64,000 bases of DNA from Ashinkailepas kermadecensis. Lineage: Eukaryota > Arthropoda > Thecostraca > Neolepadidae. The stretch spans positions 1,654,001 to 1,718,000 of the forward strand of contig JAOTOM010005181.1 of NCBI GenBank assembly GCA_034440615.1, in the 5' to 3' direction. Position 1 is the stretch's first letter. Every line of letters begins with the position of its first letter. Shown piece by piece: positions 1 through 64,000 of this stretch. The notes under the pieces are model-generated. The model did no database searches, was not told the DNA's origin, and saw only the letters and a list, made by a program, of their open reading frames with translations. The translations under genes and the position numbers were made by a program.

Positions 1-1802
1 AGGAGGAAAGCCTACCTGCCCCGGAAGGCCAATTTATTGGGGAACACGATGACGCGCAAATTATCGCAGTTCCTGGCGGACGCATAAGATCGGCTCTGGC
101 GAATACTTTTTAACGCCTTTTTGCGGTCATGAGTCCTAAACATTTCGCGAAGTTATACCAAAACCTTTAGGTATGTTTTTCCTTCACATTTACCATAAGG
201 CCAATATCTCATTATCGCAAAGCACGCACAATGCAAAAAAAAACTTTTCGATATTTTCAATTTGTCCATATTAATGGAAGCTGATTTCATAAGGCCCTGA
301 ATCATTTTGCAATCCGTCGGGCAGTTTCTTGTTTTTGGAATGTGTATGCTTGCATGGATATTGGAATATTCACTGAATAACTAGTACCACATTCATGTTC
401 ATGGTCACTTCGGAACAGTTTGACGTATGTTTCATCTTGAAAATAATCGAGGAAGTAACTGAAACCAATTATGTCGCGCTAGCCCGGGCTCCTGGCCCAC
501 TGTGTATTGGCGCAAATATGTAAAACATGATTTCAGGCAAACATGCAGAGCAAAAAACATGATATCAGTCGTAAGCCCATAGACCCCTGTGCTGACGTCA
601 CTTTTTGTGGGAAAAATTTGGGGGTGGTTTCGGATCCTGCACTCACAAGCATTTGAGAACTACGGGCAGTCTCCAAGATCACTGGAAGGCTTCGTCCGAG
701 CACCACAAGTTATCAAATGAGAACCACAAGGTTCTCAAGATAGATGTTCTCGTCTGAGAATATTCGTCGGTTTCCGAGATTTTTTTGTGACTTCTCCAAG
801 AACCTGGACAGCCACCCTTCAAGAATATCCGAGAATCATACTGAGGTTTGGACACCATTGTGAGCTCTCACAAGGTCACCATATATTTTCAATGGAGTAT
901 TGTATATGGTTTATGATGTTATTGGAAGGTGTTATGAGAGCACCACACGCTTCAGCCTGGAAACCACCGTGTAGTCTCCGACACCGTTGCAGGGTATCAC
1001 GAAAGCACCACATTTTGTTTAAAAAACTACTCATCTAGAATATTTCTCCATTTTATGCAACATACATCATACATATCTGCGATCACAAGGTCAGGGCACA
1101 CTGACTCCGTCATCAAACTTCGACAATGTTCCGACCTTTTCTTCTCGAACAACATAGACAAAACCCCAATAAAAATGGACACACCCAAACCGTGAACCTG
1201 CGCTGCTCATTGCTGGTTTTTTACCTGCCACAGTGACATGACCGAGCAATTCCTGAAGAAGAACTAACTGAACTAATGAATGCATCAATTTAACGACATG
1301 TGATCACAAGTAACCAGCGACTGGAAAACTTCAATGCATCACAAATCCACGCCGACAGAGAACTCAACGCATCAAACAGATACAATGTCTTCAGATTCTT
1401 TCGAAAGCAAAATGATGCTCGGTTGACCATTTGGCAGGCGACGTGTGCTGGCTACGAATATCTGTATTTTGCTACCGCAAAATAGCGCTTAAAGATAGGC
1501 CTTCCTGCTACCAACTGATTAGACTCAGTGTATATCCTGCTTACGCTATTGTTGTGCGACTATCATACGTAGTGCATTCACATTTATGAACTTCACCACA
1601 TTTCACATCTGGAATAAATAGTTTTGTTCCACACACGATGCATGCAACGATACGTAAAACTTTGTTGCTCCTTTGAAAACTGTGTTGTCTTGTTGTCTTT
1701 GAACCCACCTCCTCGTCCAGAAGGTGGAAGACTGCGCACTGCTCAGGCGCGAGCAGAACCCGCCTCCCCGTCCCCACAGTGGACGACTGCGCACTCTGAT
1801 GG
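1..1802. other. Unassigned sequence, no gene seen
   Basis: AT-rich to mixed sequence. I see no exon with recognisable protein similarity and no terminal repeat. Short motifs such as GAACCACAAGGTTCTC around 720 form small palindromes. The open frames here are short and have no recognisable domain. Confidence 0.4.
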
Positions 1803-1810
1803 AGAGCGAG

Positions 1811-2670
1811 CAGGGGCGTCGATTTGTATCCTTTTGTGGGGGCCATGGCCTCAACAATGTTGATCTTGGCCCCCCAATGTTGATTTGGGCCCCCAATAAC
1901 TTATGCTATTTTATGCTGATAAGAAAGCTAAAGGGGAAAAAAATGAAAAACACCATGCTAAGTAGAAACATTGATGTTAACCAGCACATTTTGTACTGAA
2001 AAGAAACAGATTTGGATTATATAGTGGACTGACCCTCCACCTTTTGCTGAAAAATGTAAAATTGTGTGCAAAAACAAACAAAATAACTGGAATTCCCTCC
2101 ACTGTGGAAGTACAGCTTACATCACAAAATGTTGAGATTAGCGATGCTGAAGTATTTTAAACCAGATTGTCTGAAAGAAAATCTGCTAAGCAACTAAACA
2201 ACAATTGCATGGTCATACTGATGTCTGTACACACCACCAATGGCAAAACCACATGCATATGGAGCTTGAACATGATTAAAATTCCATTCTCAATTTCCAG
2301 TCATTGTCAAACTTGCATGCAAATCATGGTTATCATTGAGATTGTGGATATACAAACTATAATTATATTTAGCAACCTACCCGTCACACCATCAGCTTGA
2401 TATTTACCAAGGTACCTACCTAGGTAGGTACCTAGGTAGGTACCTACCTACCTACATGCCCAATTATGAGGCAACCCAATCTCAAACCGAACCAACAAAA
2501 TCAAAGTGTGAGCCAATCTGCCAGCCTATGAAAACATGAGAGAAAAGTCAGCAAGAAGCCATATAGACACCTCATTATAATTGATATTCCTGAAAAACAA
2601 TAGGTATTAAGCTATGGCCACACATGACTTCCTAAACAAACCCTATAGTCATACAAGACTACAAGGTCTG
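1811..2670 (+). repeat. Left arm of the 7.3-kb element (copy 1 of an 860-bp repeat)
   Basis: This segment is repeated with clear similarity at 4030-4890. Shared landmarks in both copies are the CAGGGGCGTCGAT-type start, a run of AATGTTGAT followed by C-rich tracts, a GCATATGGAGCTTGAAC stretch and an AGTCAGCAAGAAG stretch. Copy 1 carries an expanded palindromic GGTACCTACCTA tract at 2411-2455 that is almost absent from copy 2. Confidence 0.7.
2411..2455. repeat. Palindromic GGTA/TACC microsatellite
   Basis: Repeated GGTACCTACCTAGGTAGGTA that can fold on itself. The equivalent place in the related copy (near 4650) has only one CCTAGGTACC, so the tract expanded after duplication. Confidence 0.75.
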
Positions 2671-2879
2671 GCAGCCGCATTAAATGTGTCACCCACTATT
2701 ACCTTAGAAGGTACACCAAAGTTCGCCTTCAAGCTTTCGTGACGTCATAGTTCTTCTTTCTCTTGCATTCAAAAAATTGATAGCATCAGGCGTGTTTCAA
2801 TTTCACTGCGCATGAGACGGTTAAAGCATGTTACAATTTTCAATTTTCAAAGTTTAAAGAACCTAACACAGCCAAACCT

Positions 2880-3960
2880 AACCTATCATAAGTTGCTGTT
2901 CAATAAAAAAAATTTTGGTAAATTTGCAGTTTAAGGTTATTTTTTTTTGTTTGACTTTTTCGCCAGAATGTCATTTTCATTACGGTGACTAAGATGATGG
3001 GACCACTTATTTTCGGTGCAAATTCATTTTATTTTAATTTGAAGAAAAAAATTGACAAATTTTCCAACTTAAAAAACCTAGACCAAACTACCCTAACCAC
3101 ACCTAACCCATTTGTTTCCTTTATCGTTACAAATGTGTGCAAAAACTTTTCTTGGTTGGTTGGTTGGTTGGTTATTTTGGTTTACGGCCGCATTGACTGC
3201 GTTGGTCATACAGCTCCCATACAACTTTTCTTGTTCCCACCTTAAAGCACAATAATATCCAAAAGTTTCCCCCAAAAAATTATAAACATGTTCACACACA
3301 AAAATGTCTTCAAAAGCAGCTTAGGTTAGGTTAAGCTCGGTTAGTTTCTTTTTTAAGGTTTATAATTTCCATAAAATAAATTAATTGACATTTTAATTTT
3401 TTAATTTTGTGTTCTCAAAAGACAGGTTAGGCTAGGTTAGGTTAGGTTTTGTTGAATACAAAAAAAAACATGAATGTTTATGCTATGTTACCGAACTCAA
3501 AGCCCTTTTTGGTATTATTTTACTCACAACCTGAAAAATAAGCATTTGCACAGAAAATAAGTGGGTCCAATCATCTTAGTCACCTTCATAAACATGGTAT
3601 TCTGCAGAAAAAAAATTGTTTAAAAAAAGGAAAAAAAGAACACCTTAAACCGCAAAGCTACCACATAATTCGCAATTTGTGGGGGAAACATTTTTGGAAA
3701 ATTTTGGAAACGTTTTCCAATTTGTAAAGCCTAAACTAACCTAATTTAACCAAACCTAACCCATTTGTTTGCTATATGGAGGCAAATGTGTAAAAACTTG
3801 TCTTGTTACCACCTTAAAGCACAATAATACCGGTTTGGCTAGGTTAGGCTAGTTTAGTTGTTTAACTTGGAAAACAAATCAAAAATTTAAAAAATAAAAA
3901 ATAAAATCGGAAATTTTCCTTCAAAAGCAGCTGACATTACGTTCGGTTAGGGTGGGTTCC
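2880..3960. repeat. AT-rich interspersed repeat with CCTAA/TTAGG-rich tracts
   Basis: Several short runs of AACCTAACC or GGTTAGGTTAGG occur here (for example 3095, 3320, 3425, 3735), as also at 6592. The phrase around ATCATCTTAGTCACC is present near 3570, inverted near 2985, again near 6465 and at 54955, so this is a dispersed repeat. The CCTAA runs are short and interrupted and are not a telomere array. A LINE 3'-tail-like stub (CATTGACTGCGTTGGTCAT) lies near 3190. Confidence 0.5.
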
Positions 3961-4029
3961 GTTGTTCAACTTAGAACATTTTCAGAATATATATTGCTTA
4001 ATTTTTGTTTCTAATATTTTTATTCAAAG

Positions 4030-4890
4030 CAGAGGCGTCGATCTATATCCTTTTTTGGGGTCCATGGCCCCACCAATGTTGATCTTGGCCCCCTCAATGT
4101 TGATTTGCCCCCCCCAAATAGCCTATGCTATTTGTATGCTGAGAAGAAAGTTAAAGGAAAAAAAGAAGAAGAAAAAAAACCATGCTACTTACAAAACTTA
4201 GTTGACGGCAACCAGCACATTTTGTACTGAAATGAAACAGATTTGAATTGGATAGTGGATTGACTCTCCACCTTTTGCTGCACAATTGAACATTTTGTGA
4301 AAAAAAACAAAGGAGTTGGATTTCCTTCCACTTTGCAAGCACGACTTACATCATAAAATGTCGAGATTAGCTGCTGCTGATTCATTTGAAACCAGATTGT
4401 TTGAAAAAATATGCAAAGGCTGATAACAATTGCATTGTCATAATGATGCTTGCACACATGACCAATGGCAGAAGCACATGCATATGGAGCTTGAACTGGA
4501 TTTATCCCACTCAATTTCCAGTAATCGTCAAAATTGCACACAATCCAGTCCATTCAACAATAATCAGTTTTCATTGAAATTGTGGATATGCAAACTATAT
4601 TTGTCTTCAGCAGTCAATCCATCGTACGATGAGCTTGATATTTACCTAGGTACCACCTATATGCCAATGACAATGTGCATATATTTATTATTGACACGCA
4701 GCATCCCAGTCTCGACCTGCACCAAGAGCCACATCAACATGTAATATCTGCTAGCTTATGATACCATGAAAGAAAAAAGTCAGCAAGAAGCTGCATGCAC
4801 ACTGTATTATGATTGACATTCTTGAAGAAAGCAATAGGTAGGTACTAGGCCGTAGCTTACAAGACTTTCTAAACGAACCTTGTAAGCAAG
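4030..4890 (+). repeat. Copy 2 of the 860-bp hAT-arm repeat
   Basis: It starts CAGAGGCGTCGATCTATATCC and follows copy 1 (1811-2670) through to TTCTAAACGAACC near 4880. No matching right end or target duplication was found for this copy, so it may be an internal duplication or a truncated insertion. Confidence 0.65.
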
Positions 4891-4928
4891 GCCATTTAAT
4901 CCACCATTTAGCCATTCCGCCATTTAGC

Positions 4929-5262
4929 CGCCCCGGTAGCTCAGTTGATTAGAGCGCTGGCCTGCTCTGGTCTCCCCTGTCCTGGCAACGCAGGGTTCGA
5001 GTCGCTTCGCGCGCTCGCATTTAGGGCTGGGAGGGTCAGTTGGCAGCTGGCCCGATAAGGCCGGGGACGAGCTACCGGGCGGCCGTGTCGGTGCATTGAC
5101 GGCACGTTAAACTTTCGGTCAAAATTCTGCCGTTGAACTTGAATTAATGGATCGGGTGGTGGGGCCAGGGTTCACGCAACAAGCTCTGCTTAGCAATAGG
5201 ACCCTGGTTCATAAAGCCACCCCAACAAGAACTCGGATTAAATTAATTTTTTTTTTTAATCA
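4929..5262 (+). mobile_element. tRNA-derived SINE, copy 1
   Basis: The head is tRNA-like: an A-box-like TAGCTCAGTTGATTAGAGCG near 4937 and a B-box-like GGTTCGAGTC near 4994, the two pol III internal promoter elements. The body follows with the phrase GCACGTTAAACT and ends at an AT-rich tail near 5245-5262. The body is shared in order with 42217-42480, which confirms a dispersed family. The anticodon arm is not a functional tRNA arm. Confidence 0.8.
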
Positions 5263-5564
5263 GATGCAGTCACTAGATGATTTGAACGCTTCGGACTGAT
5301 TGATCGTGACGTAACCAGTTCGATATAGCCCGATTCCTATGCTGTACAGGGAGCTGCTGCGATTTCCGAAAAACCATATATCGGATTATATTGCGCCATT
5401 TCACATGATTCTGGCACCGCAAAAGGATCGCTTCGCTTTCTTTCACCAATCTATCTACCACTTTTGCTCTAGCAATCGAAACTATCGCGGTATATAGCGT
5501 CAAAGTATTTTTTCTTGCGCACTGCCAAACCCGCATCCCAAACTTCTATGCAGTTACGCCCAGC

Positions 5565-5650
5565 CGTGTGGCGCAGAGGTATGAACTCAAACTCGAGATC
5601 CAGAGTTGGCGGGTTCGAAGGTCTCCAAGAACCCTGCTTTTTGAACCGCA
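5565..5650 (+). mobile_element. Second type of tRNA-like SINE head (remnant)
   Basis: GTGTGGCGCAGAGGTATGAACTC followed about 40 bp later by GGCGGGTTCGAAGGTCTCC looks like A and B boxes of a tRNA-derived head. No matching body copy was seen elsewhere in the window. Alternative: a degenerate tRNA pseudogene. Confidence 0.45.
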
Positions 5651-7282
5651 TTATTTTGCATTTTTAAATTAGTAGGAACATTACTGCGTGCCATCAAACA
5701 TATTGATCACGCTAACTGCAACCTTAATCCTTGACAACGCGGTACATAACTTATCGTCGCTTTACCGAGGCTTATTTACCGACGCACCCGAGCAGAAATC
5801 GGGCATATTCCAAATTCGGTGTAGAAATTCGGCGCAGCCTGGCAATCGGACTCGTGACGTCACAGCTCAGAAATATGGCCCTATGGCGGTTGCAGAAGTG
5901 ACAAACACCTGCTTGTATGTTGTATAAGGTCAAAACCCATCACCAAATGTGTCTGGAGAGACTTGATAGACACTAGCCCATTAAATGCCACAAATCGTGA
6001 TCGGCGTCCCTCAGTACATCCCAAATCGTGATATTGAATTCCCATGATATTGAATTCCCAAAGGAACAGTAGTTGAAGAACTTTGCAGGTAAGCTTGAAC
6101 AAGTCCAGTCCATGTCTTTTTCTGATTTGTGCTCAGGGTTTCCATGTTAATATCACATAACTACCACGCTTCTCTTCAAGAAGAGCTGTTTTTAGTTTAC
6201 TTTTATTAATATTTTCATTCTACTGCTCTTAGTGCTTTTTCTGCCCAGGATTGGGGCACCTAGTATTGCATTTCCGTTCAGGGGTTGGCACACCTTTTGG
6301 GAAATTTACAGCTTGAGGTAATTTCTGATTTCTTGAATTTTGTTTAATGCAATGTTTAGGAATGTGATGAACATGATGTTTCTGCTCATTTTGGTAAATT
6401 TGTGTTTTAAAGTGTTTTTTTTATGAATTCGTGGAATGTATCATTTCAATGCAATGTGACTCAGATGATGGCACCACTCATTTTCTATACAAATGCCTAC
6501 ATTTCAGGTTGTGAGCAAAATAACACCAAAAAAACCTTTGAATTAGGTGACATAGGATAAGCTATTTGTTTTAATAAAAAGAAATGCAACATAACCTAAC
6601 CTAACCTAGCCTAACCTCCCTTTGGATAAAAACAAAACCAAAACATCAAGTTGGAAAAATTTCAAGCAATGTATTTTTTTACGCTAAAAAATGCAACCCA
6701 ACTTAACATGTTGAAATGTAAAAGAACAATAACATGTTGAAAGTACTATATTTTCAGGAATGGAATCCTGTGCTGATGATATTTTCTGTAATAAATTTGC
6801 AAATCAGATCTACATCATTAGTGTTAATAAATATGAAAAATTCATAGAAATGCATACACCGGTTTGTGGACAAGAAGTTATTCTGATGATTTCTGATGTA
6901 TTGGAACATGGCAAATGTTTCATGATAGAAGCAGGCAGAGTTACAGTACTTATATCTCAATAAGTGGTCAGTTCACTAACAAGACAGCAAATTCACTCAA
7001 ATAGCACTCAAAACACCAGGCGACCCACTCTTTTTGCAAGTTTAAAATCGATGACAGTGCTTTCTTGAATCATGTTTAAAGCACATCAAGAAAATGTATT
7101 GCTGACACTTGTAAGGAACTGATGTGTGTAACGTTTAATTAACATTTCTAATGTACTGATGTTTGTACACAAAATATAGCTCACTATTATAAATAGCATG
7201 GGAAGTATGATGCCATATATCATGGCTAATTTATGGGCAAACTGTTATGCAGCAGATTCCCTGCATTGTTACTTAGTTATTT

Positions 7283-7345
7283 GGGATTTAGGGCACATCG
7301 ACCATGTTGATCACATAGCTCCCTGCATTGTTGTTAACTGATATA
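7283..7345 (-). mobile_element. LINE 3'-tail stub
   Basis: TTTAGGGCACATCGACCATGTTGATCA matches the 3' tail seen next to the RNase H-bearing LINE at 28767 and at 37925, 40815, 43655 and 44160. Only the tail is left; no coding sequence is visible. Confidence 0.5.
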
Positions 7346-7864
7346 TCAGTATGTTTGCAAATTCACTAATGAGTGACTCCATACCATTCTCACTGGGGTA
7401 TAAAAGCTACATTATAACATTGCTTCTACAATGCATATAACAGAAACCCATCTCGATTGTCCTACTTACTCAGGACACCATATAAATAAATGAAGCCAAT
7501 GAAAACCATAGAAGTCAATGAAAATGTTACTTCATCCCCTGTATTGTTAATGGAAACAAGTCTCTTGAACCATATGTTATGTCCTTCACAGTGTTGCTCC
7601 ATCCACCTCCAACTCCAACCCTGACCAAGCTTCAGGAGCTCATCCATCTCCAAAGCAGTGTGTTGAAGAAGGTATGTATTGCAGCATAACTACTGTGACC
7701 GGAATTCCATGGTATCCATGTTGCCTTACAATCCATCCTTGCTGATCCATGTAGCAGATGTTTGACTTTCCTCAAACTGTCTGGATAACTGGGGAGTTGA
7801 AATCACATGTGTGATGAAACAGATGAACTATTCCTGGATTCTTATGTTGCATTATTGCATGGCA

Positions 7865-8680
7865 CAGTGACATACCGAATGGGGACGGGGAATTGTGGGA
7901 AGTTGCCTCACCCCCCCTCCTGATAGGTTGTGGGGCCCCCAAGAATCCGCCGAGCTTAGGAAATAAATGCGCTATGCTCCCTAAAAATTTCACTCGGTCC
8001 ACCAAAAATCGCACCGGGGCTCAGAAAAATCACATTGGGGGCCCCAAACGTAGCGCAGGGGCCCCGATAATGACGCTGGGGCCTCAAAAGTTTGCACCTG
8101 GGCCCCTGAAAATCACGTTGGGGCCGCAAACAAGTCGTGCCGGGATTCAAGAAAATCAGGACCGGGGCCACAAACGGTCGGGCCGGGGCCTCCTGAAAAT
8201 CACGCCGAGACTGGGGTACTAAGAACTATCACCCGGGCCCCTGAAAATCACGCCAGAGGCCTGACAGGTCCCACCGGGGCTCTAAAAGTCTCGTTGAGGT
8301 CACCCAATAAATGAAGCCGGGTAAATGAAAAACAGCCCGGACACGGAAAATCAATCTGGGATCTCAACAATAGCTCCAAAAGCCCACAAAACTTGTTGGG
8401 CCCCCACAAACGTGTCGTAGCCACCGCAAGGGATCCCAACAAGTGACGACAGGGCCCCAAAAAATGGCACTTAGACCAAACAAATTTCACGCCGCTTCTC
8501 TTGAAAATCTCACTCGAATCGACTCCATCGAATCGACCAGAGCACCGGAAAATTCAGAATGGGTCCCGAAAGAAAATTATCCGAAGGGCCTTTCTACTCT
8601 CGATCGTGCAATCTGCGAAAAAAAACACGTTGAGCAGTCGCAGTGGCGTACTAAAGGGAAAAGTTCCCCTCCCTAATGTC
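7865..8680 (+). mobile_element. Truncated copy of the CAGTGGCGTAC hAT-like family
   Basis: The left end CAGTGACATACCGAATGGGG matches the left ends at 27887 and (minus strand) 25072. It is followed by the family's C-run, the GGTTGTGGGGCCCC box and then many short units of the form GGGGCCCCAAAAATCGCACC. The core around the doubled AATCGACTC phrase at 8515 is also present at 11335 and 30165. A right end was not found, so the copy is truncated near 8680. Confidence 0.65.
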
Positions 8681-9814
8681 AGGCACCAAGGAAATACTTT
8701 CACCCACCGTCATCACTATTCAGGTCTGCTGTGCTCTGATGCTCCATCAATGCCGGTGTGTTTTAGCCTGCATCTGATCGCTGAAGTATTTTTATTTAAG
8801 CCGGTGTGTGTTTGTTGGTGTGTGGAGTGAGGAGAAGTGTAACGGTGACGGTAACGGTGACGATAGATCCGAGTCCACTATATGGCACGGCAGTCGCATG
8901 CTCTTACTCACAGTTGTTATGTTGACATGCACTGAGCACTGCTCTTTTATTTATGTGACTTCACCAGTTATTGGACGATTTTCCCCGTTGGTGAGGATGC
9001 TGAATAAACATAAACATACACATCGTCGAATATAAAATCGGAATTTCTGAGATCTGAAAATATAGTGGGCTAAATCCGATGAGTTTTTTTTTTGGGGGGG
9101 GGGTCTAGTGCGTTGGCACTTCGCCCCCCCCCAATGTTTTTCAAAAATCGACACCCCTGAGAGCGAGCATGCAAAAACGAGCCATTACCCGCAGGAACGA
9201 CTCAGAAGCAGGGCCTCCTCTAACATGTTAACTAGGTGGGATGCGTCCCACCTAGTGCCGTGAAATCCCACCTAGTGGGGCGAAAAATCCCACCTAGTCA
9301 TAGGAAGCTTCAATAGAGAAAGCAACCAAAAAAACCTTCGTACAGTTCCGGTAGTGAAAGCCATTTTTTCTTAGGGCGGTGCATTGTTATCAAGAAGATA
9401 AAATGGTAGCAAGTTGATAGCACTTCTACTTAGGTCCAATCGACGAGGAAGGTTCAAATGCGAATTATTTCTGTGAAAAATGCATGGCACAAAGCCAGCA
9501 ATTGGATCCATTACCGGTCGTATTATAAAAACAGGACTTTCTAGACTTGTACGCACATCACAAGAGGAGCGGGGCGACGCGAGCCAGGCCGCATGACATG
9601 AGTGACGAGAGCTAGATATTCATTTGTGGTCATTTCTTCGATGTTGCTAAAATCAAGACAGATGAAGCTAGATACCTTTGTAAAAAGACCAGGTGTGTAA
9701 CGTAGCGGAATGTTCATCGGTTTTTCCTTCCTTCCTTCCAGGCGACACTACCCCCTTTCTCCCGGGCAAAGAGGATAGTCTCCCCCCCCCGCCCTGAGAG
9801 GTTATGGGGCGCCC

Positions 9815-10275
9815 AAGAACCGCACCGTGGCTCGGGAACCGCACCGTGGCTCGGGAACCGCACCGTGGCTCGGGAACCGCACCGTGGTTCGGGAACCGCA
9901 CCGTGGCTCGGGAACCGCACCGTGGCTCGGGAACCGCACCGTGGCTCGGGAACCGCACCGTGGCTCGGGAACCGCACCGTGGCTCGGGAACCGCACCGTG
10001 GCTCGGGAACCGCACCGTGGCTCGGAAACCGCACCGTGGCTCGGGAACCGCACCGTGGCTCGGGAACCGCACCGTGGCTCGGGAACCGCACCGTGGCTCG
10101 GGAACCGCACCGTGGCTCGGGAACCGCACCGTGGCTCGGGAACCGCACCGTGGCTCGGGAACCGCACCGTGGTTCGGGAACCGCACCGTGGCTCGGGAAC
10201 CGCACCGTGGCTCGGGAACCGCACCGTGGCTCGGGAACCGCACCGTGGCTCGGGAACCGCACCGTGGCTCGGGAA
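9815..10275. repeat. 19-bp minisatellite, about 24 units
   Basis: Unit CCGCACCGTGGCTCGGGAA, nearly perfect, with rare T, A or single-base variants. The unit resembles the longer-range degenerate units around it (GGGCCCAAGAACCGCACCGG), so it arose by local expansion of one unit of the host element. Because 19 is not a multiple of 3, the same 19-residue peptide repeats in all frames, which explains the long open frames on both strands; they are not genes. Confidence 0.95.
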
Positions 10276-10279
10276 AATA

Positions 10280-12520
10280 ATTGCGCCGGACCCACTAAAA
10301 ATCCGCTGTGGACCCCAAAATTCGAACCGGGGCCCCTGAAAAAAAAATAACATTAAGGACCCTGAAGCATGGCATGGGGACCTGTAAATGTTCCCGGGGG
10401 CCAAAAAACGCATTGAGGCGACCGAGAATTACATTAGGTACAGGAAAAAAACGCTGTGACCTCTAAGAATGATGCTGTGGGCTCCAAAATGTGGGACCGG
10501 GGCCCCAAAAATCGCACAGTGGCCCTGAAAATCACGCTGGGGGCCTCAAAAGGTCGGGCCGTCGCCCCCGAAATAGCGCTCAGAACGCAAAAAAGTATGG
10601 CCGGGCCCCTGAAGATCTCGTTGGGGGCCCGAAAAGTCGTACCGGGACCACTGAAAGTCACGTTGGGGGCCCAAAAAGGTACGGCCCCTTTTTACACTAG
10701 GGTCCCTTGAAACCACGAAGGAAGTCTCGCCGGGCCGGAGCCCAAGAAGTCTCGCCGGGCCCTTGAAAATGACGCTGGGAGGCTAAAAAGACGGGCCGGA
10801 CCGGGCCACTGAAAATCGCACTAGAGGCTCAACAGGTCGCACCGGGGCCCAAAAGTCCTATCGGGACCCAAAACAAATGAAGCCGGGCAACGAAAAAGTT
10901 CGGACAATAAAAAGAATTACGGTGCCCGAACAATCGCACCAAAAGCCACTAAAGACGTGTCGTATTAGCTAAACCTCGCACTAGGAATCCAACCAAATGA
11001 CGCCGGGACTCCCCCCCCCCCAAAAAAACGCACTGCATCCCAAAACATTCGTGTCGCAGCTTTTGAAAAAAATAAACTGGTGGCGCAAAAGGTCGCGCAG
11101 GGGCCCCACAACTTGCAGCTGCCCCACAAAATCAATTCTTACCCAGAATATCACTTTGCGGTCTCACAAATCGCGTCAATGAACCCCCAAAAACCGTCGA
11201 GCCCCGGAAAATACACTTGGCGAACCACAGAAAAAAGTCGCACAGGGAGCCCGAAGAATTGTACCGGGACCCAAAATTTTCGCGCAGGGGCCTTAAAAAA
11301 ATTAAAACTACCTCCCAAAAAATCATACAGCGACTCGATCGAATCGACCTGAGTACCGGAAAATTAAGAACATGTCACGAAATAAAATTATCGGAAGGAG
11401 TTTTCTCCTCTAAAGGGTGCCATCAGTTGAAAAAAAACTCGATGAACAGCCGCATTGGCGTACCAAGGGGAAAGTGCCCTCTCTCCATCCTGAGTAGGAT
11501 GGGCTCTCAAGAATCGTGCCGGGGTCCCCAAAAATCGCGCTGGTGCCCCAATTCGTATCGGGGCCCTCCGAATTCGCATAGGGGGCTCCGAAAAAAACAG
11601 GCCACATAAATCTCTCACCGGGGCCGGACATTTTTTAACGGGGCCCGCCAAAAGCACACTGGACCCAGGTAAGCACAACGCGCTCCGCAAACTCCGGGCG
11701 GGCCCTCAAGCATCTCGTTCTGGACCCAAAATTCGCGTCAGTAGTCCCAAAAATGTATGTCGGGGCATCAAAAACTCCCGTCGGGTCTCCAACAAATTGG
11801 CCTCGAGGTCCCCAAATATGCACAGCATGACCACAAAAATCGCATCGTGACCCCAAAAAGATCAAGCCGTAGCCCTCCAAAATAAGGAGTGATTACAAAA
11901 AAATGTATGAGCCAGGAAAATCGCTCAGGAGCCCCAAACATAGCACCAGATGCCTTCAACAACCACGTACGACCCCGGAAAAAACGTACTGGGGCTGGAA
12001 GATCGCGAAGGGACAGAACAATATGGCGCCGGGGGTCCCAAAGAAATCAGATCGAGATTCGGACATTACAAAATCAGAAGAGGTCCCCAAAAATCGCGTC
12101 AAGCGCCGAACACTGGCGTCGGGTCCCCAGAACGATGCGCCTGGGCTCGAAAAGTCGCGCCGGTATCCACAAAGTCGTGCTGGAGCCCCACAAATGTGCG
12201 TCAGGAGTCCCAAATAAACACAGCAGCAACACTAAGAGCACAACGGGAGGCCGAACAGGCGCCGGGTCCTCCAAGGCGCACCGAGTCTCGGAAAAAGCGA
12301 CAGAGCCTTCAAACATGCGTTGTATGCCGACATAATGCCACTGGGAGCTCTAAAAACCACACCGTAGGCCCTAAAAACACACCGGGGCCATGGGACTGCA
12401 TCAGAACTTCAAAAGACAGGCGGGGCTCGCAAAAAGCTGCATGGACCAAAAAAAGAACAAAAAGGCCGAGCACTAAATAAACACATCGGGGTGTTGAAAA
12501 ACAAAATTACCTAACACCTA
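10280..12520 (+). repeat. Degenerate short-unit array (body of the hAT-like element)
   Basis: Dozens of diverged units alternating GGGGCCCC with AAAAATCGC or GAAAATCACGC, spaced roughly 18-35 bp. The same composition fills 7920-8470, 27950-28760, 29760-30640 and, on the other strand, 23400-25040. Confidence 0.75.
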
Positions 12521-13739
12521 ACAAAATTAATCGGTGCATAAAAAAGCAACAACATCCTAACAGGAGCCGGGGGTCTGAAAAATGTGCCGGGCCTCTCAAC
12601 AAAAATAATGGCTGGAGCCCAAAAACACATCCGTAGACGAAGAAAAACGCAGCCGATCGAAAAAAAAAGAATATCGAGCTAGGGCCTCGGTTCGGTAGCC
12701 AATCTGTGAGCATATTAAACCAAAGAGACGAAGTGCATCAAAGATCAGCGAGTATCCGGATCTCAACCACCAGAAGATGTGGGAAGAAGATAACTAATCA
12801 TCGATTGAATTCGTCGAATTTTCCCAGCGAACCCCTATGCGAAACATTCCATCGCGTAAAATATGGCTGAAGACTATCGTGTGGTAGCAATTAGCAAATC
12901 GTAGGGGGCCTAGTAGAAACCATAGAATCGCACGAAGTGTGGTGAATGCGCCGTATGCGCAAGTCGGACATACACATGCACGAACGTTGGCGTGGTGGTG
13001 ACCGGGCGTTATGAACTGGAATGCCTGAAATTGGAATATATTGCATTTTAAAGTGATTTGCACATGTGTAACTTCAGCATTCTGAAGTGACTTGTCGAGG
13101 GATACCAAAACAAATCGACAGGGTGGAGGAGTTAGGGTTGAAATCCGGTGACCCAGAAACGATGGTGATAGATATTGGGCTCCCTCCACATGACAATTAA
13201 GTTGGTCGCTAGTTATTTTCGTTTTAGTAAAATAAAAAAGATCCTTTCGAAAAATAGTGGTCGAAATCCGTTGCCCTTAAACCAAGAATAGTGGTAGGTT
13301 GTGCACCCCTCAAATCCGCTTGCCCCTCCCATGACGCAAACCCCAGGTACGCCACTGGGGGGGGCTTAGGGTTGGGCACGCGCCGAAAGTTGATTTTCCC
13401 CCAAGCAGGTGGGCTAGATCCGCCAGTGACGTCATATTATGCTGATTAGGGATGAGCAAGAAATCCTACCTAGTGAAAACTCTTTAGAGGAGGCCCTGCT
13501 CAGAAGGCAAGTCCGCACACATTAGATACCATTTGTACGATTAGGAAATTCCCTGCCATTTTGGCATCTCACAGTATGAGATGCCATTCGCTCTTCCAGC
13601 TGCACAACGTCCACTTGACTGCACAATATCGACTGCTACACGACGCTAGAAACCACTGCTCACTCGCTGCAAAACAGCACTCTCGCATTACTGACGGGCC
13701 AACAACAGGTGTGCTCTGGAAGCATTGCAAAAATCGCGG

Positions 13740-14400
13740 TACGAAGGACCGTTAGACGTCGCTGACATCCCGGGAGCGGAGCTGCTGAAGCGAGCGTGGC
13801 GCTGTCGGGACGGCAAGCTGCTGGCATGCTCCAGCTGCTGAGACGTGAGCTGCTGCCAAGAGGTGCCAAGAGCTGCTGCCGTGAGCTGCTGCTGGGTTCG
13901 TGAACGGCGGTGAGCGACGACCTGTCCAAATGTTTGAGCTGAACCGGCAGATGCAGAGCGTTGCAAACTGCTGGCTTGGACGCTGGCAAGCTTGACCAAC
14001 ACAGCCAAGGTCGAGTGGCCCTTGAAGCAGCCAGTTCAGGGAGTAGATACCGAAGCTGGCTTTCCAGCGAGCTGCCGCTGCTGGGATCTTCGACTCGGCG
14101 TCAGTCAGCTGAGCATGCCTTCTCTCGTGCGACCTGCTACGCCAGCCTGCTCAGTGAAGCCCGTCACTGTGCCTGAACCGCCCAGCAGTCATGATCGAAT
14201 TCGACCGTCCCATGTCCCGGGCATGATCAGGCCAGAGTCGGGCCCTGCCCAGGCCAGGGGCTCTCACTCTCTCACTCCCAGACGGCTGGCGTGGTCGGAT
14301 GGCTCTCGTGCAGAGGCTGCCAATCGGCGCGGCATGCCAGCTGCTCCCGACTGTCGGACACCTGTGGTCGGCTTTGAGTGTCGGCCCGGACCTCGACAGT
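13740..14400. other. GCTGCTG-rich sequence downstream of the GK5-like exon
   Basis: Rich in GCTGCTG and GAGCTGCTG words. It lies 3' of the minus-strand stop codon at 14407 and could include its 3' untranslated region. No protein similarity recognised. Confidence 0.3.
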
Positions 14401-14406
14401 CATTCG

Positions 14407-14990
14407 TCACTGGACATCTTTCGTGTACCACTTGAAGCGGCTCACCGCCTTCTCCCAGTCTTCCATCTCTCGGCGAAGGTGTGCACCCAGTTCCGGATCC
14501 GGCTCGAACACACGCTCGACGGTGCGCAGCGGAGCCACCTCCTAGTCGTTCTGCCACACGCCGGCGGCGATGTCGGCCAGCGCAGCGCAGCCACCTCCTA
14601 GTCGTCCTGCCACACGCCGGCGGCGATGTCGGCCAGCGCAGCCACCTCCTAGTCGTTCTGCCACACGCCGGCGGCGATGTCGGCCAGCGCAGCGCAGCCA
14701 CCTCCTGGTCGTTCTGCCACACGCCGGCGGCGATGTCGGCCAGCGCAGCGCAGCCACCTCCTGGTCGTTCTGCCACACGCCGGCGGCGATGTCGGCCAGC
14801 GCAGCGCAGCCACCTCCTGGTCGTCCTGCCACACGCCGGCGGCGATGTCGGCCAGCGCAGCCACCTCCTAGTCGTCCTGCCACACGCTCGACGGTGCGCA
14901 GCGCAGCCACCTCCTGGTCGTCCTGCCACACGCCGGCGGCGATGTCGGCCAGCGCAGCGGCGACCCATGCCGACGACTGGACGTCCTGGA
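14407..14990 (-). pseudogene. GK5: Last exon of a glycerol-kinase-family gene (GK5-like), disrupted by its own minisatellite
   Basis: On the minus strand the tail (14545 down to the stop at 14407-14409) reads VERVFEPDPELG, then REMEDWEKAVSRFKWYTK. The pattern VF-P, about 15 residues, then W-KAV-R---WY is the C-terminus of FGGY glycerol kinases, closest in my memory to GK5. At the other side (about 14985 to 14880) the same exon reads ALADIAAGVWQDDQEVAALR, matching the preceding helix of that family, with a possible acceptor GTCCAG at about 14985. Between them lies an array of about eight 51-56 bp units made from this very sequence. The unit joined in frame to the tail has a TAG stop at 14542-14544 where other units have CAG. 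So the exon as read cannot encode an intact protein. It may be a pseudogene, an unfixed expansion or an assembly problem. Family call is fairly sure; paralogue call is tentative. Earlier exons were not found. Confidence 0.6.
14530..14975. repeat. 51-56 bp minisatellite derived from GK5-like coding sequence
   Basis: About eight units of GCAGCCACCTCCTGGTCGTT-type sequence followed by the CGGCGGCGATGTCGGCCAGC stretch. Units are 51 or 56 bp depending on a GCAGCG insertion. CTAG/CTGG variants toggle a stop codon in the minus-strand frame. Long plus- and minus-strand open frames here come from the array. Confidence 0.9.
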
Positions 14991-15473
14991 CGCTTGACGT
15001 CATTCAAGCGCACGTCAGTTACTGACAGTGTATGTGCCATTGTACAGTGTCAGTGATGACTCGGCGTTGAGTTGTAGCCCAGCGTGTTGCCTTCACACGC
15101 CAGACGGCTGCTCTGAACTAGGTGGACTGGCCTGGCCGCTGCTGGAGCTCACCTGTTTGTTCATCAGACGAATCACACTGGCGGCCAAGAAGCGAGAATT
15201 GCCTGTCAACAGGTGCACAGGTCAACAGTGTCAACAGGTGCAACAGGAGGATTGCCAGGCGCCGAAAGCAGGCACGCGGAAGTGGAGCGACCTGAAACCG
15301 GTCAGCACACATCCAGCACGGACAGTACGAAGCGACCTGTTATTGTGGGGTGGGGGTAGGGTGGGGGTGGGGTGGGGGATGAAGCCAACAGTGGGGCAGG
15401 GCAAGACTCCCTCAATATTATGCAAATCGACACCCGTATTGCAGCACGAGAAACGCAAAACAAAAATATTATG

Positions 15474-15478
<5 letters not shown>

Positions 15479-15517
<39 letters not shown>

Positions 15518-15545
15518 TATATGTATGTGTGTGTGTGTGTGTGTC

Positions 15546-15613
<68 letters not shown>

Positions 15614-15625
15614 TGTGTGCGTGTG
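15479..15625. repeat. (TA)n followed by (GT)n microsatellite
   Basis: About 35 bp of TA dinucleotides run into about 100 bp of GT with a few CT interruptions. A G-rich GGGGTGGGG tract lies just upstream at 15350-15385. Confidence 0.95.
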
Positions 15626-15629
15626 TTAC

Positions 15630-16405
15630 TTCTTGAAAACGAATACAGAAAGAAAGCAAGATCTGCTTTTTACCATTTTTAGGGATTTATGCGTAGCCCG
15701 TATATTGACCAAATATGACCCCTGGCGACAGCATTATCAGTACTTTATCAGTGCATATAAGGTACGCTTTGGGCCATCCATGACCAGAGCTTTCTAACCA
15801 CATTTTTTTCATTTTATCTTACACACGTAAATCCGAAGTTATGGGATGACTTTCAAAAGCACTCCCTCGGCCTGGTCCGGGGAAGGTAAATTTGCCAACC
15901 AGCCCCGTGAGGTGTAAAGCCAGCTTCTTCATTGCATTGGACAGGACGGGAGGTGTTCATATTTTTCAAAGTTCACTATGTTCAATGTTCATAAGTTCCA
16001 AATTGGAAGCTAACTTCCAAAACAGCCCGCAAAGGAGGCGTTCATATTTTCCAAAGTTCATCATTTCCAAATTGGAAGTTAAGTTCCAAAACTTGGAAGT
16101 TAGCTGTCAATTTGGAAGCTAGCTAAGTCGGCTGGATCCATCATTGGTTCAATGGAAAGTTCCACTGAAATGGTATTAATTGATCTCTTTATGTACTGAT
16201 TTTATGCATATATTGCGACACAACAGGTGTCGCAATATATGTGTGTCGTGTGTCGTGGTGTTAAGTTTTATATAGTGATGCACCGAGAGCCTGTTTTATA
16301 TATGTTTTGTCTAGCCTGTGTCATCGGACTTCCCTCCACGCTCCTTTTCTTTTCATCCCTTGCTCCTGGCCCTTGCTCCAGCTTGACTTCATGGTCATTT
16401 TTCAG
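15630..16405. other. Likely intron or upstream sequence of the Fox gene
   Basis: No coding sequence recognised. It holds short TTCCAAATTGGAAG palindromic words (16000-16120) and a perfect hairpin at 16207-16241. It ends in a strong acceptor, TTTTTCAG, at 16398-16405. Confidence 0.4.
16207..16241. repeat. Perfect 15-bp hairpin with 5-base loop
   Basis: CATATATTGCGACAC, loop AACAG, then GTGTCGCAATATATG. All 15 base pairs match. It lies 165 bp upstream of the Fox exon. Confidence 0.9.
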
Positions 16406-16975
16406 GGCTGGCAGAACTCCATCCGTCACAACCTCAGTCTCAACGACTGCTTCCGCAAGCTGCCACGACAGAAGGGCAAGCCCGGCAAGGGCAGCTTCTG
16501 GACACTCGATCCCAAGTTCGCCGACATGTTCGAGAACGGAAACTTCCGGCGACGGAAGAGGCGCATGCGCTGCACAGCCGGTCGGAAGCCGAAGGCGGCC
16601 TCGTTAGTTGAGCCGCTGTCCGCAGAGCCGACACCACCGCCAGCTGCCGAGCCGACACCACCGCCAGCTGCCGAGCCGACACCACCGCCAGCTGTCGAGC
16701 CGACACAACCCAGTTCCGAGTCAACCGAGGCGGCAGCATTGGCCGAGTCGGGCGACTGTCGGACAGGGCGATTGGTGCCGGTTGCTGGCTCTGAGGTAGA
16801 CGGCCAACTGTCGTCAAACCCCTCGGTCGGTACTCGAACAGCCGAGTACGCCATGACCAGGCCGTCCTCCCTCTTCACCATCGAGAACATCATCAAGCCG
16901 GAACCGATGGTGTACACGACGGTATCATTGGCACCTGGGCACGCGCCAGAGCTAAAGCAAGAGCGGCAGGCATAA
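16406..16975 (+). CDS. Forkhead (Fox) transcription factor, 3' exon
   Basis: The exon opens in phase 0 after TTTTTCAG and reads [16 protein letters not shown], then [12 protein letters not shown] and [15 protein letters not shown]. This is the second half of a forkhead DNA-binding domain: recognition helix, wing 1 and basic wing 2 (residues 1-57 of the exon). A linker follows with three 24-bp repeats giving EPTPPPAA units (around residues 73-97). Near residue 152 [13 protein letters not shown] resembles the EH1 Groucho-binding motif (FSIENII type) found in FoxD, FoxC and FoxL1 proteins. The stop is TAA at 16973. The first half of the domain must lie on an upstream exon that I could not find in the window. 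The wing sequence is most like FoxL1, the EH1 most like FoxD or FoxC, so I leave the subclass open. It is a nuclear DNA-binding regulator by family. Confidence 0.85.
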
Positions 16976-17154
16976 GCGAACGCTACTCTCGATGGTATGA
17001 AGCGCCTAGCAGATGTGGAATCACTGGCTCCCCACAATTGAGGTGAACGGTACTGATTTTTCCAAATATATTCGAAAGCTAGGGTTTCACCAATAGGATT
17101 ACATTGGAAGAATGCAAACATTGGCACCTTCTTCAAACATATTGCAGTGGCGGA

Positions 17155-17520
17155 ATCCCTGTATGCATGGGTGTAGCCACGGTTTTGAGATGGGGGGGGG
17201 AGGGGACAAACCAGGGACGAGGGAAGTTTCAGCAGGATGGAGGTAAGCCCCCCACAAAAATCGGATTCCAGTCACTTCATTTTCAAGGTCTGGTGTTCAG
17301 AATTAGCTTAAATCTGATATTTTAGGGACAAAACGCTCACCTAAATTAGCAAGTTCCACTGCCTATGAACACCTAGGTTTATGTCCTGTGTGCTGGGCCC
17401 AATTTCGCAATCACCATAGAGCAATGCTGTAATTACGCTACACGTTACCCTCTTGTAACATAGAAACCGAAAATATCGGACGATGGTTTTGTTGTAGAAA
17501 ATATGGACTTACACTAAACT
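17155..17520 (+). mobile_element. Interspersed repeat, GGTGTAGCCAC family, copy 1
   Basis: Collinear with 40425-40800. Shared landmarks: GGTGTAGCCA start, ACCAGGGACGAGG, CACTTCATTTTCAAGGTCTG, GTGCTGGGCCC, GAGCAATGCTGTAATTAC and ATCGGACGATGG. A related end, inverted, lies near 62960-62990. Its start suggests a DNA transposon end but no target duplication was established. Confidence 0.65.
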
Positions 17521-17569
17521 TTCCCATGCTTTCCCACTTTACCAGGACGTATTTCGATACAATAACAAG

Positions 17570-17881
17570 TATGGGTGGATATAAGGGTTGGCACTGGGGG
17601 CATGTGTCCCCCACATGGCGGGTGGCGTCCCTCCGGCCCGGAGAAGGTGCCCCTCCGTGAAGGTTCGAATGTACTCCGTCGAATTTTTCAGCCAGAGGCA
17701 CCCCTCCGAGAGAAAAAGGTGCCCCTTGGAAGGAAAGGCGCCGCTCTGTGAAGTCCTGAGTGCACCCCTACGAATTTTTGAGCCAGAGATCCCCCTCCAG
17801 GTGCTTCCACAGTGGCGCCCATAAAAAATGGCGCCCCTCCAGATAAGTGCCCCTCCATGACAATTCCTGGATCCACCCCTG
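17570..17881 (+). mobile_element. hAT-like MITE, CAGGGGTGGATCC family, copy 1
   Basis: The right end is CAATTCCTGGATCCACCCCTG and the left end TATGGGTGGATATAAGGG is a decayed version of its inverted repeat. Flanks ATAACAAG (17562-17569) and ATTACAAC (17882-17889) match at 6 of 8 positions. The interior holds the GGCATGTGTCCCCC box and CTCCGTGAAG words shared with the other copies at 25572, 26357, 34045 and 47391. Confidence 0.7.
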
Positions 17882-18299
17882 ATTACAACATTGCTCTATC
17901 GCGGTTATGAACTCTGGCTGGTTATGAAATCGTGCGCATTGATGTCTGGTTTCTCTTGCAAATTTGACAACTTCCCTTGAACCATTCAATTTTACCATTA
18001 ACCATTCGACCATTATGTCCGGAACAGCAATATGACAATGTTAATTAAATGCCAACAATGAGAGCGCCGTCCGAGCAGGTAATGACAAATGTATTTGGAA
18101 GGGCACTAATCAAACAGGATATGAGTTCCTGCTATCACCATGGCTGCAAACAAACAGAGATTTGCTCCTCCGATTGCAATATTACACTCAATCATTCTAC
18201 ACACCCCGGACCTTCGACACCTCAGAAATGATGTCGATTTCTCAACTGTTGGATGCTGTACGTTCAGCCACGTCGAATGACACCTGCTTGATGCAAATT

Positions 18300-21090
18300 G
18301 AAGCAATAGACGAAATGCAAGGACCTCAAAAAATTCAAACTAACCTTTGAGCTTGAGGTTCGACTTGACATGTCCCGGTTTGAAATGTTACTCGAGGGTT
18401 GACAACGGACTATCGCTTGATACCAAATTTCGGTAGCTTTGGAGAAAACGAAGAAACGCGAGGCGATCGAAGAGATGAGTTCCACCTTTCACCTTTAAAA
18501 TTAATCTGATTTCTGAACAGTCTGCTAGGGTAGCTCACAGCACGCCGAATTACAACCACTTTGTCCAAATTACAACCACTTTGTCCAAATTACAACCACT
18601 TTATCCAAATTACAACCACTTTGTCGAAATTCAAGCGACGAAGCACGAGGACTTCGAACAAATTTAACCTAGCCCTTGACCTTGAGGTTTATCACTGACA
18701 TATACCGGTTTGAGATGTTACTCTAGGTTACCCACTGGCTTGATACCATATATGGGTAGGATTAGGCGAATAAAAAATGCAAGGCGACCGAAGACATCGG
18801 CTTGACCTTTGACCTTTGAAATGAGTTCGATTTCTTAGCATTCTAATACGGCACAACAAGCCACATCGAATGAACCTTCTTGGTGAAAATCGAACCCATA
18901 GAGACGAATCGCGAAGACTTCGAAAAATTCAAACTAGCCTTTGACCTTGACCTTGGTTTGACCTAAACCTAGACTTTGACCTCGACCTAGACCTTGACTT
19001 TAGTTTGACTTTGACTTGCACTGGCTTCAAAATGTTACTCGAGGGTTTACCACGGGCTGTTGCTTGATAGTGGATCTGGGTGGGCTTGGACGAAAACGAA
19101 AAAAAAATACGAAGGGACCGAAAAAATCAGCTTGACCTTTGACCGGCGAAATTATTTCGAATTCTCAACATTTGGTGCTACAGAACAAGCCACGTCGAAT
19201 GATACCCATTTTCTGCAAATTGAAGCCAAAGCGATGAAACACGAGGTCATCGAAAAACTCGATCACACCTTAGTGGCCTTGACATGTCCCGGTTTGAAAA
19301 GCTAATCGAGTGCTCACCACGGGCTATCACTTGATGCCAGATCATGTAGGTTTTGGCGAAAACGAAAAAAGTAGAGGCAACCGAAGAATCAGCTTAACCT
19401 CTGACCTTTACCAGTATTTAGATTGATCAACTTTCTGATATTGTATGGCAAACCACGTCGTATGACACCCACTTGGTGCAAATTGAAGACATGGCGACGA
19501 AACGCGAGGACTTCGAAAAAAATTTTAAACTAACCTTTGACCTTGAGGTTTGACATTGACATGCACCGGCCCCAAATGTTACTCGAGGTTCGCCATGGGC
19601 TGATACCAGCCCATGATACCTGATATTGCTTGATACCAGCTGTGGGTAGGTTTGGGCGAAGAAAAATGCGAGGAGACCGAAGAAATCAGCTTACCTTTGA
19701 CCTTTGAAATTAGTTAGATTTCTTAGCTGTCTAATAGGCCATAACAAGCCACGTGGATGAAACCCACTCGGTGAAAATCGAATCCGTAGCGACGAATCGT
19801 GAGGACTTCGAAAATAAGCTAACCATTGACCTTGAGGTTTGACTTTGACATGTTCCGATATCAAAATGATACTCCAGGGTTCACCACGAGCTATCGCTTC
19901 ATAGTGGATTTGGGTGGACTTGAGCGAAAACGAAAAAAAAGAAGAAAAGGCCGAAGAAATCATCTTGACCCTTGACCGTCGGAATTATTTCGAGTTCTTA
20001 CCTTTCTGATACCTGACATGCGACGTCAAATGACGTTCATTTTCTGCAAATCGATGCCATAGCGACGAAACCGAGGTCATCGAAGAACGCAATCAAATCT
20101 TTGACCTTGATGTGTCCCGATTTGAAATGTTACTCGAAAGTTCACCACGGGCTATTGCTTGATGCCAGATTTTGGTATGTTTGGGCGAAAACGAAAACAA
20201 ATACAACGCGACCGAAACATTAGTTTGACCTTTGACCTTTAAAATTATTTAGGTTGATCAGCTTTCTAATATCGTACAGCAGACCACGTCGAATGATACC
20301 CACTTGGTAGAACTGAAAGCCATAGCGACGAAACGCGAGGACGTCAAACATTTCAACCTAACCTTTGACCTTGAGGTTTGCCCTTGACATGTTCGAGCTT
20401 GAAATGTTACTCGAAGGTTCACCACGGGCTATCGCTTGATACTATATTTAAGTAGGTTTGGGCGAAAACGGAAAAAACGTGAGGCAACCGCAGAAATGAG
20501 TTTCACGTTTGACCATCGAAATTATTTCGATTTTTCAACTTTGTCACACAGTCGTCACGTCGAACGACTCCCCTTTCATGCAACTTGAAGGTATGGCGAC
20601 CAAACGCGAGACCATCGAAGAAATCAAACGAACCTTTGACCTCGACATATTCCGGTTTGAAATGTTACTCGAGGGTTGACCACGGGCTATCGCTTTATAC
20701 GAGATTTGGGTAGGCTTGAGCGGAAACGAAACAAAAAATATGAGGGGACCTAGGAAGTCAGGATGTCCTTTGACCTAGAGAAATAATTCGATTGCTTAAC
20801 GTTGGATGCCGTACAACAACCCACGTCGAATGACGCCCATTTCATGGAAATTGAAGCAATAGCGACCGAACCTCGCCTTCGGTTGCTATCCACTCAAGAT
20901 CGCCATCTAATAAATCAAGCTAACCTTTGAACTTGAGGTTTGATCTTCACATGACCCGGTTCGAAATGCCACGCGAGGGATCACCACGGGCTATCGCTTG
21001 ATCCCAGATTTGGACAGGTTTGGGTGAAAACGAAAAATGCGAGGCGGCCGAAGTAACCGGTTTGCGCTGGGCCTTGACCGTTAAAGTGGT
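18300..21090 (+). repeat. Satellite array, about 10 units of 260-330 bp
   Basis: Diverged units, each with the ordered phrases GCGACGAAACGCGAGGACTTCG, ACCTTTGACCTTGAGGTTTG, TGAAATGTTACTCGAGGGTT, ACCACGGGCTATCGCTTGAT and GGCGAAAACGAAAA. Taking GTTACTCGAG as marker, units recur near 18389, 18716, 19035, 19303, 19577, 19866, 20129, 20407, 20663 and 20965. It is noncoding. Units contain one or two copies of TGACCTTTGACC, a direct repeat of TGACCT spaced by one base. Confidence 0.85.
18549..18632 (+). repeat. 20-bp tandem repeat, four units, inside the satellite
   Basis: Unit CAAATTACAACCACTTTGTC repeated four times with one A/G change in the third. It lengthens one satellite unit. Confidence 0.9.
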
Positions 21091-21099
21091 CATATGAGA

Positions 21100-22700
21100 C
21101 CTACGTAGTTGCTTCCAGCGTGTTCAGTACAGGCAGAAGCATTTGTGATAATTTATTCCAACAAACATAAACCCATAGCTGAATGCGAATACGAGTACAT
21201 TTGTGGTGAACTCGTTGCTGAATACGAATATGAATACTACGTTAATTTGACTTCCGTGATTACCCACGACGCCCTCTATGGTCTTGAAGATACCCAAGGA
21301 CACCCAGAATCACGTTTGTTCAAGACATATCGATATATCCGCAGGAGAAGGCAGCCTAAGACGTAGTCCTTGCGCTAATGCAAATTTGGTGCTTCGTAAC
21401 ACACAATTATTCACCCAAGCCAAAACACAAAATGGTCAAGGTTCATGTTATTCAAGAATGGTCTGTAAGCAAAAATGTATACGCTTGCTAATTTACCACT
21501 CGGCGATTTTGTGACGACAGATAGCCTGTGAGGTTCGTTGATGGGCTAGATCGGCTTCTAGCATTTTTGGTGATTTTCTTGTATAGATATTTCCACCATA
21601 TAAATGATGTATAATTTTGCGGCGATCATACACAGGTATTTGAAGAGCTGAGGCTTGGGGAGACACGAAAGAAATTGAGGTGGACATATCGCCACTGGTC
21701 AAAAACTTTGGGAGCATGTCCCCAAAGCCACAGTGATTACACCCATGCCTGTAGGGAACAACACTAAATGTAGGGCCTCGTGGTTAAGACTACATTTTAA
21801 CACTAAATGTATGGCCTCGCGCCTGTGGAAATGAGCCACAATGACACGTCGGAGCGCATGGTGGCAAGGTTCATCTGGATTTAATTTTACATGCTATTAC
21901 ATCGGGCCAAGATACATATCGAGCCAAATCTAAGCTTATGCAACAATCGAACTGTAATTCCTTTCGCAAAAAGTAGCACAAACAAAAAAGAAAAAAATTG
22001 ATTTCAATTGGGATTTGGGAATATTAAAAAAGACTATTCTCGCATCCATGGGAGTTTCCTCCATTGAAGATGATGGAAATGCTTCTCTACTTGCCTCTCA
22101 CATAATTAATTAAACTTTTCCACTTTTGCACGTAGAAGGTGCTCGAAAGATGGCTCGTAAATTACAATTTAAAGGGTGTTGTAATAACTTTATTACCAAT
22201 GCCGGATGCTGTGCCAGCCGGGCTGGAACTGGCATCTTGTTACATGCGATGTTTTCCCAGGGTTCAAGATAGCTATCGAATTATGTACCAATGAAGCATC
22301 ATAGAAAAACCATAGACCCGAAGAGTTTTCCGCACAAATTGCTATCTCAAACTTGGTACACCCTAACTCCGATCCGACTAGTCCCATTTCAAGCGGCGTC
22401 TTTTCATCTAGTATCCATATATTCGCACCGCACTAAATTGTTCGCATGCATCTATAAGTGTATCACTGTACTGTAAGGTGTATCGCTCATGGTGATCACA
22501 GTCAAAGTTGGTGGGACAAATGACGATCTTGATGACATTATTTTCAGTCGATGTCTGTATGCTATTCCATGCTAATTCTCAGCAACATCTGTGTGTCACA
22601 GGCAACACCTGCCCTATGACATTCTCCAATGCATACGTGGGTGGAGACCCACGTATGCACTGTGCCGTCGGAGGTGTCATCTTCCCATGACGATGTGTCC
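21100..22700. other. No gene seen
   Basis: AT-rich sequence with short unconvincing open frames. GTATGCATTGG inverted words (CCACGTATGC near 22636 and 22654) form a small palindrome. Nothing else is recognised. Confidence 0.35.
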
Positions 22701-22706
22701 ATGTGG

Positions 22707-25072
22707 CAGTGGCGTACCTATGATTTGCGCTATGGGGGGAGCAAACGGATTTGGAGGGGGCCATCCAACCCACACTGAAAAAATATATCCGGATTTCGAC
22801 CTTTTTTTTCAAAGGGGCCACTTTCTAGTGCTTTTTTCTCAAATACAATAATTAGTGAACAACTTCATTGTCCTGTGGAGGGTGCCCAACCTACCACGAA
22901 CGTTTCTGAGTCACGGGACTTCAACCCTAACTACCCCCATCCTGCTCGAAGCTTTTGCATCCCTTGATAAGTCTCCTTACATTGCGGAAAGTACACCTAT
23001 GCACTTAAAAATGTAACATTTCAAATTTCATGCATTCCAGTTTATAGCGTCCGGTTGCCAACATTGTTCTGGTTGCCAACGTTCATGTACGTGTGCACCT
23101 GCCTTGCGCATTCGGCACATTCGCCACCCTACGTGCGATTCTCCAGTTTCTGTTGGGCCTCCTACCTTTAGCTAATTGCTGTCACATGATAGTCGTATGC
23201 CATATGTGAGGTGTAGGAGTTCGCTTGGAAAATTCGATGACTGTTTCTCTTCTACCCACATTTTCTGGTAGTTAAGAAATCCGGAGATCCGCTGAACCAT
23301 CGTGCACCTCATCTCTTCGTTAAATATGTTCCCAGGTTGTCTAGCGAACCGAGACACTAGCTATGTGTTCTTTGTTTGGATCCGTTGCGCTTTTCTTCCC
23401 TTACAGATGCGTTTTGGGGCTCCAGTCAATTTTTGTGCGGGATCTGGCACATTTTCTGGACCCCGGCTATTTCTTTTTAGGATTTTATTCCATTTTTCAC
23501 CAGCGAATATTTGTCAGGTATCGGTGCTTTTTCGAAGACCCTGATGTGTGCATTTAGTCCCCGGTCTTTGTGTTCTTTCTTCAGGACCATTGTCGCTTTT
23601 TAAGGGTCCAGCCTGTTCTTAAGGCTCCATGTGGTCTCTGGCGTGGTCGCCTTGTGTGCCTCCGTTGTTTTTTTTTGTGGGCTCCCGGTGTCTTTATTTA
23701 GAGCTGCAACGCATGTTTTAAGGTATTGCCGCTTTTTGAGAGACTCGGTACGCTTTTGAGGGCCAGGTGCACTTTCGGCTTCCGTTGTGCTCTTAGGTTC
23801 CCGCTGTGTTTATTTGTAGTTTCTGATCGCACATTTGTGGGACCCCAGCGCGATTTTGGGTGCCCCGGTATAATTTCTTGGGGTACCGGCGCGACTTTTC
23901 AGGCTCAGGCGCGTGGTTCTGGGTGGGGGTCTCGAATTCGATTCGATGGGATCAATTCGATGGAGTCCCCTTGTGATTTGTTTTTGATCGAGTTATATTT
24001 CTTGGTAGCCGCTGCGCGGTATTTTTGGGCCCCGGTACGGGTCTTCAGGCTCCTGGTGCGTTTTTTAGGTGCATGCGGTTCTTTTCCGGAACCCGATGCG
24101 TTTTTTTTTGGGTGGGGGAGGGGGTGTGATTGATGCAATTTTTGTACCCGCAGTGGCATTCCGGGTAAATTGATTTTTGGGAAGGCAACTGCGGCTTGTG
24201 GGGCTCCGACGCGACTTTTTGACCCAGTCAGATTTTCAAGGGCAGCGGCGTGAAATGTTTTGGCTTAGGTGCGATTTTTTGGGCCCCGGGGTCACTTGTT
24301 GGGATCCCTAGCGCAAATTTTAGTGGACACGACACGTTTTTTGGGGCCTACATGTTTTGGAGGTTTTTGGAGCGATTGTTGGGACCACAGGGTGATTATT
24401 TTTATGTCCGGACTGCTTTTTACGTTGCCCGGGTTCATTTTTTTGGGTGGTCCCGATGAGACTTTTGGAGCTCCGTTACGACCAGTCATGCCCCAAGCGT
24501 GATTTTCAGGTGCCCGAGCAACACTTTCTGGTACCCACAGGCTCAGCGTGATTTTCAGGGGCCCCGGCTCGACCTTTTGGGACCCCGTCGTGAATTTCTT
24601 GAGCCCCGGCACGACAATTTTGCGCCCCAGCGTCATTTTTAGATGCCCAGATGCGAAGTTTTGAGGCCTCCAGCGTGATTTTCAGAGGCCCGGTCCGACT
24701 TCGTAGCGGCCACAGCACGATTTTCAGGGGTCCGGTCTGATCTTTTGGGTCCAGCGTGATTTTCAGGGGCCAGGTCCGTCTTTTTGGGGCCTCAGCGTCA
24801 CTTTGAGTGGACTCGGAACGACTTCGGAGTCCCAATGTGATTTTCAAGGGTCTTGGTTCGATTTTGACTCCCAGCGGTATTTTCAGGGGGCCCTGCGCGA
24901 CTTTTTGTGGCCCAGAATATGATCTTCAGGGGCCCCGGTTTGATTTTGTGGGCCCAGCGGGATTTCTATTGAGCCTGGCGCAATTTTTCCGAAGCCCGGC
25001 GCGATCCTTGGGGCCCCACAACCTCTCGGGGGGGGGGGGACTGATTCCAATTCCCCCTTCTGTACGTCATTG
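22707..25072 (-). mobile_element. CAGTGGCGTAC-family hAT-like element, full copy, 2.4 kb
   Basis: Flanks 22699-22706 and 25073-25080 are both CCATGTGG, an exact 8-bp target duplication. The ends read CAGTGGCGTAC and, from the other side, CAATGACGTAC (9 of 11 match). Read on the minus strand it has the family order: C-run, GAGAGGTTGTGGGGCCCC box, a 1.6-kb degenerate array of GGGGCCCC/AAAAATCGC units, then the 650-bp terminal domain also found at 12714-13357 and 31690-32309. No transposase frame is seen. It lacks the core with the internal CAGTGGCG terminus that the plus-strand copies have, so it is a deletion variant or an earlier form. Confidence 0.8.
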
Positions 25073-25338
25073 CCATGTGGTGTTGTTCAATGCAACGGAA
25101 AGTACTATAGCATGCCTACTTTTTACGACCAAGCGCACGGACTAAGACTGATTGTCAGCATGCGTTTTGGCTGGTTTCAAACACCCATAAACCCAAGCTT
25201 GCAATCATTTTGGTGTTCGGTCGCTTCGCATTGCCACAACGCGTTATGATCCTCGTGTACTTCTCGGTTTTGCACCATTTTCGAAGCCTGCCAGCGTCTT
25301 TTTCGTGTTGGAAGCTAGTTCATTTCTTCGCCGTTGCA

Positions 25339-25430
25339 CCAACTCGTCGATGACGAGTTGCGCTGTTGCACCAACTCGTCATCAGTGGTGATGACGAGCT
25401 GGTGATGACGCACCAACTCGTGAGGTACGA
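25339..25430. repeat. Cluster of CACCAACTCGTC hairpins
   Basis: CAACTCGTC GAT GACGAGTTG at 25339-25359 is a perfect 9-bp hairpin. At 25369-25404 CACCAACTCGTCATCA, loop GTGG, TGATGACGAGCTGGTG forms 16 pairs with one mismatch. A third CACCAACTCGT follows at 25411. No coding function is seen. Confidence 0.8.
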
Positions 25431-25571
25431 TGCCTGACTGTAACAGGCCGGATTGTCGAGCAGTGTCCCTGACTTTCACCACAAATGACGTCACCGGGTC
25501 GTCCATGCCATTTCCTACCCACAATTCAAGACTGGTTGCCGCCGCTCAAGCCACCCCGATCATCCATTGAC

Positions 25572-25875
25572 CAGGGGTGGAACAGGGGTGGGGGTGGGGG
25601 TGGGGGGCTGGGGACATGTGCCCCATTCCCATGGAAAGATGGTACCCCTCCTTGGCCTGGAAGAGGCGCACCTTCAAGAGGCTCGAATTCGTACCCCCCC
25701 CCCCCTCTCGTTCAACGCACTTTTCAGCGAAAAGTGGCCCTCACAGAGGCATAACGCTCTTTGATAGGAAAATGAGCCCCTCCAGTATACTCAAGTGCAT
25801 CTACCCCCTCCCTCCGCTCAGCGGATTTTCAGCTGAGGGGATTTTCAATCCCTCCAGGGTCATGGATCGGTAGGA
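25572..25875 (+). mobile_element. hAT-like MITE, CAGGGGTGGATCC family, copy 2 (damaged)
   Basis: It starts CAGGGGTGGAACAGGGGTGG and has the family boxes GGGGACATGTGCCCC and AAAAGTGGCCCTC. The right end is decayed (ATGGATCGGTAGG) and no target duplication to match CCATTGAC (25564-25571) was found. Confidence 0.55.
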
Positions 25876-26356
25876 TCAGTTCAATATATATAAACAGTTG
25901 ACATGACTTAGCATAGTGCGTAAAACACAGGATTTATACAGAAACCACTTCCCACTGATAGATATACGGTATCAGGGTATTAGGGTATATAGGGTATTAT
26001 TATTCGTTGGCACAAGCAAGGGATAAAATGGCCAACTGGAACGATTTCGTCAAGTATGTCACGATACCACGTTGCTAAGTTGGTTTCGTTACTCTGTACT
26101 GATTGAGAGCGTGTTGCTTAGTGCGGTGGCCCACGATATGTACCAAACTGTTACAACTACGCCACTGACACATATTCCCAGGCAAGATGAGACGATCATG
26201 AAGGATATGTCAAAGATGAGACGATCATGAAGGATATGTCAAAGCTCGCTTTATCATACGCTGACCGTTCACACGTGTACAAGGGAGAGTACGACAATCT
26301 CGCGTTCTGAAATGTACGTCTTCCCTCGTGTGCCTGAAGGGGCTCCAAACATAGAT

Positions 26357-26631
26357 CAGGGTCGAATGCAGGGGGCATGTGCCAGCCCCATGGAAAAGTG
26401 GTGCCCTCCGGCAGGAAAAAACGCCCTTTCAGGGCACCTCCACCCCCCCGTTCAACAGATATGCCAGCCAATGAAGTCACTTTCAGATGAAAAGGCACAC
26501 CTTGGAGACTAAAAGCGGTCCTTAGTATGCTCGAGAGCACCCCACCCTCCTCTCCACGAATTTTTCCGCCGAAAGCACCCCTGCGAGGAATTGCGCCTAC
26601 CCGCCCATGACAATTCCTGGATCCACCCCTG
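26357..26631 (+). mobile_element. hAT-like MITE, CAGGGGTGGATCC family, copy 3
   Basis: Flanks ACATAGAT (26349-26356) and ACATATAT (26632-26639) match at 7 of 8 positions. The right end is CAATTCCTGGATCCACCCCTG. The interior GGGGGCATGTGCCAGCCCCATGGA box is shared with the other copies. Length 275 bp, no coding capacity. Confidence 0.75.
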
Positions 26632-26639
26632 ACATATAT

Positions 26640-27878
26640 GTAATGTTAATCGAAGCCAGGCGGTTTCTTAGCTAGAATAACCCTTAGGTGTATACAGGAT
26701 TTTGGTGTTATGAGTGCATGCATGTATGTTTTTGCAATTGTAACGATGGGATCTATGTCGTGGTCCGAAATGCGTTGACTTGATGGCTCTCTGCTCTTCG
26801 CTGTGTGCGAGTTGAAATAAAGTGCGACGTGTTTGGTGGCGTATTTAATTAAGCGATCATCGACCAATATGGTAATGCCTATGCTGGCTGGATGCTGGCC
26901 ATTGATCAACTGCGGAGAGTGCAGCCATGCGTGTTGTTTGATTTTACCCCAACAGTGCCTCCTTTAGCATGTTCATTGCGGAGACTGGACACCCACTGCT
27001 TAGGCTCCGTCCCCTCTCTACAATCGAGAAAAGCTGAGGAAGCTGGGCGACATTAGAATGTGGGCGAGTTTTTCTTTAGTGAGCGGTACTTCTTGGTTGT
27101 ACTTTTTCGATTCCAGGAATACAATGCCAAATGCGTGAAAAATGCGAGTGCATAGCCGTATCGTGCTTAACACCGGTGGCTTTAATCCTCATATGCATAG
27201 CCCATCAACACACATCGCCATACTTATAACGTATTTCGCTAAGCGAGAAAAAATACTAGTGCACCATGTGCAGGTCGAACAGCTGGAACTTCTTGGCTGT
27301 CCGGTAATTTCCTCTCGAGCCAATCATAAAAGTGGGATTGCAAGTCAACACAGTTAATTCAGAATAGATCATATGATAAGTATGACAAGTGGTATATATC
27401 CGCTGTTTATCATGAACCGACCTGGGCACAGGTGTTGATTTCTGAAAATTATTGGGGACGGGGATACATGAAGGCAATGGGAAGCCCAAATGTATTTGGG
27501 GCACACTCCATAGGGTGCCATGTAAAAAGTTGAAATTATTGGGGAGGGGGTGGGGGAAGGCAACATTGAGGGGCATTTGCTCCCTCAAAATTATATAAAA
27601 TAACACTCACGGACCTGGGATAGCATGACGCCTAGCCTATTCGGCATCCGGCAAAAGTAACGTACGTCCAAACTCGCACTCTAAGATGCTCACATCGCCT
27701 GTCCATGATAATTTATGGTATCTCTGAAAGGAGGATCGAGGCATTCGCTCCCGACTGTCCAATTTGTTTCTGAGTTGGAGGCCCACTTCTGGGTGTGAGA
27801 AGACTTAGCATCTGAAGCGGAAAAAAGGAGTGCGTAGTGATGATTCCGACCCTCCAGTTTGCGAATTGCATACATAAG
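26640..27878. other. No gene seen; transposon-like G/C-run fragment
   Basis: 27440-27600 has words such as AATTATTGGGG and GGGGCATTTGCTCCCTCAAAATTATA that look like the edge of an unidentified repeat. The rest is unassigned. Confidence 0.35.
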
Positions 27879-28766
27879 GCGCCATTCGGTAGCTTACCGA
27901 AGGGGGAGGCATTGGGGCAGTCCTCCCCCCCCCCCCGCCTGAGAGATCGTGGGGCCCCCAGGAATCGCGCCGGGGTTCGGACAAATCCCGCTAGCCTTCA
28001 TAAAAATCCCGCTGGGGCCCGAAAAAATCGTACCGGGCCCCTATATATATCACATTAGGGGGGGGGGGGCAATAGGTCCCACAAGGACGCCTGAAAATGA
28101 CGCTGGGGCCCCAAAAATCGTAAAAGAGCCCCTGAAAATCACATTGAGGGCCCCCGAAAAAAAAATCCGGGCCCATAAAATAACACGGGGCTCCAAAAAG
28201 TGAGACAGGGGGCACTGAAAATGCCGCTCGGTCCCCAAAAGTCGCGCCGAGACCCCCGAAAACTCGCTCGGAGCCCCCGAAAGTCACGCTGGGGTCTCAA
28301 AAGGTCGGGCCGGGCCCCCTGAAAATCACGCTGGGGGCCTAAGAAGTCTTGCTGGGCCCCTAAAAATCATGCTATGGCCCCAAAAATGTCGGACCGAGGC
28401 CCATGAAAACCAAGCTGGGAGCCTCAAGAGTTCGTTCCTGGCCCATGAAAGTCACGTTGGGAGCCTAAAAATGTCATGCCGGTGTTCTTGAAAATCACGT
28501 TGGGGCCCAAAAATACGGGCTGGCCCCTGAAAATCAGGCTGAGGGCCCAAAAGATCGGACTGGGGTCCCTGAAAATCACGCTGGAGGCCCAAAAATGTCG
28601 TGCCGGGGTTCTTGAAAATCACAATGAGGCCTGGGGTCCGGCCTGACCCCATAAGGTGAGGCCGGGGACCGTGAAAATCACACTGAGCCCAAAATCACGC
28701 TAGGGATTCTATATGTCGCACTGGGGTCCAAAAAGCTCATCGGGCCCATCCCCAAAAATGAAGTGA

Positions 28767-29722
28767 TGATGAATTGCTGTTTAGGGGCACGTCGACAGCA
28801 AGGTCATTTTGTGCCCATAACAATGGTTAGAAAGAAACTAAGACGGTATGTCCTTCAAATAATCATTGGTGGAAGTAGAATATTAGTTCTCAAGGACGAT
28901 ATATAACATCAAAATTTGCCTGTCGAAGAAAAGTAAAGATGTTACCGGACGTCACGACATCCGAGTCGTCACTCAGAAGCATACGTAAGGAGTCGGTGTT
29001 CGCTCTTCCAAAGTACTGACGGCGCAGAGGTTCCAGTGTTGAACAAGCTACAATGACATGGTGTACAGTAAGCAGGGCAGAACATCGTGGGCATAAGGGT
29101 CGGTCATCTCCAGACACCAAGTAGCGGTGTGTGGCTAAGGTATGTCCGATTCTCAGACGGCAGAGCGCAACTTCTTCCCATCGATTTACCCGATGCGAGG
29201 ACCACCACCGCCCCAGCGTCGGCTTCAGGACACTTAGTTTGCTACACCTCGAACTCCAGACTCGCTGCCATTCTGATCGTATAAATGATGATATATACGG
29301 GTAGAGATCTCTTGGAGGAAGTGATAGAGAAGCGGTGCGCCCATTGCTGATAGCGTCCTTTGCAGCCATGTCGGCAGCTTCATTTCCAGCTACCCCAACG
29401 TGACTGGGGATCCAGCAGAAGACAGTAGTCTTACCCATGCCGGCTAACAATTCTACAACTCTTAGAATCTTGCGAATAAGTCGGTTATCTTGATTAAATG
29501 ATCGCATTGCTAAAAGGCTGCTCAGGGAGTCGGTGAAAACAACGTGCTTTGAGGTCGCATCATTTTGTATAAAACGAACAGCTTTCAAAATGGCATACAA
29601 TTCAGCGGTAAAAATCGAAGCATGTTTTGGTAGGCAGAAAGAGCCAGAGCCGGATCGACTGACATAGGAGCAGCCTACGCCAGATTCCGACTTGGAACCG
29701 TCCGTGTTTTTGGCCGAGGCAA
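28767..29722 (-). mobile_element. 5'-truncated LINE with RNase H domain
   Basis: One open frame (29722 down to 28890) starts inside an RNase H domain: TDGSKSESGVG, then FTAELYAILKAV, VVFTDSLSSLLAM and CWIPSHVGVAGNEAADMAAK, giving the catalytic D, E, D and D. A C-terminal zinc-like segment follows, CPRCSALLTVHHVIVAC. The 3' tail holds GGGCACAAAATGACCTTGC and ends ATTCATCATCA. This is the 3' end of an I- or Jockey-group retrotransposon that still has RNase H. The reverse transcriptase is missing. The frame is intact, so this insertion is fairly young. It sits inside the short-unit array of the surrounding element; direct comparison with 8330-8470 shows the array continuing on either side. Confidence 0.85.
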
Positions 29723-30664
29723 CGAAAATAACAGTCAGGACATGGGAAATCACTCTTGGATCCCAGCAATCGTTCTAAAAGCCCCCAAAATGTGTTGGGT
29801 ACCCCAAAACCTGTGAAGGCTGCTACTTGCGCTAGAGATCCCAACAAATGACGACGGGCCCAAAAATCGCACTTAGACCCCAAAAACGTCGCGTCGTTGC
29901 CTTTTAAAAAAACTAGGGGCTCAAAAAGTTACGCCGGAACTCCACCACAAGTCGCAGCTGGCTTCCCAAAAATCAATGCCTCCCGGAATGACACTGTGCG
30001 GATATAACAATTGCGTCCAAGACCACAAGAAACGTGTACGGCCCCGGAAAAGAAGCGTGTTGGAGCATCGAAAAAATGAACCGAGAGCCCGAAGAATCGT
30101 AACGGGGCCCAAAATATAGCGCAGGGGTTCACAAAAATATGACTCGACCCCAAAAAAATAACAAAAGGACTCCATCGAATTGACCCGAGCATGGGAAAAT
30201 TCAGAACAGGTCCCAAAGGAAAGTTCTCTGGAGGGACTTTCTACTCTGAAGGGTGCCATCGGCTGAGGAAAAACCCGTTGAGCAGCCGCAGTGGCGTCCG
30301 GGACATTTAAAAAATCAGAAAAATCACCAAAAATTGCGTCGAGTCCAGAAAACTGGCATCGAATCCCCCGGAACCACGCGTCCGGGCTCCAAAAGTCGAG
30401 CCAGGACCCCAAGTGACACCGGAACCTCCAAAATAAACCTCAAGTCCCAAAAATGTTCGTCAGGAGACTCAAATAAACACAGCTTGACCCAAAGAGCACA
30501 ACGGGAAGCCGAAAATGCACCGGGCCCTCCAAAACGTACCGAGTCTCGCAAAAAGCGGCAGGGTTGCAGCTCCAAATACAACTGTACCAGCAAATCCTCC
30601 AAACATGCGTTGCAGCTCCGAATACACACCGGGAGCTCCAAGAAAAAACACAGCGGGGAGATTC

Positions 30665-30825
30665 GGTTGGTTACTGGTTTTACGACACGTCGACCGTTGA
30701 GTCATGTAGCGTCGCCAATCTCTCACGCCGATTGGTCGCGGGCGAAGAGTAGCGACAGGCGAGACTCGAACCCACAACCTTTCGATTGTGAGACGAGCAT
30801 CTTACCCCTAGACCACTCGTCCCCG
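30665..30825 (-). mobile_element. tRNA-derived SINE with 16-bp target duplication
   Basis: CACAGCGGGGAGATTC occurs at 30649-30664 and again at 30826-30841, an exact 16-bp duplication. Between them, read on the minus strand, is a tRNA-like head: GAGTGGTCTAGGGGTAAGATG (A box) and GGTTCGAGTCTCGCC (B box), then about 90 bp of body ending in ACCAGTAACCAACC. The acceptor stem does not pair, so it is not a working tRNA gene. The head resembles tRNA-Glu/Val-like sequence. LINE-driven retroposition is the usual route for such elements. Confidence 0.85.
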
Positions 30826-30954
30826 CACAGCGGGGAGATTCAAAGTACATCAGGGCCATGATACCGCACGGAGGCCTCAATAACAGGTTAGGGCCCTCAA
30901 CAAGCGACATGGTCCTAACAAAGAAACAAAGAGACCGGGTGTACCGGAGCGCGA

Positions 30955-31490
30955 GCGCCGCCGTCTAGTGGACGACTACAGTCATACAGTCGTACCGGAC
31001 TTCACCCCTTGACGCAAGGTGGCAGTGTCACTCTCGCGCTTAACCATGTCAATTATAGCTCGCTTCTCCGCTTATCTCTAATGCTCTGTGTCTAATAGCC
31101 GTAATAGCCGTCTACATCTCTCAACTGACTGACCTGTACCCTTTACATAATTTAATGTACTTTTCTGTATCTTCGTACTTCAATGTCGTAACTAAGTTCC
31201 AGACTTCATAAGCTATTTTACCTATACGCTGACATGCCGCTGAATAAATATCTCGCATCTCTGGGATCATCTCTCTCACTCTCACTCTCACTCTCTCTCT
31301 CTCACGAGGTTGACCGCACTTATGTGACGGTAGAGGTAGACTCTACACATCACGGGTGTCAATTGGCGACAATACCTCCCTGGCTTCAGGATAACCAGCA
31401 TGACCTTTACCACCACCTAACCATTACCATGGTACCTTTCTCCTACCTGGTGGCCTTCCCAAACCCAACGCCTATCCACACACCTAGGCG
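30955..31490. mobile_element. Unidentified insertion in the 4.4-kb element
   Basis: This stretch does not match the short-unit array on either side and is absent at the matching place near 12480 in the other copy. It contains GTACCGGAGCGCGAGCGCCG, a CT/CACTCT microsatellite (31268-31305) and no open frame of note. Its ends and class are unresolved. Confidence 0.4.
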
Positions 31491-32324
31491 CTACACGCAT
31501 CGGGGTCTTCGAAAACGCGCCGGTACCCAAAAAATGTCGCCGTGCACAAAAAGCAACACAACTTTGGAAAAAAAACTGGGATACCAAAAATGTACCGGTT
31601 CATAGCAAAAATGTGCTGGTGTCCTAGAACACATCCGTAGACGAAGAAAAACGCAACGGATCCACACAAGACCTGGCTAGAGCCTCCGTCCGATGGCCAA
31701 TCTGGGAGCGTATTTAAACAAAGAGATGAGGTGCATTAAAGCTCAGCCGAGATTCAGAATTTCTTAACCACCAGAATATGTGGGAAGAAGAGAACTAATC
31801 ATCGAATTGAATTGATCGAATTTTCCCAGCGAACCCCCATACGAAGCATTCCACACGTCAAATATGGCACAGTGGCAGAAACCGGAGAATCGCACGAAGT
31901 GTAGCGAATGCGCCGAATGCGCAAGGTGGGTATGCATGTGCACGACCGTTGGCGTTTTGGCGATCGGGCGTTAGTAACTGGAATGCCTGCAATTGGACAA
32001 TTTTGCACTTTAAAGTGATTTGTACAAGTGCAATTTCCGCAGTGTGAGGTGACTTATCAAGGGATACCAAAAGAAAAAACCTTCGAGCAGGATGGGGCGA
32101 GTTAGGGTTGAAATACGATGACTCAGAAACGATGGTAGTAAATTGGGCACCCTCCACGGGACAACTAAGTTGGTCACTAATTACTTTATTGAAAAATATA
32201 AAATGGGTCCTTTGAAAAACAGTGGTAGAAATCCGGGGACTTTTCAACGGGGGTAGGTGGCCCCTTCAAATCCGTTTGCCGCCTAGCTTAAATCCCAGGT
32301 ACACCACTGGCGCCATTCGGGGTG

Positions 32325-32680
32325 CTGGACGAGCGACGGGAAGGAGGCCGGCGGGCCGTGGGACTCCCCTGGACGAGCGACGGGAAGGAGGCCGGCGGGC
32401 CGCGGGATTCCCCTGGACGAGCGACGGGAAGGAGGCCGGCGGGCCGCGAGACTCCCCTGGACGAGCGACGGGAAGGAGGCCGGCGGGCCGCGGGACTCCC
32501 CTGGACGAGCGACGGGAAGGAGGCCGGCGGGCCGCGGGACTCCCCTGGACGAGCGACGGGAAGGAGGCCGGCGGGCCGCGAGACTCCCCTGGACGAGCGA
32601 CGGGAAGGAGGCCGGCGGGCCGCGGGACTCCCCTGGACGAGCGACGGGAAGGAGGCCGGCGGGCCGCGGGACTCCCCTGC
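32325..32680. repeat. 45-bp minisatellite, 8 units
   Basis: Unit begins CTGGACGAGCGACGGGAAGG and ends GGGACTCCCC, nearly perfect. It starts immediately after the target duplication of the 4.4-kb element. Since 45 is divisible by 3, open frames run through the whole array on both strands; I do not regard these as genes. Confidence 0.95.
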
Positions 32681-32689
32681 CGCAGGCTC

Positions 32690-33960
32690 AAAATCGAACA
32701 CAAAACACAGCAAGCGAATTGTTGAACCATCCGCAAGTGCACTTCCTTGACAGGCTATGAAGTTCCCCAAATCTAATGCACTACGCGAAATCGTCGGACA
32801 AGAATCAGTGCCACGCTGTGTCATGTCATTCGTGTTTGCGTAGCATTTCACAGCATGGTTTTCTAATATCTACAGATTGATATGAAATGAAATGAGGCTA
32901 TTTGAATAGTTTGCTACTGAGGTGTTGTTTTATAAAATAAAAAAATTATTGTGGGAGGAGAGAAGTGCTACAGGATTGATGGAGGTATAAGATGTGGCTG
33001 TTTAACACGCGCACCGGGGTGGGGGGGGGGGGGCGTAATCCACCCTCTTGATTTTTTTGGCGTTCTCATAAACGGGTGGCGATATTGTAATGCAACCTTT
33101 ATATTGCGTATTGGTGCACGAATGCGATATTGCGTGTCTAAGCTCAAGTAGCAGAACAAATGTAATCGATATGGAATTGGGCCTCTCGCTATCAACGTCA
33201 AACGAAAACTTTACAGATGCACACTTGCTGTCTGCATTATCACAGACGCACTCTTGTTACGTGTACCATCAATCTTGAAGTCGTACCGAGGGAGTGAGAC
33301 TGCGCTCCCATAGGAAAAGAAGTCAGTACAGATATGGGCAAAAGAAAAAGCAATGACGGGAACAAAACCTGCTCACATGCGAGCAAGCGTGGTTTCTGCG
33401 AACGAGAAGGCCTGAATAACAGCAGGTAAGTACAGTACAAGGCATCAAATGCATTAAGTGCACCAATCTCTGTCTGGCGGTCTGACTCGCTGATACTACG
33501 GGATGATGGTTTTAATTTGTCTTACACTAAATGCACTGCATGTGCAATGTTTTGCTGCTTCTGTACTATTTTGAAATTCTCTCTAGCTGTTCCAAGAAGC
33601 ATCCATTTCTGATGTCCCCGTTTTATATGTCCTGTACGTCTTATATGGTAAAATACGTATGCATCGCAACTTCCCAAGTAGGTACGTGCCTACGAATTAG
33701 GCAAAGTAGCTGCTATAGTACAAGTCACAGATAATACAAAAGAAAGTATTTTTATCACACAAGTAGCCAAAAATATATCGGAAAATAATTATTTCCCATT
33801 ATGAAGATTGAGTATCGGGCACTATGGTCATACACTATGTTGTAGCCCCGGGAAAAGGACTAGGATATGCAAAACAAAAGTAATTAAAAGAACTCAACAT
33901 TTCAACGTCAGCAGCGCAGCTGCCCTGCCAGCCCCGGATACTTCTGCTAGGGCCGGATTC
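32690..33960. other. No gene seen
   Basis: AT-rich sequence with a G-run at 33018-33032 near TAATCCACCCTC. Nothing recognised. Confidence 0.35.
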
Positions 33961-34044
33961 AGAAATTGTCATGGGACACTTGTCTGAAGGGGCGCCATTT
34001 ATTCGGGGTGGGGTGGGTGGAGCCAATACGAAAGTACTTGGAGG

Positions 34045-34470
34045 CAGGGGCGGATACAGGGATGGCACTAAAGGCATACGCCCCCATGGAAATTAGCGCC
34101 TCTTTGGCCGGGAAAAGGCCAAAGCTCGAGAAGGTCAAAGGCCAAAGCTTCCACTCCGGGAAAGCTCGAGTGTAACCCCCATTTACTTTTTCATCCAGAG
34201 ACGCCCTCAGAGCAAAAGGTGCCCGTTCAGTGTGCCCGGGTGCATCCCCTCAAATTATTCAGCCGGAGGTGCTGCTCGGAAAGAAAAGGTCCTCATCCAG
34301 TGCTTGACTGAACTCACTCGAATTTTTTCAGCCATAGGCGCACCTTGGAATGTAAAGGCCCGGGCCCGGATTTGGGAGGGCCCGGATACACCCTACTCCT
34401 CAATTTTTCAGCTACAGGCACCCCTCTGGAGACCAAGTTCCCCTCATGACAATTATTGAATTCGCTCCTG
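34045..34470 (+). mobile_element. hAT-like MITE, CAGGGGTGGATCC family, copy 4
   Basis: Flanks CTTGGAGG (34037-34044) and CCTGGAGG (34471-34478) match at 7 of 8 positions. Ends are CAGGGGCGGATACAGGG and ATTCGCTCCTG. At 426 bp it is the longest copy, with repeated CTCGAGAAGGTCAAAGGCCAAAGC words and several AATTTTTCAGCC boxes. Confidence 0.75.
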
Positions 34471-34478
34471 CCTGGAGG

Positions 34479-35815
34479 AGTGTTTTCGTTCCGAGGGGAG
34501 TCCATTGGAGTACACTGAAGAGGCGCATCTTTCTCTCAGAGGTGCGCGCTGTTGAGGAGAGCGCCCGGCAGTGGGTGCAGTGTGGGAGGGTGCAATTGTG
34601 GAGGTGGAAATGTCAGTGGTGGAGGTGGTGTTGCGTAAGTGTTGTGCTGCTGTCTGTGGCACGCTGTGAGCTGCCATACACCGACACACCTCCCTCTCGT
34701 ATGCCCACTTGGGGGTCGGTGGCGGGGCGCAGCCCATCACGGGTTGTACATCTCCTTTCGGAGGATGTGCAGTCGGATGTCGTGTGGTGACCGGCACACT
34801 GGTTGCATCGTGGTGTTGGCGACGCGCATGCGCGTTCGCCATGACCACAACGAAGACAGCGGCGGCACCGCAGTGGTAGAGGCACGTAGAGGCGTACCTC
34901 GTGTGCCTTGTGTATGTGCACGTGTGATGGCAGCTGCAGTGTGCTGAATGACTACTAGTATGCTGTGTGTGGAACGTGCCTCCCGTTTAATGTGACCTAT
35001 CGTGTCTGTGGCATCTAGGAGGGCTGTGGCGTCAAGCAGTGTGGCGATGCTGTCGAGTGGTAAGTTATCCGACTCTGGGGCACAAATGTAGTCCTGGCTG
35101 GTGTTCAGTAAACGATGTAGCGTGAAGGAGCAGCGCCGGTTGTTGAATGTGTGTGTCAAGAAGTGTTTGTGTGTCTGTTGATCGTGAAGTGTGGTGATTG
35201 GAGAATGTGGCGGAGTGTCTGCGCAATAGTGAGACGACTTTCGCGTGATGGTGTGGCCTGCCTCAGTGTAGATACCTACAAGGTAGGAGCCTTTTGTGGT
35301 GCGGGCGATGGGCGCTGCTGTGGATGACATGGTCTGTATGGGTCGGTCCCGCCCGCCGCAAGTGTCCCTCCTGACTGAAAAAATACCCGGATTCGTTGCA
35401 TTAGCGGAACGAGCTTTCGCCCTCTGGTCCCTGCCCCGGCCGCAATGGCCCAGGGCAGTGGGCTCGTCACCGTTAGGTTTCCTCCGGGGGTAAAGGTTAG
35501 TTGGGAGACAGAGAGAAGTTTGGGATTTAGTATGGAAATTTTTCCTTCTAGAGTCGCGGTAGTGCCCGTCTAGGGTGCCTGGAGCTCTTGCTGTCTTCGA
35601 GTCTTCGCTGCTTCTGCCGCTATAGGTTTGTCCTCTCTCACGAACCTTGAACCTTCTTGGATCTCTCCGTACTTCCCGACTCCTTCGTCGATGTGTGTTT
35701 TTGTCAGAAATCCAGTGTTTTGTTTGAAAAAATAGGAAGGGATTAGATAAATGTGCCTGGCACGTACATACAATGGTTGGTAGCCATCCCGTAATCTGTT
35801 TATAATCTTCCACAT
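34479..35815 (-). mobile_element. LINE ORF1 (gag-like, CCHC zinc knuckles), degenerate
   Basis: On the minus strand, a frame beginning near 35331 (MSSTAAPIARTTKGSYLVGI) runs to about 34900, then a frameshift leads into LRCRRCLRCGHGERAC, PRCNQCAGHHTTSDC and a third Cys cluster (34860 down to 34740). Multiple CCHC-type knuckles at the C-terminal part of ORF1 are usual in I- and Jockey-group LINEs. The region up to 35815 may be the 5' untranslated region. No reverse transcriptase follows, and the MITE at 34045 lies next to the break. Nonfunctional. Confidence 0.65.
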
Positions 35816-35819
35816 ATGC

Positions 35820-36366
35820 ATCTTAAATACATGTTATTATGTCGTGAGTCGAGTGAAAATAGAAAACGTCAGAAGGCAGTCTTGGGACTCGCATGACATC
35901 ATTACATCTTCAAGTATGCGTTTGGTGTTCTGTTGAGGTTGAATAATGTGGTATAATTCTGATAATTATCTGTTGTTAATTATCATTTATAGAAACATCG
36001 CGGTTTTCATAGACAAGTTGGTATAATCTACATCAACCATATTAACCACCTGAAAAATCCAATAGAAAGGAAAAAATGTGGCATTAGGTTCAGCCAGGCT
36101 TCGGGCAGGAACATCCCTACATCCAGAATGTGAGCCCGACCCTACTCATATCACCACCCGACACTAAGCCCGTAGGACCAGTCCGAACCCATTGGAACTG
36201 TGTCGCCGGGTAACGTTGCCGACTGAGGCGCGGCGTGGCGGTGCGTCCATCGACACGGCTGACCTCCTGACCTCTGAGGGATCAACTAATGAGTATAAAT
36301 GGTCGACTGTGCGGGCGGCCGCGTAGTTGGTTCCGTCAGGCCGGCCTGCCATTGCTGTGGCTGATT
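35820..36366. other. No gene seen
   Basis: AT-rich then GC-rich sequence leading into a minisatellite. Nothing recognised. Confidence 0.35.
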
Positions 36367-37139
36367 GGACGTGCGTCACCGTCACACTAGCAAACGGTGC
36401 CAGTGCAGACGGCCCGCGTCACCGTCACACTGGCAAACGGTCGTCGTGGCCGACTGGACGTGCAGCCGGCCCGCGTCACCGTCACACTGGCAAACGGTCG
36501 TCGTGGCTGACTGGACGTGCAGACGGCCCGCGTCACCGTCACACTGGCAAACGGTCGTCGTGGCTGACTGGACGTGCAGACGGCCCGCGTCACCGTCACA
36601 CTGGCAAACGGTCGTCGTGGCTGACTGGACGTGCAGCCGGCCCGCGTCACAGTCACACTGGCAAACGGTCGTCGTGGCTGACTGGACGTGCAGCCGGCCC
36701 GCGTCACCGTCACACTGGCAAACGGTCGTCGTGGCTGACTGGACGTGCAGCCGGCCCGCGTCACAGTCACACTGGCAAACGGTCGTCGTGGCTGACTGGA
36801 CGTGCAGCCGGCCCGCGTCACAGTCACACTGGCAAACGGTCGTCGTGGCTGACTGGACGTACAGACGGTCGTCGTGGCTGACTGGACGTGCAGACGGCCC
36901 GCGTCACCGTCACACTGGCAAACGGTCGTCGTGGCCGACTGGACGTGCAGCCGGCCCGCGTCACCGTCACACTGGCAAACGGTCGTCGTGGCTGACTGGA
37001 CGTGCAGACGGCCCGCGTCACCGTCACACTGGCAAACGGTCGTCGTGGCTGACTGGACGTACGGACGGTCGTCGTGGCTGACTGGACGTGCAGACGGCCC
37101 GCGTCACAGTCACACTGGCAAACGGTCGTCGTGGCTGAT
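36367..37139. repeat. 57-bp minisatellite, about 13 units
   Basis: Unit begins CTGGACGTGCAGACGGCCCG, continues through CGTCACCGTCACACTGGCAA and ends CGTCGTGGCTGA. Variants alternate AGAC/AGCC and CACCGTC/CACAGTC. Two shortened units near 36859 and 37058 (TACAGACGG, TACGGACGG) form a higher-order pattern. 57 is divisible by 3, so open frames are array artefacts unless shown otherwise. Confidence 0.95.
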
Positions 37140-37280
37140 CGACGCAACTGTTAACTCACAGTTCTGCCGAGTGTGTGCGTGTCTGTGGTTGCTGACACGT
37201 CAGTTGGTGCTGCACGCGTCTGGTACGGAAACATCGGAATAATCTGAACACGCTGTTTGTCCATGGACGCCTTAAGGCGC

Positions 37281-37812
37281 AGCCGAGCAACGGGTATCGT
37301 CACCGCCTCTGCGGGGACACTGTCCAGCAGACAGGCAGGTGCTCAGTGTAAGAAGCCAGGATGTGTCAGCCGAGCAGCGGGTATCGTCACCGCCTCTGCG
37401 GGGACACTGTCCAGCAGACAGGCAGGTGCTCAGTGTAAGAGGCCAGGATGTGTCAGCCGAGCAGCGGGTATCGTCACCGCCTCTGCGGGCACACTGTCCA
37501 ACAGACAGGCAGGTGCTCAGTGTAAGAGGCCAGGATGTGTCAGCCGAGCAGCGGGTATCGTCACCGCCTCTGCGGGGACACTGTCCAGCAGACAGGCAGG
37601 CGCTCAGTGTAAGAAGCCAGGATGTGTCAGCCGAGCAGCGGGTATCGTCACCGCCTCTGCGGGCACACTGTCCAGCAGACAGGCAGGCGCTCAGTGTAAG
37701 AAGCCAGGATGTGTCAGCCGAGCAGCGGGTATCGTCACCGCCTCTGCGGGCACACTGTCCAGCAGACAGGCAGGCGCTCAGTGTAAGAAGCCAGGATGTG
37801 TCAGCCGAATCT
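37281..37812. repeat. 87-bp minisatellite, 6 units
   Basis: Units recur every 87 bp from GTATCGTCACCGCC at 37293, 37380, 37467, 37554, 37641 and 37728. Few substitutions separate them. A Met-start open frame of 193 codons crosses the array on the plus strand (37257-37838), with a 29-residue repeat; no domain is recognised and I do not call it a gene. Confidence 0.95.
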
Positions 37813-37904
37813 GCAACTGTCGGGCTGGCATACGATGATGGGATGGATGTCTTTCAATTAATTAATCTCAAGATCCGTCCGCCCCCTAATAAATCGCAGG
37901 CAAC

Positions 37905-38325
37905 CACTTGGTTAGTTATTTGGAATCTAGGGCGCGTCAACACCTATGGTCATATTGCGCCCATAACTCAGATACTCATCGAAATGCGGTTGGAGGAAGT
38001 ACCAACCGTCTCGCGATCGGCACCGGCTACGTGGTGCTATTGTGCTGCATATTTATATGCAATGCGTATCAGTGAGGAGCGTATATTGCCGAGAACGATT
38101 AGTCAGAAAGGAAGTCCATCAGTCGTCTCTATTGAATACTGCTAGAAGTGTCGGACAGAATATCACTACGTGAAAATACGTATGCAAATCGAAAGCAACG
38201 TCTACACTCGTCAACATAAAGCGGACACGAGATCAAAGCATGGCGAACTGTCAGTGGTGCAAGACATCTTGAGCACCGACGTGTGTCGCAGGCAGCAACT
38301 TGTGGGTTCGAGGACCGCACATTAT
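37905..38325 (-). mobile_element. LINE 3'-end fragment
   Basis: The minus strand encodes RRCSRCLAPLTVRHALISCP near 38290-38230, the C-terminal Cys/His segment that follows RNase H in the element at 28767. The 3' tail GGGCGCAATATGACCATAGG and GTTGACGCGCCCTAGATTCC ends near 37905. Frame is broken. Confidence 0.65.
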
Positions 38326-38790
38326 TCCCCGCAAGAAGTCGTCACAGTAGGCATGCTATACACAAAAGGGATAAGACAAATTCGTATGGCATGTACACAT
38401 ACCGGTTGGTGTGTTCATCCCGTAATCATGTTGAAATTGGAAAGTTGCTGGTTCGCAGTTCAGCGAGCCATATAGAACAAGGAGACGGACAAACATACAT
38501 GTATGCATATACTCGACAATGACATATAAATACAATGTGTAGGACGCTTATCCAGGAGTCCCGCAGATCAGCAATGGACATAGAGCAATGTGTTGATGAG
38601 CAGTGCATTCATTCGGCAATACAATAGTCAACAGCCCGGTGGGCATTTTCCGCTGAACGCCATCAGGATTACGCTAAACTCCAAACCGATTGTGGGTGGA
38701 CGTATGTTGCGCCACTCACTGCCGTGGATCCGCCAGTGGTCTACGTCACTAGGGCGGTGGCGGCGTGTTCCTGCTGACACGTGGACACCG

Positions 38791-38979
38791 TCAGCACGGC
38801 TCGGTGAGCAGCGTTATCTGGCACCAGCGGTAGGCGGTGGCGTCCGTGTTCCTGAAGAGCAGGCGGCCGCCGCTGCCAGTGTCCAGCAGACGCAGCAGGC
38901 CGTCCACCACGACAAGTCCAACGCCGATGCCGACCGCCTCCGTCAGGCAGAAGGCGCCTGACGTCACCCGGCCGATATC
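38791..38979 (-). CDS. POP1: POP1 exon 9 (C-terminus)
   Basis: Acceptor CTCTGCCCCAG precedes a phase-0 start. It reads [19 protein letters not shown] and later [15 protein letters not shown], then stops at 38791-38793. The VTSG-F------G-G pattern is the conserved last segment of POP1. Length 189 bp, 62 residues plus stop. Confidence 0.85.
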   Translation of the reverse strand, partial: DIGRVTSGAFCLTEAVGIGVGLVVVDGLLRLLDTGSGGRLLFRNTDATAYRWCQITLLTEPC

Positions 38980-41900
38980 CTGGGGCAGAGCGGGACTACG
39001 TCGGTGGTGTGCCGCCAATGGTGGCACGCCACGGCGCGGCGCGGTTGGGCGGGTCGGTACCGGACATTGCACGGAAGGGGTCCGGCTGCTCTAACGACAT
39101 TGCACGGAAGGGGTCCGACTGCTGTAACAACATTGTACGGAAGGGGCCCCGACTGCTCTTACGACATTGTACGGAAGGGGTCCCACTGCTCTAACAACAT
39201 TGCACGGAAGGGGTCCGAATGCCCTAACGACATTGTACGGAAGGGGTCCGAATGCCCTGACGACATTGTACGGAAGGGGTCCGACTGCTCTTACGACATT
39301 GTACGGAAGGGGTCCCACTGCTCTTACGACATTGTACGGAAGGGGTCCCACTGCTCTAACGACATTGTACGGAAGGGGTCCCACTGCTCTAACGACATTA
39401 TACGGAAGGGGTCCGACTGCTCTTACGACATTGTACGGAAGGGGTCCGACTGCTCTTAAGACATTGCACGGAAAGGATTTGAATGCTCTAGTGACATTGC
39501 ACGGAAGGGATTCTAATGCTCTAAAGACATTGCACGGAAGGGATCAGACTGCTCTAAAGACACTGCACGGGATGGATCCTAATACCCTGAAGACATTGCA
39601 CTGAAAGGATCGGAATGCTCCAAAGACCAGATGGATACCATTAAAAGTATGGGCACACGCTCACCACGAATGTTTTTTTTTCTCTTGGGAACATATGCAT
39701 TGCTGTGCAAGGTGACGTGAAGACTGCACATATTCTCATCCGCAACAATTTCACATCACAAAATGGGATTCCTAGTTTTGATTGCTTGCTACTTGACATG
39801 TACATGGAGCTTGACAAGCAGTAATCTACAAGAATCTGCAAGCTGTGCCAATCCAGAAACAAAATTGTTGCACATTTCCATTACGTGCCAGAATGTGGCA
39901 CTCTACCTTTCTCAAGCATTCATCATTGGTGGCACTTATTTCATCTCGGATAGCTAAACGTTAAAACTGTTCACACGAATGGGACGGGTGGAAAATTCAA
40001 AGGAACGTCACCACGGATCTGAAACCATTGAAAAGGTTCGGTTTTCTTAAGCAATCGCAGCAAATATTGACCAGAAATAAAATCCTTGGAACTACAAAAA
40101 AAAAATATTGAATGACAGCCGGTTGATAATGCAACCCTCAGATTTTGTTTAAAGTCTGTCTATGGGGCTATCTTACTAACTGAACACGATTATGCGGGTT
40201 TATGCTTCGGACCAGCAGTTTGTCCTGTACGGTGACGTAACCTCTCCAACCATCGATTTTCTAATTATATGCTCGATTTCACCTCAGTATCACTGATAAA
40301 TAAAGTGGAGCAGTGCACAAAAATCGCAAATACGGACGGGCGCGTGCGTGCGGCTCGGCGGCGGTCTGGCGGAGTCCGGATAACGTCGGAGAGTCGGTCT
40401 GTCGCCACTTCCATGCGCGGGTGTAGCCATTGTTTTACAATTGGGGGAGGGGGATAAACCAGGGACGAGGAGAGTCTGGGCAGGATAAGAGGTAAGCCCC
40501 CTACCACACCAACAAAAATCACGCCCACTTTTCGGCACGGTACATTTCAGCCACTTCATTTTCAAGGTCTGGTTTTCACATTTACTGTTGTTAAATCTGA
40601 AATTTTGGGGGAAAATGTTCCGCCTAAATAGGCAAGCTTCACTGCTTATCACTGCCTAAGTAAACTAAGTTCATGCAGAATGTGCTGGGCCCGATTTCAC
40701 AATCACCATGGAGCAATGCTGTAATTACATTAAACGTTACCACCTGTGACATGAAAACATAAAATATTGGACGATGGGTCGCGTTGTAGGAAATATGGTT
40801 AGTTATTTATTTGTGTTTTAGGGCGCCTCGACCCAAAAAATGTGATCATTTAGCGCTGATAACGTTCATTTAGCATGCCAAAATCTTATAGTGTTACTGA
40901 GATCTGAATAGTATATCTGGAGAGTATATGGAATGAAATCATATCGCTTTTAGGTACCTGAATATGTTACCGAAATGAATGATGTCCGAGTCATCTGCTA
41001 GAATGTCGCGATATGTTAAACGTCCGATCCTATTTCCGAAGAACAACCTTCGCAACCTTGGCAAGTGTTGGCACGAGTCAAGCACATGTCGCACCGCGTG
41101 GGTTTCCAGACAGCGGGGGCACTCGGGTCTGTCTTTCCCGCAGAGGAGGTATTGGTGAGTAGTGTGTGTGTGACCGGTTCGCAGTCTGCAGAGTCACCTC
41201 GTCACTCCTGGATCTGAGATGGCATGATGACCAGTTTCCAAGATGTGGCTTTATTGAATGCAGCTTATTGTTGGACTGTGCGTTCCAACTCCTAAGCCAC
41301 TTAGCATTCATGTAAGATAAGATTCCAGAGGTGTGGTCCCTGGCTGGAAGTGAGAGAATACGTGTTGGGGATCTCTGGGCTGTCCATTTAGCTGCGGAAT
41401 CGGCTCGCTCATTTTAGCCCCCCACTAAAAGCATCGACAAATACGTCGCCGTCCTTGGATTCCAACAAGAAGTACCCCGGCTGGTATGCCGCCACACTGC
41501 TGATTCACCTCACCTGGTCAGTAAGTGGCTGCGGGAAGACATCTATGGCAGACTGTACGCGAGTCGGAAATGGCGGGGACAACATTTTTTAATGACGACC
41601 GGAGGCATCTTGGACGAAATATTGTGATGAAATTTGGGCAAAAAAGAACTAAGAAAAACGTCCAAGTGACTACCAACGTTGTAGGAGTAGAAACGCGACT
41701 TGAAAACGAAACGGCGGGTCCGGTCGCCCAGATGAACTTAATGTTCGTACATGAACAACACTTCACTCGTGACATTTACACAACCAGTGTTCTTGCTCAG
41801 TGTGTCGAGGAAGGCCCTTCTGAGGAGTTATCAGTCCACAGCTGCCCGGGGTATCAATTCCTCGGCATCGTTAGATCAATACATCTAGAAAGGTTGAACA

Positions 41901-44900
41901 CAGGCCGAGTTTCTTTGATGCAGTCACTTGGTGATTGTTGGTGCATTATGAGAACGAGTGTTAATTTCCTCTGACGTAGGAAAAACCACATTGAATCAGC
42001 AACGAAACCGGTGCCCCATCGGGAATATGCACCCGCAACACTAGCCATTACTGTTGCTATTTTTGTCGACGGGACCTGAACAAATTCCTCAAGCCTAGCT
42101 GAGAGAGAATGTCTTATTGTAAATGCAACCCCCAGCGAAAAATATGTTAAGGGTGACAAAGATGAAGCTATTGATCATACTATAATAATAATCAATGACA
42201 ATGACTTAGAACATAATTGGTTAGAGCGACGGCCTGTATTGAACTCAGTCCCAGCAGGGCAGGGTTCAAGTCATTTCAACACTTGCATAGCCCCCGGTTG
42301 GGAGGGTAACCTGGGAACTGGCCTGATAGCCCCGGGTACGCGACAACGGAACAACGAATGTCAGTGCATTGGGGGCACGTTAAACTCTGGGGTCAGCATT
42401 CTTCCATTGAACTGGAATTCCCAGATTGGGTGGCGCCCAGGGTTTATGCAACAAATTCTGCTTAGCACAGGACCCTGGTGCCATGACAGCACCAAGGAAA
42501 TAACTTGATTATTTCTACTGCCTGGCTTTTCAAGCAGTGCTTCCGCCTCCACACATCATCGCCATCCTCACCGACCTCTCTGACCGGCTGGACGAGCTCC
42601 CCGGGCAGAAAGAGTCGCTCCATCTCAGTGCGTTGCTGTAGCCGCTCCGTGTCCAGCTGCTGACGCAGCTGCTGCGCCAGCTCCGGCTGGTGTCTGTGCC
42701 GGCAGCGCCGACGGCGCCGTTTTTCGCAGCGTTGTCGGCGCAGCCAGGCGGCGCGCCGCTCGACACGCAGCTGCTCGGCCTCGTCTCCAGCAGGCGGCTG
42801 GTGCGGCGCGTCTCCCGACGCCACGTCAGCAGAGGTCGGCAGGCACAGTAGCGCGCCGGGCTGCGGCACGCCGCCGCCGACGGCCCGCACGCGCACGGCC
42901 ACCACGTGCCAGGCGGGCGGCGGACAGGTGGGTCGGCCGCCGCCGCCGCGCACGGCTGCCGAGAGTGGGCGCAGGGCCGACTCGTCCCGGCACACAGTCA
43001 CGCAGTCGGCGGCGCCTGGTACGTGGCCAACAGCGCCACACACCAAGTGTCCCGTCAGTCGCCGCCACGGACACACGAACGGGTCAGGTACTCCCAGCTT
43101 AGCGTAGTTGGGCCGTTTGGCTGGCGGCCGCCTGGGGAGGTGACATCGATCACTGACGGCCGTGGGTAAGTCATAGACGGGTCACACAAGCCGGCATGTG
43201 ATACAAATACATATTATAAATATTTGCCATCGAAGGAAGATAATAGGACATAATCGGCAAACGTAAGTGCCATGCCAACCTATACAATGGTCATCTCCTT
43301 TCAGTGTACACTGCAAGCTTAACTTTGTGTACTGCCTAACAACATCACACAAACCTCAAATGGGAGGGAGCTTATGCTGACTGGACCTTATATGCAACTG
43401 TAAGATGGCGTTAATATTTGCTAACAGATGACGTAAATAAAACGCAAAATATTTCACCGGGATCAGAATATTTTGGCCATTGCATTTCCATCTCCACCAG
43501 AAGTTTCGAATTTGACACCCCGAGAATGACAGCAGTCGTGACCGGTCAATACAGCAGTGTCAACAGTGTCACAACCGGGCCGGTCAGACAAACAGCCGTA
43601 CCAGTAGTATCGAGTAGTCTAGTTAAGTTATTTGGTGGTGGTGGTGGATTGGAGTTTAGGGGCGCGTCGACTGCCAAGGTCATTTTGTGCCCATAACTAT
43701 GTTTACAGATAATCTATCGTGCTCTCACAGTGGTCAGTAATTTATTGTCCTTAGGATCGGCGATATATAACATCAAAGCGTGCTTGTTGAACGAAGGTAA
43801 AAATGCTCCCAGACGTCACGTCCTCAGGGTAGTTTCCTATTAGCGTATGCAAAGTAGTGTCGGCGTCCTGCTGTCCGAAAATCTGGCGTCGTAGTGGTTC
43901 CAAAGGTACACAACCTACTAAAACATGATACACGGTACGCGGGTGCGAACAGCGTGGGCACAAAGGTCGGTCATCACTCGTCAGTATTTGGGCTTAAGGG
44001 TACTTTGACCAGGTCATTTGCGTCATTTGCGCCCTGGTACCAAGTAGTCAATTCCTACAACTACAGTGATACCAAGTGAGCAAATATACTGGGGGATCGA
44101 TAATATTGCCAGTATGTTCAAATGCCCCGCACACAGCGACAGTAAGACTTTGGGGGGGCTTTAGGGCGCTTCGACCAGAATTGATCATTCGCGTCGAAAG
44201 TAAGACTAGTGCAGACAATAGGACACTGGTATTCGACTAGGCTGTAGACAGCATTACTACATTAATTATTTTTCTACCACCCAGTGAGTGAGTCTGTATA
44301 AATCAATCGAAGCAGAAATACTATCTAATACAACATAAATCACATCTACCAGCAGTGGCGGATCGCTGTCTGACCTGCGTACAAAGTACGCCCGGCGTGT
44401 TAGATTTTGCTCCACCAGAAGACGTGACTGGTTACTGTGGCATACAGCGTGGTTCGGTATCGCCGTGTGCACCTACTTGAAGTATTCGAGCCTGAGTCTG
44501 GCGCGTTCTTGGCTGTCCCATAGCTGTCCTGCCTCTGAGTCGGGATACTCAGCCGGGAAACGAAGCCGACCGGTTTCCAGAGCTGATGCACAAACACAAC
44601 TCAAGTAAAAAGGTTGTGAGCTCGAAGCTCACTAGTTGCTCCCACCTGAGCCCAGTCTAACTTTTCCTGGCAATCCAACACGTGACACAAGACTGTAACA
44701 TAAATTTCAAGGAACTGAGGAATATTGCTGCATACTGATACACAAACTCGGGTGATGTCCAGCACACTCAGGCGTTCTACCCACAATGTACACTATTAGC
44801 CAGGTCAGCCGGCCCAGTCTTTCCTGACTGGGATGGTCAAGCGTCACACACATGCAAACTCACTACCCTGACTACCGATCTTGCTCACAAGCACAGGCCC

Positions 44901-47900
44901 ATTAGCTGTGCTCAACATAACCTCAGTACTAGTTGCATCGTACTATTTGCAATATACAAACAACATAAACCACATACAACACTAAACCTTAACATGATGT
45001 AACTATTGCAGAGTCAAAGCACACCACTGCCGCAGAAATTGCGACATGACACTGTTTGCTGAGAATGCATATATAATAAAAATAAGCTTGTATTTGAATT
45101 TCAGCGCTCCTACACAGAAGTGATTATATAGACAGAGTGGATGGCTAGACAAGTGGAGAAAGATCGACCAGCCGCTATGGAAGAGTCGGGATAATGTGAC
45201 AGGATAGGGGAGCGCCCAGTCGGAAAAGTCAGCTCCACTCTTCACTTACCGATCCTGTCCGTCTCGCGGAGACCGCCGGCACGAGCGCCATGGTATTGCA
45301 GCGCCACCCAGAACGTCATGGCCCAGCCCACGGGCACCACCACGTCCCAGCCTGCAAACAACAGTGAGGACTTGCACCACCATGGCCCAGCCTGCAAACA
45401 ACAGTGAGGACTTGCACCATCATGGCCCAGCCTGCAAACAACAGTGAGGACTTGCACCACCATGGCCCAGCCTGCAAACAACAGTGAGGACTTGCACCAC
45501 CATGGCCCAGCCTGCAAACAACAGTGAGGACTTGCACCACCATGGCCCAGCCTGCAAACAACAGTGAGGACTTGCACCACCATGGCCCAGCCTGCAAACA
45601 ACAGTGAGGACTTGCACCACCACGTCCCAGCTTAGGAACAACAGTGAGGACTTGCACCACCATGGCCCAGCCTGCAAACAACAGTGAGGACTTGCACCAC
45701 CATGGCCCAGCTTAGGAACAATGCCAGTGAGGACTTGCACCACCATGGCCCAGCCTGCAAACAACAGTGAGGACTTGCACCACCACGTCCCAGCTTAGGA
45801 ACAACAGCCCAGTGGGGACTTACACCGTCAGGTCCCAGCCTGCGGACAATGCCAGTGGGGACTTACACCGTCAGGTCCCAGTCTGCGGACAATGCCAGTG
45901 GGGACCTCTCCCGGTCTCACAACCACCAGGTCTCATCTTGCAGAGAACACCAATGCTGACTTATACTACCACACATCTACTTGGGGATAATACCAATGGG
46001 GAGCTGGGGAGTTACATCACCAGATGCCTTGCTTTGCATTGTTTCTTATGGTGCAGGAACAGGTCTCAGATTCCAGCTTGGAGGCAACAATCCAGTGGCG
46101 ATTTACACATCAGGCACCAGCCTGCGGACAACGTAGTGGCGACTTACACCACTAGGTCCCACCCTGCAGACACCAATGGTGACCTACACCACAAGATTTT
46201 AATCTTTGAACAACACCAGGACATGCAGTTGATGCGCATGAACGTCGTGATCACATCCACTCCCAGGTCAGACGGATGCCCACGACTTCTATCTAATAAG
46301 AAGGGCAGGGGTCCCACCTCACTCAGTGGACTGGAGATACCATAAGACCGTCGACAGGGTGCGTCTCACCGACAGGTCTGTGGTTCTGCATCAGCAGTAC
46401 CGGCACCGGCGGCAGGCGCACCGCCTCTGGCGTCGCCGACGGCACCAGCAGGTGACGACGCGCCCCGTTCAGCTGATTGTCGGACACCTTGGTGGTGGTG
46501 ACCAGCCGCCGAATGGACTCGTCCCACAGAGGAGAGGCCTCCACGCCGGCCGGCAGCTCCGTGATCGGCTCGCCATTCAGCTCTGGAGAGGCAGATTCAC
46601 GGCGTCAGCGGTACTAAACGGACAACACCTGCCGTGGATTGGCAGTCACACTTGTGTGGCGCGTAACGTCACCGGCCTGCTCGGTGACTCCCACCAACGC
46701 ACTTCTACCTTGTGATTCTTACCACCACAAGCTTACCCTGTATAAACTGTATATACAGACCAGCCTTGTGATTATATCCAACACCAGTTTTACTCGCGCG
46801 AATCTTGCTACAAACCTATCCTGCACCATCATCACACACCTAGCATGTGTCTCTCGCCACAGACCTACCCTGCACTTCTCATCCCATTCCTGCCATGCAC
46901 CCCTCACCACAGACCTGCCTTGGATCTCTCACTGTATACCTACTCTACATCCCCCATCACGGACATACCATCCACCTTTCAAGCCGTGTCCTGAATTTTG
47001 TTTGTTTGATGAAATGGACTGGGAGGAGGGTGATGCCAAAAAAAAGCTAATTTATGTTTACAGAATGTGCAAATGTAGATGGATAACGCCAACTGATGAG
47101 CTACTTTTATGTCCTTTGTTGATTGTCTGATGGTAGTAATGATGTCATTAGTGTATCTGTTGCCTTTGCCAATCGGTAGTGCTGCTGCCAGAAGCCATGC
47201 ATATTTGCATATTTTAAAAGTTGCAAATCTCCACTCAAAACTAAAAGTTGCCTACAGCCAAAAAGCGCCTCATGCAAAAAAATTATGTCAAAAACCATTA
47301 TCCGTAAGTGTGGGTCCACTCAAATCCACTATCCTCCACTCAAACTTCAGAATTTCAGGGCACAGCTCTCATCACACATCTATACTGCACCAGGGGTGGA
47401 TCCAGGGATAATTTTGGTCATGTGGCTCTGCCCCATGAAAAGGTGGCGCCCATCTAACCGAGAAAGGTGGTCTTCCGAGAAGTCTCGAGTGCCTCTCCCC
47501 CCTCCCCCACTCAACTGACTTTCTTTTCAGCCAAATGTGCCCCTCAGGGGAAGGTGACCCCGGAGAGGAAAAGGCGACCCTCCGAGCGAGTGTCCCATGC
47601 TAATTCCTGGATCCGCCCTTGTCATGCACCCTTCGCCACATACTTGCCATCTGGCTCGTGGGTCGCCTTCCTCCGGCTATCAGGCACATGAGTACGCGGG
47701 TCGACGACAGTCATGCCCAGCACGCAGCCGGGGGGCAGCTCGCCGGGCGACTCGGCATCGGCCAGTATGCGCCACGTCTGCCGCTGCCGCTCCAGCTGCG
47801 CAGCAGCCGTCCCAGGTGGGTGGCATGGCCGCCACCCGCAGGCACGCCTGCAGCGCCGCCTGCGAGCCGGGCCCGCTCAGGCGGAACCGCGCCACACGGT

Positions 47901-50900
47901 CGCGCAGCAATGTCATCGTGACGTCATCGCCGGCGTAGCGGCTGATCAGGTGGAGTCGGCGCGGCAACAGCTTCAGCTGGTCGACGTTCTTGTTGGCGGA
48001 GGTGCCCGCTGCCGTCACGGCTGCCGGCGCGAGTTGAGCGGTGGCGGTCGGCTCGTCCTCGTCGCCGCGGTGAGTCGCCTGGTTGGGCTGGGCGGCTACC
48101 GAGGTGTCGCTAGGCGGCTGGGTCACAATGTCGTCTGGTACCTCGGCCGACTCCTCGGATACCGAGGTGTCGCTCGGCGGCTCGGTCACAACGTCGTCTG
48201 GTACCTCGACTGACTCCTCGGACGGCTCGGACGGCAGGCGGAACACTCGCACCAGCTGGTCCACCACGGCCTGGTAGCCGGCTGGGTGCACCCACAGCCA
48301 GAGCCGACGGCGGCCGTCAGCCACAGCGGGCCGCCACAGCAGCCCGGCTGGCGCCAGCGCGCGCTGAGGCTCGCCGGCCGACATCAGTAGCACGCGGCCG
48401 TGGTAACGGCCCGACAGCAGCCGGGCAGCACCGGCCGCACCGCCGCCCATCGTCTGCAGCCCAGCCAGCAGCGCCGCCTGCGGCCCGGCCAGCTCCAGCT
48501 GACACAGGTACGACACGTCCTGGAGCACACGACGCCCGGTCACCGCGACGGCCGCAGTTGGCGCTCAAACTAAAACTTAGTCGATGTGCTTTGTATCAGC
48601 AAGCAAGGCATGTAGCAAAATATGAACAGAACAAGCACTATAATGCCACAACAGATGCATCCGCGCACTGGAAGTGATAGTGAAATTCACATCATGCAGT
48701 TTGTAAATATATCCAAAACCAAGAAATCGAGGGATGCAATTTGTTTTGCATACACTCAAATAGGAACCTGGTGCACCAGTTTAACAAATAATTCGCAGGT
48801 TGAAAATTTGATAAGTCAACGACTCACAAATTTAAAAGTAATGGACGAAATGACATGTGAAAATCAACAGTGAGGCATGCAAAGCATATTTCCAAAGAAT
48901 GTCTTTATGCTCATAGTTGTGGCTACCTAAACACGTGCCACATACATGCATACACGAACGCACGCACGCACATACATTCAAACATACATGCATACATACA
49001 TACATACATACATATATAACTCAAACATACATACATACACATGCATACATACATACACATAGTCACACACACCAGATACGTGCTTCTTGCCAGCAACATG
49101 CCTCTGTTGCTGTGCCAAACAAGGTGTGAATCTCATCACTACCATACACACCACTGTTATTCGTTTTCGAAAACAGACAGCAGCGTGAGGCTAAGCCGTA
49201 CGCAATGGGGCGGGGGCGGCCGGCGCGTAACTGATACGTTGATTGATAATATATACGTGACCTAGGCAAACGCTCCTGCACTCTGGTATCTTTTGCTGTA
49301 AACAACATCAACTAAATTGGCTAGGTCTAGCTGTGCCATACTTCCTATCAACCATGCACATTAGTTAGACAGATGATACCAAAACGCAAAAAAAACAACA
49401 CATTTGTAGCACATTTGACCGCATCTGCCCCCAGAACGAATCGACTCCGGGTCATCAAATTCGCAAAAGAGCTCACTATTGTCCCCAGTCACCCCACACA
49501 TTTGATGTTTGTAGCTTTCATAGGATTCATATATGTTCGAGGTGGGGGGAATTCGTCCCCTTCAAGGGCGAGCGATTTTCATACATCCTCCAGTGCGCGT
49601 GCATAATATGGGAATACAAGTTAATTGAAAAAGGAAATTGGTATACAAAAGGCAGGGCTTCCTCACATTATGGAGTACCCTGACTGTGCCAAAAACCAGA
49701 CAGAAAATCACTTGGTAATGTGGTCATCCACACACTCAGCAGTGTGGTCTCACGTATTGTTCGTATAACCAAATCCATTTTCAGTTAGATGTCAGGTGTA
49801 GATGAAAATGTCAAATTATTGCTTTCGAAGATATACATCAAAGCCAGAAATTAGCATCACAAATTTGCACATAATTCCAATATCCTATTTCCTTTCCCAT
49901 TGGTACCGAACAGCGCTACAGAAGCGCCATCAAAGGCAAAACTTGATGGGGCAGTGCAAGATGGGATATAAAGAAAACTATTTATATTAGGACATACTTT
50001 CGTCTTTGGTTATGCATCGTTCTGCCCCAAAATTACAAAATTTGACATACTGTGCATAGCAATAGGGATATTAATATTGCACACGTGCCAGCATTCAGAC
50101 ACGTGTGCAATACTCCATGCATCAATCATTACTTAGACAGAGGTGTAGCACTTCACAACAGACAGTGATGTAGCACCTCATCTGCACTGGGCAGTAGTGT
50201 AGCACCTCACCTAAATCAGAATGGTGTAGCACCTCACTGGACCGGATAGTAGTATGGCATCTAAATCAGTGGTGCAGAGTATCACCTAGACAGGATGGCA
50301 GCACAGCACCTTGCCTGAATCAGACAGTGGTGTAGTCTCACCTAGACAGGATGGCAGCACAGTACCTCACTTGAATCAGACAGTGGGGTAGTTTCATCTC
50401 GACAGGATGGCAGCACAGTACCTCACCTGAATCAGACAGTAGTGTAGTCTCACCTAGACAGGATGGCAGCACAGTACCTCACCTGAATCAGACAGTGGTG
50501 TAGTCTCACCTAGACAGGATGGCAGCACAGTACCTCACCTGAATCAGACAGTGGTGTAGTCTCACCTAGACAGGATGGCAGCACAGTACCTCACCTGAAT
50601 CAGACAGTGGTGTAGTCTCACCGAGACAGGATGGCAGCACAGTACCTCACCTGAATCAGACAGTGGTGTAGTCTCACCTAGACAGGATGGCAGCACAGTA
50701 CCTCACCTGAATCAGACAGTGGTGTAGTCTCACCTAGACAGGATGGCAGCACAGTACCTCACCTGAATCAGACAGTGGTGTAGTCTCACCTAGACAGGAT
50801 GGCAGCAAGCACAGTACCTCACCTGAATCAGACAGTGGTGTAGTCTCACCGAGACAGGATGGCAGCACAGTACCTCACCTGAATCAGACAGTGGTGTAGT

Positions 50901-53900
50901 CTCACCTAGACAGGATGGCAGCACAGTACCTCACCTGAATCACAGTGGTGTAGTCTCACCTAGACAGGATGGCAGCACAGTACCTCACCTGAATCAGACA
51001 GTGGTGTGCCGTTGCTCGGTACGCCGCCCGGAAGCCTTTATCGGTGGCACTCTCTGGCAGTTGGTAGCCCCAGCGGCGCACCATATGGAAGCGGCGCGCG
51101 TGCCAGATGTGGGTCTCGAGCCAGACGTGCTCGCGCTGGCGCCGGTTGAACTCTTGCAGCAGGTGACGGGGGCGGCGACGGTGGCGCCGGCTCGGCCGCT
51201 TCGATACCTTTAGTTGAGAGGTGTCTCGCTAGAGGCACCGACGGCAGCGTCAGTGATGTTGCAAGCGTATTCGATCTGAAGTATTATATCACAAACGGTT
51301 GTGGCATCACGCTTATCACTGGAGTCAGAGTGGATCGGATCGTGACGTCAGGTAGGGCCGACCGCTGAAGGTAATCACCCATCCCTACACTAAACTATTG
51401 AGATTGCCAACTAGATCAGATAAGAAAACAACCACGACCCCTCCACCAGAAAGCCAGATGATAAACTAGATCCCAACAATCAGACGAGTAATACTATCAA
51501 CTCCGGGTTCAGCAACTAACAAACATCTACCTAATCAAGAAGAAAAACACTATCAGAATCTAGACAGCCTGGCACATGTCCATTGCCATGTGCACGGCAG
51601 CTCGACAAACAATATTTATTTATAAATTGGAATTAAAGGCGTATCAACTCCTATTGGTTATATAGTACCCAACCCGACCCAACACCAATACAGATAACAT
51701 CCACACATAAAGGCACTTACTAGGACAAATACACAACCGGAAAACAAATTCTCCGTTTTCATCAACAGGAACACCCAATCAGTATTGTTTGTTGTTATAA
51801 TTGTTTGTTATAACACACCTAAGACACATGATATGTGTAGAGATCAACATCGAAGCAATCAGCACCAAGCATGCATTTATAGTCCTTTTATATGGAGGGG
51901 ACCAGAATCTGTCATGAAATAATTACACATCTACAACAAAATGCCGAAGTACAATTTTCCGTCACTGATTACTTGAGTAGGTGCGAGGATTGAGTTAGAA
52001 GCGAGATGGTTGTGATCGGATCAGCAAGCATCAGAAGATCCACCAATCAGTGCCTGCCCACCGGCCACGGGGAGGCGACACGCGTCCGCGCCGGAGCAGC
52101 ACGCAGTCACACCTCACCAGCTGGCTGAAGGCCTCGCGCGACCGCACCGGCAGCCGCTTGGGCTCGTGGCTCATGGCCCTGCGCTGCATGTGGCGCGGCA
52201 GCCGCTGTGACGGCGTCTTGGTCCGATTCGGGTTGTCTGTGGGCACAGCAACCGTGTACCATCTCACCAGAGCTATTTCAGACAGCATGCTTAGCAAAGT
52301 GAGCTGGGGGCAAAAAGGATTTTGGTACCAAGCTGCTAAAATGGAAAATTGGAAGTAATGCAGATATATATCCTTAGTTTATCCGCCCCTTTCCCACGAA
52401 ATTCCTTGATATTACTACAGTCCTTCCTGAAAGATAGGATCTATCTTTATCATTTTCAAGGGCTAACAAGAAACACCATCCGCCCACGCGAACTTCTGTT
52501 GCTGTGGTCATGTGACTAGTGTTTATGTACGGACCTCACCGGCCGAATGTGGCCGACTGCGCCCCTCCATCTGAGGTATGAGTACCACGTGTTTGTTCAG
52601 TTTAACAGGATGCGACCATCATCCTGTGAAGGAAAGGCACTCGGCTACCTTTCAGCCATTTGCGACTCGCCGCCGGCAGCGGGGGATCGCGGCCAGGAGT
52701 CGCTGATGAGCTGTCGACGAGGTAGACTCGCCACACAGCTCTGAAGCCTAGTGCACACCAAGCCCGTTCTCAGCGTTACGAACGTCTGACGTTCGTCAGA
52801 CGTCCATGAAAAGCCTGCGGATATCCGTTTTCGACGGGCGCGGCATGCGAGGGCAACTTTGGAGCGACAATCTACGTCCGTTGGACGTATTTTTCACCAT
52901 GTAAAGCCTTAGATTTTCAGCGGCAGCTCTCTCTCTCTCCCCGTAACGTGTTTTTGGGTCCAGCCCCCCCCCCCCCCTAGGATTTGTTTATTGTGTGGTT
53001 CTCGACGCACTTTATGCACGATCACGGCTAATGGCGCAGCCCACACTGCTTCACCGGTGGGCCGGGGGATTGGGAAATGTCCCGAGTGGTGCGAGTGCTG
53101 AACTTGGGACCATTGGTGCCCCCTTAGGAAAACTCTGGCTGCGCCACTGGCTCCGTGACCCGATGCGACCTGGCAAAAAGGACACAAAACAAAAAATAAG
53201 AAGAAAAAAGTCAAAGATATCACATACTCACGATCACAACCCTGGACAATGAACGTAAATACCTTGTGAGCGGCAGACGCCCAGCTCGGGGGACCCAGCA
53301 GCCGACGCCCAGCTATGGGGACCCAGCAGCCGACGCCCAGCTCGGGGGACCCAACAGCCGACGCCCAGGTCGGGGGACCCAGCAGGTGCGCCGTGCCACC
53401 ACGCCATCGCAGCAAAATAATAACTGTGTGGCGGCCATCCGGCGGCCGCTCGGTCGACTTTGCACCATCACCATTCCTACCTTTACCAATAGATATATAA
53501 AACTTTTGCTTTCATATGATGCGCTATTGAATTTGCAATGTAGTCACAAAACTTCACTGCAATATCCCCGCCTGTGTATGAGATATTCTTGAGAAAAAAA
53601 ACTGGAGGGGTGGGCGAATTCCGCCCTTCCCCCATTTCTGATATGCATGTTAAGAAAACTCGGGTTCGTCAATTCGTTGGGCTGGTGCAGGCTGAGACCA
53701 GCGCTGGAAATCCCTCGATGTTCCGGAGTTCAGCTCTGGGGAGAAGTGGACACGTAAGCCCTTCTTCAGCGTTGCGAAATACAAAATGACCTTGACTGGT
53801 CACCACAGTTTCCTGGTTACGTGGGTCTGCAAAACAAGGTGTGCATGAAGAAAACAGCGCTTCATCCAGATTTTTAAAATGACGATGAGTTTCATAGAAA

Positions 53901-54326
53901 CTGAGTAAACACAGGATGTATTTGATGTGAGAGCTGCTGAGGTTGCAGAGGAGTCATTTGTTCATACTTGTAAGCAATTGTGGTCCCCTGGTGACAAAAA
54001 GTTCCCTCCTATGTTAGTGTATCAAAGTTTAAGTGTATCAAGCTAATGATTAATGGATGGTATGAATTAATGAGTGAGCCATCAATTCATTTCACTCCTT
54101 TTGGACACTGCAGTGATCTGCAGTGTCACACATTGAAGCATCACTACAAGTATTTAAGGCACAATAGCAAAAACACAAATAAAATAAGGGAAAAATACTA
54201 ACCGATGGCATCTGTGAGCTTTTTGATGTCTGACGCTCTCTCCACAGTAAGCTCAAGGAAGCTGATATTCTTGCCAGTCAGTACTGGCTCTGGATCATGT
54301 TCATCCATCATTGCCGAGGCTTTGTG
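38791..54326 (-). CDS. POP1: POP1, RNase P/RNase MRP protein subunit (nine exons)
   Basis: Nine exons on the minus strand join to a protein of about 830 residues: 54203-54326, 52118-52236, 50989-51207, 47648-48519, 46370-46582, 45250-45351, 44477-44582, about 42576-43131, and 38791-38979. Splice phases agree at every junction I tested (1, 0, 0, 1, 1, 1, 2, 0). POP1 is the large shared protein of RNase P and RNase MRP, which mature tRNA and rRNA precursors in the nucleus. Domain order is the family's: an N-terminal basic POP1 domain ([23 protein letters not shown]), a middle part with DVSY and [19 protein letters not shown], the POPLD domain ([19 protein letters not shown]), the NYAKLG/CPW segment and a C-terminal glycine-rich fold. 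Human POP1 is about 1020 residues, so this is shorter, mainly in linkers. One single-base frame break lies in exon 4. The first coding exon may not be the true N-terminus. The introns are full of transposons and two minisatellites. Confidence 0.9.
39066..39640. repeat. 33-bp minisatellite, about 17 units
   Basis: Unit GACATTGTACGGAAGGGGTC followed by CGACTGCTCTTAC. Units near the right end (39470-39640) are more diverged. It lies 87 bp from the exon-9 acceptor of POP1 on the intron side. 33 is divisible by 3, so open frames on both strands are expected. Confidence 0.95.
40425..40800 (+). mobile_element. Interspersed repeat, GGTGTAGCCA family, copy 2
   Basis: Collinear with 17155-17520 along its length (ACCAGGGACGAGG, CACTTCATTTTCAAGGTCTG, GTGCTGGGCCC, GAGCAATGCTGTAATTAC). 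It lies in POP1 intron 8. Confidence 0.65.
40805..41440 (-). mobile_element. LINE 3'-end fragment with RNase H end
   Basis: Starting near 41420, the minus strand reads [20 protein letters not shown], the last RNase H motif, then a frame with [20 protein letters not shown]. After a frameshift near 41170 the Cys-rich end is scrambled. The 3' tail with TCGAGGCGCCCTAAA ends at about 40805. Degenerate relative of the element at 28767. Confidence 0.7.
42217..42490 (+). mobile_element. tRNA-derived SINE, copy 2
   Basis: TTGGTTAGAGCGACGGCCTG (A-box half) and GGGTTCAAGTC (B box) are followed by the same body as at 4929-5262: GGGAGGGT, CTGGCCTGATA, GCACGTTAAACTC, CAGGGTTTATGCAACAA and TGCTTAGCACAGGACCCTGG. 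It lies in POP1 intron 8. Confidence 0.75.
42576..43131 (-). CDS. POP1: POP1 exon 8
   Basis: Acceptor CACCTCCCCAG, then one base completing the split codon from exon 7. It reads [20 protein letters not shown] then PWRRL, the conserved NY-KLG / CPW signature of POP1, a hydrophobic stretch [19 protein letters not shown] and a very basic segment ([12 protein letters not shown]). The 3' end is uncertain: phase 0 is required to join exon 9, met by GAG/GTCGGT at 42576 or by GAT/GTGTGG a little further, while the best-looking donor (GTCG/GTGAGG, 42572) gives phase 1. Confidence 0.8.
43652..43970 (-). mobile_element. LINE 3'-end fragment
   Basis: The minus strand reads [20 protein letters not shown] then [14 protein letters not shown] and [14 protein letters not shown], the same C-terminus as the 28767 element, followed by its 3' tail (GGGCACAAAATGACCTTGGC). 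It is heavily truncated at the 5' side. Confidence 0.8.
44155..44215 (-). mobile_element. LINE 3'-tail stub
   Basis: CTTTAGGGCGCTTCGACCAG then AATTGATCATTCGCG matches the tail phrase of the neighbouring LINE fragments. No coding sequence remains. Confidence 0.5.
44477..44582 (-). CDS. POP1: POP1 exon 7
   Basis: Acceptor TTTGTGCATCAG and donor AA/GTAGGT bound a 106-bp exon reading [20 protein letters not shown] then RLRLEYFK. The FP-(D/E)(F/Y)PD--AG pattern is conserved in POP1 between the POPLD box and the NY-KLG segment. Phases 1 (in) and 2 (out) fit exons 6 and 8 exactly (AA plus G makes the Lys codon). Confidence 0.85.
44583..45249 (-). other. POP1 intron 6
   Basis: Starts with a strong donor ATCG/GTAAGT at 45249 and ends TTTGTGCATCAG. 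AT-rich; no repeat recognised. Confidence 0.65.
45250..45351 (-). CDS. POP1: POP1 exon 6 (POPLD core)
   Basis: Acceptor TTGTTTGCAG and donor ATCG/GTAAGT. It reads [20 protein letters not shown] then [13 protein letters not shown], the most conserved block of POP1. The first 18 bases of this exon and its acceptor are copied repeatedly in the upstream minisatellite. Confidence 0.95.
45335..45930 (-). repeat. 40-bp minisatellite seeded on the POP1 exon-6 splice acceptor
   Basis: Units of 40-45 bp begin at 45351, 45391, 45431, 45471, 45511, 45551, 45591, 45631, 45671, 45711, 45754, 45794 and 45839. Read on the minus strand each contains TTGTTTGCAG/GCTGGG (or AAG/CTGGG in variant units) followed by a TGGTGGTGCAAG stretch, which is the acceptor and the first bases of exon 6. 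Degenerate units continue to about 46210. Confidence 0.95.
46370..46582 (-). CDS. POP1: POP1 exon 5
   Basis: Acceptor TGCCTCTCCAG, donor GTCG/GTGAGA. It reads [20 protein letters not shown], then [18 protein letters not shown] and PVLLMQN, matching the N-terminal part of the POPLD region (kisDqdLN---elLVPg and the IPiLLiQ strand). 213 bp with phases 1 in and 1 out. Confidence 0.9.
46583..47647 (-). other. POP1 intron 4, possibly of GC-AG type
   Basis: The only donor that keeps frame is G/GCAAGT at 47647, so the intron would start with GC instead of GT. It ends CTCTCCAG at 46583. A MITE (47391-47621) lies 26 bp inside the donor end. CACACCTACCCTGCAC-like degenerate repeats fill 46720-46960. 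Confidence 0.6.
47391..47621 (+). mobile_element. hAT-like MITE, CAGGGGTGGATCC family, copy 5
   Basis: Left end CAGGGGTGGATCCAGGGATAA, right end TAATTCCTGGATCCGCCCTTG. Flanks TACTGCAC (47383-47390) and TCATGCAC (47622-47629) match at 6 of 8. Length 231 bp. It sits in POP1 intron 4, very close to the exon-4 donor. Confidence 0.8.
47648..48519 (-). CDS. POP1: POP1 exon 4 (one frameshift)
   Basis: Acceptor GTGTGCTCCAG, phase 0. It reads [46 protein letters not shown] and, in another frame, [19 protein letters not shown], all POP1 landmarks. The frame switch falls between 47820 and 47785, after AAMPPTW; one surplus base there accounts for it (872 bp observed; the flanking phases need a length of 1 modulo 3). 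The linker holds an in-frame tandem duplication of 21 residues ([20 protein letters not shown] type, twice). Sequencing error is the simplest reason for the shift; a broken gene is the other. Confidence 0.85.
48520..50988 (-). other. POP1 intron 3
   Basis: Contains CATA microsatellite (48940-49065) and a 56-bp minisatellite that begins at the exon-3 donor. Remaining sequence is AT-rich with no recognised feature. Confidence 0.65.
48940..49065. repeat. (CATA)n-rich microsatellite
   Basis: Interrupted CATACATACATA with CACA and GCAC variants. Confidence 0.9.
50170..51003 (-). repeat. 56-bp minisatellite seeded on the POP1 exon-3 splice donor
   Basis: About 12 near-perfect units plus degenerate ones at the left. 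Read on the minus strand each unit has CTGATTCAG/GTGAGG, identical to the end of exon 3 and its donor, then TGCTGCCATCCTGTCTAGG. Regular units have the donor near 50425, 50477, 50533, 50589, 50646, 50701, 50757, 50818, 50874 and 50930, with the real one at 50989. Confidence 0.95.
50989..51207 (-). CDS. POP1: POP1 exon 3
   Basis: Acceptor CAACTAAAG, donor ATTCAG/GTGAGG, 219 bp, phase 0 at both sides. It reads [20 protein letters not shown], then [16 protein letters not shown] and [11 protein letters not shown], the hallmark of the POP1 N-terminal domain. Joined to exon 4 it gives [11 protein letters not shown], matching the family's CLLQD-SYYC. Confidence 0.95.
51208..52117 (-). other. POP1 intron 2
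   Basis: Donor CTG/GTGAGG after exon 2. AT-rich with no repeat recognised. Confidence 0.6.
52118..52236 (-). CDS. POP1: POP1 exon 2
   Basis: Acceptor TGTGCCCACAG, donor CAGCTG/GTGAGG, 119 bp. It reads [19 protein letters not shown], one of the best-conserved POP1 motifs, ending REAFSQL. Phase 1 in, 0 out. Confidence 0.95.
53029..53147. mobile_element. Candidate small MITE with GGCGCAGCC inverted ends
   Basis: Left ATGGCGCAGCC and right GGCTGCGCCACTG form an inverted repeat of about 11 bp enclosing about 100 bp with the GGTGCCCCCTTAGG box. No target duplication was found. Confidence 0.4.
53265..53390. repeat. 30-bp tandem repeat, 4 units
   Basis: Unit CAGCCGACGCCCAGCTCGGGGGACC with small variants. 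It produces GTQQPTP-like frames that are not genes. Confidence 0.9.
54203..54326 (-). CDS. POP1: POP1 exon 1 as seen (near N-terminus)
   Basis: Acceptor-like TTTTGTCTACAG precedes it, so it is probably the second exon of the gene. It reads [14 protein letters not shown] then [20 protein letters not shown], matching the POP1 segment before the RLPRHMRRRAMSH motif. Translation could start at the tandem Met codons at 54306-54311 if the acceptor is not used. Upstream exon not found. Confidence 0.75.
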
Positions 54327-54329
54327 CTG

Positions 54330-54826
54330 TAGACAAAACCAGCCACCTTGTGAACGGCATTCTGGAGACAGATTTTTGTGAACATCCAGCACAAATGAGT
54401 CCCAGCATGTACATACAAGTCATGGATGATCATGTCAACACACTGAGAACATTAAATAGCAGAGTCTGGCACATTCAATCCAGACAGCAAATAGCACATA
54501 CTGTTCAATTCAATTAACAAGGTTTTCTCTCTCCTGCACTGTCTGTTCCTGTTCCTGCCTGTATCCCTCTTTAACTATTTCACTCTTTCACTCCCTCCCT
54601 CCCTCCCTCTCCCTCTCCTGCCTTTTTCCTTTTTTCCCCTTTTCACAAAAAATCCACAATTTTTTTTTTAAAGCAGCTTAGGTTAGCTTAGGTTACGTGA
54701 AGATGGGTTAGGTTTCATTTTATTTTTTTTTATTTTTATGAAATAAATTGCTGCATTCATATTAATATTAACATATTTATTTATAACTATATATTATATA
54801 TTAATAAATGTAGATATATATATATG

Positions 54827-54857
<31 letters not shown>

Positions 54858-57160
54858 TTCATTGTATGCTGTTACCCAACATAGTCCCTTTTTTGGCATT
54901 ATTTTGCTCACACCTGAAAAGTAAGCATTTGCACAGAAAAGAAGTGGTCCTATCATCTTAGTCACCTTCATAAACATGATATCTATTTTGAAGAAAAATG
55001 TTCCCCCAAAAAAAAACTTATACTGCAAAATTACCAAAACAGCTATGTTCTCAGTATAATATGACTTCAGTCTGTTCATCAGCATGAGAATGGCTTCTGT
55101 GTGTACAAGTTGTGACCCAGTCCCACATGGACTTTTTGGATTTTCATGGACATTATTTTTTTATGCATGGAATCTGTTCACCAGTAACTGACCGGAAAAA
55201 CCTAAATCTGTACCTACATAATATGCATAAGTAATATCATTCTCATTTTTGGTCAAATCAAATGCCAAAACATACGAACAAAGAAGTGAACAATGGATGG
55301 CACCGCCTGGCAGAGAAATGCGTTTTCTTTTCACTGTTGGTCTCAGTACAAGGCTAGCCATATGAAAAACAAACAAAAATAATTCACACTTCACCATCAG
55401 CTCAGAGCGCATACCTACCTATGCAGCCAATTTCCCATGTAATACGAACGCAACTCCGCTACCGCACATGCCACAGTTGGATGTGATCAAAGCAAAGGAT
55501 CAGTCAAGGTATTGTGTTTACTGTTAACTTGTGTGGACACTGTTAACCATGTGTTCAAAGTTGCTAATGGTTATGACATCATATACAAAATACCTTGCAT
55601 TGATTGGTTGACAGACAGATTTCAGAACAGAAAATGCTAACGCAGCCAATTCTGATCGGTGGCCTCCAGGACTCCGGAGACATCTCTTAAAACTATCAAA
55701 ATTTCCCACTATAGGGTGGCAGGAACACAGGTATTCCGAGACGCCGCTCCAGAGCCGGAGAAGTGTTCTGTGCGCATGCACATCATCTTGCAAGTTGCTG
55801 TTGGCGCGTTGTTGTCGGCAATTCCGGTGGTTGAGATTGATGGAGTGTGTGAAGCTGTGGTCTGGCTACGACTGCTACAAAAAGTGATTAGTTTGAGTGG
55901 TGACCGTAAGTGGAATAACCAGTGTTTTTTTTGGGTGTCGTTCTGTTTGTTTTTATTGATATCTTTGTTCCCACATTTGTGTCAGAGTACATGTGAAGCC
56001 CATCCTATCCAGTATGAACCCAGAGTGCAAAAATGTTTTCAGAGATAAAATCTCTTAAGAAGTGCCTTAATTCCCACACCACACACAATATCATTCAACT
56101 TTGTTATTGAAGAATCACAATCAAGCTGGTCTCAACTATTTTCTGATTGAAATTGAAGTGATATGCCCAAATTGTGCCAAGGCCTACTGGTTTCAGGAAG
56201 ATAAACATGGTGGGAGTGATCTGAAACATTTTGTTTTGACAAGATAAAGGAGAAAAAGTGTGGGTTTGTGACAAGCAACTACAAAGAAAGTGAGTGATCC
56301 CACAATTATTGTCACACTGACATTCTTCAATACCTACATATTGCATTTGAAAGATAAATTCAAAGAATTCATGCAACACCTTCAATCACAAATTTACTTG
56401 GTGTTTCATAGACGGGATAAATAAGTTCCACACTTCTCGCATTCGATTCAACACTCATTCACGTCGAAAACCATAAGTTTCCGGCTTAATTCCAGATTCA
56501 CTCCACACACCAAGAATCACTTGCGAACACACGTGCCAGAAGTTCCGATCAAGGCCGGAAGCAATGCCCTTAACATAAGGTACAACCGCCCGGCGATTCT
56601 AACTTTCCATGACGTCACCTGTTTTCAACGGCCGAAGTCCGCATTACCCTCGGTATTTTTCAGGGATAATTTATCATGTTGTCGTCTTAAAATAAAAAGA
56701 GATAGAACCATAAATATAAGAACATGTTATAAAACGCACCTTTGTCTATGAAAAACCTCTTTTCCGTTACTACCTGAAAGTTACCGTTCACCGACTATAC
56801 GAGCCGAATCAGGCTATCAGGTCACGCAGGCTTGGAGTTCAGCCGACATTCATTGCATAGTTCCTTTCCACTGACAACCGTTAATAATGCATGAATGTGA
56901 GGTAAGACTTTCTGAAAATCATGGGAAGGATATTAACACCGACAATGGCCACGCCATGGGTCTAATGTTAAATTCTGGAAAATGGGAAGGGGACACTTTC
57001 ACAGAAAAATATGCAAGGTTCCACCCCGGCAACTAATCATGTTCCTGAAAGGACAAAAGAGCAACAGCTGAAACCGAACCTGCACCTATGTTGTTCCCGT
57101 TTTTTTTAAAACATCGGTATCCAATTTTGTCCCTGGGTGAACTGGTGATCTCGCAGGTCA
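54330..57160. other. No gene seen; dispersed AT-rich repeats
   Basis: A CTCC microsatellite (54590-54620), TTAGG-like words near 54680, a (TA)n tract (54812-54858) and the dispersed phrase ATCATCTTAGTCACCTTCAT at 54953, shared with 3573. The promoter and first exon of POP1 probably lie here or beyond but I cannot point to them. Confidence 0.4.
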
Positions 57161-57163
57161 CGA

Positions 57164-57235
57164 CAGGGCCTCCTCTAACATGTTAACTAGGTGGGATGCG
57201 TCCCATCTAGTGCCGTGAAATCCCACCTAACCCAA
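57164..57235 (+). mobile_element. Left end of a CAGGGCCTCCTCTAA hAT-like element
   Basis: About 70 bp are nearly identical to 9209-9280, including GTTAACTAGGTGGGATGCGT. The rest of the element is missing; no partner end or duplication of GGTCACGA was found. Confidence 0.75.
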
Positions 57236-57307
57236 CTGACAACCTGCATGGCATGCTTAGACTAACCCGCTACTAACAACTAACACGCGGCGGCCGGCGT
57301 GATAGTG

Positions 57308-59160
57308 TAACAGAGTTGGTTTTCGGGACACTTGATTTCAGAAATGTAGCCCCCTCCCCACAGTTCGCCTGTCGTGACGAGTTTCGGCAGGTACCCGGCG
57401 CCAACCTGTCTGGCTGCTTACGTCGGCACGGCACCGACCACCGCACTGTTCCCATCCCCATTTCCGGCCGACACGCTGTACATCGGATCTGAGGGATGGG
57501 TATGGCAGTGCAGGTGTGACCTCGATACCCGGCCGCCGTCTTCAGATGATGAAATGTCTGGGGTGATGTGAATATGAATGTCAGTGGGTGATCTCAAGCT
57601 CAACCCATCTAAAACGCAATTTGTGATTTTTGGTTCTCGCCAGATGATCGCGCGGCTGCCTAGCATCAGCCTCTCTGTTCTTGGATCGGATATTTCACGT
57701 GTCTCATCTATCAAAAACCTGGGTGTGACCATGGACGAATCGTTAACATGGAGTGAACAAATTGGCGATATTGCTAAGAAATGTAACCGCATTATCTTTC
57801 CTCTAGCCAAGCATGTACGTTATCTTACTGAAGAAACGCTGTCGAAGTTAGTGCTTGCACTGGTTTTCCCCCCATGTAATGTACTGTTGCTCAATCTGGT
57901 CTGCTGCATGTGACACCGAGCGCGTGCGAATCCAAAAAGTAATAATGAGGGCGGCTAGGATCATAACTAGGACCTCTCGCTATGGTCATATATCGCATGT
58001 TATTGAGCGGTTAGGCTGGCCTAGCTTACAACGCTTTGTCGACATTAGGGATTGCTCACTGGTTCATCTTGCAGTGCATCACTCGGGAGCACCTGAAACC
58101 CTGCGTGATCTTGTGACATTGAGAAGTGATGTCAGCTCTCGATCTACGCGATCAACACCGTTTTCAGTAGAGCGCCCACGCCTGAAAACTTCTTTTGCGC
58201 AACGCTCTTTCATGTACCGTGCTGCAGTTCTTTGGAACAGTCTCCCCGAGGAAGTTAGGGCCGAGAATATGCGACTGGCTTTTAAGTTTAAGCTGAAGGA
58301 GGCGCTGAAAAGAGCTGTACGTGGGAATGTTTGAGTATTGTATGCATGTGTTTTTAATGTTTTAGTAGCCTGCTGTCCCACCCCCCTTTTTTTAGCGTTT
58401 TTGACATTTGATACTGAGTGTCTCTTGGTACCAATACAAGGATTGATTGATTGATTGATGTGAATATGAATGTCAGTGGGTGATGTGATTTGACCGTCGC
58501 GTGTCGCTATTGTGTCAGGCGCTGTGTCGCCAGACCAGAGTCTGCAGTGCGGCGCCTCTGTCAGTCGAGCGACGTTATTGTGGATCACCAGTGTCCGATG
58601 ATGTGCTGAGACAGCACCGATTCCCACGTGAGCCCGAAGGACTGGATGCTACCAGAGACGACTCTCATCTATGATGAGGTGGAATGTCTCTGATGTCTCA
58701 GAGTGACGGCGCGCCCGCCGTTGCTGTAGAGTTGACAGAGTGCGAGCCTTTGTTCTCTCTAGGCGACAGTTCATGGCTGGCCGGGGCTGATGCCCTGGAA
58801 TGCGGCGCAGTTAGTCGCATGATCATGACGTGTCGCGGGCTGGGTCACATGATTGGGCGTTGTCTGTCGCATTTTACCTCGCGGCGGAGCCGAGGGCTCC
58901 GCCAGGACTTGCCACCGAGCAGTCGACGCGAGCGGTTGGGGGCTTGGCCCTCCAGCGAAGGCGACTGGCTGTCAGGCCAGTCGTCTGGGGATTGTGTCTG
59001 AGAATCGCTGTATGATTGCTGACATGTCCTTTGATATGAGAGTCGCAGCACGTATGCAGACCGGTCAGTATGTCAGTTGAAGTATCGGTGTGCTGGATTT
59101 GTGGTGCCTGTCAAGATGTTTGGATCAGAGCTCGGAGATTGAGATACAGAGCCATTGAAC
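57308..59160 (+). repeat. Duplicated segment, copy 1 (split by a LINE)
   Basis: Collinear with 59397-61168. Shared landmarks: AACAGAGTTGGTTTTCGGGA, ACCCGGCGCCA, GATGATGAAATGTC, GTCTCAGAG-GACGGCGCGCC, GATGCCCTGGAATGCGGCGC and GTCAAGATGTTTGGATCA. Without the LINE it is about 960 bp. Confidence 0.75.
57593..58455 (+). mobile_element. 5'-truncated LINE (CR1/L2-like) with 29-bp target duplication
   Basis: 57564-57592 and 58456-58484 are identical, a 29-bp target duplication starting TGATGTGAATATG. The insert encodes the end of a reverse transcriptase and thumb: LKLNPSKTQFVIFGS, SSIKNLGVTMDESLTW, then after one frameshift near 57870 YCCSIWSAACD and WNSLPEEVR, ending at a stop at 58334. The catalytic YADD lies upstream and is absent. 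The 3' end is a TTGATTGATTGA tail. One frameshift and a perfect duplication suggest a recent insertion. Confidence 0.9.
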
Positions 59161-59396
59161 CTATACCCGGGAGTTTATCGTCGACGTTGAGGTCGATAGA
59201 CTATTCACGTAGCCAAAAGAAGTTTTTCCCCCCGACATGAATCGAAACACCAAGTAGGGGCAAGGGAAGAACCATCGTTACAATAGGCGGTGTGAACAAT
59301 TACCTCCTTGTTCGCACGGTAAAGATCCCTCGGTGCTCTTCGATAAGAGTAGGCTAAAGCCGGCACCCAGGAAAAACCAACTTCTCGCCACTCTGT

Positions 59397-61168
59397 AACA
59401 GAGTTGGTTTTCGGGACACTTAATTTCAGAAATGTAGCCTACCCTTTCAATTCATGTCGCGACAGTTTCCGGCGATACCCGGCGCCAGCCTGTCTGACTG
59501 CTTACGTAGGCAAGCTACCGCTGCGGTCGGGGCCGAGCAGTGGACCTTTCCCTGTTCCCCTCCCCTTTCCGGCCGCCACCCAGCCGCCGCTGTCTGACAG
59601 ATGATGAAATGTCAGTGGGTGATGTGAATGTGAATGCCAGTGATGTAAATGTAAATGTCTGGGATGATGTGAATGTAAATGCCAGTGATGTGAATGTAAA
59701 TGTCTCGGGTGATGTGAATGTGAATGCCAGTGATGTGAATGTGGTTGTTTTGGGTGATGTATGTAACAAGTCTATTCTGGGAACCCAATGGGCAGGTGTG
59801 TGTGTGTGTGTACATGACTGAAAGATGAAAGGTGTATAGATGACAAATGGCATGGGTGTAAGTACATGAGTGGCATGACTGAGATATAACAGACCCTGTC
59901 ACTGTGACAATGTGTTAGGCGTGTCTTGAGTGCAGTGTGTGTGTGTGTGTGGAATGACAGAGGTATGACAGATGTCATACCCCGTGGCCAATGTCTGTGT
60001 GGTCAGGTGTAGGACAGGTATATATGATGCACGTGTGCATAGTCTATATATGTGTGTTTGATTTATGAATGTAGTGGAATATTGGATGACTGCTGGATGA
60101 ATGTTCATGTGTTTTATGACATGTGAAATGTCAATTGGGCTGCAGCGCCCCGATCTGCCGGCTGTCTGTGAACAGTGCGGAGCCGCCGAGTCGGTATTGT
60201 TTGTGCTGAGGAAGCAGCTTTGGTGTCCGACGCCGGACCGACGCGAGGCTGCCAAGACGCAGACTCAGGGACTGAGATTCAGAGCGACTCTGAGCTGACG
60301 TAGTCTGTCTCTGATGTCTCAGAGGGACGGCGCGCCCGCCGTTGCAGTAGGGTTCAGAGTCCGCCATTGTTATCTCGCCGGGGCCGATGCCCTGGAATGC
60401 GGCGCAGTTGACGTGTCATGGGCGGTGGCCCTGTGGTGAACTAGCGCGCGAGATAGAGAGATGTGCTCACTTGTCACCGGGCAGTCGACGCGAGCGGTTG
60501 TGAGTCGAAACTCGGTAGGGCAGGGCGGCCGGTGGCTGGCCAGCCCTGTCCCGCACTTCGGTACTGAGGTACGTAGGACTTGCCGTGGAGATGCGCGACC
60601 GAGCGGTCGCCGAAGGCGGGCGGCTGGCCGCCGCCGGCCAGTCGCCGGCCCCACACTGAGGTACGTCTGATGACTCTGCCTGAGAGTCTCTGTGTGTCTG
60701 CTAAGGTGTAAGCTTGAGAGTTGTAGCGTGTATGAAGACCGGTCAGGACGTAAGCGGAATTGTATGTCAACGATAATGCCTCATTGATTGTGTGAATGTG
60801 TGACCGGAGGCTGAGCAGATGTGAAGAGATGGCTGAGATTTAACAAGATGTACTGTGGCCCTGTGACTGTTGAGATGGATGTTGAAGCCTTGAGCTGTAT
60901 GATGGCCCAATGTACTGAGTATGAAGATGTGACTGTGGAGATGAATGCAGATGTAGGATGGCCTGGTGAATCGTCTGTCGAGTTGAAGCTGTCTGTCGCT
61001 TAAAGGCACTATTGTATTAATTTTGGTCTAACGCTGCACTATTGAAACCTGAATAATTATCACCATTTAATTGCTACTTAAGGACGCCAATATAAGTGCT
61101 GGATTTTGAGGTGCCTGTCAAGATGTTTGGATCAAAGCTCGGAGATTGAGACACAGAGCCATTGAACA
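59397..61168 (+). repeat. Duplicated segment, copy 2
   Basis: See copy 1 at 57308. This copy is longer because of an expanded GATGTGAATGT array (59605-59760) and extra sequence at 59760-60130. Confidence 0.75.
59605..59760. repeat. GATGTGAATGTNAATG tandem array
   Basis: Units of about 18-24 bp alternating GTGAATGCCAGTGAT with GTAAATGTCTGGGAT. The LINE of copy 1 inserted in the matching place. Confidence 0.9.
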
Positions 61169-61779
61169 CAACCGTGGTCTTAAATATCGCGAACGTCGAG
61201 GTCCAATGACTAGCTATGTACGTGCCAAGGATGTTGACTATTAGACATCTGGGAAAGGAATAAGGTCTGATAAGCTCTGGGGAGCAAAACTTCTCTACAA
61301 CTCTCAAAGCGCCCCCATCCCCACCCAAACTACAAATTATTTTGTGGAGAAGTAAAGTACAAATGAAAACCATTTAGACATCCGGGAGATGCCCCAACCT
61401 AGACCACCGCCTTCAGCACCTAAAATATCACACAAACTATAATGTAAAATTCCCTTCACGTAAATGTCCACTTGCCTGCACCTTGATCGAAAACACTCGC
61501 TTTATAGACAGACATGTAACGTACTCGCTTTAAAGGCGGCGCAAATAACCTTTATGGCCTTCCACAGCAACAGCAAAAACCTCGATTTCTTCATCGAGCC
61601 ATCGAGAAGCCATCCAGAAACAAAACCAAGATCAGCCAGTTGGTCAAACACCGCCGCGAAGCCGGAACACCACCTAGAGGCTTCGACGCCGCGGGCGTGA
61701 CGAAACGGCTACTGCCAACGTGCTCGCATTCGCAGCACCGCGGGGACAAAAAAAGCCAGGTTGCGCCAAAGGCGTGCTA

Positions 61780-62905
61780 AGCAAGCCGCGCCCACCGAAA
61801 CGACTCCAACACGCCCGACCAGCCTGCCACCAATTCGACTACCTCTGCACTACCGACTTCTAGCTACTCTTCATCACCAACTTCTAGCCTACTCCAGCAG
61901 TGCAGTGACAGTGCCTCTACTCTTCTGACCGCCGCTCAACCATCTCTAACTTCAGCTACAGGTTGGTCCGGCGGTGCCGCTGCCACCCCCACCCCCCACA
62001 TACCGCCGAAACTGTAAGAAGTGTATACCTCTCGTCTCCTACCCCGAAGCCAAACCCCAAGACCCACACCAAGCACAACAACTCACCATGAACACCAACA
62101 CCACACCCAACACTCCGACGGGGGATTTTCTCCTCTGCCGTCGGCTAGATGGTCATCCCATGGCCTCCCTTGACCCATGGCTAGTGGAAACTCAGATCAC
62201 CTGTCAGACAGAAACGCCCCTGCACATACACCACCTAAAAACGGGCCAGCTATTGATTCAAGCCTGGAACAACAAAGACGCCGACATATTAAAACGCATC
62301 CAATGGCTGGTAGGAGAAAGGGTCATTACCTAGACCGACACCGCAACACCTCTCAGCGAATCATATATCATGCATGGAAGCTGGCTTACATGACTGAGGA
62401 GAAATTGGCTCACAGATATGCGAGCCAGGGGATCTCATCGGTCTACCGGCCCCCCGCCCCCCAAAAACAAACCAAACACACACATTCTCATCCTGACTTT
62501 CACCTCCAAACAGCAACCCACACACGTCAGAGCAGGTTACATCACCTACAAAGTAACACCACGCGCACTCCTCCCTCGACGCTGCTCCTTCTGTCAAGGA
62601 TACGGCTACACGATGGGGGGCGCTGCAAGCACACAAACCCCACATGCGCCCACTGTGCCGGTCCACACCACACCAACACCTGCAACAGCGAAACGTGGCG
62701 ATGCGTCGGTTGCGACGGCGACAACGGCTCCCGGGACGGAGGCCTGCCCTCGGTGGAGGAAGGAGAAAGGTATCCTCCGACTCATCCACTTAGAGGGCTG
62801 GGAACCGTCGCGGGCAAGGGCGTGGGCCGCCGAACAGTATCCGTCGCAGCCCGCTCAACTGAGGAAGCTGAGGCAGCTGAAGATGGGGGGGGGGACCGAA
62901 ATAAA
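61780..62905 (+). mobile_element. LINE ORF1 remnant with zinc knuckles
   Basis: ORF1 appears to start at 62089 (MNTNTTPNTPTGDFLLCRRL) after a leader, shifts frame near 62330 and again near 62620, and then encodes RCSFCQGYG, TCAHCAGPHHTNTC and RCVGCDG, three CCHC-like knuckles. No reverse transcriptase follows. It belongs to the same general ORF1 type as 34479-35815 but is a different copy. Not functional. Confidence 0.65.
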
Positions 62906-64000
62906 TTGAGGGGGACAAATCGCTACTTTTCAGAAACTGGGGGGCGAGGGGACATATCCCCGAGTGGCTACACCCATGACGTCAACCACAGGCTATATTT
63001 TGAAAACACCCACTTTTCAAACCATTGAGCACAAGTTCGAAGCTTTGATATTTACTCATCAATTAGGACTTAATACTAACCTAATTTAGAGTTTAATTCA
63101 TGAAACTTCGATCTTAGCAGCAGAAAACTTGTCGCCTAACTATTTCCACCAGAGCAAGAAATTACACACGTATGGCCGATTTCGAGTTCACACAAATTCA
63201 CACACACACACACAAACACACACATACACATAGGCGTAGGAACAGAGGGTAGGGGCAGAGGGACCATGGCCCACCCACTTTTCAAAGCGGGGGGATGCCA
63301 ACAATGGTAGCTAGCACACCCACTTTTCAGACATTTAAATTTCCTGAAAAGCAGCATGCACACATATGAATATGTGAAAAGCTCCCTGCAATCTATAACT
63401 AAGTAAAATCTGCAGATATCACATCGTAGCACTTCATTTTTTTAAGAAGTCGTCCACACTTGGACATGACCTTACAACAATGTAACTAATTCAGGAATTG
63501 ATGTAATGCAACAGATGTATGAATATTCACTTCCTTATATTATGTTATGAAAAGACTATAAAGCAGATAATGTGCCAGCCAGTACCAAAATGCATTCACA
63601 CTAGAGTTTCACTTTGGTTCTTCGACTGTTAACATATTTAACATCGATTTCATTAATATTGCCTACAGTATACAATTATAAAGGCTGAAGGCAGGAACGT
63701 ATCAGTCAATGTACGACATACCATTCGCAAGTGCAAGTTCCTTGCCTTGATATTACATGGCGATGTATTGTGCATGGACCTGGTCCTAGCTGCCATACAC
63801 TTCAACATTTATATGTATTTTGATTATTGAAGCATACAAATTACCGCCAGATACATCATTGTGTGACTGTAGTATGGGATAGAACGTAAAAGTTTCCACA
63901 TTTCAATGAATTTTCACAGTTGGGCACAACACACAAAAATCCAACCGTTTCAGTGAGATGTCTGGGTATTCTCAGTGCTGACATCCAACATAGCAAAATA
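62905..64000. other. No gene seen; transposon edges
   Basis: 62960-62990 has GAGTGGCTACACCCATGACG, an inverted end of the 17155/40425 repeat family. A short CA microsatellite lies at 63190-63230, followed by a CCCACTTTTCA-rich repeat edge (63265-63335). The remainder is AT-rich. Confidence 0.4.

What the first reader, a model, noticed from the sequence alone, without database searches (positions are those of the whole stretch)
50170..51003. Minisatellite built from a splice donor in the same gene
The 56-bp units downstream of POP1 exon 3 each contain CTGATTCAG/GTGAGG, identical to the exon's end and donor. About eleven decoy donors follow the real one. Finding a donor-seeded and an acceptor-seeded array in one gene is unlikely by chance and suggests a common process.
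Basis: partly seen in the sequence, partly recalled or inferred. Interest (0 to 1): 0.78.

Follow-up and report, generated by a model that had tools for sequence, protein, structure and literature searches.

The report
Tandem copies of POP1 splice donor
In what looks like a barnacle genome, the end of one exon of the housekeeping gene POP1, together with the signal that starts the next intron, has been copied head to tail more than a dozen times into that intron; the same kind of array was known from lancelets and one human gene, and here a second array copies the start of another exon of the same gene.

Summary
On the minus strand, POP1 exon 3 ends ACACCACTGTCTGATTCAG/GTGAGG (exon 51228-50989, donor from 50988). 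Those 19 exon bases and 37 intron bases head a 56-bp array of 13 units (51007-50278), followed by about six decayed ~27-bp copies to ~50132. Each unit is a dimer with two donor-like sites: 24 downstream donor-like sites in all, 10 of them equal to the real CAG/GTGAGG. POP1 of human and barnacles keeps the exon's last residues (human RCLLQ, barnacle HHCLVQ), so the exon seeded the array. The acceptor-seeded array is real too: 40-bp units before exon 6 (45351) carry the intron end plus 18 exon bases. The other 14 of 16 boundaries tested have no local copies. In both arrays, identity to the functional copy falls with distance from the exon. Best named protein matches are barnacles. The architecture is that of lancelet 'mirages' and, for donors, the human IFI6 minisatellite: a new member of a known kind, in what my limited searches suggest is a new phylum. 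Most likely a neutral by-product: duplications across a boundary are tolerated because extra copies fall inside the intron. No RNA or orthologous DNA could be examined.

The parts
50989..51228 (-). POP1 exon 3 (240 nt), ends ...HHCLIQ at 50989
   Evidence: tblastn with Amphibalanus POP1, 85% identity, to 50989; POP1_N domain; human POP1 alignment across the junction
50983..50988 (-). functional 5' splice site of intron 3, GTGAGG (inferred from protein homology, no RNA)
   Evidence: protein junction LIQ|DVSY matched in homologs; strongest U1 pairing of the eight POP1 donors, -11.6 kcal/mol against -4.1 to -9.0 (exon 4 donor)
50278..51007 (-). donor-seeded array: 13 dimers of 56 bp (29-nt half A with CAG/GTGAGG, 27-nt half B with CTAG/GTGAGA); the first half A lies partly in exon 3
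   Evidence: TRF period 56, 13.0 copies, 95% matches; unit segmentation
50132..50277 (-). decayed ~27-bp copies of half A at the exon-distal end (about six; cut by hand)
   Evidence: 52-86% identity to the exon copy
45334..45794 (-). acceptor-seeded 40-bp array; most units carry TTGTTTGCAG plus GCTGGGCCATGGTGGTGC
   Evidence: TRF; segmentation
45795..46163 (-). older, decayed units of the acceptor array (six, irregularly spaced)
   Evidence: 55-76% identity to the functional unit
45250..45351 (-). POP1 exon 6, starts GCTGGGACGTGGTGGTGCC = (G)WDVVVP
   Evidence: tblastn with Amphibalanus (GWDLLLP) and Pollicipes (GWDLVLP) POP1; the human sequence shown reads GWDVLLP
38794..54311 (-). POP1 gene, nine coding exons (about 54311-54203, 52236-52118, 51228-50989, 48519-47648, 46582-46370, 45351-45250, 44582-44477, 43131-42576, 38979-38794)
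   Evidence: tblastn of P0001 and P0003; boundaries set by hand from splice signals and frame

Best explanation
This is a boundary minisatellite. A tandem duplication once copied the last 19 nt of POP1 exon 3 with the first bases of intron 3 into the intron, giving a ~28-bp repeat with one donor per unit (the distal fossils are shown; the order of events is inferred). Two neighbouring copies, one of which had diverged, then became a 56-bp dimer that was amplified by unequal exchange or slippage, partly in blocks (two dimers four apart share one change). The functional donor is the exon-proximal one; it stays intact because POP1 needs it, and the extra copies are spliced out with the intron. 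A separate array arose the same way at the exon 6 acceptor. Such arrays persist because a duplication across a boundary leaves its surplus copies in the intron, whereas one inside an exon would change the protein. Splicing presumably uses the donor closest to the body of exon 3 (inferred); using any decoy tested would bring a premature stop codon.
For: Exact 19-nt exon identity and unit anatomy. Conserved protein across both junctions, so the exons are the source: HHCL[I/V]Q|DVSY and G|WD...GW, with matching phase 1 on exons 5 and 6. Identity to the functional copy falls away from the exon in both arrays although they lie on opposite sides of their exons: Spearman 0.80 over 18 donor units, -0.81 over 18 acceptor rows. 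Half-units A and B are related (3 of 2000 shuffles score as high). The 56-bp and 40-bp units match nowhere else in the window. All 24 decoy donors examined give a premature stop. [quoted passage not shown]
Against: Ten decoys have the same nine donor bases and hence the same U1 pairing as the real donor, so preference for the first is assumed and no RNA was seen. No unusual RNA folding was found that could hide the decoys (two donor segments, z 0.93 and 0.94; acceptor segment 0.26). No orthologous intron was available to date the array. An assembly error in copy number cannot be excluded.
Confidence: 0.8

Rival explanations
1. The array is functional: downstream donors are used in regulated amounts, giving isoforms or stop-codon transcripts that tune POP1 level, as downstream repeat units of the human IFI6 minisatellite are used as donors.
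For: 10 decoys keep the full CAG/GTGAGG; each of 24 decoy sites leads to a stop; IFI6 precedent (PMC4526556, passages and reference list). In the acceptor array two decoys ending in AG (45471, 45591) would add 40 or 80 residues in frame without a stop.
Against: Decoys decay with distance; the half-A donor is altered in 2 of 13 dimers and the half-B site in 4 of 13, as drift predicts. Lancelet data suggest no interference with splicing. No RNA evidence either way.
Confidence: 0.1
2. A special process acts on splice junctions (for example R-loops at donors, or RNA-templated DNA copies), so that donor and acceptor arrays share a cause beyond ordinary tandem duplication.
For: Two boundary arrays among five intronic arrays of one gene, 0.9% to 2.2% by random placement; the donor hit is the strongest of eight by U1 pairing.
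Against: 14 of 16 boundaries show nothing; three of five arrays are not at boundaries; selection alone enriches for boundary copies. Post hoc.
Confidence: 0.15
3. The repeat was intronic first and the exon end was captured from it (splice-site shift into the array).
For: The exon copy is identical to most units.
Against: The exon's last residues match human and barnacle POP1, so they predate the array.
Confidence: 0.03
4. Copy number or the whole array is an assembly artefact.
For: Exon 4 carries an apparent frame break, so the assembly or the gene may have a flaw.
Against: Units differ by point changes and indels in a graded pattern and end in decayed fossils, which an assembly error would hardly create.
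Confidence: 0.04

Closest known systems
[quoted passage not shown]
   Same: Unit spans a boundary, both 5' and 3' boundaries can be hit, many copies keep AG/GT signals, units at the cluster edge escape homogenisation (PMC3087553 passages; PMC3902484 passages)
   Different: Reported there in lancelets; here the gene's best named matches are barnacles. Unit is a 56-bp dimer with two donor-like sites, and fossils show the earlier monomer. No RT-PCR or polymorphism data here
[quoted passage not shown] 1995)
   Same: Tandem repeat supplying several donors (title in the reference list and one sentence seen in PMC4526556; the original is not held)
   Different: There two downstream repeat units are said to be used as donors; here use is untested. 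Unit size of IFI6 was not seen in any call
Intron gain by tandem genomic duplication
   Same: Starts from a tandem duplication in a gene (PMC4974935, title and abstract start in a listing; that it copies splice signals is recalled)
   Different: No new intron is seen here; the copies lie in an existing intron

Membership tests
Boundary minisatellite of the 'mirage' type | tandem unit spans an exon/intron boundary and includes exon sequence | tested here: met
   19 nt of exon 3 in the units; about 18 nt of exon 6 in the acceptor units
Boundary minisatellite of the 'mirage' type | many but not all copies keep AG/GT splice signals | tested here: met
   CAG/GTGAGG in 11 of 13 dimers, the functional one included; of 17 upstream acceptor copies seen, 13 were examined and 10 of these end in AG
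Boundary minisatellite of the 'mirage' type | normal splicing is not disturbed | not testable with these tools
   no RNA data
Boundary minisatellite of the 'mirage' type | length instability between alleles | not testable with these tools
   one sequence only
IFI6-type donor minisatellite | downstream units serve as alternative donors in mRNA | not testable with these tools
   no RNA data; all 24 decoys examined would give a stop
Introner or other dispersed element | copies at other places | tested here: inconclusive
   none of the units elsewhere in the 64-kb window; the genome search did not complete

The most novel reading that the evidence does not exclude
Splice-junction minisatellites are a recurrent product of a mutational bias in barnacles, arisen independently of those in lancelets, with arrays at different POP1 boundaries in different barnacles, supplying raw material for new isoforms and introns.
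Probability: 0.25. Interest if true: 0.65.

Novelty: new member of a known kind. Interest (0 to 1): 0.45.

Why it matters
It is a natural test of how the spliceosome chooses among eleven donors with the same nine core bases, with the answer readable from ordinary RNA-seq. It also extends boundary minisatellites to what appears to be an arthropod, which makes a genome-wide count worthwhile: if such arrays exceed a placement model with selection, junctions are mutational hot spots; if not, the pattern is selection sparing harmless duplications.

Tried and rejected
Amphioxus as the source was my first guess from the mirage literature; the protein search gave barnacles. A splicing role through RNA structure: no fold better than its shuffles in three segments. 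The 33-bp array 39063-39627 as a third boundary array: exon 9 starts at 38979, 84 nt away, and its acceptor probe finds no copies. Generality within POP1: 14 of 16 boundaries negative, lowest p 0.065 and 0.095 (at most 1500 nt of the neighbouring intron was searched, and the probes for the donors of exons 2 and 4 lay 3 nt off the boundary later chosen). The first placement test left out the weak 25-bp array 46810-46932; repeated with it, which weakens the result. The U1 value printed for the exon 4 donor was for a site shifted by one base; one search gives the right one. The distal-fossil alignment score (218 against a shuffle maximum of 40 in 60) included one intact dimer, so I rely. Units of both arrays were cut with patterns chosen by eye.

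Papers: the searches showed no barnacle or crustacean case recognisable from the listings; some searches listed 10 of 31, 8 of 9 and 10 of 43 papers. Passages only were read of PMC3087553, PMC3902484, PMC12783039 (earthworm intronic repeats; the passages seen report no repeats across exon boundaries) and PMC4526556. Two central papers (PMC117041, PMC306954) are not held.

Full report
What is there. On the minus strand POP1 runs from about 54311 to 38794 in nine coding exons. Exon 3 (51228-50989) ends ...ACACCACTGTCTGATTCAG and intron 3 starts GTGAGGTACT. TRF finds a 56-bp array at 50278-51007, 13.0 copies, 95% matches. Its first copy is the exon end and donor themselves: the last 19 exon bases recur exactly at nine further places, and nearly so at others.

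Finer anatomy. The 56-bp unit is a dimer of a 29-nt half (ACACCACTGTCTGATTCAGGTGAGGTACT) and a 27-nt half (GTGCTGCCATCCTGTCTAGGTGAGACT) that resemble each other (3 of 2000 shuffles as good). Beyond the 13 dimers lie about six decayed copies of the first half alone, to ~50132, at 52-86% identity. So the array began as a ~28-bp monomer and was later amplified as a dimer (inference). The third and seventh dimers share a TCGGTGAG change, which points to block duplication of four dimers (inference). Identity to the exon copy falls with distance (Spearman 0.80, p 6e-5, 18 units, the functional one left out).

Is the exon the source? Joined exons 3 and 4 match human POP1 at E=6e-37 with NRCLLQ|DLSYYC opposite HHCLIQ|DVSYLC. 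Amphibalanus and Pollicipes POP1 have HHCLVQ|DVSYLC. The repeated exon residues are therefore old protein, not captured repeat.

The acceptor array. Exon 6 starts at 45351 with GCTGGGACGTGGTGGTGCC, (G)WDVVVP, opposite barnacle GWDLLLP and GWDLVLP; the human sequence shown reads GWDVLLP there, though my query in that call lacked these residues. Exon 5 ends at 46370, phase 1, so the reading fits. Upstream, 40-bp units repeat TTGTTTGCAG plus GCTGGGCCATGGTGGTGC; older units reach 46163. Identity falls with distance from the exon (rho -0.81, p 5e-5, 18 rows, the functional one included). Nine units read GGGCCATG where the exon and two units (45631, 45794) read GGGACGTG, which suggests that the exon copy is held by the protein while the array drifts (inference).

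How unusual. Of 16 POP1 boundaries tested with 30-nt probes against up to 1500 nt of the neighbouring intron, only these two have copies beyond 200 shuffles (scores 29 against a maximum of 14, and 24 against 15); the lowest p among the other 14 is 0.065. Random placement of the gene's five intronic arrays gives two or more reaching 1-30 nt into an exon in 0.9% of trials, or 2.2% when greater overlap is excluded. This is a modest, post hoc excess.

Consequences for splicing. By pairing with the U1 5' end (recalled sequence) the exon 3 donor is the strongest of the gene's eight, and ten decoys have the same nine bases. Using any of 24 downstream GTGAG or GTAAG sites gives a stop: for 23 of them about ten codons past the exon, within the first dimer, and for one after a frameshift in exon 4. 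For the acceptor array, 13 of 17 upstream copies were examined: 10 end in AG, and two of these would be in frame without a stop. No special RNA structure was found. The expected outcome is use of the exon-proximal sites, as the lancelet data suggest (PMC3087553, passages), but nothing here tests it.

Whose genome. Of 131 protein hits (120 listed), the best are the barnacles Amphibalanus amphitrite (53% over the whole query) and Pollicipes pollicipes (52% over 40% of it); most of the others that align over most of the query, insects, molluscs and vertebrates, stand near 28-36%. In their three longest aligned pieces those two barnacles are 56-81% identical to each other. I read the window as barnacle; the species is not identified, and the own-genome search did not complete.

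Known kind. Lancelet genes carry the same thing under the name mirages, at both 5' and 3' boundaries, and PGBD5 has two in one gene. The human IFI6 minisatellite supplies multiple donors (original paper not held). I recognised no crustacean report in the searches named in Tried and rejected. Hence: new member of a known kind, in what appears to be a new phylum.

Leads. P0014, a POP1 fragment of unnamed source 77% identical to Amphibalanus over 343 residues, runs past the exon 8 end into VSRTIGL VSRTTGL VGGTTGV..., a 21-nt repeat whose units begin with GTN, as if the donor of exon 8 were followed by a donor-like array (protein only). P0002, a second Amphibalanus POP1 model, departs from P0001 just after GWDLLL, about where the exon part of our acceptor unit ends; a plain gene-model error would do as well. 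Both need DNA.

Noticed in passing
47804-47818 (-): Apparent frame break in POP1 exon 4: tblastn with barnacle POP1 changes frame between 47818 and 47804. Assembly error or real; not pursued.
   Followed up: no
48093-48222 (-): 63-bp, 2.1-copy in-frame repeat inside exon 4 coding sequence.
   Followed up: no
47642-47648 (-): Intron 4 fits best as a GC-AG intron (CAGATG/GCAAGT), judged by hand from frame and protein match.
   Followed up: partly
39063-39627: 33-bp array (about 17 copies) ending 84 nt before exon 9, not spanning the boundary.
   Followed up: yes
46810-46932: Weak 25-bp array (5.0 copies, 65% matches) in POP1 intron 4, away from boundaries.
   Followed up: partly
36403-37808: 57-bp and 87-bp arrays side by side downstream of POP1.
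   Followed up: no
9817-10275; 14524-14959; 32325-32679: Further minisatellites (19, 56 and 44 bp); gene models near them were not worked out.
   Followed up: no
16265-16972 (+): Reading frame with part of a forkhead domain (Pfam Forkhead E=6e-18) and a 24-bp repeat at 16625-16710.
   Followed up: partly
28893-29774 (-): RNase H domain, probably of a retroelement (Pfam RNase_H E=5e-8).
   Followed up: no
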